Origin: Ehretia macrophylla
Lineage: Eukaryota; Streptophyta; Magnoliopsida; Boraginales; Ehretiaceae
Assembly (NCBI GenBank): GCA_037974665.1
Contig: CM075773.1
Coordinates: 19,892,146-19,956,145, forward strand
Reading direction: 5' to 3'
DNA length: 64,000 nt
Numbering within the stretch: the stretch's first letter is position 1; the number at the start of each line of letters is the position of its first letter. Made by a program: the position numbers and the translations under genes. The notes under the pieces were generated by a model. That model ran no database searches and was not told the DNA's origin. It saw nothing but the letters and a program-made list of their open reading frames with translations. Shown here one piece after another: positions 1 to 64,000 of this stretch.

Positions 1-3000
1 GCTCGAAAAAAAGGCCCAGCAAAGCATGCTTCGATGCCCCGCCGTAGAGCTCTCGGAGTGCTTTCCAACGGTATGTTGTGGGCCGCGTAACTCCTTGCGG
101 ATCAAAAGTTATGGGCTGCGGACCGTCAGAGAGGTCCCAAGCCACACGACCTCGGTTTACCGGCCCAGCCTCCACGTGATGCGGAGTTGCCTTGCCCAAT
201 GTGCCGTGGGATTGAGTAACAGAAATGTAGCGGATTAGGTTGTCGTCCTTTTCGCGGCTCATGACGCGCGATCTGGGACGAAAAAACAGTGCAAAAGAAG
301 AAAAGTGTCGCAAAACTGATAAAATCGTTCGATTTTGGGCTCCGAAAAAAGGTCCAGCAAAGCGGGATAAGCCGCCCCGCCATAGAGCTCTCGGAGAGCT
401 TTCCAACGGTATGCTGTAGGCCGCGTAACTCCTTGCGGATCAAAAGTTATGGGCTCCGGAGGGACAGAGACCTAGTCCCAGGCCACACGACCTCGGTTTG
501 CGGGCCCAGCCTCCACGTGATGCGAAGTTACCATGCCCAAGTTGCTGTGGGATTCGGCAACAGAAATGTGACGGATTTGGTTGTCGTCCTTTTTGCGGTT
601 CACGACGCGCGATCTGGGACGGAAAAATAGCCCAAAAGAAGAAAAGTGTCCTGAAACTGATGGAAACTTTCGATTTTGGCCTCAAAAAAAAGTCCAAGCG
701 AAGCGAGATTAGCTGCCCCGTCGTAGAGCTCTCGGAGAGCTTTCCAACGGTATGCTGTGGCCACGTAACTACTTGCGGATCAAAAGTTATGGGCTCCGGA
801 GCGACGGAGACCGGGTCCCAAGCCACACGACCTCGGTTTACAGGCCCAGCCTCCACGTGATGCGAAGTTTCCTTGCCCAAGGTGCCGTGGGATTCGGTAA
901 CAGAAATGTGACGGATTAGGTTGTCGATCTTTACACGGCTCACGACGCGCGATCTGGGTCCGAAAAACAGTGCAAAAGAAGAAAAGTGTCCTGAAATTGA
1001 TAAAAACGTTCGATTTTGGGCTCCGAAAAAAGGCCCAGCGAAGCGGGCTTTGCTGCCTCGCCGTAAAGCACTCGGAGTGCTTTCCAACGGTATGCCGTGG
1101 GTCGCCTAACTCCTTGCGGATCAAAAGTTATGGGCTCCGGAGGGACAGAGACCTAGTCCCAGGCCACACGACCTCGGTTTGCGGGCCCAGCCTCCACGTG
1201 ATGCGAAGTTGCCTTGCCCAAGTTGCCGTGGGATTCGGTAACAGAAATCTGACGAATTTGGTTGTCGTCTTTTTTGCGGCTCACGACGAGCGATTTGGGA
1301 CGGAAAAACAGCCCAAAAGAAGAAAAGTGTCCCGAAATTGATGAAATCGTTCGATGTTGGGCTCCGAAAAAAGGCCCAGCGAAGCGGGTTTAGCTGCCCC
1401 GTCGTAGAGATCTCGGAGAGCTTTCCAACGATATGCTGTGGGCTGCGTAACTACTTGCGGATCAAAAGTTATGGGCTCCGGAGGGACAGGGACCGGGTCC
1501 CAGGCCACACGACCTCGGTTTGCGGGCCCAGCCTCCACGTGATGCGAAGTTACCTTGCCCAAGGTGCCGTGGGATTCGGCAACAGAAATGTGACAGAATA
1601 GGTTGTCGTCCTTTTTACGGCTCACGACGCGCGATTTGGGACGAAAAAACAGCGTAAAAGAAGAAAAGTGTACCGAAACTGATGAAAATGTTCGATTTTG
1701 AGCTTAGAAAAATGTCCCAGCAAAGCGGGCTTAGCTGCCCTGTCGTAGAGCTCTCGGAGAGCTTTCCAACGGTATGCTGTGGGCCGCGTAACTTCTTGCA
1801 GATCAAAAGTTATGGGCTCCGGACCGTCAGAGACCTGGTCCCAAGCCACACGACCTCGGTTTGCGGGCCCAGCCTCCATGTGATGCGAAGCTGTCTTGCC
1901 CAAGGTGCCATGGGATTCGGTAACAGAAATGTGACGGATTAGGTTGTCGTCCTTTTCGCGGCTCACGACGTGCGAACTGGGACGAAAAAACAGCGCAAAA
2001 GAAGAAAAGTGTCCTGAAACTGATGGAAACGTTTGATTTTGGCCTCAAAAAAAAGTCCAAGCGAAGCGAGATTAGCTGCACCGTCGTAGAGCTCTCGGAG
2101 AGCTTTCCAACGATATGCTGTGGGCCGCGTAACTACTTGCGGATCAAAAGTTATGGGCTCCGGGGCAACGGAGCCCAGGACCCAAGCCACACGACCTCGG
2201 TTTGCGGGCCCAGCCTCCCTGTGATGCGAAGTTGCCGTGCCCAAGGTGCCGTGGGATCCGGTAACAGAAATGTGACGGATTAGGTTATCGTCCTTTCAGC
2301 GGCTCACGACGCGCGATCTGGGACGAAAAAACAGCGCAAAAAAAGAAAAGTGTCCTGAAACTGATGGAAACGTTCGATTTTGGCCTCAAAAAAAAGTCCA
2401 AGCGAAGCGAGATTAGCTGCCCCGTGATAGAGCTCTCGGAGAGCTTTCCAACGGCAAGCTGTGGGCCACGTAACTACTTGCGGATCAAAAGTTATGGGCT
2501 CCGGAGCGACGGAGACCGGGTCCCAAGCCACACGACCTCGGTTTGCTGGCCCAGCCTCCACGTGATGCGAAGTTGCCTTGCCCAAGGTGCCGTGGGATTC
2601 GGTAACAGAAATGTGACGGATTTGGTTGTCGTCCTTTTCGCGGCTCACGACGCGCGATCTGGTTCGGAAAAACAGTGCAAAAGAAGAAAAGTGTGCCGAA
2701 ACTGATGAAAACGTTCGATTTTGGGCTCGAAAAAAAGGCCCAGCGAAGCAAGCTTCGCTGCCCCGTCGTAGAGCTCTCGTAGTGCTTTCCAACGGTATGT
2801 TGTGGGCCGCGTAACTCGTTGCGGATCAAAAGTTATGGGCTCTGGCCCGTCAGAGAGGTCCCAAGCCACACGACCTCGGTTTGCGGGCCCAGCCTCCACG
2901 TGATGCGAAGTTGCCTTGCCCAAGGTGCCGTGAGATTCAGTAACAGAAATGTAGTGGATTAGGTTGTCGTCCTTTTCGCGGCTTACGACGCGCGATCTGG

Positions 3001-3039
3001 GACGGAAAAACAGCACAAAAGAAGAAAAGTGTCCCGAAA

Positions 3040-3960
3040 CTGATGAAAACGTTCGATTTTGGGCTCCGAAAAGAGTCCCAGCAAAGCGGGCATAGCTGCC
3101 CCGCCGTAGAGCTCTCTGAGAGCTTTCCAACGGTATGCTGTGGGCCGCGTAACTCCTTGTGGATAAAAAGTTATGGTCTCCGGACCGTCAGAGAGGTCCC
3201 AAGCCACACGACCTCGGTTTGCGGGCCCAGCCTCCATGTGATGCGAAGTTGTCTTGCCCAAGGTGCCGTGGGATTCGGTAACAGAAATGTGACTGATTTG
3301 GTTGTCGTCCTTTTCGCGGCTCACGACGCGCGATCTGGGACGGAAAAACAGCCCAAAAGAAGAAAAGTGTCCTGAAACTGATGGAAACGTTCGATTTTGG
3401 CCTCAAAAAAAAGTCCAAGCGAAGCGAGATTAGCTGCCCCGTCGTAGAGCTCTATGAGAGCTTTCCAACGGTATGCTGTAGGCCGCGTAACTTCTTGCAG
3501 ATCAAAAGTTATGGGCTCCGGATCGACGGAGACCGGGTCCCAATCCACACGACCTCGGTTTGCGGGCCCAACATCCACGTGATGCGAAGTTGCCTTGCCT
3601 AAGGTGCCGTGGGATTCGGTAACAAAAATTTAACGGATTAGGTTATTGTCCTTTTTGCGGCTCACGACGCGCGATCTGGGACGAAAAAACAACGCAAAAG
3701 AAGAAAAGTGTCCTGAAACTGATGGAAACGTTCGATTTTTGCCTCAAAAAAAAGTCCAAGCGAAGCGAGATTAGCTGCCTCGTCGTAGAGCTCTCGGAGA
3801 GCTTTCCAACGGTATGCTGTGGGTCGCGTAACTACTTGCGGATCAAAAGTTCTGGGCTCCGGAGGGATAGGGACCGGGTCCCAGGCCACACGACCTCGGT
3901 TTGTGGGCCCAGCCTCCACGTGATGCGAAGTTGTCTGGCCCAAGGTGCCTTGGGATTCGA
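3040..3960. repeat. Part of five-monomer higher-order repeat, copy 1
   Basis: This block matches about 4,745-5,665 at an offset of 1,705 bp, or five monomers. Shared rare variants include CCGAAAAGAGTCCCAG, GGATCGACGG followed by GGCCCAACATCCACG, and GGTTATTGTCC followed by AAAAAACAACGC. Adjacent monomers lack this set, so the match reflects duplication of a multi-monomer block rather than the general monomer consensus. The limits are approximate. Confidence 0.75.
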
Positions 3961-4744
3961 TAACAGAAATGTGACGGATTAGATTGTCGTCCTTTTCCCG
4001 GCTCACGACGCGCGATCTAGGACGAAAAAACAGCGCAAAAGAAGAAAAGTGTCCCGAAACTGATAAAATCGTTCGATTTTGGTCTCCGAAAAAAGGTCCA
4101 GCAAAGCGGGCTTAGCTGCCCCGTCGCAAAGCTCTCGGAGAGCTTTCCAACGGTATGCTGTGGGCCGCATAACTCCTTGCGGATCAAAATTTATGGGCTC
4201 CGGAGGGACGGAGACCTAGTCCCAGGCCACACGACCTCGGTTTGCGGGCCCAGCCTCCACGTGATGCGAAGTTGCCTTGCCCAAGTTGCCGTTGGATTCG
4301 GTAACAGAAATGTGACGGAATTGTTTGTCGTCCTTTTCGCGGCTCACGACGCGAGATCTGGGACGCAAAAACAGGGCAAAAGAAGAAAAGTGTCCCGAAA
4401 CCAATGAAAACGTTCAATTTTGGGCTCCGAAAAGGGGCCTAGCGAAGCGGGCTTAGCTTCCCCGTCATAGAGCTCTCGGAGAGCTTTCCAACGGTATGCT
4501 GTGGGCCGCGTAACTACTTGCGGATCAAATGTTATGGGCTCCGGAGGGACAGGGACGGGGTCCCAGGCCATACGACCTCGGTTTGCGGGCCCATCCTCCA
4601 CCTGATGCGAAGTTGCCTTGCCCAAGGTGCCGTGGGATTCGGCAACAGAAATGTGACAGAATAGGCTGTCGTCCTTTTCGCGGCTCACGACGCGCGATCT
4701 GGGACGGAAAAACAGCGCAAATGAAGAAAAGTGTCCCGAAACTG

Positions 4745-5665
4745 ATGAAAACGTTCGATTTTGGGCTCCGAAAAGAGTCCCAGTAAAGCGGGCATAGTTG
4801 CCCCGCCGTAGAGCTCTCGGAGAGCTTTCCAACGGTATGCTGTGGGCCGCGTAACTTCTTGCAGATCAAAAGTTATGGGCTCCGGACCGTCAAAGACCTG
4901 GTCCCAAGCCACACGACCTCGGTATGCGGGCCCAGCCTCCATGTGATGCGAAGTTGTCTTACCCAAGGTGCCGTGGGATTCGGTAACAGAAATGTGACGG
5001 ATTAGGTTGTCGTCCTTTTTGCGGCTCACGACGCGCGAACTGGGACGAAAAAACAGCGCAAAAGAAGAAAAGTGTTCTGAAACTGATGGAAACATTCGAT
5101 TTTGGCCTCAAAAAAAAGTCCAAGCGAAGCAAGATTAGCTGCCCCGTCGTAGAGCTCTCGGAGAGCTTTCCAACGGTATGCTGTGGGCCGCGTAACTACA
5201 TGCGGATCAAAAGTTATGGGCTCCGGATCGACGGAGACCGGGTCCCAAGCCACACGACCTCGGTTTGCGGGCCCAACATCCACGTGATGCGAAGTTGCCT
5301 TGCCCAAGGTGCCGTGGGATTCGGTAACAGAAATTTAACGAATTAGGTTATTGTCCTTTTTGCGGCTCACGACGCGCGATCTGGGACGAAAAAACAACGC
5401 AAAAGAAGAAAAGTGTCCTGAAACTGATGGAAACATTCGATTTTTGCCTCAAAAAAAGTCCAAGCGAAGCGAGATTAGCTGCCTCGTCGTAGAGCTCTCG
5501 GAGAGCTTTCCAACGGTATGCTGTGGGCCGTGTAACTACTTGCGGATCAAAAGTTATGGGCTCCGGAGCGACGGAGACCGGGTCCCAAGCCACACGACCT
5601 CGGTTTGCTGGCCCAGCCTCCACGTGATGCGAAGTTGCCTTGCCCAAGGTGCCGTGGGATTTGGT
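4745..5665. repeat. Part of five-monomer higher-order repeat, copy 2
   Basis: This is the second copy of the block at 3,040-3,960. ACATCCACG lies at 3,571 in copy 1 and 5,276 in copy 2, which gives the 1,705-bp offset. The copies have since diverged by scattered substitutions. Confidence 0.75.
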
Positions 5666-7199
5666 AACAGAAATGTGACGGATTAGGTTGTCGTCCTTTT
5701 CGCGGCTCACGACGAGCGATCTGGGTCAGAAAAACAGTGCAAAAGAAGAAAAGTGTCCCGAAACTGATGAAAACGTTTGATTTTGGGCTCCGAAAAAAAG
5801 GCCCAGCGAAGCGAGCTTGGCTGCCTCGCCGTAGAGCTCTCGGAGTGCTTTCCAACGGTATGCTGTGGGCCGCGTAACTCCTTGTGGATAAAAAGTTATG
5901 GTCTCCGGACCGTCAGAGAGGTCCCAAGCCACACGACCTCGGTTTGCGGGCCCAGCCTCCACGTGATGCGAAGTTGCCTTGCCCAAGGTGCCGTGAGATT
6001 CAGTAACAGAAATGTAGCGGATTAGGTTGTCGTCCTTTTCGCGGCTCATGAAGCGCGATCTGGGACGAAAAATTAGCGCAAAAGAAGAAAAGTGTCCCGA
6101 AACTGATAAAATCGTTCGATTTTGGTCTCCGAAAAAAGGTCCAGCAAAGTGTGCTTAGCTGCCCCATCGTAGAGCTCTCGGAGAGCTTTCCAACGGTATG
6201 TTGTGGGCCACGTAACTCCTTGCGGATCAAAAGTTATGGGCTCCGGAGGGACAGAGACCTAGTCCCAGGCCACACGACCTCGGTTTGCTGGCCCAGCCTC
6301 CACGTGATGCGAAGTTGCCTTGCCCAAGTTGCCGTGGGATTCGGTAACAGAAATGTGACGGATTTGGTTGTCGTCCTTTTCGCGGCTCACGACGCGCGAT
6401 CTGGGACGGAAAAACAGCCCAAAAGAAGAAAAGTATCCCGAAACTGATGAAAACGTTCGATTTTGGGCACCGAAAAAAGGCCCAGCGAAGCGGGCTTGGC
6501 TGCCCCGTCGTAGAGCTCTCGGAGAGCTTTCCAACGGTATGCTGTGGGCTACGTAACTACTTGCGGATCAAAATTTATGGGCTCCGGAGGGACAGAGACC
6601 GGGTCCCAGGCCACACGACCTCGGTTTGCGGGCCCAGCCTCCACGTGATGCGAAGTTGCCTTGCCCAAGGTGCCATAAGATTCGGCAACAGAAATGTGAC
6701 GGAATAGGTTGTCGTCCTTTTCGCGGCTCACGACACGCGATCTGGGACGGATAAACAACGTAAAAGAAGAAAAGTATCCCGAAACTGATGAAAACGTTCG
6801 ATTTTGGGCTTCGAAAAAAGTCCCAGCATAGCTGGCATAGCTACCTCACCGTAAAGCTCTCGGAGAGCTTTCGAACGGTATGCTGTGGGCCGCGTAACTC
6901 CTTGCGGATCAAAAGTTATGGGCTCCGGACCGTCAGAGACTTGGTCCTAAGCCACACGACCTCGGTTTGCGGGCCCAGCCTCCACGTGATGCGAAGTTGC
7001 CATGCCCAAGGTGCTGTGGGATTCGGTAACAGAAATGTGACGGATTAGGTTGTCGTCCTTTTCGCGGCTCACGAGGCGCGATCTGGGACGAAAAAACAGC
7101 GTAAAAGAAGAAAAGTGTCCCGAAACTGATGAAATCGTTCGATTTTAGGGTCCGAAAAAAGGCCCAGCAAAGCAAGCATTGCTGGCCCGTCGTAGAGCT

Positions 7200-9090
7200 C
7201 TCGGTGAGCTTTCTAACGGTATGCTGTGGGACGCGTAACTCCTTGCGGATCAAAAGTTATGTGCTCCGGAGCGACAGAGACCTGGTCCCAAGCCACATAA
7301 CCTCGGTTTGTGGCCCCAGCCTCCACGTGATGCGAAGTTGTCTTGCCCAAAGTGCCGTGGGATTCGGTAACAGAAATGTGACGGATTAGGTTGTCGTCCT
7401 TTTCGAGGCTCACGACGCGCGATTTGGGATTGAAAAATAGCGCAAAAGAAGAAAAGTGTCCCGAAACTGATGAAAACGTTCGATTTTGGGCTCAAAAAAA
7501 AGTCCCAACGAAGCGAGATTAGCTGCCCTATCGGAGCGCTCTCGGAGAGCTTTCCAACGGTATGCCGTGGGTCGCCTAACTCCTTGCGGATCAAAAGTTA
7601 TGGGCTCCGGAGCGACGGAGACCTGGTCCCAAGCCACACGACCTCGGTTTGCGAGCCCAGCCTCCACGTGATGCGAAGTTGCCTTGCCGAAGGTGCCGTG
7701 GGATTCGGTAACAGAAATGTGACGGATTAGGTTCTCGTCCTTTTCGCGGCTCACGACACGCGATCTGGGACGGAAAAACAGCGCAAAAGAAGAAAAGTGT
7801 CCCGAAACTGATGAAAACGTTCGATTTTGGGCTCCGAAAAAAGGCCAGCGATGCGAGATTCGTAGTCCCGCCGTAAAGCTCTCGGAGAACTTTCCAACGG
7901 TATGCTGTGGGCCGCGTAACTACTTGCGGATCAAAAGTTATGGACTCCGGAGGGACAGAGACCTGGTCCCAGGCCACACGACCTCGGTTTGCGGGCCCAG
8001 CCTCCACGTGATGCGAAGTTGCCTTGCCCAAGGTGCCATGGGATTCGGTAACAGAAATGTGACCGATTATGTTGTCGTCCTTTTTGCGGCTCACGATGCG
8101 CGATTTGGGACGGAAAAACAGCGCAAAAGAAGAAAAGTGTCCCGAAACTGATGAAAACGTTCAATTTTGGGCTCCAAAAAAAGTCCAGCAAAGTGAGCTT
8201 CGTAGTCCCACCGTAAAGCTCTCGGAGAGCTTTCCAACGGTATGCTGTGGGACGCGTAACTACTTGCGGATAAAAAGTTATGGACTCCGGAGGGACAGAG
8301 ACCTGGTCCCAGGCCACACGACCTCGGTCGCGGGCCCAGCCTCCACGTGATGCGAAGTTGTCTTGCCCAAGGTGCCGTAGGATTCGGTAACATAAATGTG
8401 GCGGATGAGGTTGTCGTCCTTTTCGCGGCTCACGACGCGCGATCTGGGACGGAAAAACAGAGCAAAAGAAGAAAAGTGTCCCAAAACTGATGAAAACGTT
8501 CAATTTTGGGCTCAAAAAAAAGTCCCAGCGAACCGAAATTAGCTGCCCCGTCGTAGAGCTCTCGGAGAGCTTTCTAACGGTATGCAGTGGGCCGCGTAAC
8601 TCGTTCCGGATCAAAAGTTATGGGCTCCGGAGCGACAGAGACCTGGTCCCAAGCCACACGACATCGGTTTGCGGGCCCAGCCTCCACGTAATAGGAAGTT
8701 GTATTGCCCAAGGTGCCGTGGGATTCGGTAACAGAAATGTGACGGATTAGGTTGTCGTCCTTTTCGCGGCTCTCGACGCGCGATCTGGGACGAAATAACA
8801 GCGCAAAAGAAGAAAAGTATCCCGAAACTGATGAAAACGTTCGATTTTGGGCTCCGAAAAAAGGCCCAGCAAAGCGAGCTTAGCTTCCCCGCCGTAGAGC
8901 TCTCGGAGTGCTTTCCAACGGTATGCTGTGGGCCGCGTAACTCCTTCCGAATCAAAAGTTATGGGCTCCGTAGCGACGGAGACCTGGTCCCAAGCCACAC
9001 GACCTCGGTTTGCGGGCCCAGCCTCCTCGTGATGCGAAGTTGCCTTGCCCAAGGTACCGTGGGATTTGGTAACAGAAATGTGACGGATTA
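7200..9090. repeat. Nine-monomer higher-order repeat block, copy 1
   Basis: This block matches about 10,270-12,160 at an offset of 3,066-3,067 bp, or nine monomers. Shared rare variants include CCACATAACCTCGG followed by TGTGGCCCCAGCC, GTGGGTCGCCTAACTCC, GGCCAGCGATGCGAG, and CACGACATCGG followed by CCACGTAATAGGAAG. The next stretch, about 9,090-10,270, does not show the matching variants at the same offset. The regular repetition is therefore partial. Confidence 0.85.
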
Positions 9091-10269
9091 GGTTGTCGTC
9101 CTTTTCGCGGCTCACGACGTGCGATCTGGGACGAAAAAACAACGAAAAAGAAAAAAAGTGTCCCGAAACTGATGAAAACGTTCAATTTTGGCCTCCGAAA
9201 ATAGGCCCAGCAAAGCGAGCTTCGCAGCCCCGCCGTAGATCTCTCGAAGTGCTTTCCAACGGTATGCTGTGGGCCGCGTAACTCCTTGCGGATCAAAAGT
9301 TATGGGCTCCAGAGCGACAGAGACCTGGTCCCAAGCCACACGGCCTCGGTTTGCGGGCCCAGCCTCCACGTGATGCGAAGTTACCTTGCCCATGGTGCCG
9401 TGGGATTCGGTAACAGAAATGTGACGGATTAGGTTGTCGTCCTTTTCGCGGCTCACGACGCGCGATCTGGGACGAAAAAATAGCACAAAAGAAGAAAAGT
9501 GTCCCGAAACTGATAAAAACGTTCAATTTTGTTCTCCGAAAAATGGCCCAGCAAAGCGGGCTTAGCTGCCCCGCCGTAGAGCTCTCGGAGAGCTTTCCAA
9601 CGGTATGCTGTGGGCCGCGTAACTCCTTGCAGATGAAAAGTTATGGGCTCCGGAGGGACAGAGACCAAGTCCCAGGCCACACGACCTCGGTTTGCGGGCC
9701 CAGCCTCCACGTGATGCGAAGTAGCCTTACACAAGGTGCCGTGGGATTCGGTAACAGAAATGTGGCGGATTAGGTTGTCGTCCTTTTTCCGGCTCACGAT
9801 GCGCGATCTGGGACGAAAAAACAGCGCAAAAGAAGAAAAGTGTCCCGAAACTGATGAAAACGTTCGATTTTGGGCTCAGAAAAAAGTCCCAGCTAAGCGA
9901 GATTAGCTGCCCCGTCGTAGAGCTCTCAGAGAGCTTTCCAACGGTATGCTGTGGGTCGCCTAACTCCTTGCGGATCAAAAGTTATGGGCTCTGGAGCGAC
10001 GGATACCTGGTCCCAAGCCACACGACCTCGGTTTTCGGGCCCAGCCTCCACATGATGCGAAGTTGTCTTGCCCAAGGTGTCGTAGGATTTGGTAACAGAA
10101 ATGTGACGGATTAGGTTGTCGTCCTTTTCGCGGCTAACGACGCGCGATCTGGGACGAAAAAACAGCGCAAAAGAAGAAAAGTGTCCCGAAGCTGATGAAA
10201 ACGTTCGATTTTGGGCTCCGAAAAAAGGCCCAGTCAAGCGAGCTTTGCTGCCCCACCGTAGAGCTCTTT

Positions 10270-12160
10270 GAGAGCTTTCTAACGGTATGCTGTGGGACGC
10301 GTAACTCCTTGCGGATCAAAAGTTATGGGCTCCGGAGCGACAGAGACCTGGTCCCAAGCCACATAACCTCGGTTTGTGGCCCCAGCCTCCATGTGATGCG
10401 AAGTTGTCTTGCCCAAAGTGCCGTGGGATTCGGTAACAGAAATGTGACGGATTAGGTTGTCGTCCTTTTCGAGGCTCACGACGCGCGATTTGGGACAGAA
10501 AAATAGCGCAAAAGAAGAAAAGTGTCCCGAAACTGATGAAAACGTTCGATTTTGGGCTCAAAAAAAAGTCCCAGCGAAGCGAGAATAGCTTCCCCATCGG
10601 AGAGCTCTCGGAGAGCTTTCCAACGGTATGCCGTGGGTCGCCTAACTCCTTGCGGATCAAAAGTTATGGGCTCCGGAGCGACGGAGACCTGGTCCCAAGC
10701 CACACGACCTCGGTTTGCGAGCCCAGCCTCCACGTGATGCGAAGTTGCCTTGCCGAAGGTGCCATGGGATTCGGTAACAGAAATGTGACGGATTAGGTTC
10801 TCGTCCTTTTCGCGGCTCACGACACGCGATCTGGGACGGAAAAACAGCGCAAAAGAAGAAAAGTGTCCCGAAACTGATGAAAACGTTCGATTTTGGGCTC
10901 CGAAAAAAGGCCAGCGATGCGAGCTTTGTTGTCCCGCCGTAAAGCTCTCGGAGAACTTTCCAACGGTATGCTGTGGGCCGCGTAACTACTTGGGGATCAA
11001 AAGTTATGGACTCCGGAGGGACAGAGACCTGGTCCCAGGCCACACGACCTCGGTTTGCGGGCCCAGCCTCCACGTGATGCGAAGTTGCCTTGCCCAAGGT
11101 GCCGTGGGATTCGGTAACAGAAATGTGACCGATTATGTTGTCGTCCTTTTTGCGGCTCACGATGCGCGATCTGGGACGGAAAATCAGCGCAAAAGAAGAA
11201 AAGTGTCCCAAAACTGATGAAAACGTTCAATTTTGGGCTCCAAAAAAAGTCCAGCGAAGCAAGCTTCGTAGTCCCACCGTAAAGCACTCGGAGAGCTTTC
11301 CAACGGTATGCTGTGGGCCGCGTAACTACTTGCGAATCAAAAGTTATGGACTCCGGAGGGACAGAGACCTGGTCCCAGGCCACACGACCTCGGTTCGCGG
11401 GCCCAGCCTCCACGTGATGCGAAGTTGTCTTGCCCAAGGTGCCGTAGGATTCGGTAACAGAAATGTGGCGGATTAGGTTGTCGTCTTTTTCGCGGCTCAT
11501 GACGCGCGATCTGGGACGGAAAAACAGAGCAAAAGAAGAAAAGTGTCCCGAAACTGATGAAAACGTTCAATTTTGGGCTCAAAAAAAAGTCCCAGCGAAC
11601 CGAAATTAGCTGCCCCGTCGTAGAGCTCTCGGAGAGCTTTCTAACGGTATGCGGTGGGCCGCGTAACTCCTTCTGGATCAAAAGTTATGGGCTCCGGAGC
11701 GACAGAGACCTGGTCCCAAGCCACACGACATCGGTTTGCTGGCCCAGCCTCCACGTAATAGGAAGTTGTATTGCCCAAGGTGCCGTGGGATTCGGTAACA
11801 GAAATGTGACAGATTAGGTTGTCGTCCTTTTCGCGGCTCTCGACGCGCGATCTGGGATGAAATAACAGCGCAAAAGAAGAAAAGTGTCCCAAAACTGATG
11901 AAAACGTTCGATTTTGGGCTCCGAAAAAAGGCCCAGCAAAGCGAGCTTAGCTTCCCCGCCGTAGAGCTCTCGGAGAGCTTTCCAACGGTATGCTGTGGGC
12001 CGCGTAACTCCTTCCGAATCAAAAGTTATGGGCTCCGTAGCGACGGAGACCTGGTCCCAAGCCACACGACCTCGGTTTGCGGGCCCAACCTCCACGTGAT
12101 GCGAAGTTGCCTCGCCCAAGGTGCCCAGGGATTCGGTAACAGAAATGTGGTGGATTAGGT
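10270..12160. repeat. Nine-monomer higher-order repeat block, copy 2
   Basis: This is the second copy of 7,200-9,090. ACATCGGTTT lies at 8,661 in copy 1 and 11,728 in copy 2, an offset of 3,067 bp. A third, partial and more diverged copy starts right of the LTR insertion at about 17,990. Confidence 0.85.
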
Positions 12161-12859
12161 TGTCGTCCTTTTCGAAGCTCACGACGCGCGATCTGGGACG
12201 AAAAAACATAGCAAAAGAAGAAAAGTGTCACGAAACTGATGAAAATGTTCAATTTTGGGGCTCAGAAAAAAGTCACAGCGAACCGAGATTAGCTGCCCCA
12301 TCATAGAGCTCTTGGAGAGCTTTCCAACGGTATGCAGTGGGCCGCCTAACTCCTTGCGGATCAAAAGTTATGGGCTCCGGAGCGACGGAGACCTGGTCCC
12401 AAGCCACACGACCTCGGTTTGTGGGCCCAGCCTCCACGTAATGGGAAGTTGTCTTGCCCAAGGTGCCGTGGGATTCGGTAACAGAAATGTGACGGATTAG
12501 GTTGTCGTCCTTTTTGTGGCTCACGACGCGCGATCTAGGACAGAAAAACAGCTCAAAAGAAGAAAAGTGTCCCGAAGCTGATGAAAACGTTCGATTTTAG
12601 GCTCCAAAAAAAGGCCCAGCCAAGCAAGCTTCGATGCCCCGCCGTAGAGCTCTCGGAGTGCTTTCCAACGATATGCTGTGGGCCGCGTAACTCCTTGCAG
12701 ATCAAAAGTTATGGGCTCCGGAGCGTCGGAGACCTGGTCCCAAGCCACACGACCTCGGTTTGCGGGCCCAGCCTCCACGTGATTCGAAGTTGCCTTGCTC
12801 AAGGTGCCGTGGGATTCGGTAATAGAAATGTGACGGATTAGGTAGTCGTCCTCTTCGCG

Positions 12860-13022
12860 GCTCACGACGCGCGATCTGGGACGGAAAAACAACGCAAAAG
12901 AAGAAAAGTGTCCCGAAATTGATGAAAACGTTCGATTTTGGCTCACGACGCGAAATCTGGGTCGGAAAAATAGCGCAAAGGAACAAACATGTCTTGACAC
13001 TGATGAAAACGTTCAATTTTGG
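12860..13022. repeat. 81-bp partial-monomer tandem duplication inside the array
   Basis: GGCTCACGACGCG... through ...GTTCGATTTTG occurs twice in a row, starting at 12,860 and 12,941. The monomer here is therefore about 422 bp instead of 341. The second copy has diverged strongly: it reads GGAACAAACATGTCTTGACAC where other monomers have GAAGAAAAGTGTCCCGAAAC. Offsets across this point, such as 12.6 kb to 21.0 kb, are off by about 81 bp from whole monomers, which supports the event. Confidence 0.9.
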
Positions 13023-13342
13023 GCTCCGAAAAAAGTCTCTGCAAAGCGGGCTTAGCTGCCCGTCGTAGAGCTCTCGGAGAGCTTTCCAACGGTATGCTGT
13101 GGGCCGCGTAACTCCCTGCGGATCAAAAGTTATGGGCTCCGCAATGACTGAGACCTGGTCCCAAGCCACACGACCTCGGTTTGCGGGCCCAGCCTCCACG
13201 TGATACGAAGTTGCCTTGCCCAAGGTGCCATAGGATTCGATACCAGAAATGTGACGGATTAGGTTGTCGTCCTTTTAGCGGCTCACGACTCGCGATCTGG
13301 GGAGAAAAAACAGCGCAAAAGAAGAAAAGTGTCCCGAAACTG

Positions 13343-13683
13343 ATGAAAACGTTCGATTTTGGGCTCTGAAAAAAGGCCCAGCGAAGCGGGCTTAGCTGCC
13401 CCGCCGTAGAGCTCTCGGAGAGCTTTCCAACGGTATGCTGTGGGCCGCATAACTCCTTGCGAATTAATAGTTATGGGCTCCGGAGCGACAGAGACCTGGT
13501 CCCAAGCCACACGACCTCGGTTTGCAGGCCCAGCCTCCACGTGATGCGAAGTTGCCTTGCCCAAGGTGCCGTGGGATTCGGTAACAGAAATGTGGCGGAT
13601 TAGGTTGTCGACCTTTTTGCGGCTCACGACGCGCGATCTGGGACGGAAAAACAGCGCAAAAGAAGAAAAGTGTCCCAAAACTG
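13343..13683. repeat. Reference subfamily A monomer (341 bp)
   Basis: This copy is chosen as a readable example, starting at ATGAAAACGTTCGATTTT. In order it holds an A-tract (GAAAAAAGG); a short G/C-rich stretch; a 15-bp dyad AGCTCTCGGAGAGCT at 13,410-13,424 that includes a SacI site; the TTTCCAACGGTATGCTGTGG block; GTTATGGGCTCCGG; CCACACGACCTCGG; a second dyad CCTTGCCCAAGG at 13,555-13,566; and an A-rich end from about 13,646 with A-tracts spaced near one helical turn. A length of 341 bp is about two nucleosome repeats of 170 bp. I see no clear similarity between the two halves, so it is not an obvious dimer of a 170-bp unit. Confidence 0.9.
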
Positions 13684-14059
13684 ATGAAAACGTTCAATTT
13701 TGGGCTCAGAAAAAAGTCCCAGCGAAGCGAGATTAGCTGCCCTGTCGTAGAGCTCTCGGAGAGCTTTCCAATGGTTTGCAGTGGGCCGCCTAACTCCTTG
13801 CGGATCAAAAGTTATGGGCTCCGGAGCGACGGAGACTTGGTCCCAAGCCACACGACCTCGGTTTGCGGGCCCAACCTCCACGTGATGCGAAGTTGTCTTG
13901 CCCAAAGTGCCGTGGGATTTGGTAACAGAAATGTGTCGGATTAGGTTTTCGTCCTTTTTGCGGCTAAGGACGCGCGATCTAGGACGAAAAAACAGCGTAA
14001 AAGAAGAAAAGTGTCCCGAAGCTGATAAAAACATTCGATTTTGGGCTCTGAAAAAAGGG

Positions 14060-14064
14060 CCAGC
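14060..14064. repeat. Target-site duplication, left copy (CCAGC)
   Basis: CCAGC directly precedes the TGTCACGCCCC end of the insertion and is repeated exactly at 17,987-17,991 after the CA end. In uninterrupted monomers this site reads GGCCCAGCAAAGCG once, so the duplication was made on insertion. Confidence 0.95.
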
Positions 14065-15234
14065 TGTCACGCCCCAACCGGGCCTATAAAGGTTAGACTA
14101 GGGTGTGATCTAAACATTCAAGTCCTTTCACATTCTTAATCATTCTAGGAGGTTTAGCACTTAACGTTTTATTCTAGACTCCAATTTTTTCCGGAAATCC
14201 GGCAGCATAACGGCTGTAATTGGGCTCTTTGTTTTGACCTAATTCTGTAAACGCCTCAATTATTCCAATCATTAATCCAATTCCATTAAAGACTCCTATT
14301 TGTCACCAACCGATTTGCCTACTAGTTTATCTTGAAAGTCTCGTTTGGTTAATAAGCCTAACATGATAACTATGTCCCGTTTATTTGTCAATTTCCTATC
14401 ATGCAAGTACCTATTATCCTTTAGTTTGCAAATGAGCACCTAAGTGAAATTAGATAGAATTAACTTAGTTGATTGTTCATCTAGTGGTTTGAATGCCTAC
14501 GATAACTACTAATGAAGAAAACGAAAGCAAAGAACCAAATAAAAAGTCGTCCGGTTATAGATAGTACAATCCCAGAATTAGACCCAAATTACAACGGGGT
14601 CATTTACATCAATAAAATGAATATTTGCAATCAAACACAACATCCATATAGCAACCACTTTCAGGCAAGGCACAAAAGCACGTAGGGACAGGCAATCACT
14701 CCAAGGAATCATCGATAAGCACGTTGTCCTCGGGTACCTGTACCTGTTCTTCTTCACCTGTGATAAAAAGAGGGTGAGTCCTTATGAACTCAGCGAGGGG
14801 GAACGAGAAATACGTTTTGAAACTCATTTTCCGGTTCAATTATGAAAATCCTTTTCCAAGCATAAATATAACAATGATATAAGATACAGGAACAGGAATA
14901 CCAGTCTTTCCTCCCCGAGGTCCTCCAGGGACCAAGCGAGAGTACTTATACACGTAGTAAAAGGATACGGTGAGCTATTGCTCTCAGATCAAGTCAAGTA
15001 ACAGGAGTTGCGGCCGACTTTAATTCATCCCCAAAACACACCAGGTGGGTGTACTCCGGATGTACCCCGAAAGCCTACGACCCAACTCTCCGAGGAAGTC
15101 TAGCCCCCAAGCGAGAGAGGGAATGGGACCATGGTGGTCACGGTAACACCGGCAAGCCCGATGCCGCCCGGCGTGCGTGATCGCTACCATACCGACAGGA
15201 AAGGTTGCAACCTTGTATGTAATGCACATTTATG

Positions 15235-15428
15235 ACAGGTAATATATCACAGTAGGAGGACAACAAAGTAGGTTGCCCCCGGACAGTCATAAGATTGCAC
15301 ATTGACCAAGTAAATAGGCAGGGCACGATAAAACAGGTAATATATCACAGTAGGAGGACAACAAAGTAGGTTGCCTCCGGATAGTCATAAGATTGCACAT
15401 TGACAGGTAGACAAGCAAGGCACGATAA
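15235..15428. repeat. 98-bp tandem duplication within the LTR
   Basis: ACAGGTAATATATCACAGTA begins at 15,235 and again at 15,333, and the copies run on through GATTGCACATTGAC to GGCACGATAA. They differ at only a few positions. This is a young two-copy tandem repeat, apparently internal to the LTR. Confidence 0.92.
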
Positions 15429-16100
15429 GACATGAAAATTTAACTTGAAGGCATATAGAGTTATATGAAAATTAAAGGGGCAGCCATGTAATACATGTAA
15501 AACAGGCCATATAACTCATTAAGAAGCCCACGTGATCAAGTGATAAGATTATTCAACATGCAATGACATCAATCATGGGTTCGGGTGCAAGAAAAGCTTA
15601 TTTGTCAACATGCAATGGTCAAAATCACATTTGAAGTTATAAGACATTTACGGGCAGCCCACTAAGCATCTAATTTCCACACAATATCCAAATGATCAAC
15701 ACTTAGCAAGACTACCTAGTCATTAGGGTTTCTGTTTCATGATTAACCGCATGATTAAACCCTAAGTCAACTCAAAATCATTCTCAAGTCATGCATCATT
15801 CAATTCAAACATCCTCAAGTACCCAAAACAGTCCACACAACATTCCAACACCACAATTCCAATCAATTAGTACCACAAGGGAGGTTACATCAATTTTCCA
15901 AGCATATAGCCAAGTGAAACCTTTACTGCAATAGGCTGTTTTCTCACAATCAATAGGATAATCAAACAATCTCCAAATCCAGTTAATAAGATGTCAAATT
16001 AAATATTTAGAAGTTAACTAAAATCAGAAACAAACCTTGCATCAATTGGAGTTCGAGATCATTAGATATAGCCGAAACAGTGGAATAGCACAAAACTGTC

Positions 16101-16470
16101 CAGATTTGCACACATTTCGATAATTGACGTTTTTGAGGTCCTTAGAGTCATTTTTAGCTTTGGTCCATTTCTGACAAAATTGTCCAGAACTGAAAAATAT
16201 TTTAGTAAACCAATTTTCATACATTTTGGACATCATCAACTAAGTCAAATATGGTTCGTTCCATAAGGTCAGTGCATCTGCCAAAACCTGCTTCATTTTT
16301 CCAGATTTCCAGATTTGGTCACATTTTAAAGATTTGCCATTTTGAGGACCTTAGAATCAAAATTAGCTTTGGCCTATTTCTGTGAAAAGTGTTCAAAACT
16401 GTCCAAACTAGTCACCTACCAATTTTAATGAATTTTTAACATCACTTGCTTAGCTAAACTTACCTCGAAC
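16101..16470. repeat. Diverged ~209-bp tandem duplication within the LTR
   Basis: CAGATTTG followed by CACATTT, GAGG(T/A)CCTTAGA, TTAGCTTTGG, a CTGTCCA-like motif and ACCAATTTT appears from 16,101 and again from about 16,310, in the same order. Similarity is moderate, so this duplication is older than the 98-bp one at 15,235. Confidence 0.75.
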
Positions 16471-16974
16471 AGACTGGTCAGAGAGCTGTCATCCATTTCG
16501 ACTTCACCTAGCATCATTTTCAAGCCAAGATCTTGCCATGCATGGTTGTTTAAGCTTATGAACGACCATATAGCTCAAGTACAGAAGCAAATACACACAT
16601 TTATGAACATGCATGTGAAATTTCAAAGAGTTTTCAAAAGCTTTTAACCCTCACCTTTGCAATCAACCAAAAGATGCACAAAAACCTTGTTGAGGCTCAA
16701 ATTTCTTCTTCTTCTTGCTTAGCCGAGTTTCCAACTTGGTTTTCTCTATTTTTCCTAGCATAGTAAGCAATCTCTTAGTACATGCATGTATTTAGGACTT
16801 GAAGAAAAGAAAGGGAAGCTTAGTAACTCACCTAGGCCGAAAATGAAGCTTCAATGCACATGCATGGGTGATTTTTGCATCCTAGCTTGTTCGGTTGAGG
16901 TCCTTTGCTTGTGGCTTGCTTGGCTTAGCTATGGTGTGAAGAAGAGAAGCTATGGAGGTAGATAACTCAGCCGA

Positions 16975-17050
16975 AACCGAAATGGAGAGAGAAAATGAGA
17001 GGGAGAGAGAGAAAATGTGAGGAAAGTGAGAGAAATGAGAGAAAAAGGAG
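16975..17050. repeat. GA/CT-rich low-complexity tract in the LTR
   Basis: The plus strand is a run of GAGAGA, GAAAATGAGA and related purine motifs. On the minus strand it becomes a CT-rich tract about 150-220 bases downstream of the TATA-like motif, where plant retrotransposon leaders often carry pyrimidine-rich sequence. Confidence 0.85.
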
Positions 17051-17196
17051 GCTTTTGCAATTTTTTGAGCATGTGGTCAGCCTTGGGCATACAAATTCAG
17101 ATTTTTTTTGTCTTCAAGATGGAATTTTGAAATGTTAGCATGGGCATAGGTGGTTTGGTCGAAAATGGTGTGAGAATTGAGGTGGTTTGAGCAATT

Positions 17197-17207
17197 TTTT
17201 ATATATT
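17197..17207 (-). promoter_or_regulatory. Probable TATA box of the LTR promoter (minus strand)
   Basis: The minus strand reads AATATATAAAAAATTG here. It is the best TATA-like motif seen upstream of the CT-rich leader, and it places U3 between 17,986 and about 17,200. A start site about 30 bases downstream, near 17,165, would be expected. The assignment rests on sequence alone. Confidence 0.5.
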
Positions 17208-17529
17208 GATAAGTGTTTTTGTGTCATGACTTGTCTAGAATCATTTTGAATTAAACATGCATGCAAAAATCTGATTTTGTGTCATCTTTTGAATTGTTTT
17301 AACATGTGTATAAGAGAATGTTGGGTATTTAGGGATTTTAGGTAGAATAGAATATAAGGTATGTTTAGAGGTTTGTGAGATTTTGTCTTGTAGTGAGTTT
17401 AAAATATAATATTTAGGTGTTAGTGGATTTTGTAGAGATTTGAATTAGGATTATAATAATAGTTAGTGGATTGTGTAGGATTATTTTATTGTCTTCTGAT
17501 TTGTGTAGGATTCTTTATTGATTAGCGTG

Positions 17530-17975
17530 GTGGCACGCTTTCCTAAGTCTAAGGCACGCACTATGAGACACACACAAAAATCAATACAGGGCACGAATCA
17601 CGAGGTAGACACGAACTACGAGGTAAGACACGGACTTCAAGACTAATGCACGCAATCCTAGGTGAATGCACGTAAACTAATGCAAGGCACGTAATTCAAT
17701 GTAATGCACGCAAATTGAGGTACAACTCTTAAACCTAGGTTAAGGTACACAGTTCAAGGTTAGGGCACATGAAATGAGGTAACGCACATACATCGAGGTC
17801 AGGGCACGTATTTCTAGGTACCACATGTAAGTCGGGGATTAGGGTACACTATTCTAGGTCAAGGCACGTATGACGAGGTATGCATGAAAACCAAGACAAG
17901 ACACGTAGTCCAAGGTCGGTCATATAATTAGAGGTCTATGGCACGCAAATCAAGGTAACACACGTTATTCGGGGT
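17530..17975. repeat. Degenerate ~20-bp minisatellite in the outer U3 of the LTR
   Basis: About twenty degenerate units follow one another with the plus-strand pattern GGCACGTAATTCNAGGTNA. Clear units begin near 17,589, 17,608, 17,646, 17,666, 17,686, 17,703 and 17,743, and they continue almost to the LTR end. On the minus strand many units contain ACGTG, the core shared by plant G-box and ABRE-type elements, which is compatible with an enhancer-like array. Function is not shown. Confidence 0.8.
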
Positions 17976-17986
17976 CGGGCCTCACA

Positions 17987-17991
17987 CCAGC
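17987..17991. repeat. Target-site duplication, right copy (CCAGC)
   Basis: CCAGC follows the terminal CA of the insertion and is identical to 14,060-14,064. Removing the insertion and one copy restores an ordinary subfamily A monomer reading GGCCAGCAAAGCGAGC. Confidence 0.95.
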
Positions 17992-20900
17992 AAAGCGAGC
18001 TTTGCTGCCCTGCCGTAGAGCTCTCGGAGAGTTTTCCAACGGTATGCTGTGGGCCGCGTAACTCCTTGCGGATCAAAAGTTATGGGCTCCGGAGCGACAG
18101 AGACTTGGTCCCAAGCCACATGACCTCGGTTTGTGGGCCCAGCCTCCACGTGATGTGAAGTTGTCTTGCCCAAGCTGCCGTGGGATTCGGTAACAGAAAT
18201 GTGACGGATTAGGTTGTCGTCCTTTTCGAGGCTCACGACGCGCGATTTGGGACCGAAAAACAGCGGAAAAGAAAAAAAGTATCCCGAAACTGATGAAAAC
18301 GTTCGATTTTGGGCTCAGAAAAAGGTCCCAGCGAAGCAAGATTAGCTGCCTCGTCGTAGAGCTCTCAGAGAGTTTTCCAACGGTATGCTGTGGGTCACCT
18401 AACTCCTTGCGGATCAAAAGTTATGGGCTCCGGAGCGACGGAGACCTGGTCCTAAGCCACACGACCTCGGTTTGCGGGCCCATCCTCCACGTGATGCGAA
18501 GTTGCCTTGCCCAAGGTGCCATGGGATTCGGAAATAGAAATGTGACGGATTAGGTTTTCGTCCTTTTCGCGGCTCACGACGCGCTATTTGGGACGGAAAA
18601 ACAGCATAAAAGAAGAAAAGTGTCCCGAAACTGATGAAAACATTCGATTTTGGGCTCCGAAAAAAGGCCAGCGAAGCGAGCTTCGTAGTCCCGCCGTAAA
18701 GCTCTCGGAGAGCTTTCCAACGGTATGCTGTGGGCCGCGTAAATTCTTGCGGATCAAAAGTTATGGACTCCGGAGGGACAGAGACCAGGTCCCAGGCCAC
18801 ACGAACTCGGTTTGCTGGCCGAGCCTCCACGTGATGTGAAGTTGCCTTGCCCAAGGCGCCGTGGGATTCGGTAACAGAAATGAGACCGATTAGGTTGTCG
18901 TCCTTTTTGCGGCTCACGACACGCAATCTGGGACCGAAAAACAGCGCAAAAGAAGAAAAATGTCCCGAAACTGGTGAAAATGTTGGATTTTGGGCTCCGA
19001 AAAAAGTCCCAGCGAAGCGGGCTTAGCTGTGCATCGTAGAGCTCTCGGAGAGCTTTCCAACGGTATGGAGTGGGCCGCGTAACTCCTTGCGGATCAAAAG
19101 TTATGGGCTCCGGAGCGACAGAGACTTGGTCCCAAGCCATACGACCTCGGTTTGCGGGCCCAGCCTCCACGTGATGCGAAGTTGTCTTGCCCAAGGTGCC
19201 GTGGGATTCGGTAACAGAAATGTGACGGATTAGGTTGTCGTCCTTTTCGCGGCTCACGACGCGCGATCTGGGACAGAAAAACAGCGCAAAAGAAGAAAAG
19301 TGTCCCAAAATTAATGAAAACGTTCGATTTTGGCCTCAGAAAAAAGTCCCAGCAAAGCGAGATTAGCTGCCCCGTCGTAGAGCTCTCGGAGAGCTTTCAA
19401 ACGATATGTTGTGGGCCGCGTAACTACTTGCGGATCAAAAGTTATGGGCTCCGGAGCGACGGAGACCTGGTCCCAAGCCACACGACCTCGGTTTGCGGGC
19501 CCAGCCTCCACGTGATGCGAAGTTGCCTTGCCCAACATGCCGTGGGATTCGATAACAGAAATGTGACGGATTAGGTTGTCGTCCTTTTCGCGGCTCACGA
19601 CGCGCGATCTGGGACGAAAAAACAGAGCAAAAGAAGAAAAGTGTCCCGAAACAGATGAAAACGTTCGATTTTGGGCTCCAAAAAAAGGCCCAGCGAAGCG
19701 AGCTTGGCTGCCCCGCCGTAGAGCTCTTGGAGAGCTTTCCAACGGTATGCTGTGGGCCGCGTAACTCCTTCCGGATCAAAACTTATGGGCTCCGGAGCGA
19801 CGGAGACCTGGTCCCAAGCCACACGACCTCGGTTTGCGGGCCCAACCTCCACGTGATGCGAAGTTGCCTTGCCCAAGGTGCCGTGGGATTCGGTAACAGA
19901 AATGTGACGGATTAGGTTGTCGTCCTTTTTGCGGCTCACGACGCGCGATCTGGGACGAAAAAACATAGCAAAAGAAGAAAAGTGTCCCGAAACTGATGAA
20001 AACGTTCAATTTTGTGCTCAAAAAAAAGTCCCAGCGAACCGAGATTAGCTGCCCCATCGTAAAGCTCTCGGAGAGCTTTCCAACGGTATGCAGTGCGCCG
20101 CGTAACCCCTTGCGGATCAAAAGTTATGGGCTCCGGAGCGACAGAGACCCGGTCCCAAGCCACACGACCTCGGTTTGCGGGCCCAGCCTCCACGTGATTC
20201 GAAGTTGCCTTGCCCAAGGTGCCATGGGATTCGGTAACAGAAATGTGACGGATTAGGTTGTCGTCCTTTTCGCGGCTTACGACGCGCGATCTGGGATGAA
20301 AAAACAGCGCAAAAGTAGAAAAGTGCCTCGAAACTGATGAAAACGTTCGATTTAGTGCTCCGAATAAAGGCCCAGCAAAGCGAGCTTAGCTGCCCCGCCG
20401 TAGAGCTCTCGGAGAGCTTTCCAACGGTATGCTGTGGGCCGCGTAGGTCCTTCCGAATCAAAAGTTATGGGCTCCGTAGCGACGGAGACCTAGCCCCAAG
20501 CCACACGACCTCTGTTTGCGGGCCCAACCTCCACGTTATGCGAAGTTGCCTTGCCCAAGGTGCCGTGGGATTCGGTAACAGAAATGTGGCGGATTAGGTT
20601 GTCGTCCTTTTCGCGGCTCACGACGCGCGATCTGGGACGAAAAAACAGAGCAAAAGAAGAAAAGTGTCCCAAAACTGATGAAATTGTTCAATTTTGGGCT
20701 CAGAAAAAAGTCCCAGCGAACCGAGATTAGCTGCCCCGTCGTAGAGCTCTTGGAGATCTTTCCAACGGTATGCAGTGGGCCGCCTAACTCCTTGCGGATC
20801 AAAAGTTATGGGCTCCGGAGCGACGGAGACCTAGTCCCAAGCCACACGACCTCGGTTTGCGGGCCCGACCTCCACGTGATGTGAAGTTGTCTTGCCAAAG

Positions 20901-23900
20901 GTGCCATGGGATTCGGTAATAGAAATGTGACGGATTAGGTTGTCGTCCTTTTTGCGGCTCACGACGCGCGATCTGGGACGGAAAAACAGCGCAAAAGAAG
21001 AAAAGTGTCCCGAAGCTGATTAAAACGTTCGATTTTGGGCTCCCAAAAAAAGGCCCAGCCAAAAGAGCTTCGCTGCCCCGTCGTAGAGCGCTCGGAGTGC
21101 TTTCCAACGGTATGCTGTGGGCCGCGTAACTCCTTGCGGATCAAAAGTTATGGGCTCCGGAGCGTCGGAGACCTGGTCCCAAGCCACACGACCTCGATTT
21201 CCGGGCCTAGCCTCCACGTGATTCGAAGTTGCCTTGCTCAATGTGCCGTGGGATTAGGTAATAGAAATGTGACGGATTAGGTTGTCGTCCTTTTCGCGGC
21301 TCACGACGCGCGATTTGGGACGAAAAAATAGCGCAAAAGAAGAAAAGTGTCCCGAAATTGATGAAAACGTTCGATTTTGGTCTCCGAAAACAGTTCCAGC
21401 AAAGCGAGCTTAGCTGTCCCATCGTAGAGCTCTCGGAGAGCTTTCCAACGGTATGCTGTGGGCCGCGTAACTCCTTGCGGATCAAAAGTTATGCGCTCCG
21501 TAGGCACAGAGACCTGGTCCCAAGCCACACGACCTCGGTTTGCGGGCCCAGCCTCTACGTAATGCGAAGTTGCCTTGCCCAAGGTGCCGTAGGATTCGGT
21601 AACAGAAATGTGATGGATAAGGTTGTCGTCCTTTTCGCGGCTCACGACCCGCGATCTGGGACGGAAAAATAGCGCAGAAGAAGAAAAGTGTCCCGAAACT
21701 GATGAAAACGTTCGATTTTGGGGTCCGAAAAAAGTCCCAGCAAAGCGGGTTTAGCTGCCCGTCGTAGAGCTCTCGGAAATCTTTCCAACGGTATGCTGTG
21801 GGCCGCGTAACTCCTTGCGGATCAAAAGTTATGGGCTACGAAATTACAGAGACCTGGTCCCAAGCCACACGAGCTCGGTTTGCGGGCCCAGCCTCCACGT
21901 GATGCGAAGTTGCCTTGCCCAAGGTGCCGTGGGATTAGATAATAGAAATGTGACGGATTAGGTTGTCGTCCTTTTCGCTGTTCACGACTCCCGATCTGGG
22001 ACGAAAAAACAGCGCAAAAGAAGAAAAGTGTCCCGAAAATGATGAAAACGTTCAATTTTGGGCTCCGAAAAAGGCCCAGCAAAGCGGGCTTAGTTTCCCC
22101 GCCGTAGAGCTCTCGGAGAGCTTTCCAACAGTATGCTGTGGGCCGCGTAACTCCTTCCGGATCAAAAGTTATGGGCTCCGGAGCGACGGAGACCTGGTCC
22201 CAAGCCACACGAATTCGGTTTGCGGGCCCAACCTCCACATGATGCGAAGTTGCCTTCCCCAAGGTGCCATGGGATTCAGTAACAGAAATGTGGCGGATTA
22301 GGTTGTCGTCCTTTTCGCGGCTCACGACGCGCGATCTGGGACGGAAAAACAGCGCAAAAGAAGAAAAGTGTCCCAAAGCTGATAAAAACGTTCAATTTTA
22401 GGCTCCGAAAAAAGGCCCAGCAAAGCGAGCTTTGCTGCCCCGCCGTAGAGCTCTCGGAGTGCTTTCCAACGGTATGCTGTGGGCCGCGTAACTCCTTGCG
22501 GATCAAAAGTTATGGGCTCCGGAGCGACAGAGACCTGGTCCCAAGCCACACGACCTCGGTTTGTGGGCCCAGCCTCCACGTGATGCGAAGTTGTCTTGCC
22601 CAAGGTACCGTGGGATTCGGTAACAGAAATTTGACGGATTAGGTTGTCGTCCTTTTCGCGGCTCACGACGCGCGATCTGGGATGGAAAAACAGCGCAAAA
22701 GAAGAAAAGTGTCCCGAAACTGATGAAAACGTTCGATTTTGTTCTCAGAAAAAAGTCCCACCAAAGCGGGCTTAGCTGCCCATCGTAGAGCTCTCGAAGA
22801 GCTTTCCAACGGTATGCTGTGGGCCTCGTAAATCCTTGCAGATCAAAAGTTATGGGCTCCGGAGCGACAGAGACCTGGTCTCAAGCCACACGACCTCGGT
22901 TTGCGGGCCCAGCCTCCACGTGATGCGAAGTTGTCTTGCCCAAGGTGCCGTGGGATTCGGTACAGAAATGTGACGGATTAGGTTGTCGTCCTTTTCGCCG
23001 CTCACGACGCGCAATTTGGGACTGAAAAACAGTGCAAAAGAAGAAAATTGTCCCGAAACTGATGAAAACGTTCGATTTTGGGCTTCGAAAAAAGGCCCAA
23101 TAAAGCGGGCTTGGCTGCCTTGTCGTTTAGAGCTCTCGGAGAGCTTTCCAACGGTATGTTGTGGGCCGCGTAACTACTTGCGGATCAAAAGTTATGGGCT
23201 CCGGAACGACGGAGACCTGGTCCCAAGCCACACGACCTCGGTTTACGGCCCAGCATCCACGTGATGCGAAGTTGCCTTGCCCAAGGTGCCGTGGGATTCG
23301 ATAACAGAAATGTGACGGATTAGGTTGTCGTCCTTTTCGCGGTTCACGACGAGCGATCTGGGACGGAAAAATAGCGCAAAAGAAGAAAAGTGTCCCAAAG
23401 CTGATGAAAACGTTCGATTTTGGGCTCCGAAAAAAGGCCCAGCAATGTGGGCTTAGCTGCCCCGCCGTAGAGCTCTCGGAGTGCTTTCCATCTGTATACT
23501 GTGGGCCGCGTAACCCCTTGCGGATCAAAAGTTATGGGCTCCGGAGCGTCGGAGACCTGGTCCCAAGACACACGACCTCGGTTTGCGGGGCCAGCCTGCA
23601 CGTGATTCGAAGTTGCCTTGCTCACGGTGCCGTGGGATTCTGTAACATAAATGTGACGGATTAGGTTGTCGTCCTTTTCGCGACTCACGACGCGCGATTT
23701 GGGATGGAAAAATAGAGCAAAAGAAGAAAAGTGTCCCAAAATTGATGAAAACGTTCGATTTTGGTCTCCGAAAAAAGGCCCAGCAAAGCGGGCTTAGCTA
23801 CCCTGTCATTTAGAGCTCTCGGAGAGCTTTCCAACGGTATGCTGTGGGTCGCGTAAGTACTTGCGGATCAAAAGGTATGGGCTCCGTAGGGACAGAGACC

Positions 23901-24719
23901 TGGTCCCAAGCCACACGACCTCGGTTTGCGGGCCCAGCCTCCACGTGATGCGAAGTTGTCTTACCCAAGGTGCCGTGGGATTCGGTAACAGAAATGTGAC
24001 GGATTAGGTTGTCGTCCTTTTCATAGCTCACGACGCGCGATCTGGGACTGAAAAACAGCGTAAAAGAAGAAAAGTGTCCCGAAACTGATGAAAACGTTCG
24101 ATTTTGGGCTTCAAAAAAGTCCCAGCAGAGCAGGCTTAGCTGCCCATCGTAGAGCTCTCGGATAGCTTTCCAACGGTATGCTGTGGGCCGCGTAACTCCT
24201 TGCAGATCAAAAGTTATGGGCTTCGGAGCGACGGAGACCTGGTCCCAAGCCACACGACCTCAGTTTGCGGGCCTAGCCTCCACGTAATACGAAGTTGCTT
24301 TGCCCAAGCTGTCGGGGGATTCGGTAACAGAAATGTGACGGATTAGGTTGTCGTCCTTTTCGCAGCTCACGACGAGCGATCTGGGACGGAAAAACAGCGC
24401 AAAAGAAGAAAAGTGTCCCGAAACTGATGAAAACGTTCGATTTTGGCCTTCAGAAAAAGTCCCAGCAAAGCGGGCTAAGCTGCCCGTCGTAGAGCTCTCG
24501 GAGAGCTTTCCAACGGTATGTTGTGGGCCGCGTAACTCCTTGCAGATCAAAAGTTATGGGCTCCGGAGCGATAGAGACCTAGTCCCAAGCCACACGACCT
24601 CGGTTTGCGGGCCCAGCCTCCACGTGATGCGAAGTTGTCTTGCCCAAGGTGCCGTGGGATTCGGTAACAGAAATGTGACGGATTAGGCTGTCGTCCTTTT
24701 CGTGGCTAACGACGCGCGA

Positions 24720-26060
24720 TCTGGGACAAAAAAAGAGCGCAAAAGAAGAAAAGTCTCCCGAAACTGATGAAAACGTTCAATTTTGGGCTCCGAAAAAAGG
24801 CCAAGCAAAGCGGGCTTTGCAGCCCAGTCGTAGAGCTCTCGGAGAGCTTTCCAACGGTATGCTGTGGGCCGCGTAACTCCTTGCGAATCAAAATTTACGG
24901 GCTCCGGAGCGACGGAGACCTGGTCCCAAGCCACACGTCCTCGGTTTGCGAGCCCAGCCTCCATGTGATGCGAAGTTGTCTTGCCCAAGATGCCGTGGGA
25001 TTCGGTAACAGAAATGTGACGGATTAGGTTGTCGTCTTTTTCGCAGCTCACGACGCGCGATCTGTGACGGAAAAATAGCACAAAAAAAGAAAAGTGTCCC
25101 AAAATTGATGAAAACGTTCGATTTTTGGCTCAGAAAAAAGTCCCAGCAAAGCGAGATTGGCTGCCCCGTTGTAGAGCTCTCGGAGGTCATTCCAACGGTA
25201 TGCTGTGGGCCGCCTAACTCCTTGCAGTTCAAAAGTTATGAGCTTCGGAGCGACGGAGACCTGGTCCCAAGCCACATGACCTCGGTTTGCATGCCCAGCC
25301 TCCACAGATACGAAGTTGCCTTGCCAAAGGTGCCGTGGGATTCGGTAACAAAAATGTGACGGATTAGGTTGTCGTCCTTTTTGCGGCTCACGACGCGCAA
25401 TCTGGGACAAAAAAACAGCGTAAAAGAAGAAAAGTCTCTCGAAACTGATGAAAACGTTCGATTTTGGGCTCCGAAAAAAGGCCAAGCAAAGCGGGCTTTG
25501 TAGCCCACTCGTAGAGCTCTCGGAGAGCTTTCCAACGGTATGCTGTGGGCTGCGTAACTCCTTGCGAATCAAAATTTACGGGCTTCGGAGCGACGGAGAC
25601 CTGGTCCCAAGCCACACGACCTCGGTTTGCGAGCCCAGCCTCCACGTGATGCAAAGTTGTCTTGCCCAAGGTGCCGTGGGATTCGGTAACAGAAATGTGA
25701 CGGATTAGGTTGTCGTCCTTTTCGCGGCTCATGACGAGCGATCTGGGACGGAAAAACAGCGCAAAAGAAGAAAGGTGTCCCGAAATTGATGAAAACGTTC
25801 GATTTTGGGCTCAGAAAAAAGTCCCAGCGAAGCGAGATTAGCTGCCCCGACGTAGAGCTCTCGGAGATCTTTCCAACGGTATGTTGTGGGCCGCCTAACT
25901 CCTTGCGGATCGAAAGTTATGGGCTTCGGAGCGACGGAGACCTGGTCCCAATCCACACGACCTCGGTTTGCATGCCCAGCCTCCACGTGATGCGAAGTTT
26001 CCTTGCCCAAGGTGCCGTGGGATTCGGTAACAGAAATGTGACGGATTAGGTTGTCGTCCT
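24720..26060. repeat. Two-monomer (681-bp) repeat, two copies, next to the A/B junction
   Basis: GGCCAAGCAAAGCGGGCTTTG occurs at about 24,800 and again 681 bp later, with the rare AAAATTTACGGGCT following in both. The second monomer of each pair shares GCCGCCTAACTCC, an altered GGCTTCGGAGCGACGG-like stretch and GTTTGCATGCCCAGCC. The last feature is otherwise typical of subfamily B, which suggests sequence exchange near the junction. Confidence 0.85.
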
Positions 26061-26260
26061 TTTTGCGGCGCACGACACGCGATCCGGGACGAAAAAACAG
26101 CGCGAAAGAGGAAAAGTGTCCGAAAACTGATGAAAACCTTCTATTTTGGGCTCCGAAAAAAGGCCAGCGCAGCGGGTTTAGCAGCCCCGTCGTAGAGCTC
26201 TCAGAGTGCTTTCCAACGGTATGCTGTGGGCCGCGTAACTCCTTGAGGATCAAAAGTTAT
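26061..26260. repeat. Mosaic monomer at the A-to-B subfamily junction
   Basis: Up to about 26,060 the markers are A (ACAGAAATGTGACGG, TTGTCGTCC). Then B-like GGCGCACGAC and GATCCGGGACG appear, followed by the A feature CCGAAAAAAGGCC, then the intermediate CCTTGAGGATC. From about 26,262 all markers are B (GGGGCGACGGAG, GGGCCCAAGACCCACG). The alternation within one monomer points to recombination or gene conversion between subfamilies rather than a single clean join. Confidence 0.85.
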
Positions 26261-26399
26261 GGGCTCCGGGGCGACGGAGACCTGGGCCCAAGACCCACGC
26301 CCTCGGTTTGCAGGCCCAGCCTCCACCTGAAGCGCTGCTGTCTTGCCCAAGGTGCCGTGCGATTCGGCAATAGAAATGTGATGGATTAGGTCGTCGTCC

Positions 26400-28290
26400 T
26401 TTTCGCGGAGCACGACGTACGATCCGGGACTAAAAAACAGCGCAAAAGAAAAAATGTCTCCCGAAACTGATGAAAACGATCGATTTTGGGCTCCAAATCT
26501 GGCCCCGCAAGCGGGCTTAACTACCCCCGTCGTAGATCTCTCGGAGAGCTTTCCAACGGTATGATGTGGGCCGAGTAACTCCTTACGGATCAAAAGTTAT
26601 GGGCTCCGGGGCGACGGAGACCTAGGCCCAAGAACCACGCCCTCGGTTTGCGGGCCCAGCCTCCACCTGAAGCGATGCTGTCTTGCCCAAGGTGCCGTGC
26701 GATTCGGTAATAGAAAGGTGATGGATTAGGTTGTCGCCCTTTTCACGGAGCACGACGTACGATACGGGACGAAAAAACAGCGCAAAAAAAAAGTGTCCCG
26801 AAACTGATGAAAAAGTTCAATTTTGGGCTCCAAATTAGGCCCCGCAAGCGGGCTTAACTACCCCCGTCGTAGAGCTCTCGGAGAGCTTTCCAACGGTATG
26901 CTGTGGGACGCGTAACTCCTTACGGATCAAAAGTTATGGGCTCCGGGGCGACGGAGACCTGGGCCCAAGACCCACGCCCTCGGTTTGCATGCCCAGCCTC
27001 CACGTGAAGCGAAGTTGCATTGCCTAAGGTGTCATGGGATTCTGTAATAGAAATGTGATGGATTAGGTCGTCGTCCTTTTCGCGTGGCACGACGTATGAT
27101 CGTGGATGAAAAAACAGCGCAAAAGAAGAAAAGTGTCCCGAAACTGATGAAAATGTTCGATTTTGGGCTCCGAAATCAGGCCCAGCGAAGCGGGCTTAGC
27201 TGCCCCAGTCGTAGAGCTCTCGGAGAGCTTTCCAACGGTATACTGTGGGCCGCGTAACTCATTACGGATCAAAAGTTATGGGCTCCGGGGCGACGGAGAC
27301 CTGGGCCCAAGACCCACGCACTCAGTTTGCAGGCCCAACCTCCACGTGAAGCGAAGCTGTCTTGCCCAAGGTGCCGTGCGATTCGGTAATAGAAATGTGA
27401 TGGATTAGGTCATTGTCCTTTTCGCGGAGCCCGACTTACGATCCGGGACGAAAAAATAGCGCAAAAGAAAAAAAGTGTCCCGAAACTGATGAGAACGTTC
27501 GATTTTTGGCTCCAAATCAGGCCCCGGAAGCGGGCTTAACTTCCCCCGTCGTAGATCTCTCGGAGAGCTTTCCAACGGTATGCTGTGGACCGCGTAACGC
27601 CTTACGGATCAAAAGTTATGGGCTCCGGAGCGACGGAGACCTGGTCCCAAGCCCCACGCCCTCGGTTTGCGTGCCCAGCCTCCACGTGAAGTGAAGTTGC
27701 ATTTCCCAAGGTGTCATGGGATTCTGTAATAGAAATGTGATGGATTAGGTCGTCGTCCTTTTCGCGGCGCACGACGTACGATCCGGGATTAAAAAACATT
27801 GCAAAAGAATAAAAGTGTCCCGAAACTGATGAAAACGTTCAATTTTGGTCTCCGAAATCAGTCCCAGTGAAGTGGGCATAGCTGGCCCCGTTGTAGAGCT
27901 CTCGGAGAGCTTTCCAACGGTATGCTGTGAGCCGCGTAACTCCTTACGAATCAAAAGTTATGGGCTCCGGGGCGACAGAGACCTAGGCCCAAGCCCCACG
28001 CCCTCGGTTTGCGCGCCCGCCCTCCACATGTAGCGAAGCTGTCTTGCCCAAGGTTCCGTGCGATTCGGTAATAGAAATGTGATAGATTAGGTCGTCGTTC
28101 TTTTCGCGGAGCACGACGTACGATCCGGGATGAAAAAACAACGCAAAAGAAAAAATGTGTCCCGTAACTGATGAAAACGTTCAATTTTTGGCTCCAAATC
28201 AAGCACCGCAAGCGGGCTTAACTACCCCCGTCGTCAAGCTCTCGGAGAGCTTTCCAACGGTATGCTGTGGGCCGCGTAACTCCTTACGAA
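26400..28290. repeat. Sixteen-monomer-offset duplicated block, copy 1
   Basis: This block matches about 31,850-33,740 at an offset near 5,449 bp. Shared rare features in the same order are TTTTCACGGAGCACGA with GATACGGGA, AAAGTTCAATTTTGGGCTCC with AAATTAGGCCCCGC, CGCGTGGCACGACGTATGAT (27,081 and 32,530), and CCGCGTAACTCATTACGG. The boundaries are approximate. Confidence 0.75.
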
Positions 28291-29108
28291 TCAAAAGTTA
28301 TGGGCTCCGGAGAGACGGAGACCTGGTCCTAAGCCCTACGCCCTCGGTTTGCGTGCCCAGCCTCCACGTGAAGTGAATTTACATTGCCCAAGGTGTCATG
28401 GGATTCTGTAATAGAAATATGATGGATTAGGTCGTCGTCCGTTTCGCGGAGCACGACGTACGATCCGGGATGAAAAAACAGCGCAAAAGAAAAAATATGT
28501 CCCGAAACTGATGAAAACGTTAGATTTTGGGCTCCGAAATCAGTCCCAGCGAAGTGGGCTTAGCTGCCCCCGTCGTAGAGCTCTCGGAGAGCTTTCCAAC
28601 GGTATGCTGTGGGCCGAGTAACTCCTTACGGATCAAAAGTTATGGGCCCCGGGGCGACGGAGACCTGCGCCCAATACCCACCCCCTCGGTTTGCGGACCC
28701 AGCCTCCACGTGAAGCGATGCTGTCTTGCCCAAGGTGCCGTGCGATTCGGTAATAGAAATCTGATGGATTAGGTCGTCGTCCTTTTTGCGGAGCACGACG
28801 TACGATCCGGGATGAAAAAATAGCGCAAAAGAAAAAATATGTCCCGAAACTAATGAAAACCTTCGATTTTGCACTCCAAATCAGACCCCGAAAGCGGGCT
28901 TAACTAATCCCGTCGTAGAGCTCTCTGAGAGCTTTCCAACGGTATGCTGTGGGCCTCGTAACTCCTTACGGATCAAAAGTTATGGGCTCCGGGGCAACGG
29001 AGACTTGGGCCCAAGACCCAAGCCCTCGGTTTGCAGGCCCAGCCTCCACGTGAAGCGAAGCTGTCTTGCCCAAGGTGCCGTGCGATTCGGTAATAAAAAT
29101 GTGATGGA

Positions 29109-29790
29109 TTAGCTCGTCGTCGTTTTCACGGAGGACGACGTACGATACGGGACGAAAAAATAGCGCAAAACAAGAAAAGTGTCCCGAAACTGATGAAAAC
29201 GTTCGATTTTGGGCTCCGAAATCAGTCCCAGCGAAGTGGGCTTGGCTGCCCCCATCGTAGAGCTCTCGGAGAGCTTTCCAACGGTATGTTGTGGGCCGCC
29301 TAACTCCTTACGGATCAAAAGTTATGGGCTCCGGGGCGACGGAGACCTGGGCCCAAGACCCACGCCCTCGGTTTGTATGCCCAGCCTCCACGTGAAGCGA
29401 AGTTGCATTGCCTAAGGTGTCATGGGATTCTGTAATAGAAATGTGATGGATTAGGTCGTCGTCCTTTTCACGTGGCACGACGTATGATCCGGGATGAAAA
29501 AACAGCGCAAAAGAAGAAAAGTGTCCCGAAACTGATGAAAATGTTTGATTTTGTGCTCCGAAATCAGTCCCAGCGAAGTGGGCTTGGCTGCCCCCATCGT
29601 AGAGCTCTCGGAGAGCTTTCCAACGGTATGTTGTGGGCCGCGTAACTCCTTACGGATCAAAAGTTATGGGCTTCGGGGCGACGGAGACCTGGGCCCAAGA
29701 CCCACACCCTCGGTTTGCTGGCCCAGCCTCCACGTGAAGCGATGCTGTCTTGCCCAAGGTACCGTGCGATTCCGTAATAGAAATGTGATG
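29109..29790. repeat. Adjacent monomer duplication (342 bp)
   Basis: Two successive monomers share CAGTCCCAGCGAAGTGGG at 29,223 and 29,565, followed in both by CTTGGCTGCCCCCATCG and GGTATGTTGTGGG. Other nearby monomers lack the combination, so this looks like a recent single-monomer amplification. Confidence 0.75.
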
Positions 29791-31019
29791 GATTAGGTCG
29801 TCGTCCTTTTCGCGGAGCACGACGTACGATCCGGGATGAAGAAACATCGCAAAAAAAAAAAAGTGTCCCGAAACTGATGAAAATGTTCGATTTTGGGATC
29901 CCAAATCGGGCCCCGCAAGAGGGCTTAGCTACCCCAGTCGTAGAGCTCTGGGAGAGCTTTCCAACGGTATGCTGTGGGCCGCCTAACTCCTTACGGATCA
30001 AAAGTTATGGGCTCCGGGGCGACGGAGACCTGGGCCCAAGACCCACACCCTCGTTTTGTGGGCCCAGCCTCCACGTGAAGCGAAGCTGTCTTGCCCAAGG
30101 TGCCGTACGATTCGGTAATAGAAATGTGATAGATTAGGTCGTCGTCCTTTTCGCGGAGCACGACGTACGATCCGGGATGAAAAAACAGCGCAAAAGAAAA
30201 AATGTGTCCCAAAACTGATGAAAACGATCGATTTTGGGCTCCAAATCAGGCCCCGCAAGCGGGCTTAACGACCCACGTCGTAGAGCTCTCGGAGAGCTTT
30301 CCAACGATATGATGTGGGCCGCGTAACTCCTTACGGATCAAAAGTTATGGGGTCCGGAGCGATGGGGACCTGGTCCCAAGCTCCACGCCCTCGGTTTGCA
30401 TGCCCAGCCTCCACGTGAAGTGAAGTTACATTGCCCAAGGTGTCATTGGATTCTGTAATAGAAATGTGATGGATTAGGTCGTCGTCCTTTTTGCGGCGCA
30501 TGACGTACGATCCGGGACAAAAAAATAGCACAAAAGAAGAAAAGTGTCCCGAAACTGATGAAAACGTTCGATTTTGGGCTCCAAAATCAGTCCCAGAGAA
30601 GTGGGCTTAGCTGCCCCCGTCGTAGAGCTCTCGGAGAGCTTTCCAACGGTATGCTGTGGGCCGAGTAACTCCTTACGGATCAAAAGTTATGGGCTCCGGG
30701 GCGACGGAGACCTGGACCCAAGACCCACGCCCTCGGTTTGCGGGCCCAGCCTCCACCTGAAGCGATGCTGTCTTGCCCAAGGTGCCGTGCGATTCGGTAA
30801 TAGAAATGTGATGGATTAGGTCGTCGTCCGTTTCGCGGAGCACGACGTACGATCCGGGATGAAAAAACAGCGCAAAAGAAAAAATATGTCCCGAAACTGA
30901 TGAAAAAGTTCAATTTTGGGCTCCAAATCAGGCCCCGCAAGCGGGCTTAACTACCCCCGTCGTAGAGCTCTCGGAGAGCTTTCCAACGGTATGCTGTGGG
31001 CCGCGTAACTCCTTACGGA

Positions 31020-32390
31020 TCAAAAGTTATGGTCTCCGGGGCGATGGAGACCTGGGCCCAAGACCCATGCCCTCGGTTTGCAGGCCCAACCTCCACCTGA
31101 AGCGATGCTGTCTTGCCCAAGGTGCCGTGCGATTCGGTAATAGAAATGTGATGGATTAGGTCGTCGTCCTTTTCGCGGAGCACGACGTACGATCCAGGAC
31201 GAAAAAATAGCGTAAAAGAAAAAATGTCTCCCGAAACTGATGAAAACATTCGACTTTGGGCTCCAAATCTGGCCCCGCAAGCGGGCTTAACTACCCCCGT
31301 CGTAGAGCTCTCGGAGAGCTTTCCAACAGTATGCTGTGGGCGGAGTAACTCCTTACGGATCAAAAGTTATGGGCTCCGGGGCGACAGAGACCTGGGCCCA
31401 AGACCCACGCCCTCGTCTGCGGGCCCAGCCTCCACCTGAAGCGATGCTGTCTTGCCCAAGGTACCGTGCGATTCGGTAATAGAAATGTGATGTATTAGGT
31501 TGTCGTCGTTTTCACGGAGCACGAGGTACGATACGGGATGAAAAAACAGCGCAAAAAAAAAAATGTCCCGAAACTGATGAAAAAGTTCAATTTTGGGCTC
31601 CAAATTAGGCCCCGCAAGCGGGCTTAACTACCCCCGTCGTAGAGCTCTCGGAGAGCTTTCCAACGGTATGCTGTGGGCCGCGTAACTCCTTGCGGATCAA
31701 AAGTTATGGTCTCCGGGGCGACGGAGACCTGGGCCCAAGACCCATGCCCTCGGTTTGCAGGCCCAACCTCCACCTGAAGCGATGCTGTCTTGCCCAAGGT
31801 GCCGTGCGATTCGGTAATAGAAATGTGATGGATTAGGTCGTCGTCCTTTTCGCGGAGCACGATGTACGATCCAGGACGAAAAAATAGCGTAAAAGAAAAA
31901 ATGTCTCCCGAAACTGATGAAAACGTTCGACTTTGGGCTCCAAATCTGGCCCCGCAAGCGGGCTTAACTACCCCCGTCACAGAGCTCTCGGAGAGCTTTC
32001 CAACGGTATGCTGTGGGCCGAGTAACTCCTTACGGATCAAAAGTTATGGGCTCCGGGGCGACGGAGACCTGGGCCCAAGACCCACGCCCCCGTCTGCGGG
32101 CCCAGCCTCCACTTGAAGCGATGCTGTCTTGCCCAAGGTACCGTGCGATTCGGTAATAGAAATGTGATGTATTAGGTTGTCGTCGTTTTCACGGAGCACG
32201 AGGTACGATACGGGATGAAAAAACAGCGCAAAAAAAAATATATGTCCCGAAACTGATGAAAAAGTTCAATTTTGGGCTCCAAATTAGGCCCCGCAAGCGG
32301 GCTTAACTACCCCCGTCGTAGAGCTCTCAGAGAGCTTTCCAACGGTATGCTGTGGGCCGCGTAACTCCTTACGGATCAAAAGTTATGGGC
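31020..32390. repeat. Two-monomer (677-bp) tandem duplication
   Basis: The block from about 31,020 repeats from about 31,697. Shared rare variants are AAAGTTATGGTCTCCGG, GGCCCAACCTCCACCTGAAG, AAAAAATAGCGTAAAAG with AAATGTCTCCCG, and CGACTTTGGGCTCC with AAATCTGGCCCCGC. The copies remain very similar, which makes this one of the younger events in the B array. Confidence 0.88.
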
Positions 32391-33740
32391 TCCGGAGCGA
32401 CGGAGACCTGGTCCCAAGCCCCACGCCCTCGGTTTGCATGCCCAGCCTCCACGTGAAGCGAAGTTGCATTGCCCAAGGAGTCATGGGATTCTGTAATAGA
32501 AATGAGATGGATTAGGTCGTCGTCCTTTTCGCGTGGCACGACGTATGATCCGGGACGAAAAAACAGCGCAAAAGAAAAAAGTGTCCCGAAACTGATGAAA
32601 ATGTTCAATTTTGGGCTCCGAAATCAGGCCCAGCGAAGCAGGCTTAGCTGCCCCAGTCGTAGAGCTCTCGGAGAGCTTTCCAACGGTATGCTGTGGGCCG
32701 CGTAACTCATTACGGATCAAAAGTTATGGGCTCCGGGGTGACGGAGACCTGGGCCCAAGACCCACGCACTCAGTTTGCGGGCCCAGCCTCCACGTGAAGC
32801 GAAGCTGTCTTGCCCAAGGTGCCGTGCGATTCGGTAATAGAAATGTGATGGATTAGGTCGTCGTCCTTTTCGCGGAGCACGACTTACGATCCGGGATGAA
32901 AAAATAGAGCAAAAGAAAAAAAGTGTCCCGAAACTGAAGAGAAAGTTCGATTTTGGGCTCCAAATCAGGCCCCGCAAGCGGGCTTAACTTCCCCCGTCGT
33001 AGAGCTCTCGGAGAGCTTTCCAACGGTATGCTGTGGGCCGCGTAACTCCTTACGGATCAAAAGTTATGGGCTCCGGAGCGACGGAGACCTGGTCCCAAGC
33101 CCCACGCCCTCGGTTTGCGTGCCCAGCGCCCACGTGAAGTGAAGTTGCATTGCACAAGGTGTCATGGGATTCTGTAATAGAAATGTGATGGATTAGGTCG
33201 TCGTCCTTTTCGCGGTGCACGACGTACGATCCGGGACGAGAAAACAGCGCAAAAGAAGAAAAGTGTCCCGAAACTGATGAAAACGTTCGATTTTGGGCTC
33301 CGAAATCAGTCCCAGCGAAGTGGGCATAGCTGTCCCCGTCGTAGAGCTCTCAGAGAGCTTTTCAACGGTATGCTGTGGGCCGCGTAACTCCTTACGAATC
33401 AAAAGTAATGGGCTCCGGGGCGACGGAGACCTAGGCCCAAGACCCACGCCCACGGTTTGCGGGCCCATCCTCCACGTGAAGCGAAGCTGTCTTTCCCAAG
33501 GTGCCGTGCGATTCGGTAATAGATATGTGATAGATTAGGTCGTCGTCCTTTTCGCGGAGCACGACGTACGATCCGGGATGAAAAAATAGCGCAAAAGAAA
33601 AAATGTGTCCCGAAACTAATGAAAACGTTCGATTTTGGGCTCCAAATCAGGTACCGCAAGCGGGCTTAAATACCCCCATCTTAGAGCTCTCGGTGAGCTT
33701 TCCAACGGTATGCTGTGGGCCGAGTAACTCCTTACGGATC
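31850..33740. repeat. Sixteen-monomer-offset duplicated block, copy 2
   Basis: This is the second copy of 26,400-28,290 at an offset near 5,449 bp. Its left part also takes part in the separate two-monomer duplication at 31,020-32,390, so events of different sizes overlap here. Confidence 0.75.
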
Positions 33741-36700
33741 AAAAGTTATGGGCTCCGGGGCGACGGAGACCTGCACCCAAGACCCACGCCCTCGGATTGC
33801 GGGCCCAGCCTCCACGTGAAGCGATGCTGTCTTGCCCAAGGTGCCGTGCGATTCGGTAATAGAAATGTGATTGATTAGGTCGTCGTCCTTTTTGCGGAGC
33901 ACGACGTAGGATCCGGGACGCAAAAATATCGCAAAAGAAAAAAAGTGTCCCGAAACTGATGAAAACGTTCGATTTTGAGCTCCAAATCAGGCCCCGCAAG
34001 CAGGCTTAAGTACTCCCATCGTAGAGCTCTCGGAGTGCTTTCCAACGGTATGCTGTGGGCCGCATAACTCCTTACGGATCAAAAGTTATGGGCTCCGGGG
34101 CGACGGAGACTTGGGCCCAAGACCTATGCCCTCGGTTTGCAGGCCCAGCCTCCACGTGAAGTGAAGCTGTCTTGCCCAAGGTGCCGTACGATTCGGTAAT
34201 AGAAATGTGATGGATTAGGTCGCCGTCCTTTTGACGGAGCACGACGTACGATACGGGACGAAAAAACAGCGCAAAAAAAAAATATGTCCCGAAACTGATG
34301 AAAACGTTCGATTTTGGGCTCCAAATCAAGCCACGCAAGCGGGCTTAACTACCCCCGTCGTAGAGCTCTCGGAGAGCTTTCCAACGGTATGCTGTGGGCC
34401 ACGTAACTCCTTACGGATCAAAAGTTATGGGCTTCGGGGCGACGGAGACCTGGGCCCAAGACCCATGCCCTCGGTTCGCTGGCCCAGCCTCCACGTGAAG
34501 CGATGCTGTCTTGCCCAAGGTACCGTGCGATTCCGTAATATAAATGTGATGGATTAGGTCGTCGTCCTTTTCACGGAGCACGACGCACGATCCGGGAAGA
34601 AAAAACAGCGCAAAATAAAAAAAGTGTCCCGAAACTGATGAAAATGTTCGATTTTGGGCCCCCAAATCGGGCCCCGCAAGAGGGCTTAGCGACCCCCGTT
34701 GTAGACCTCTCGGAGAGCTTTCCAACGGTATGCTGTGGGCTGCGTAACTCCTTACGGATCAAAAGTTATGGGCTCCGGGGCGACGGAGACCTGGGTCCAA
34801 GACCCACGCCCTTGGTTTGCGGGCCCAGCCTCCACGTGAAGAAAAGCTCTCTTGCGCAAGGTGCCGTGCGATTCAGTAATAGAAATGTGATGGATTAGGT
34901 CGTCGTCCTTTTTGCGGAGCACGACGTACGATCCAGGACGCAAAAATATCGCAAAAGAAAAAAAGTGTCCCGAAACTGATGAAAACGTTCGATTTTGAGC
35001 TCCAAATCAGGCCCCGTAAGCGGGCTTAGCTATCCCCATCGTAGAGCTCTCGGAGAGATTCCAACGGTATGCTGTGGGCCGCGTAACTCATTACGGATCA
35101 AAAGTTATGGGCTCCGGGGCGACGGAGACCTGGGCCCAAGACCCACGCAGTCAGTTTGCGGGCCCAGCCTCCACGTGAAATGAAGCTGTCTTGCCCAAGG
35201 GGCCGTGTGATTCGGTAATAGAAATGTGATGGATTAGGTCGTCGTCCTTTTTGCGGAGCACGACGTACGATCCTGGACGAAAAAACAGCGCAAAAGATAA
35301 AAAGTGTCCCGAAATTGATGAAAACATTCGATTTTGGGCTCCAAATCAGGCCCCACAAGCGGGCTTAACTTTCCCCGTCGTAGAGCTCTAGGAGAGCTTT
35401 CCAACGGTATGCTGTGGGCCGCGTAACTCCTTATGGATCAAAAGTTATGGGCTACGGAGCGACGGAGACCTGGACCCAAGCCCCACGCCCTCGGTTTGCG
35501 TGCCCAGCCTCCACGTGAAGTGAAGTTACATTTCCCAAGGTGTCATGGTATTCTGTAATAGAAATGTGATGGATTAGGTCATCGTCCTTTTTGCGGTGCA
35601 CGACGTACGATCCGGGAAGAAAAAACAACGCAAAACAAGAAAAGTGTCCCGAAATTGATGAAAACGTTCTATTTTGGGCTCCGAAATTAGTCCCAACAAA
35701 GTGGGCATAGCTTCCCCCGTCGTAGAACTCTCGGAGAGCTTTCCAACAGTATGCTGTGGGCTGCGTAACTTCTTACGAATCAAAAGTTATGGGCTCCGGG
35801 ACAACGTAGACCTGGGCCCAAGACCCACGCCCTCAGTTTGCGTGCCCAGCCTCCACGTGAAGCAAAGCTGTCTTGCCCAAGGTGCCGTGCGATTCAGTAA
35901 TAGAAATGTGATGGATTAGGTCGTCGTCCTTTTTCACGGAGCACGACGTACGATCCGGGACGTAAAAACATCGTAAAAGAAAAAAAGTGTCCCGAAACTG
36001 ATGAAAACGTTCGATTTTGAGCTCCAAATCAGGCCCCGCAAGCAGGCTTAGCTACCCCCGTCGTAGAGCTCTCGGAGAGCTTCCAACAGTATGCTGTGGG
36101 CCGCGTAACTCCTTACGGATCAAATGTTATGGGCTCCGGGACGATGGAGACCTAGGCCCAAGACCCATGCCCTCGGTTTGCGGGCCCAGCCTCCACGTGA
36201 AGTGAAGCTGTCTTGCCCAAGGTGCCATACGATTCGGTAATAGAAATGTGATGGATTAGGTCGCCGTCCTTTTCGCAGAGCACGACGTACGATCCGAGAT
36301 GAAAAAACAGCGCAAAAGAAAAAAAGTGTCCCGAAATTGATGAAAACGTTTGATTTTGGGCTCCTAAATCAGGCCCCACAAGCTGGCTTAGCTACCCCCG
36401 TCGTAAAGCTCTCGGAGAGCTTACCAACGGTATGCTGTGGGCCGCGTAACTCCTTACGGATCAAAAGTTATGGGCTCCGGAGAGACGGAGACCTGTTCCC
36501 AAGCCCCACGCCCTCGGTTTGTGTGCCCAACATCCACGTGAAGTGAAGTTGCATTGCCCAAGGTGTCATGGGATTTTGTAATAGAAATTTGATGGATTAG
36601 GTCGTCGTCCTTTGCGCGGCGCACGACGTACGATCCTGGATGAAAAAATAGAGCAAAAGAAGAAAAGTGTCCCGAAACTGATGAAAACGTTCGATTTTGG

Positions 36701-39700
36701 GCTCTGAAATTAGGCTCAGCGAAGAGCGCTTGGCTGCCTCCGTCGTAGAACTCTTGAAGAGCTTTCCAACGGTATGTTGTCGGCCGCGTAACTCCTTACG
36801 GATCCAAAGTTATGGGCTCTGGGGCGACGGAGACCTGGGCCCAACACCCACGCCCTCGGTTTGCGGGCCCAACCTCCACGTCAAGCCAAGCTGTCTTGCC
36901 CAATGTGCCGTGCGATTCGGTAAAAGAAATGTGATGGATTAGGTCGTCGTCCTTTTCGCGGAGCACGACGTACGATTCGGGACGAAAATATAGTGCAAAA
37001 GAAAAAAAGTGTCCCGAAACTGATGAAAACGTTTGATTTTGGGCTCCCAAATCTTGCCCCGCAAGTAGGCATAGCTACCCCCATCGTAGAGCTCTCGGAG
37101 AGCTTACAAACGGTATGCTGTGGGCCGCGTAACTCCTTACGGATCAAAAGTTATGGGCTCCGGAGAGACGGAGACCTGGTCCCAAGCCCCACGCCCTCGG
37201 TTTGCGTGCCCAGCCTCCACGTGAAGCGAAGTTGCGTTGCCCAAGGTGTCATGGTATTCTGTAATAGAAATGTGACGGATTAGGTCTTCGTTCTTTTCGC
37301 GGCGCACGACGTACGTTCCGGGATGAAAAAACAGCCAAAAGAAGAAAAGTGTCCCAAAACTGATGAAAACGTTAGATTTTGGGCTCCGAAATTAGGCCCA
37401 GCGAAGTGGGCTTAGCTGCCCCAGTCGTAGAGCTCTCGGAAAGCTTTCCAACGGTATGTTGTGGGCCGCGTAACTCCTTACGGATCAAAAGTTATCGTCT
37501 CCGGGGCGACGGAGACCTGAGCCCAAGACCCACGCCCTCGGTTTGTGGGCCAGCCTCAACGTGAAGCGAAGCTGTCTTGCCCAAGGTGCCGTGCGATTTG
37601 GTAATAGAAATGTGATGAATTAGGTCGTCGTCCTTTTCGCGGAGCACGACGTACGATCCGGGACGAAAAAATAGCGCAAAAGAAAAAAAGTATCCCGAAA
37701 CTGATGAAAATGTTCAATTTTGGGCTCCGAAATCTGGCCCAGCAAAGCATGCTTAGCTGCCCCAGTCGTAGAGCTCTCGAAGAGCTTTCCAACTGTATGC
37801 TATGGACCGCGTAACTCCTTACGGATCAAAAGTTATGGGCTCCGGAGCGACGGAGACCTGGTCCCAAGCCCCACGCCCTCGGTTTGCGTGCCCAGCCTCC
37901 ACGTGAAGCGAAGTTGAATTGCCCAAGGTGTCATGGGATTCTGTAATAGAAATGTGATGGATTAGGTCGTCGTCCTTTTCGCGGGGCACGACGTACGATC
38001 CGGGACGAAAAAACAGCGCAAAAGAAAAAAAGTGTCCCGAAACTGATGAAAACGTTCATTTTTTGGGTCAAAATCAGGCCCCGCAAGAGGGCTTAACTTC
38101 CCCCGTCGTAGAGCTCTCGGAGAGCTTTACAACTGTATGCTGTGGGCCGCGTAACTCCTTACGGATCAAAAGTTATGGGCTTCGGAGCGACGGAGACCTG
38201 GTCCCAAGCCCCACGCCCACGGTTTGCGTGCCCAGCCTCCACGTGAAGCGAAGTTGAATTGACCAAGGTGTCATGGGATTCTGTAATAGAAATGTGATGG
38301 ATTAGGTCGTCGTCCTTTTCGCGGCGCACGACGTACGATCCGGGACGAAAAAATAGCGCAAAAGAAGAAAAGTGTACCGAAACTGATGAAAATATTTGAT
38401 TTTGGGCTCCGAAATCAGTCCCTGCGAAGTGGGCTTAGTTGCCCCCGTCGTAGACCTCTCGAAGAGCTTTCCAACGGTATGCTGTGGGCCGCGTAACTCC
38501 TTACGGATCAAAAGTTATGGGCTCCGGAGCGACGGAGATCGGGTCCTAAGCCCCGCGCCCTCGGTTTGCGCGCCCAGCCGCCACGTGAAGCGAAGTTGTC
38601 TTGCCCAAGGTGCCGTACGAATCGGTAATAGAAATGTGATGGATTAGGTCGTCGTCCTTTTTGCAGAGCACGACGTACGATCCGAGACGAAAATATAGCA
38701 TAAAAGAAGAAAACTGTCCCGAAACTAATGAAAACGTTTGATTTTGGGCTCCCAAATCAGGCCCCGCAAGCGGGCTTAGCTACCCCCGTCGGAGAGCTAT
38801 CAGAGAGCTTTCCAACGATATGCTGTGGGCCGCATAACTCCTTACGGATCAAAAGTTATGGGCTCAGGGGCGACGGAGACCTGGGCCCAAGACCCATGCC
38901 CTCGGTTTGCGAGCCCAGCCTCCACGTGAAGCGAAGCTGTCTTGCCCAAGGTGTCATGCGATTCGGTAATAGAAATGTGATGGATTAGGTCGTCGTCCTT
39001 TTCGCGGAGCACGACGTACGATCCGGGATGAAAAAACAGCGCAAAAGAAAAAAGTGTCCCGAAACTGATGAAAACGTTCGATTTTGGGCTCCGAAATCAG
39101 GACCAGCAAAGCGGGCTTTGCTACCCCCGTCGTAGAGCTCTCGGAGAGCTTTCCAACGGTATGCTGTGGGCCGCGTAACTCCTTACGGATCAAAAGTTAT
39201 GGGCTCCGGGGCGACGGAGACCTGGGCCCAAGACCCACGCCCTCGGTTTGCGGGCCCAGCCTCCACGTGAAGCGAAGCTGTCTTGCCCAAGGTGCCATGC
39301 GATTCGGTAATAGTAAGGTGATGGATTAGGTCGTCTTCCTTTTCGCAGAGCATGACGTACGATCCGAGACGAAAAAATAGCGCAAAAGAAAAAAAGTGTA
39401 TCGAAACTGATGAAAACTTTTGATTTTGGGCTGCCAAATCAGGCCCCGCATGCGGGCTTAGCTACCCCCGTCGTAGAGCTCTCGGAGAGCTTTATAACGG
39501 TATGCTGTGGGCCACGTAACTCCTTACGTATCAAAAGTTATGGGCTTCGGAGCGACGGAGACCTGGTCCCAAGCCCTACGCCCTCGGTTTGCAGGCCCAG
39601 CCACCACGTGAAGCGATGCTGTCTTGCCCAAGGTGCCATGCGATTCGGTAATAGAAATGTGATGGATTAGGTCGTTGTCCTTTTCGCGAAGCACGACGTA

Positions 39701-40329
39701 CGATCCGGGACGAAAAAATAGCGTAAAAGAAAAAAAGTGTCTCGAAACTGATGAAAATGTTCGATTTTGGGCTCCCAAATTGGGCCCACAAGAGGGCTTA
39801 GCGACCCCCGTCGTAGAGCTCTCGGAGAGCTTTCCAACGGTTTGCTATGGGCAGCATAACTCCTTACGGATCAAAAGTTATGGGCTCCGGAGCGACGGAG
39901 ACCTAGTCCCAAGCCCTATGCCCTCGGTTTGCGTGCCCATCCTCCACGAGAAGCGAAGTTGCATTGCCCAAGGTGTCATGGGATTCTGTAATAGAAAAGT
40001 GATGGATTAGGTCTTCTACCTTTTCGCGGGGCACGACGTACGATCCGGGACGAAAAAACAGCGCAAAAGAAGAAAAGTATCCCAAAACTGATGAAAATGT
40101 TTGATTTTGGGCTCCGAAATAAGGCCCAGCGAAGCGGGCTTAGCTGCCCCAGTCGTAGAGCTCTCGGAGAGCTTTCCATCGGTATGCTGTGGGCCGCGTA
40201 ACTCCTTACGGATCAAAAGTTATGGGCTCCGGGGCGACGGAGACCAGGGCCCAAGACCCACGCCCTCAGTTTGCGGGCCCAGCCTCCACGTGAAGCGAAG
40301 CTGCCTTGCCCAAGGTGCCGTGCAATTTG

Positions 40330-43300
40330 ATAATAGAAATGTGATGGATTAGGTCGTCGTCCATTTCACAGCGCACGACGTACGATTCGGGACGAAAAAA
40401 CAGCGCAAAAGAAGAAAAGTGTCCCGAAACAGATGAAAACGTTCGATTTTGGGCTCCGAAATCAGGTCTAGCGTAGTGGGCTTAGCTGCCCCCGTCGTAG
40501 AGCTCTCGGAAAACTTTCCAACGGTATGCTGTGGGCCACGTAACTCCTTACGAATCAAAAGTTATGGGCTCCTGGGCGACGGAGACCTGGGCCCAAGGCC
40601 CACGCCCTCAGTTTACGGGCCCAGCCTACACTTGAAGTGAAGTTGCATTTCCCAAGATGTCATGGGATTTGGTAATAGAAATGTGATGGATTAGGTCGTC
40701 GTCCTTTTCGCAGAGCACGACGTACAATCCGGGACAAAAAAACAACGCAAACGAAAAAAAGTATCCCGAAAATTATGAAAACATTCGATTTTGGGCTCCC
40801 AAATCGGGCTCTGCAAGTCGGTTTAGCTACCCCCGTCGTAGAACTCTCGGAGAGCATTCCAACGGTATGCTGTGGGCCGCGTAACTCCTTACGGATCAAA
40901 AGTTATGGGCTCCGGAGCGATGGAGACCTGGTCCCAAGCCCCACGCCCTAGGTTTGCGTGCCCAGCCGCCACGTGAAGTGAAGTTGCATTGCCCAAGGTG
41001 TCATGGGATTCTGTAATAGAAATGTGATTGATTAGGTCATCGTCCTTTTCGCGGCGCACGACGTACAATCCGGGATGAAAAAACAGCGCAAAATAAGAAA
41101 AGTGTCCCAAAACTGATGAAAACGTTCGATTTTAGGCTCCGAAATCAGGCCCAGTGAACTGGGCTTAGCTGCCCCCACCGTAGAGCTCTCGGAGAGCTTT
41201 CCAACGGTATGCTGTGGGCCGCGTAACTCCTTACGGATCAAAAGTTATGGGCTCCGGGGCGACGGAGACCTGGGCCCAAAACCCACACCCTTGGTATGCG
41301 CGCCCAGCCTCCACGTGAAGCGAAGCTATCTTCCCCAAGGTGCCGTGCGATTCGGTAATAGAAATGTGATGGATTAGGTCGTCGTCCTTTTCGCGGAGCA
41401 CGACGTACGATCCGGGATGAAAAAATAGCGCAAAAGAAAAAATGTGTCTCGAAACTGATGAAAACGTTTGATTTTGGGCTCCCAAATCAGGCCCCGCAAG
41501 CGACCTTAGCAACCCCCGTCGTAGATCTCTCGGAGAGCTTTCCAACGGTATGCTGAGGGTCGTGTAACTCCTTACGGATCAAAAGTTATGGGCTCCGGAG
41601 CAACAAAGACCTGGTCCCAAGCCCCACGTCCTCGGTTTCCGTGCCAAGCCGCCACGTGAAGTGAAGTTGCATTGCCCAAGGTGTCATGGGATTCTGTAAT
41701 AGAAATGTGATGGATTAGGTCGTCGTCTTTTTCGCGACGCACGACGTACGAACCGGTACGAAAAAATAGCGCAAAATAAGAACAGTGTCGCGAAACTGAT
41801 GAAAACGTTCGATTTTGGGCTCCAAAATCAGGCATGGCAAAGTGGGCTTAGCTGCCCCCGTCGTAGAGCTCTCGAAGAGCTTTCTAACGGTATGCTGTGG
41901 GCCACGTAACTCCTTATGGATCAAAAGTTATGGGCTCCGGGGCGACGGAGACCTGGGCCCAAGACCCACGCTCTCGGTTTGCGGGACCAACCTCCACGTG
42001 AAGCGAAGCTATCTTGCCCAAGGTGTCGTGCAATTCGGTAATAGAAATGTTATGGATTAGGTCGTCGTCCTTTTCGCGGAGCACGACTTACGATCGGGGA
42101 TGAAAAAACAGCGTAAAAGAAAAAAAGTGTCCCAAAACTGATGAAAACGTTCGATTTTGGGCTCCCAAATCAGGCCCCGAAAGCGGGATTAGCTACCCCC
42201 GTCGTAGAGCTCTCGAAGAGCTTTCCAACGGTATGCTGTGGGCCGCGTAACTCATTACTGATCAAAAGTTATGGGCTCCGGGGCGACGGAGACCTGGGCC
42301 CAAGACCCACGCCCTCGGTTTGCGGGCCCAGCCTCCACGTGAAGCGAAGCTGTCTTGCCCAAGGTGCCGTGCGATTCGGTAATAGAAATGTGATTGATTA
42401 GGTCGTCGTCCTTTTTGCGGAGCACGACGTACGATCCGGTACGAAAAAACAACGTAAAAGAAAAAAAGTGTCCCGAAACTGATGAAAACATTCGATTTTG
42501 GGCTCCCAAATCCGGCCCCGCAAACGGGCTTAGCTACCCCCGTCAGAGAGCTCTCGGAGAGCTTTCCAACGGTATGTTGTGGTCCGCGTAACTCCTTACG
42601 GATCAAAAGTTATGGGCTCCGGGGCGACGGAGACCTGGGCCCAAGACCCACGCCCTCGGTTTGCGGGCCCTACCTCCACGTGAAGCGAAGCTGTCTTGCC
42701 CAAGGTGCCGTGCGATTCGGTAATAGAAATGTGATGGATTAGGTCGTCGTCCTTTTTGCGGAGCATGACGTACGATCCGGGACGAAAAAACAGCGCAAAA
42801 GAAAAAAAGTGTCCCGAAACTGATGAAAACGTTCGATTTTGGGCTCCCAAATCCCGCCCTGCTAGCGGGCTTAGCCACGTCGTAGAGCTCTCGGAGAGCT
42901 TTCCAACGGTATGCTGTGGGCCGCGTAACTCCTTACGGATCAAAAGTTATGGGCTCCGAGGTGACGGAGACCTGGGCCCAAGACCCACGCCCTCGGTTTT
43001 CGGGCCCAGCCTCCACGTGATGCGAAGCTGTCTTGGCCAAAGTGCCGTGCGATTCAGTAATAGAAATGTGATGGATTAGGTCGTCGTCCATTTTGCGGAG
43101 CACGACGTACGATCCGAGACGAAAAAATAGCGCAAAAGAAAAAAAGTGTCCCGAAACTGATGAAAACGTTCTATTTTGGGCTCCCAAATCCGGCCCCGCA
43201 AACGGGCTTAGCTACCCCCGTCGTAGAGCTCTCGGAGAGCTTTCCAACGGTATGCTGTGGGCCGCGTAACTCCTTACGGATCAAAAGTTATGGGCTCCGG

Positions 43301-44410
43301 GGCGACGGAGACTTGGGCCCAAGACCCACGCCCACGGTTTGTGGGCCCAGCCTCCACGTGAAGCGAAGCTGTCTTGCCCAAGGTGCCGTACGATTCGGTA
43401 ATAGAAATGTGATGGATTAGGTCGTCGTCCTTTTCGTGGAGCACGACGTACGATCCGGGACGAAAAAATAGAGCAAAAGAAAAAAAGTGTCCCGAAACTG
43501 ATGAAAACGTTCTATTTTGGGCTCCCAAATCCAGCCCCGCAAGCTGGCTTAGCTACCCCCGTCATAGAACTCTCGGAGAGCTTTCCAACGGTATGCTGTG
43601 GGCCGCGTAACTCCTTACGGATCAAAAGTTATGGGCTCCGGGGCGACGGAGACCTGGGCCCAAGACCCACGCCATCAGTTTGCGGGACCAGCCTCCACGT
43701 GAAGCGAAGCTGTCTTGCCCAAGGTGCCGTGTGATTCGGTCATAGAAATGGGATGGATTAGGTCGTCGTCCTTTTTGCGGAGCACGACGTACGATTTGGG
43801 ACAAAAAAATAGCGCAAAAGAAAATATGTATCCTGAAACTGATGAAAACGTTCGATTTTGGGCTCCAAATCAGGCCCCGCAAGCGTGCTTAGCTACCCCC
43901 TTCGTAGAGCTCTCGGAGAGCTTTCCAACGGTATGCTGTGGGCCGCGTAACTCCTTACGGATCCAAAGTTATGGGTTCCGGGGCGACGGAGGCCTGGGCC
44001 CAATACCCACGCCCTCGGTTTGCGGGCCCAGCCTCCATGTGAAGCGAAGCTGTCTTGCCCAAGGTGCCGTGCGATTCGGTAAAAGAAATGTGATCGATTA
44101 GGTCGTAATCCATTTTGCGGAGCACGACGTACGATCCGGGACGAAAATATAGTGCAAAAGAAAAAAAGTGTCCTGAAACTGATGAAAACGTTTGATTTTG
44201 GGCTCCCAAATCTGGCCCCGCAAGTGGGCATAGCTACCCCCATCGTAGAGCTCTCGGAGAGCTTACCAATGGTATGCTGTGGGCCGCGTAACTCCTTACG
44301 GATCAAAAGTTATGGGCTCTGGAGAGACGGAGACCTGGTCCCAAGCCCTACGCCCTCGGTTTGCGTGCCCAGCCTCCACGTGAAGCGAAGTTGCGTTGCC
44401 CAAGGTGTCA
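40330..44410. repeat. 7,500-bp-offset duplicated block, copy 1 (about 12 monomers)
   Basis: This block matches 47,830-51,910 at an offset of 7,498-7,500 bp, or 22 monomers. By eye, 40,441-40,680 and 47,941-48,180 are identical. 42,601-42,780 differs from its partner at one base. The breakpoints are visible: the flanks lose similarity near 40,330 and 44,410. Confidence 0.93.
42482..42822. repeat. Reference subfamily B (B1) monomer (341 bp)
   Basis: This is an example copy, from ATGAAAACATTCGATTTT to the same landmark 341 bp later. It keeps the A-rich stretch, the AGCTCTCGGAGAGCT dyad and the TTTCCAACGGTATG block of subfamily A, with the B1 markers listed for the array. It also carries the uncommon GGGCCCTACCTCCACG shared with the copy 7,500 bp downstream at 49,982. 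Confidence 0.88.
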
Positions 44411-45546
44411 TGGTATTCTGTAATAGAAATGTGACGGATTAGGTCTTCATCCTTTTCGCGGCGCACGACGTACGTTCCGTGATGAAAAAATAGCGCAAAA
44501 GAAGAAAAGTGTCCCAAAACTGATGAAAATTTCGATTTTGGGCTCCGAAATCAGGCCCAGCAAAGCATGCTTAGCTGCCCCAGTCGTAGAGCTCTCGGAG
44601 GGCTTTCCAACTGTATGCTATGGGCCGCGTAACTCCTTACGGATCAAAAGTTATGGGCTCCGGAGCGACGGAGACCTGGTCCAAAGCCCCACGCCCTCGG
44701 TTTGCATGCCCAGCCTCCACGTGAAGCGAAGTTGCATTTCCCAAGGTGTCATGGGATTCTGTAATAGAAATGTGATGGATTAGGTCGTCGTCCTTTTCGC
44801 GGCGCACGACGTACGATCCGGGATGAAAAAATAGCGCAAAAGTAGAAAAGTGTACCGAAACTGATGAAAATATTTGATTTTGGGCTCCGAAATCAGTCCC
44901 TGTGAAGTGGGCTTAGTTGCCCTCGTCGTAGAGGTCTCGAAGAGCTTTCCAACGGTATGCTGTGGGCCGCGTAACTCCTTACGGATCAAAAGGTATGGGC
45001 TCCGGGGCGACGGAGATCTGGTCCTAAGCCCCACGCCCTCGGTTTGCGTGCCCAGCCGCCACGTGAAGCGAAGCTGAGTTGCCCAAGGTGCCGTGCGAAT
45101 CGGTAATAGAAATGTGATAGATTAGGTCGTCGTCCTTTTCGCAGAGCACGACGTACGATCCGAGACGAAAATACAGCGTAAAAGAAGAAAAGTGTCCCGA
45201 AACTAATGAAAACGTTTGATTTTGGGCTCCCAAATCAGGCCCCGCAAGCGGGCTTAGCTACCCCCGTCGGAGAGCTCTCGGAGAGCTTTCCAACAGTATG
45301 CTGTGGGCCGCGTAACTTCTTACGGATCAAAAGTTATGGGCTCAGGGGCGACGGAGACCTGGGACCAAGACCCACGCCCTCGGTTTGCGAGCCCAGCCTC
45401 CACGTGAAGGGAAGCTGTCTTGCCCAAGGTGCCATGCGATTCGGTAATAGTAATGTGATGGAGTAGGTCGTCGTGCTTTTCGCAGAGCACGACGTACGAT
45501 CCGAGACGAAAAAACAGCGCAAAAGAAAAAAAGTGTACCGAAACTG

Positions 45547-47850
45547 ATGAAAACGTTTGATTTTGGGCTGCCAAATCAGGCCCCGCATGCGGGTGTAGCT
45601 ACCCCCGTCGTAGAGCTCTCGGAGAGCTTTCCAACGGTATGCTGTGGGCCACGTAACTCCTTACGGATCAAAAGTTATGGGCTTCGGAGCGACGGAGACC
45701 TGGTCCCAAGCCCTACGCCCTCGGTTTGCAGGCCCAGCCTCCACGTGAAGCGATGCTGTCTTGCCCAAGGTGCCATGCGATTCGGTAATAGAAATGTGAT
45801 GGATTAGGTCGTTGTCCTTTTCGTGGAGCACGACGTACGATCCGGGACGAAAAAATAGCGTAAAAGAAAAAAAGTGTCCCGAAACTAATGAAAATGATCG
45901 ATTTTGGGCTCCCAAATTGGGCCCCATAAGAGGGCTTAGCGACCCCCATCGTAGAGCTCTCGGAGAGCTTTCAAACGGTTTGCTATGGGCCGCATAACTC
46001 CTTACGGATCAAAAGTTATGGGCTCCGGAGCGACGGAGACCTAGTCCCAAGCCCTATGCCCTCGGTTTGCGTGCCCATCCTCCACGAGAAGCGAAGTTGC
46101 ATTGCCCAAGGTGTCATGGGATTCTGTAATAGAAAAGTGATGGATTAGGTCATTGACCTTTTCGCGGGGCACGACGTACGATCCGGGACGAAAAAACAAC
46201 GCAAAAGAAGAAAAGTGTCCCAAAATTGATGAAAATGTTTGATTTTGGGCTCCGAAATAAGGCCCAGCAAGCGGGCTTAGCTGCCCCAGTCGTAGAGCTC
46301 TCGGAGAGCTTTCCAACGGTATGCTGTGGGCCGCGTAACTCCTTTCTGATCAAAAGTTATGGGCTCCGGGGCGACGGAGACCAGGGCCCAAGACCCACGC
46401 CCTCAGTTTGCGGGCCCAGCCTCCACCTGAAGCGAAGCTGCCTTGACCAAGGTGCAGTGAAATTCGGTAATATAAATGTGATGGATTAGGTTGTCGTCCT
46501 TTTCACAGCGCACGACGTACGATTCGGGACGAAAAAACAGCGCAAAAGAAGAAAAGTGTCCCGAAACTGATGAAAACGTTCGATTTTGGGCTCCAAAATC
46601 AGGCCTAGCGTAGTGGGCTTAGCTGCCCCCGTCGTAGAGCTCTCGGAGAGCTTTCCAACGGTATGCTGTGGGCCACGTAACTCCTTACGAATCAAAAGTT
46701 ATGGGCTCCGGGGCAACGGAGACCTGGGCCCAAGGCCCACGCCCTCGGTTTACGGGCCCAGCCTCCACGTGAAGTGAAGTTGCATTTCCCAAGGTGTCAT
46801 GGGATTTGGTAATAGAAATGTGATGCATTAGGTCGTCGTCCTTTTCGCGGAGCACGACGTACGATCCGGGATGAAAAAATAACGCAAAAGAAAAAAAGTG
46901 TCCCGAAAATTATGAAAACATTCGATTTTGGGCTCCCAAATTGGGCCCTGCATGTCGGCTTAGCTACCCCCGTCGTAGAGCTCTCGGAGAGCTTTCCAAC
47001 GGTATGCTGTGGGCCGCGTAACTCCTTACGGATCAAAAGTTATGGGCTCCGGAGCGATGGAGACCTGGTCCCTAGTCCCACGCCCTAGGTTTGCGTGCCC
47101 AGCCGCCACGTGAAGTGAAGTTGCATTGCCCAAGGTGTCATGGGATTCTGTAATAGAAATGTGATGGATTAGGTCGTCCTTTTCGCGGCGCACGACGTAC
47201 GATCCGGGATGAAAAAACAGGGGAAAACAAGAAAAGCGTCCCGAAACTGATGAAAACGTTCGATTTTGGGCTCCAAAATCAGGCCCAGCAAAGTGGGCTT
47301 AGCTGCCCCCGTCGTAGACCTCTCGAAGCGCTTTCGAACGGTATGCTGTGGGCCACGTAACTCCTTATGGATCAAAAGTTATGGGCTCCGGGGCGACGGA
47401 GACCTGGGCCCAAGACCCACGCTCTCGGTTTGCGGGACCAGCCTCCACGTGAAGCGAAGCTGTCTTGCCCAAGGTGTCGTGCGATTCGGTAATAGAAATG
47501 TTATGGATTAGGTCGTCGTCCTTTTCGCGGAGCACGACGTATGATCCGGGACGAAAAACCAGCGTAAAAGAAAAAAAGTGTCCCTAAACTGATGAAAACG
47601 TTCGATTTTGGGCTCCCAAATCAGGCCCCGCATGTGGGATTAGCTACCCCCGTCGTAGAGCTCTCGAAGAGCTATCCAACGGTATGCTGTGGGCCGCGTA
47701 ACTCATTACTGATCAAAAGTTATGGGCTCCGGGGCGACGGAGACCTGGGCCCAAGACCCACGCCCTCAGTTTGTGGGCCCAGCCTCCACGTGAAGCGAAG
47801 CTATCTTGCCCAAGTTGCCGCGCGATTCGGTAATAGAAATGTGATGGATT
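45547..47850. repeat. 8,178-bp-offset duplicated block, copy 1
   Basis: This block matches 53,725-56,030 at an offset of 8,178-8,182 bp, or 24 monomers. Shared rare features include GGGCTTCGGAGCGACGGAG with AAGCCCTACGCCC, the TTGCTATGGGCCGCATAAC monomer (about 45,980 and 54,158) and CCATCCTCCACGAGAAGC or its near variant. Confidence 0.85.
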
Positions 47851-50800
47851 AGGTCGTCGTCCATTTCACAGCGCACGACGTACGATTCGGGACGAAAAAA
47901 TAGCGCAAAAAAATAAAAGTGTCCCGAAACTGATGAAAACGTTCGATTTTGGGCTCCGAAATCAGGTCTAGCGTAGTGGGCTTAGCTGCCCCCGTCGTAG
48001 AGCTCTCGGAAAACTTTCCAACGGTATGCTGTGGGCCACGTAACTCCTTACGAATCAAAAGTTATGGGCTCCTGGGCGACGGAGACCTGGGCCCAAGGCC
48101 CACGCCCTCAGTTTACGGGCCCAGCCTACACTTGAAGTGAAGTTGCATTTCCCAAGATGTCATGGGATTTGGTAATAGAAATATGATGGATTAGGTCGTC
48201 GTCCTTTTCGCAGAGCACGACGTACGATCCGGGACGAAAAAACAACGCAAAAGAAAAAAAGGGTCCCGAAAATTATGAAAACATTCGATTTTGGGCTCCC
48301 AAATCGGGCTCTGCAAGTCGGCTTAGCTACCCCCGTCGTAGAACTCTCGGAGAGCTTTCCAACGGTATGCTGTGGGCCGCGTAACTCCTTACGGATCAAA
48401 AGTTATGGGCTCCGGAGCGATGGAGACCCGGTCCCAAGCCCCACGCCCTAGGTTTGCGTGCCCAGCCGCCACGTGAAGTGAAGTTGCATTGCCCAAGGTG
48501 TCATGGGATTCTGTAATAGAAATGCGATTGATTAGGTCGTCGTCCTTTTCGCGGCGCACGACGTACGATCCGGGATGAAAAAACAGCGCAAAATAAGAAA
48601 AGTGTCCCGAAACTGATGAAAACGTTCGATTTTAGGCTCCGAAATCAGGCCAAGTGAACTGGGCTTAGCTGCCCCCACCGTAGAGCTCTCGGAGAGCTTT
48701 CCAACGGTATGCTGTGGGCCGCGTAACTCCTTACGGATCAAAAGTTATGGGCTCCGGGGCGACGGAGACCTGGGCCCAAAACCCACACCCTTGGTATGCG
48801 GGCCCAGCCTCCACGTGAAGCGAAGCTGTCTTCCCCAAGGTGCCGTGCGATTCGGTAATAGAAATGTGATGGATTAGGTCGTCGTCCTTTTCGCGGAGCA
48901 CGACGTACGATCCGGGACGAAAAAACAGCGCAAAAGAAAAAAAGTGTCTCGAAACTGATGAAAACGTTTGATTTTGGGCTCCCAAATCAGGCCCCGCAAG
49001 CGAACTTAGCAACCCCCGTCGTAGATCTCTCGAAGAGCTTTCCAACGGTTTGCTGAGGGCCGTGTAACTCCTTACGGATCAAAAGTTATGGGCTCCGGAG
49101 CGACGGAGACCTAGTCCCAAGGCCCACGTCCTCGGTTTTCGTGCCAAGCCGCCACGTGAAGTGAAGTGGCATTGCCCAAGGTGTCATGGGATTCTGTAAT
49201 AGAAATGTGATGGATTAGGTCGTCGTCTTTTTCGCGGCGCACGACGTACGAACCGATACGAAAAAATAGCGCAAAATAAGAAAAGTATCGCGAAACTGAT
49301 GAAAACGTTCGATTTTGGGCTCCAAAATCAGGCATGGCAAAGTGGGCTTAGCTGCCCCCGTCGTAGAGCTCTCGAAGAGCTTTCTAACGGTATGCTGTGG
49401 GCCACGTAACTCCTTATAGATCAAAAGTTATGGGCTCCGGGGCGACGGAGACCTGGGCCCAAGACCCACGCTCTCGATTTGCGGGACCAACCTCCACGTG
49501 AAGCGAAGCTGTCTTGCCCAAGGTGTCGTGCGATTCGGTAATAGAAATGTTATGGATTAGGTCGTCGTCCTTTTCGCGGAGCACGACGTACGATCGGGGA
49601 TGAAAAAACAGCGTAAAAGAAAAAAAGTGTCCCAAAACTGATGAAAACGTTCGATTTTGGGCTCCCAAATCGGGCCCCGAAAGCGGGATTAGCTACCCCC
49701 GTCGTAGAGCTCTCGAACAGCTTTCCAACGGTATGCTGTGGGCCACGTAACTCATTATTGATCAAAAGATATGGGCTCCGGGGCGACGGAGACCTGGGCC
49801 CAAGACCCACGCCCTCGGTTTGCGGGCCCAGCCTCCACGTGAAGCGAAGCTGTCTTGCCCAAGGTGCCGTGCAATTCGGTAATAGAAATGTGATTGATTA
49901 GGTCGTCGTCCTTTTTGCGGAGCACGACGTACGATCCGGTACGAAAAAACAACGCAAAAGAAAAAAAGTGTCCCGAAACTGATGAAAACATTCGATTTTG
50001 GGCTCCCAAATCCGGCCCCGCAAACGGGCATAGCTACACCCGTCAGAGATCTCTCGGAGAGCTTTCCAACGGTATGTTGTGGTCCGCGAAACTCCTTACG
50101 GATCAAAAGTTATGGGCTCCGGGGCGACGGAGACCTGGGCCCAAGACCCACGCCCTCGGTTTGCGGGCCCTACCTCCACGTGAAGCGAAGCTGTCTTGCC
50201 CAAGGTGCCGTGCGATTCGGTAATAGAAATGTGATGGATTAGGTCGTCGTCCTTTTTGCGGAGCACGACGTACGATCCGGGATGAAAAAACAGCGCAAAA
50301 GAAACAAAGTGTCCCAAAACTGATGAAAACGTTCGATTTTGGGCTCCCAAATCCGGCCTTGCTAGCGGGCTTAGCCACGTCGTAGAGCTCTCGGAGAGCT
50401 TTCCAACGGTATTCTGTGGGCCGCGTAACTCCTTACGGATCAAAAGTTATGGGCTCCGAGGTGACGGAGACCTGGGCCCAAGACCCACGCCCTCGGTTTG
50501 CGGGCCCAGCCTCCACGTGAAGCGAAGCTGTCTTGGCCAAGGTGCCGTGCGATTCAGTAATAGAAATGTGATGGATTAGGTCGTCGTCCTTTTTGCGGAG
50601 CACGACGTACGATCCGACACGAAAAAATAGCGCAAAAGAAAAAAAGTGTCCCGAAACTGATGAAAACGTTCTATTTTGGGCTCCCAAATCCGGCCCCGCA
50701 ACGGGCTTAGCTACCCCCGTCGTAGAGCTCTCGGAGAGCTTTCCAACGGTATGCTGTGGGCCGCGTAACTCCTTACGGATCAAAAGTTATGGGCTCCGGG

Positions 50801-51910
50801 GCGACAGAGACCTGGGCCCAAGACCCACGCCCACGGTTTGTGGGCCCAGCCTCCACGTGAAGCGAAGCTGTCTTGCCCAAGGTGCCGTACGATTCGGTAA
50901 TAGAAATGTGATGGATTAGGTCATCGTCCTTTTCGTGAAGCACGACGTACGATCCGGGACGAAAAAACAGAGCAAAAGAAAAAAAGTGTCCCGAAACTGA
51001 TGAAAACGTTCTATTTTGGGCTCCCAAATCCAGCCCCGCAAGCGGGCTTAGCTACCCCCGTCATAGAACTCTCGGAGAGCTTTCCAACGGTATGCTGTGG
51101 GCCACGTAACTCCTTACGGATCAAAAGTTATGGGCTCCGGGGCGACGGAGACCTGGGCCCAAGACCCACGCCATCAGTTTGCGGGACCAGCCTCCACGTG
51201 AAGCGAAGCTGTCTTGCCCAAGGTGCCGTGTGATTCGGTCATAGAAATGTGATGGATTAGGTCGTCGTCCTTTTTGCGGAGCACGACGTACGATTTGGGA
51301 CAAAAAAATAGCGCAAAAGAAAAAATGTGTCCCGAAACTGATGAAAACGTTCGATTTTGGGCTCCAAATCAGGCCCCGCAAGCGTGCTTAGCTACCCCCT
51401 TCGTAGAGCTCTCGGAGAGCTTTCCAACGGTATGCTGTGGCCCGCGTAACTCCTTACGGATCCAAAGTTATGGGTTCCGGGGTAACGGAGACCTGGGCCC
51501 AATACCCACGCCCTCGGTTTGCGGGCCCAGCCTCCATGTGAAGCGAAGCTGTCTTCCCAAGGTGCCGTGCGATTCGGTAAAAGAAATGTGATCGATTAGG
51601 TCGTCATCCTTTTTGCGGAGCACGACGTACGATCCGGGATGAAAATATAGTGCAAAAGAAAAAAAGTGTGCTGAAACTGATGAAAACGTGTGATGTTGGG
51701 CTCCCAAATCTGGCCCTGTAAGTCGGCATAGCTACCCCCATCGTAGAGCTCTCAGAGAGCTTACCAACGGTATGCTGTGGGCCGCGTAACTCCTTACGGA
51801 TCAAAAGTTATGGGCTCTGGAGAGACGGAGACCTAGTCCTAAGCCCCACGCCCTCGGTTTGCGTGCCCAGCCTCCACGTGAAGCGAAGTTGCGTTGCCCA
51901 AGGTGTCATG
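47830..51910. repeat. 7,500-bp-offset duplicated block, copy 2 (about 12 monomers)
   Basis: This is the second copy of 40,330-44,410. It follows directly on a different block (45,547-47,850) that has its own partner at 53,725-56,030, so amplification events of different lengths have been laid over one another. Confidence 0.93.
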
Positions 51911-53724
51911 GGATTCTGTAATAGAAATGTGATGGATTAGGTCGTCGTCCTTTTCGCGGGGCACGACGTACGATCCGGGACAAAAAAACAGCGCAAAAGA
52001 AAAAAAGTGTCCCGAAACTGATGAAAACGTTTGTTTTTTGGGTCAAAATCAGGCCCCGCAAAAGGGCTTAACTTCCCCCGTCGTAGAGCTCTCGGAGAGC
52101 TTTACAACTGTATGCTGTGGGCCGCTTAACTCCTTACGGATCAAAAGTTATGGGCTTCGGAGCGACGGAGACTTGGTCCCAAGCCCCACGCACTCGGTTT
52201 GTGTGCCCAGCCTCCACGTGAAGCGAAGCTGTCTTGCCCAAGGTACAGTGTGATTCGGTAATAGAAATGTGATGGATTAGGTCGTCGTCCTTTTCGCGGA
52301 GCACGACGTACGATCCGGGATGAAAAAACAGCGCAAAAGAAAAAAAGTGTCCCGAAACTGATAAAAATGTTCAATTTTGGGCACCAAATCAGGCCCCTCA
52401 AGCGGGCTTAACTACCCCCGTCGTAGAGCTCTCGGAGAGCTTTCCAACGGTATGCTGTGGGCCGCGTAACTCCTTACGGATCAAAAGTTATGTGCTCCGG
52501 AGCGACGGAGACCTGGTCCCAAGCCCCACGCCCTCGGTTTGCGTGCCCAGCCTCCACGTGAAGTGAAGTTGCATTGCCCAAGGTTTCATGGGATTCTGTA
52601 GTAGAAATGTGATGGATTAGGTCGTCGTCCTTTTCGCGGCGCACGACGTACGATCCGGGACGAAAAAATAGCGCAAAAGAAGAAAAGTGTACCGAAACTG
52701 ATGAAAATATTTGATTTTGGGCTCCGAAATCAGTCCCTGTGAAGTGGGCTTAGTTTCCCCCGTCGTAGAGCTCTCGAAGAGCTTTCCAACGGTATACTGT
52801 GGGCCGCGTAACTCCTTACGGATCAAAAAGTATGGGCTCCGGAGCGACGGAGATCTGGTCCTAAGCCCCACGCCCTCGGTTTGCGTGCCCAGCCGCCACG
52901 TGATGCGAAGCTGTCTTGCCCAAGGTGCCGTGCGAATCAGTAATAGAAATGTGATGGATTAGGTCGTCGTCCTTTTCGCAGAGCACGACGTACGATCCGG
53001 GACGAAAAAACAGCGCCATAGGAAAAAAATGTCCCGAAACTGATTAAAATGTTTGATTTTGGGCTCCCAAATCAGGCCCCGCAAGCGGGCTTAGCTACCC
53101 CCGTCGGAGAGCTCTCGGAGAGCTTTCCAATGGTATGCTGTGGGCCGCGTAACTCCTTACGGATCAAAAGTTTTGGGCTCAGGGGCGACGGAGACCTGGG
53201 ACCAAGACCCATGCCCTCGGTTTGCGAGCCCAGCCTCCACGTGAAGCGAAGCTATCTTGCCCAAGGTGTCATGCGATTCGGTAATAGAAATGTGATGGAT
53301 TAGGTCGTCGTCCTTTTCGCGGAGCACGACGTACGATCCGGGATGAAAAAACAGCGCAAAAGAAAAAAGTATCCCGAAACTGATGAAAACGTTCGATTTT
53401 GGGCTCCGAAATCAGGACCAGCGAAGCGGGCTTAGCTACCCCCGTCGTAGAGCTCTCGGAGAGCTTTCCAACGGTATGCTGTGGGCCGCGTAACTCCTTA
53501 CGGATCAAAAGTTATGGGCTCCGGGGCGACGGAGACCTAGGCCCAAGACCCACGCCCTCGGTTTGCGGGCCCAGCCTCCACGTGAAGCGAAGCTGTCTTG
53601 CCCAAGGTGCCATGCGATTCGGTAATAGTAATGTGATGGATTAGGTCGTCGTCCTTTTCGCAGAGCACGACGTACGAACCGAGACGAAAAAACAGCGCAA
53701 AAGAAAAAAAGTGTACCGAAACTG

Positions 53725-56030
53725 ATGAAAATGTTTGATTTTGGGCTGCTAAATCAGGCCCCGCATGCGGGTTTTGCTACTCCCGTCGTAGAGCTCTCGA
53801 AGAGCTTTCCAACGGTATGCTGTGGGCCACGTAACTCCTTACGGATCAAAAGTTATGGGCTTCGGAGCGACGGAGACCTGGTCCCAAGCCCTACGCCCTC
53901 GGTTTGCAGGCCCAGCCTCCACGTGAAGCGATGCTGTCTTGCCCAAGGTGCCATGCGATTCGGTAATAGAAATGTGATGGATTAGGTCGTTGTCCTTTTC
54001 GTGGAGCACGACGTACGATCCGGGACGAAAAAATAGCGTAAAAGAAAAAAAGTGTCCCGAAACTGATGAAAATATTCGATTTTGGGCTCCCAAATCGGGC
54101 CCCGCAAGAGGGCTTAGTGAACCCCGTCGTAGAGCTCTCGGAGAGCTTTCAAACGGTTTGCTATGGGCCGCATAACTCCTTACGGATCAAAAGTTATGGG
54201 CTCCGGAGCGACGGAGACCTAGTCCCAAGCCCTATGCCCTCGGTTTGCGTGCCCATCTTCCACGAGAAGCGAAGTTGCATTGCCTAATGTGTCATGGGAT
54301 TCTGTAATAGAAAAGTGATGGATTAGGTCATCGACCTTTTCGCGGGGCACGACGTACGATCCGGGATGAAAAAACAGCGCAAAAGAAGAAAAGTGTCCCA
54401 AAATTGATGAAAATGTTTGATTTTGGGCTCCGAAATAAGGCCCAGCAAGCGGGCTTAGCTGCCCCAGTCGTAGAGCTCTCGGAGAGCTTTCAAACGGTAT
54501 GCTGTGGGCCGCGTAACTCCTTACGGATCAAAAGTTATGGGCTCCGGGGCGACGGAGACCAGGGCCCAAGACCCACGCCCTCAGTTTGCGGGCCCAGCCT
54601 CCACGTGAAGCGAAGCTGCCTTGACCAAGGTGCAGTGCAATTCGGTAATATAAATGTGATGGATTAGGTCGTCGTCCTTTTCACAGCGCACGACGTACGA
54701 TTCGGGACGAAAAAATAGCGCAAAAGAAGAAAAGTGTCCCGAAACTGATGAAAACGTTCGATTTTGGGCTCCGAAATCAGGCCTAGCGTAGTGGGCTTAG
54801 CTGCCCCCGTCATAGAGCTCTCGGAGAGCTTTCCAACGGTATGCTGTGGGCCACGTAACACCTTACGAAACAAAAGTTATGGGCTCCGGGGCGACGGAGA
54901 CCTGGGCCCAAGGCCCACGCCCTCAGTTTACGGGCCCAGCCTCCACGTGAAGTGAAGTTGCATTTCCCAAGGTGTCATGGGATTTGGTAATAGAAATGTG
55001 ATGCATTAGGTCGTCGTCCTTTTTGCGGAGCACGACGTACAATCCGGGATGAAAAAATAACGCAAAAGAAAAAAAGTGTCCCAAAAATTGTGAAAACATT
55101 CGATTTTGGGCTCCCAAATTGGGCCCTGCAAGTCGGCTTAGCTACCCCCGTCGTAGAGCTCTCGGAGAGCTTTCCAACAGTATGCTGTGGGCCGCGTAAC
55201 TCCTTACGGATCAAAAGTTATGGGCTCCGGAGCGATGGAGACTTGGTCCTAAGCCCCACGCCCTCGATTTCCGTGCCAAGCCGCCACGTGAAGTGAAGTT
55301 GCATTGCCCAAGGTGTCATGGGATTCTATAATAGAAATGTGATGGATTAGGTCGTCGTCTTTTTCGCGGCGCACGACGTACGATCCGGTACGAAAAAACA
55401 GCGCACAATAAGAAAAGTGTCGCGAAACTGATGAAAACGTTCGATTTTGGGCTCCGAAATTAGGCCCAGCGAACTGGGCTTAGCTGCCCCCGTCGTAGAG
55501 CTCTCGAAGCGCTTTCGAACGGTATGCTGTGGGCCACGTAACTCCTTATGGATAAAAAGTTATGGGCTCCGGGGCGACGGAGACCTGGGCCCAAGACCCA
55601 CGCTCTCGGTTTGCGGGACCAGCCTCCACGTGAAGCGAAGCTGTCTTGCCCAAGGTGTCGTGCGATTCGGTAATAGAAATGTTATGGATTAGGTTGTCGT
55701 CCTTTTCGCGGAGCACGACGTACGATCCGGGATGAAAAAATAGCGTAAAAGAAAAAAAAGTGTCCCTAAACTGATGAAAACGTTCGATTTTGGGTTCCCA
55801 AATCAGGCCCCGCAAGCGGGATTAGCTACCCCCGACGTAGAGCCCTCGAAGAGCTATCCAACGGTATGCTGTGGGCCGCGTAACTCATTACTGATCAAAA
55901 GTTATGGGCTCCGGGGCGACGGAGACCTGGGCCCAAGACCCACGCCCTCGGTTTGCGGGCCCAGCCTCCACGTGAAGCGAAGCTATCTTACCCAAGGTGC
56001 CGCGCGATTCGGTAATAGAAATGTGATTAA
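53725..56030. repeat. 8,178-bp-offset duplicated block, copy 2
   Basis: This is the second copy of 45,547-47,850. It is also related to copy 1 of the domain: the monomers at 39,084 and 39,410 match those at 53,399 and 53,725 at a constant offset of 14,315 bp (42 monomers). Confidence 0.82.
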
Positions 56031-56799
56031 TTAGGTCGTCGTCCTTTTTGCGGAGCACGACGTACGATCCGGGACGAAAAAACAACGCAAAAGAAAAAAA
56101 GTGTCCCGAAACTGATGAAAACATTCGATTTTGGGCTCCCAAATCCGGCCCCGCATAAGGGCTTAGCTACCCCCGTCAGGGAGCTCTCGGAGAGCTTTCC
56201 AACGGTATGCTGTGGTCCGCGTAACTCCTTACGGATCAAAAGTTATGGGCTCCGGGGCGACGGAGACCTGGGCCCAAGACCCACGCGCCTCGGTTTGCCG
56301 GCCCTGCCTCCACGTGAAGCGAAGCTGTCTTGCCCAAGGTGCCGTGCGATTCGGTAATAGAAATGTGATGGATTAGGTCGTCGTCCTTTTTGCGGAGCAC
56401 GACGTACGATCCGGGACGAAAAAACAGCGCGAAAGAAAAAAAGTGTCCCGAAACTGATGAAAACCTTCGATTTTGGGCTCCAAAATCCGGCCCTACTAGC
56501 GGGCTTAGCCACGTCGTAGAGCTCTCGGAGAGCTTTCAAACGGTATGCTGTGGGCCGCGTAACTCCTTACGGATCAAAAGTTATGGGCTCCGAGGTGACG
56601 GAGACCTGGGCCCAAGACCCACGCCCTCGGTTTGTAGGCCCAGCCTCCACGTGAAGCGAAGCTGTCTTGGCCAAGGTGCCGTGCGATTTGGTAATAGAAA
56701 TGTGATGGATTAGGTCATCGTCCTTTTTGTGGAGCACGACGTACGATCCGAGACAAAAAAATAGCGCAAAAGAAAAAAAGTGTCCCGAAACTGATGAAA

Positions 56800-56830
56800 A
56801 CGTTCTATTTTGGGCTTAGCTACCCTCGTC
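56800..56830. repeat. 26-bp internal deletion in a satellite monomer
   Basis: TTCTATTTTGGGCTTAGCTACC at this point lacks the stretch from CCCAAATCCGG to the second GGGCT that related monomers contain, for example at 43,173 and 50,673. The lost segment is bounded by the 5-bp direct repeat GGGCT, as expected for slippage or microhomology-mediated repair. Confidence 0.8.
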
Positions 56831-59639
56831 GTAGATCGCTCGGAGAGCTTTCCAACGGTATGATGTGGGCCGCGTAACTCCTTACGGATCAAAAGTTATG
56901 GGCTGCGGGTCGACGAAGACCTGGGCCCAAGACCCACGCCCTCGGTTTGCGTGCCCAGCCTCCACGTGAAGTGAAGCTGTCTTGCCCAAGGTGCCGTGCG
57001 ATTCGGTAATAGAAATGTGATGGATTAGGTCATCGTCCTTTTCCTGGAGCACGACGTACGATCCGGGACGAAAAAACAGAGCAAAAGAAAAAAAGTGTCC
57101 CGAAACTGATGAAAACGTTCTATTTTGGGCACCCGAATCCGGCCCCGCAAGCGGGCTTAGCAACCCCCGTCATAGAACTCTCGGAGAGCTTTCCAACGGT
57201 ATGCTGTGGGCCGCGTGACTCCTTACGGATCAAAAGTTATGGGCTCCGGGGCGACGGACACCTGTGCCCAAGACCCACGCCATCAGTTTGCGGGACCAGC
57301 CTCCACGTGATGCGAAGCTGTCTTGCCCAAGGTGCCGTGTGATTCGGTCATAGAAATGTGATGGATTAGGTCGTCGTCCTTTTTGCGGAGCACGACGTAC
57401 GATTTGGGACAAAAAAACAGCGCAAAAGAAAAAATGTGTCCCAAAACTGATGAAAACGTTTGATTTTGGGCTCCAAATCAGGCCCCGCAAGCGTGCTTAG
57501 CTACCCCCTTCTTAGAGCTCTCGGAGAGCTTTCCAACTGTATGCTGTGAGCCGCGTAACTCCTTACGGATCAAAAGTTATGGGTTCCGGGGCGACGGAGA
57601 CCTGGGCCCAAGACCCACACCCTCGGTTTGCGGGCCCAGCCTCCATGTGAAGCGAAGCTGTCTTGCCCAAGGTGTCGTGCGATTCGGTAATAGAAATGTG
57701 ATGGATTAGGTCGTCGTCCTTTTCGCGGAGGACGACGTACGATCCGGGATGAAAAAATTGCGCAATAGAAAAAAAGTGTTCCGAAACTGATTAAAACGTT
57801 TGATTTTGGGCGCCCGAATCAGTCCCCGCAAGCGGGCTTAGCTACCCATGTCGTAGAGCTCTCGGAGAGCTTACCAACGGTATGCTGTGGGCCGCGTAAC
57901 TCCTTACGGATCAAAAGTTATGGGCTCCGGAGCGACGGAGACCTGCTCCCAAGCCTCACGCCCTCGGTTTGCGTGCCCAGCCTCCACGTGAAGTGAAGTT
58001 GTATTGCCCAAGGTGTCATGGGATTCTGTAATAGAAATGTGATGGATTAGATCGTCGTCCTTTTCGCGACGCACGACGTACAATCCGAGATGAAAAAATA
58101 GCGCAAAAGAAGAAAAGTGTCCCGAAACAGATGAAAACGTTCAATTTTGGGCTCCGAAATCAGGCCCAGCGAAGTGGGCTTAGCTGCCCCATCGTAGAGC
58201 TCTCGGAGAGCTATCCAACGGTTTGCTGTGGGCCACGTAACTCTTTACGGATCAAAAGTTATGGGCTCCGGGGTGGTAGAGACCTGGGCCCAAAACCCAC
58301 GCCCTCGGTTTGCGGTCCCAGCCTCCACGTGAAGCGAAGTTGTCTTGCCCAAGGTGCCGTGCGATTCGGTAATAGAAATGTGATGGATTAGGTCGTCGTC
58401 CTTTTCGCGGCGCACGACGTACGATCCGGGACGAAAAAACAGCGTAAAAGAAGAAAAGTGTCCCGAAACGGATGAAAACGTTCGATTTTGGCCTCCAAAA
58501 TCAGGCCCAGTATAGTGGGCTTAGCTACCCCCGTCGTAGAGCTCTCAGAGGTCTTTCCAACGGTATGCTGTGGGTCGCGTAACTCCTTACGGATCAAAAG
58601 TTATGGGCTCCGAGGTGACGGAGACCTGGGCCCAAGACCTACGCCCTCGGTTCGCAGGCCCAGCCTCTACGTGAATCGAAGCTGTCTTGCCCAAGGTGCC
58701 ATGCGATTCGGTAATAGAAATGTGATGGATTAGGTCATCGTCCTTTTTGCGGAGCACGACGTACGATCCGAGACGAAAAAACAGCGCAAAAGAAAAAAAG
58801 TGTCCCGAAACTGATGAAAACGTTCGATTTTGGGCTCCCAAATCCAGCTCCGCAAACGGGCTTAGCTACCCCCGTCGTAGAGCTCTCGGAGAGCTTTCCA
58901 ACGGTATGTTGTGGTCCACGTAACTCCTTACGGATCAAAACTTATGGGCTCCGGGGCTACGGAAGCCTTGGCCCAAGATCCACGCCCTCGGTTTACGGGC
59001 CCAGCCTCCACGTGAGGCGAAGCTGTCTTGCCCAAGGTGCTGTGCGATTCGGTAATAGAAATGTGATGGATTAGGTCGTCGTCCTTTTCGCGGAGCACGA
59101 CGTACGATCCGGGACGAAAAACAGAGCAAAAGAAAAAAAGTGTCCCGAAACAGATAAAAACATTTGATTTTGGGCTCCCAAATCCGGCCACGCAAGCGGG
59201 TTTAGCTACCTCCGTCGTAGAGCTCTCGGAGAGCTTTCCAAAGGTATGCTGTGGGCCGCGTAACTCCTTACGGATCAAAAGTTATGGGCTCCGGAGCGAC
59301 GGAGACCTGGGCCCAAGACCCACGCCCTCAGTTTGCGGGACCAGTCTCCACGTGAAGCGAAGCTGTCTTGCCCAAGGTGCCGTGTGATTCGGTAATAGAA
59401 ATGTGATGGACTAGGTCGTCGTCCTTTTTGCGGAGCACGACGTACGATTCGGGACGAAAAAACAGCGCGAAAGAAAAAATGTGTCCCGAAACTGATGAAA
59501 TCGTTCGATTTTGGGCTCCAAATCAAGCCTCGCAAGCGTGCTTAGCTACCCCCTTCGTAGAGCTCTCGGACAGCTTTCAAACGGTATGCTGTGGGCCGCG
59601 TAACTTCTTACGGATCAAAAGTTATGGGTTCCGTGGCGA

Positions 59640-60320
59640 CGGATACCTGGGCCCAAGACCCACGCCCTCGGTTTGCGGGCCCAGCCTCCACGTGAAGCGA
59701 AACTATCTTGCCCAAGGTGCCGTGCGATTCGGTAATAGAAATGTGATGGATTAGGTCGTCGTCCTTTTCGCGGAGCACGACGTACGATCCGGGATGAAAA
59801 AATAGCGCAATAGAAAAAAAGTGTCCCGAAACTGATTAAAACATTTGATTTTGGGTGCCCAAATCAGTCCCCGCAAGCGGGCTTAGCTACCCCCGTCGTA
59901 GAGCTCTCGGAGAGCTTTCCAAAGGTATGCTGTGGGCCGCGTAACTCCTTACGGATCAAAAGTTATGGGCTCCGAGGTGACGAAGACTTGGGCCCAAGAC
60001 CCACGCCCTCGGTTTGCGAGCCCAGCCTCCACGTGAAGCGAAGCTGTCTTGCCCAAGGTGCCGTACGATTCGGTAATAGAAATGTGATGGATTAGGTCGT
60101 CGTCCTTTTCGCGGAGCACGACGTACGATCCGGGACGAAAAAATAGCGCAATAGAAAAAAAGTGTCCCGAAACTGATTAAAACATTTGATTTTGGGCGCC
60201 CAAATCAGTCCCCTCAAGCGGGCTTAGCTACACCCATCGTAGAGCTCTCGGAGAGATTTCCAACGGTATGCTGTGGGCCGTGTAACTCCTTACGGATCAA
60301 AAGTTATGGGCTCCAAGGTG
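59640..60320. repeat. Adjacent monomer duplication marked by GCGCAATAG
   Basis: TAGCGCAATAGAAAAAAAGTG followed by GATTAAAACATTTGATTTTG occurs near 59,803 and 60,143. Related single copies lie near 57,762 and 61,170. The shared unusual GATTAAAAC, where most monomers have GATGAAAAC, marks local amplification of one variant. Confidence 0.75.
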
Positions 60321-62479
60321 ACGGAGACCTGGGCCCTAGACCCACGCCCTCGGTTTGCGAGCCCAGCCTCCCCGTGAAGCGAAGCTGTCTTGCCCAAGGT
60401 TCCGTGCGATTCAGTAATAGAAATGTGATGGATTAGGTCGTCGTCCTTTTTGCGGCGCCCGACGTACGATCCGGGATGAAAAAATAGCGCAAAAGAAGAA
60501 AAGTGTCCCGAAATAGATGAAAACGTTCGATTTTGGGCTCCGAAATCAGGCCCAGCAAAGTGGGCTTAGCTGCCCCCGTCGTAGAGCTCTTGGAGAGCTT
60601 TCCAACGGTATGATGTGGGCCACGTAACTCTTTACGGATCAAAAGTTATGGGCTTCGGGGCGACAGAGACCTGGGCCCAAGACCTACGCCCTCAGTTTTT
60701 GGGCCCATCCTAAACGTGAAGCGAAGTTGTCTTGCCCAAGGTGCTGTGCGATTCGGTAATAGAAATATGATGGATTAGGTCGTCGTCCTTTTCGCTGCGC
60801 ACGACGTACGATCCGGGACAAAAAAACAACGCAACAGAAAAAAAGTGTCCCGAAATTGTTGAAAACGTTCGATTTTTGGCTCCGAAATCAGGCCCATTAA
60901 AGTGGGCTTAGCTACCCCCACCGTAAAGCTCTCAGAGAGCTTTCAAACGGTATGCTGTGAGCCGCGTAACTCCTTACGGATAAAAAGTTATGGGCTCCGG
61001 AGCGACGGAGACCTGGTCCCAAGCCCCACGCCCTCGGTTTACGTGCCCAGCCTCCACGTGAAGCGAAGTTTCATTGCCCAAGGTGTCATGGGATTCTGTA
61101 ATAGAAATGTGATGGATTAGGTCGTCGTCCATTTCGCGGAGCACGACGTACGATCCGTGACGAAAAAATAGCGCAATAGGAAAAAAGTTTCCCGAAACTG
61201 ATTAAAACGTTTGATTTTGGCCTCCCAAATCTGGCCCTGCAAGCGGGCTTAGCTACCCCCGTCGTAGAGCTCTCGGAGAGCTTTCCAACGGTATGCTGTG
61301 GGCCGCGTAACTAACTACGGATCAAGAGTTATGGGTTCCGGAGCGACGGAGACCTGGTCCAAAGCCTCACGCCCTCGGTTTGCGTGCGCAGCCTCCACGT
61401 GAAGTGAAGTGTCATTGCCCAAGGTGTCATGGGATTCTGTAATAGAAATGTGATGGATTAGGTCGTCGTCCTTTTTGCGGCGCACGACGTACGATCCGGG
61501 ATGAAAAAATAGCGCAAAAGAAGAAAAGTGTCCCGAAACAGATGAAAACGTTCGATTTTGGGCTCCGAAATCAGGCCCAGTGAAGTGGGCTTAGTTGCCC
61601 CCATTGTAGAGCTCTCGGAGAGCTTTCCAACGGTATGCTGTGGCCGCGTAACTCATTACGGATCAAGAGTTATGGACTCCGGAGCGACGGAGACATGGTC
61701 CCAAGCCCCACGCCCTCGGTTTGCGTGCCCAGCCTCCAGGTGAAGCGAAGTTTCATTGCCCAAGGTTTCATGGGATTCTGTAATAGAAATGTGATGGATT
61801 AGGTCGTCGTCCTTTTCGAGGCGCACGACGTACGATCCGAGACGAAAAAACAGCGCAAAAGAAAAAAAGTGTCCCGAAACTGATGAAACGTTCGATTTTG
61901 AGCTCCTACATCCGGCCCGAAAAACGGGCTTAGCTACCCCCGTCGTAGAGCTCTCGGTGAGCTTTCCAACGGTATGTTGTGGGCCGCGTAACTCCTTACG
62001 GATCAAAAGTTATGGGCTCCGGGGCGACAGAGGCCTGGGCCCAAGACCCACGCCCTCGGTTTGCGGGCCCAGCCTCCACGTGAGGCGAAGTTGTCTTGCC
62101 CAAGGTGCCGTGCGATTCGGTAATAGAAATGTGATGGATTAGGTCGTCGTCCTTTTCGCAGAGCACGACGTACGATCCGGGATGAAAAACATAGCAAAAG
62201 AAAAAAAGTGTCCCGAAACTGATGAAAATGTTTGATTTTGGGCTCCCAAATCAGGCCCTGCAAGCAGGCTTGGCTACCCCCGTCGTAGAGCTCTCGGAGA
62301 GCTTTCCAACGGTATGCTGTGGGCCGCGTAACTCCTTACGGATCAAAAGTTATGGGCTCCGGGGCGACGGAGACCTGGGCCCAAGACCCACGCCCTCAGT
62401 TTGCGGGACCAGCCTCCACGTGAAGCGAAGCTGTCTTGCCCAAGGTGCCGTGTGATTCGGTAATAGAAATGTGTTGGAT

Positions 62480-63170
62480 TAGGTCGTCGTCCTTTTTGCG
62501 GCGCACGACGTACGATCCGGGATGAAAAAATAGCGCAAAAGAAGAAAAGTATCCCAAAATAGATTAAAACGTTCGATTTTGGGCTCCGAAATCAGGCCCA
62601 ACAAAGTGGGCTTAGCTGACCCCATCGTAGAGCTCTCGGAGAGCTTTCCAACGGTATGCTGTGGGCCACGTAACTCTTTACGGATCAAAAGTTATGGGCT
62701 CTGGGGTGACGGAGACCAGGGCCCAAGACCCATGCCCTCGGTTTGCGGTCCCAGCCTCCACGTGAAGCGAAGCTGTCTTGCCCAAGGTGCCGTGTGATTC
62801 GGTAATAGAAATGTGATGGATTAGGTCGTCGTCCTTTTCGCGGCGCACGACGTACGATCCCGGATGAAAAAATAGCACAAAAGAAGAAAAGTGTCCCGAA
62901 ACAGATGAAAACGTTCGATTTTGGGCTCCGAAATCAGGCCCAGCAAAGTGGGCTTAGCTGACTCCGTCATAGAGCTCTCGGAGAGCTTTCCAACGGTATG
63001 CTGTGGGCCACGTAACTCTTTACGGATCAAAATTTATGGGCTCCGGGGCGACGGAGACCTGGGCCCAAGACCCACACCCTCGGTTTGCAGGCCCATCCTC
63101 CACGTGAAGCGAAGCTGTCTTGCCCAAGGTGCTGTGTGATTCGGTAATAGAAATATGATGGATTAGATCG
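62480..63170. repeat. Adjacent monomer duplication marked by AGCTGAC
   Basis: Two neighbouring monomers share AAAGTGGGCTTAGCTGAC near 62,602 and 62,943, and GGGCCACGTAACTCTTTACGG after it. Most B monomers read AGCTGCCCC or AGCTACCCC at this place. Confidence 0.72.
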
Positions 63171-64000
63171 TCATCCTTTTCGCGGCGCACGACATACGAT
63201 CCGGGATGAAAAAACAGCGCAAAAGAAAAAAAGTGTCCCGAAACTGATGAAAACGTTTGATTTTGGGCTCCGAAATTGGGCCCCACAAGCGGGCTTAGCT
63301 ACCCCTGTCGTAGAGCTCTCGGAGAGCTTTCCAACGGTATGGTGTGGGCCGCGTAACTCCTTACGGATCAAAAGTTATGGGCTCCGGGGCGACGGAGACC
63401 TGGTCCCAAGCCCCACGCCCTCGGTTTGCGTGCCCAGCCTCCACGTTAAGCGAAGTTTCATTGCCCAAGGTGTCATGGGATTCTGTAATAGAAATGTGAT
63501 GGATTAGGTCGTCGCCCTTTTCGCGGCGCACGACGTACGATCTAGGACAAAAATACAACGCAAAAGAAGAAAAGTGTCCCGAAATTGATGAAAACATTCG
63601 ATTTTGGGCTCCGAAATCAGGCCCAGCGAAGCGGGATTAGCTGCCCCCGTCGTAGAGCTCTCAGAGTGCTTTCCAACGGTATGCTGTGGGCCGCGTAACT
63701 CCTTACGGATCAAATGTTATGGGCTCCGGAGCGACGGAGACCTTGTCCCAAGCCCCACGCCCTCGGTTTGCGTGCCCAGCCTCCACGTGAAGCGAAGTTT
63801 CATTGCCCAAGGTGTCATGGGATTCTGTAATAGAAATGTGATGGATTATTTCGTCGTCCTTTTCGAAGCGCACGACGTACGATCCGGGACGAAAAAATAG
63901 CGCAAAAGAAGAAAAGTGTCCCGAAACAGATGAAAACGTTCAATTTTGGGCTCCGAAATCAGGCCCAGCGAAGTGGGCTTAGCTGCCCCCGTCGTAGAGC

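Follow-up and report, generated by a model that had tools for sequence, protein, structure and literature searches.

A sharp border between two 341-bp satellite subfamilies of Ehretia macrophylla, a possible recombination scar between related arrays on two contigs

In layered human centromeres, distinct satellite domains abut with sharp edges. Layered expansion of human centromeric satellites is mentioned in the available text of two studies (PMC12046899, PMC10910784). As described there, satellite monomers in Salicaceae and Brachypodium are homogenised in local blocks, and centromeric arrays either show higher similarity within than between chromosomes or form chromosome-specific clusters. 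The same two texts report interchromosomal mixing for non-centromeric Salicaceae arrays and spread between subgenomes for wheat. The sharing of satellites between chromosomes is not new in itself. In models of satellite arrays set out in the available part of PMC8997354, out-of-register exchange gains or loses whole units and template switching may insert sequence from another chromosome; the case made there for break-induced replication rests mainly on higher-order repeat structure. A Crepis satellite has variants of about 342 bp according to the accessible portion of PMC12589258, and we liken it to the monomer studied here by length only. Two other candidates were set aside: the 341-bp satellite in the accessible portion of PMC4053949 is the pika's, and the matching number in that of PMC9941839 is part of a base total.

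We analysed a window of 64,000 nucleotides (C10:19,892,146-19,956,145) from the 1.58 Gb, 20-contig genome of Ehretia macrophylla. The window is one 341-bp tandem array, and positions given below without a contig name are those of the window. We cut out and aligned 173 whole monomers, leaving out the odd-length intervals 12,644-13,064, 13,747-18,014 and 56,516-56,830. The first of these is a 421-bp monomer with an 81-bp duplication inside it, at 12,859-13,022. All 63 monomers left of the border belong to one subfamily (A; 1-26,037, plus strand, broken by an LTR insertion) and all 110 to its right belong to another (B; 26,270-64,000, plus strand, comprising subtypes B1 and B2 and long internal duplications at ~40-56 kb), in unbroken order. 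The two-subfamily boundary of the original prediction is thereby upheld. If monomer order were random, a single A/B switch would have a probability of ~10^-48, and PC1 changes abruptly, from -3.4 to +3.1, from one monomer to the next. Identity is ~0.89 within a subfamily and 0.82-0.83 between A and B; the mean difference is 0.109 on the left, 0.116 on the right and 0.175 for left versus right. Comparison of 62 A-side with 109 B-side monomers yielded 26 marker columns. At these columns A states make up on average 98.8% of the markers in a monomer on the A side (minimum 91%) and 12.5% on the B side (maximum 50%). Subtype B2, defined by a PC2 cut, accounts for 31 of the 109 B monomers and has the A state in common at some columns.

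Beyond the window, the A block starts ~3.4 kb to the left (C10:19,888,751, plus strand), just after an LTR. Left of that LTR lies a third subfamily, C, on the minus strand, which extends at least to 19,692,146, the leftmost base examined. From left to right the array thus reads C (minus), LTR, A (plus), B (plus). Among the matches listed there is a second A block on the minus strand (C10:19.487-19.543 Mb), and the C block is flanked on both sides by A, in opposite orientations. In a tree of 383 monomers, B forms a clade (181 of 182; support 0.94; one tip labelled B in the tree is an A monomer caught by an over-wide coordinate rule), as do C (56 of 56 sampled out of 448; support 1.00) and the monomer type of contig C18 (nine of nine; support 0.97), and A forms a group with lower support (127 of 127 plus seven others; 0.60). 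Genome-wide 24-mer counts are 898 for A and 16,519 for B. By these counts the A subfamily is rare, and the B pattern also fits other subfamilies, which overstates B. The purity of A is uneven between places, since at the end of one A block on contig C3 four of nine monomers show at least three B states at the 26 markers. A long array with one inserted LTR family is suggestive of a centromeric satellite, as far as sequence features can indicate.

The change from A to B is narrow. A markers end at 26,245 and B markers begin at 26,270, so the switch is confined between these positions and is not spread over 26,061-26,262 as had been proposed. Between the markers lies a 23-bp tract (26,247-26,269, plus strand) that matches all three consensus sequences (A, B1 and B2) at every base, which places the breakpoint within sequence common to both partners. 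Register is held across the junction, where the monomers at 25,852-26,191 and 26,192-26,531 are each 340 bp long.

A and B rarely adjoin elsewhere. Exact markers found 720 A-A neighbours genome-wide, 20 A-B and 18 B-A, which bears out the description of A and B as separate, hardly mixed domains. These patterns miss many cases: of the 60 A-A neighbours in the window, 32 are picked up by the A-A pattern, and of the A/B switches in the stretches examined the patterns caught two of three A-to-B and missed one B-to-A. Judged on 80 bases of the left monomer, two of the 20 A-B places display the A marker GTGATGC in that monomer, namely the window junction (C10:19918098) and C20:52028150; the 18 B-A places were left unclassified. 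At C20 52.024-52.034 Mb an A array encloses a three-monomer B island (~52,027.2-52,028.3 kb) with both edges in register. Register is kept (339-342 bp) at all four A/B switch points, that is, in the window, at C20 ~52,470.5 kb and at both ends of the island. Each of the four falls within one of the three longest stretches over which the A and B consensus sequences agree, or has an interval that reaches into one; these stretches measure 53, 45 and 24 columns and together make up 122 of 348 columns (35%). The chance of this is ~0.015 if switch points are uniform and independent, for a small number of points of which two come from one island. Because register is kept and the switch falls within a shared tract, homology-directed joining would be favoured and end joining disfavoured.

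The B sequence right of the border is closely matched on contig C20. The stretch at 26,247-30,226 (plus strand) is colinear with the sequence starting at C20:52471687 at 98.7% identity (98.67%; 53 mismatches in 3,978 aligned positions, two gaps). On the same diagonal, identity is 0.891 over 22,000-26,246 and 0.987 over 26,247-30,226. The colinear match resumes at 40,432-47,100 (plus strand; from C20:52476675), where the alignment falls into three pieces: 98.7% for 40,432-42,700, 92.6% for 42,600-44,700 when aligned on one diagonal, and 98.9% for 44,707-47,100. The intervening ~30.3-40.4 kb of the window is extra relative to C20. Ten monomers from 26,532 have a best match of 0.984 on C20 (28 blocks) versus 0.914 elsewhere in the B of C10 (90 blocks), a comparison whose scope is the C10 and C20 stretches compared and not the whole genome. 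The C10 monomers are homogenised in local blocks like those of Salicaceae and Brachypodium, but unlike the centromeric arrays described there (PMC12046899 and PMC10910784, as far as their available text goes), the top match of this 4-kb C10 stretch is on another contig. Farther right, C10:19988542-19990932 and C20:52543440-52545830 show eight consecutive matches whose seven spacings are the same on both contigs and whose scores are similar. This agreement in spacing suggests that the shared B stretch may run for ~73 kb, to about C10:19,991,275.

Among the sequence compared, the A array left of the border also has its closest relatives on C20. By chaining and alignment, 24,149-26,037 (plus strand) is close to the C20 A array: five monomers at 24,149-25,850 match the sequence from C20:52463115 at 0.93-0.98, and 25,852-26,046 matches C20:52465501-52465695 at 98.5%, with two additional monomers in C20 between the two matches. 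The A flank chains with this C20 A block at a score of 23.4 (at most 15.9 in 200 order shuffles), and no chain was found with the other C20 A block (C20:52,024,000-52,033,999; score 3.9, shuffles up to 5.1). A 157-bp A probe searched genome-wide with at most three mismatches returned itself and two C20 places only. In 170-bp steps over 24,140-26,009, identity to C20 is 0.91-0.98; left of 24,140 it is 0.84-0.92 on the same diagonal. Since the A flank is less C20-like (0.91-0.98) than the B flank (0.987), the two need not have come to be shared in one event.

C20 likewise runs from A to B, with its own border in the monomer at 52,470,267. Over the interval between the second A match and the B match, C10 is without 5,791 bp of the C20 layout, which corresponds to 16.98 units, or 17 monomers, and the C20 border itself lies within these missing 5,791 bp. 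C20 thus offers a related arrangement without the deletion, in which an A/B border and 17 additional units separate the two matches, and we infer that it represents the ancestral state. In differing from C20 by whole units, C10 resembles the unequal exchange and break-induced replication models in the available part of PMC8997354. These relationships are best read as an in-register scar of homology-directed recombination that re-cut an A/B border common to C10 and C20, and we give this reading a probability of roughly one-half.

The main rival is that the B array of C20, or of its ancestor, was copied directly into the A of C10 by break-induced replication or ectopic exchange, the border being the entry point. 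Near-identity to C20 does begin at the border, and C20 goes on as B for about three more monomers left of the B match, as a donor might; the B flank is more C20-like (98.7%) than the A flank, and the eight matches spaced alike on both contigs suggest, without proof, the long sharing described above. However, the A flank is also nearest to C20, 17 units out of step, which would not be predicted for an unrelated recipient, and we consider direct entry of the array unlikely. We favour the view that 17 units were deleted, through out-of-step exchange or a template switch, from a block common to C10 and C20.

Under an assembly effect, either the C20 copy would be a second haplotype of the C10 centromere that was put in the wrong place, or the junction would be a chimeric join. 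The shared array starts ~0.43 Mb short of the C20 end, the last 2 kb of that contig lack TTTAGGG and CCCTAAA repeats, and 98.7% identity would fit allelic copies. Against this, the 264 kb of C10 examined contain zero N, and 23 bp of identity would be far too little for an overlap assembler to join A to B; in addition, a rare tract lies within the junction monomer. A misplaced haplotype on C20 would moreover leave the junction real, as a 17-unit difference between haplotypes. We regard an assembly effect as quite unlikely. C20 ends in a GC-rich short tandem repeat.

The monomer at the junction had been described as alternating between A and B markers. It is indeed unusual: at 26,061-26,135 nine of its positions depart from the A consensus, compared with at most eight in each of the 62 other A monomers. 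Its content, though, is a tract shared with contig C18 and not A/B alternation. The 139-bp tract (26,038-26,176, plus strand) is identical to C18:3244981-3245119 on the minus strand, and a search of the 1.58 Gb with at most three mismatches placed it in the C10 window and on C18 only, both exactly. Among three copies compared (C20 A, C18 and C20 B), nine of its sites are matched by the C18 copy alone. The monomer's two B-like marker bases, at 26,070 and 26,085, both lie inside the tract, so B-like alternation is ruled out; as many B-like bases occur in one of the 62 other A monomers (16 near-fixed columns). The tract has A sequence on either side and ends 70 bp upstream of the border. A-type sequence returns at 26,177-26,246 (plus strand), where only the A copy matches at 26,203, 26,207 and 26,234 and none of the three copies matches at 26,177, 26,183 and 26,246.

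The tract is also foreign to its surroundings on C18. It differs at 18 positions from the consensus of eight neighbouring C18 monomers, which themselves differ from that consensus at 3-10, and at 19 from the related C20 A monomer; C18 need therefore not be the donor. In the A domain the tract is the sole exact run of at least 100 bp common to the compared non-A sequence. The next longest satellite run is 75 bp, and three runs near 14.4-16.6 kb, of 77, 72 and 68 bp, belong to the LTR. Satellite runs between B and C reach 109 bp, at the conserved monomer start, so length by itself does not make a run unique in the array. As a test for a third template in template switching, the result is that the tract is common only to C18 and yet foreign to C18 itself. 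The C10 locus differs from the cases in the available part of PMC8997354 in that its junction is resolved to 23 bp and is accompanied by a tract common to a third contig. The border could be the scar of one repair event with three chromosomal templates, namely A of the C10/C20 type, the piece also found on C18 and B of the C20 type. We hold this three-template event to be rather unlikely; nothing in the analysis shows that the tract and the border are products of one event.

The A array is interrupted at 14,065-17,986 (plus strand) by a 3,922-bp solo LTR of a Ty3-type retrotransposon, with TG...CA ends and a 5-bp target duplication, CCAGC, at 14,060-14,064 and 17,987-17,991. The Ty3-type call was made from protein domains read in a related copy outside the window. 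This LTR was ruled out as the cause of the border, which is 8.3 kb away, and its target duplication is perfect. The statement that the only transposon insertion lies on the A side is correct within the window, but the next insertion lies in B (67,204-70,799 on the window scale), 3.2 kb past the right end. All eight insertions found across C10 19.69-19.97 Mb, together with part of a ninth in a further stretch (L030), have sequence in common with a single Ty3-type family whose LTRs are ~3.5-3.9 kb long, possibly a satellite-targeting element. Another solo LTR (C10:19,884,925-19,888,750; -7220 to -3395 on the window scale) sits exactly where C on the minus strand gives way to A on the plus strand. 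It is flanked by ACAGC and CCAGC, which have one mismatch in five bases, and the 5-bp duplications of the six other insertions with readable ends are perfect; this mismatch suggests a recombinant between two LTRs at the edge of an inversion. Two apparently full-length elements in C have LTR pairs that are 98.05% and 97.75% identical. These pairs are somewhat more diverged than the B match between C10 and C20, which bears weakly on the timing and would indicate an order of events only.

The original prediction read the border as the edge of a local homogenisation domain with B as the younger layer, like the layering of human centromeres. The part about unmixed domains stands, and near-identical long duplications are more numerous in B. 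The most similar of these are on the B side, as had been noted: six-monomer blocks reach 0.980 in B, 0.964 in A and 0.967 in C (best of nine 70-monomer subsets for C). They place recent activity in the central part of B and not at the border. One B block is repeated ~7.5 kb apart (41,863 and 49,363; 0.98 over six monomers), a higher-order pattern. For the 70 B monomers nearest the border the best six-monomer match averages 0.923, equal to A. Later 70-monomer subsets of B reach 0.947 and single monomers with a near copy are commoner in B, so recent local duplication was greater in B overall. The greater youth of B does not follow, given that its mean pairwise identity is the lowest (A 0.8936, C 0.8922, B 0.8856) and that the transposon just past the window, in B, belongs to the same family as the one in A. 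Any gradient toward the border is slight: groups of up to 12 A monomers have identities of 0.826-0.838 to B, and such groups of B 0.828-0.846 to A.

The C10 domains abut sharply like human layered satellites, but unlike those they show no clear age difference, and the nearest relative of the B flank among the sequence compared is on another contig. The same A-to-B order on C20, its near-identical B and the tract shared with C18 speak for recombination between arrays and against simple layering, and a homogenisation edge appears to us very doubtful.

For the preferred reading, an out-of-step exchange or template switch at a border common to C10 and C20, the following course of events may be proposed. 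The arrays on C10 and C20 would once have had an A/B block in common. C10 would later have suffered a break, and its repair, by homology-directed exchange or by a template switch between monomers out of step with each other, would have removed 17 units and created the present border. The C18-like piece may have been left behind as a conversion or template-switch patch. On this view, the sharp borders between subfamilies seen here would mark recombination breakpoints and not gradients of local homogenisation.

Satellite homogenisation and the movement of satellites between non-homologous chromosomes have been argued largely from array statistics. With named partners, a breakpoint located to within 23 bp and a unit-exact difference from a sister arrangement, the competing models of unequal exchange, conversion and break-induced replication become testable in one place. 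If the border were indeed a three-template scar, subfamily borders would record template switching among multiple chromosomes at base resolution.
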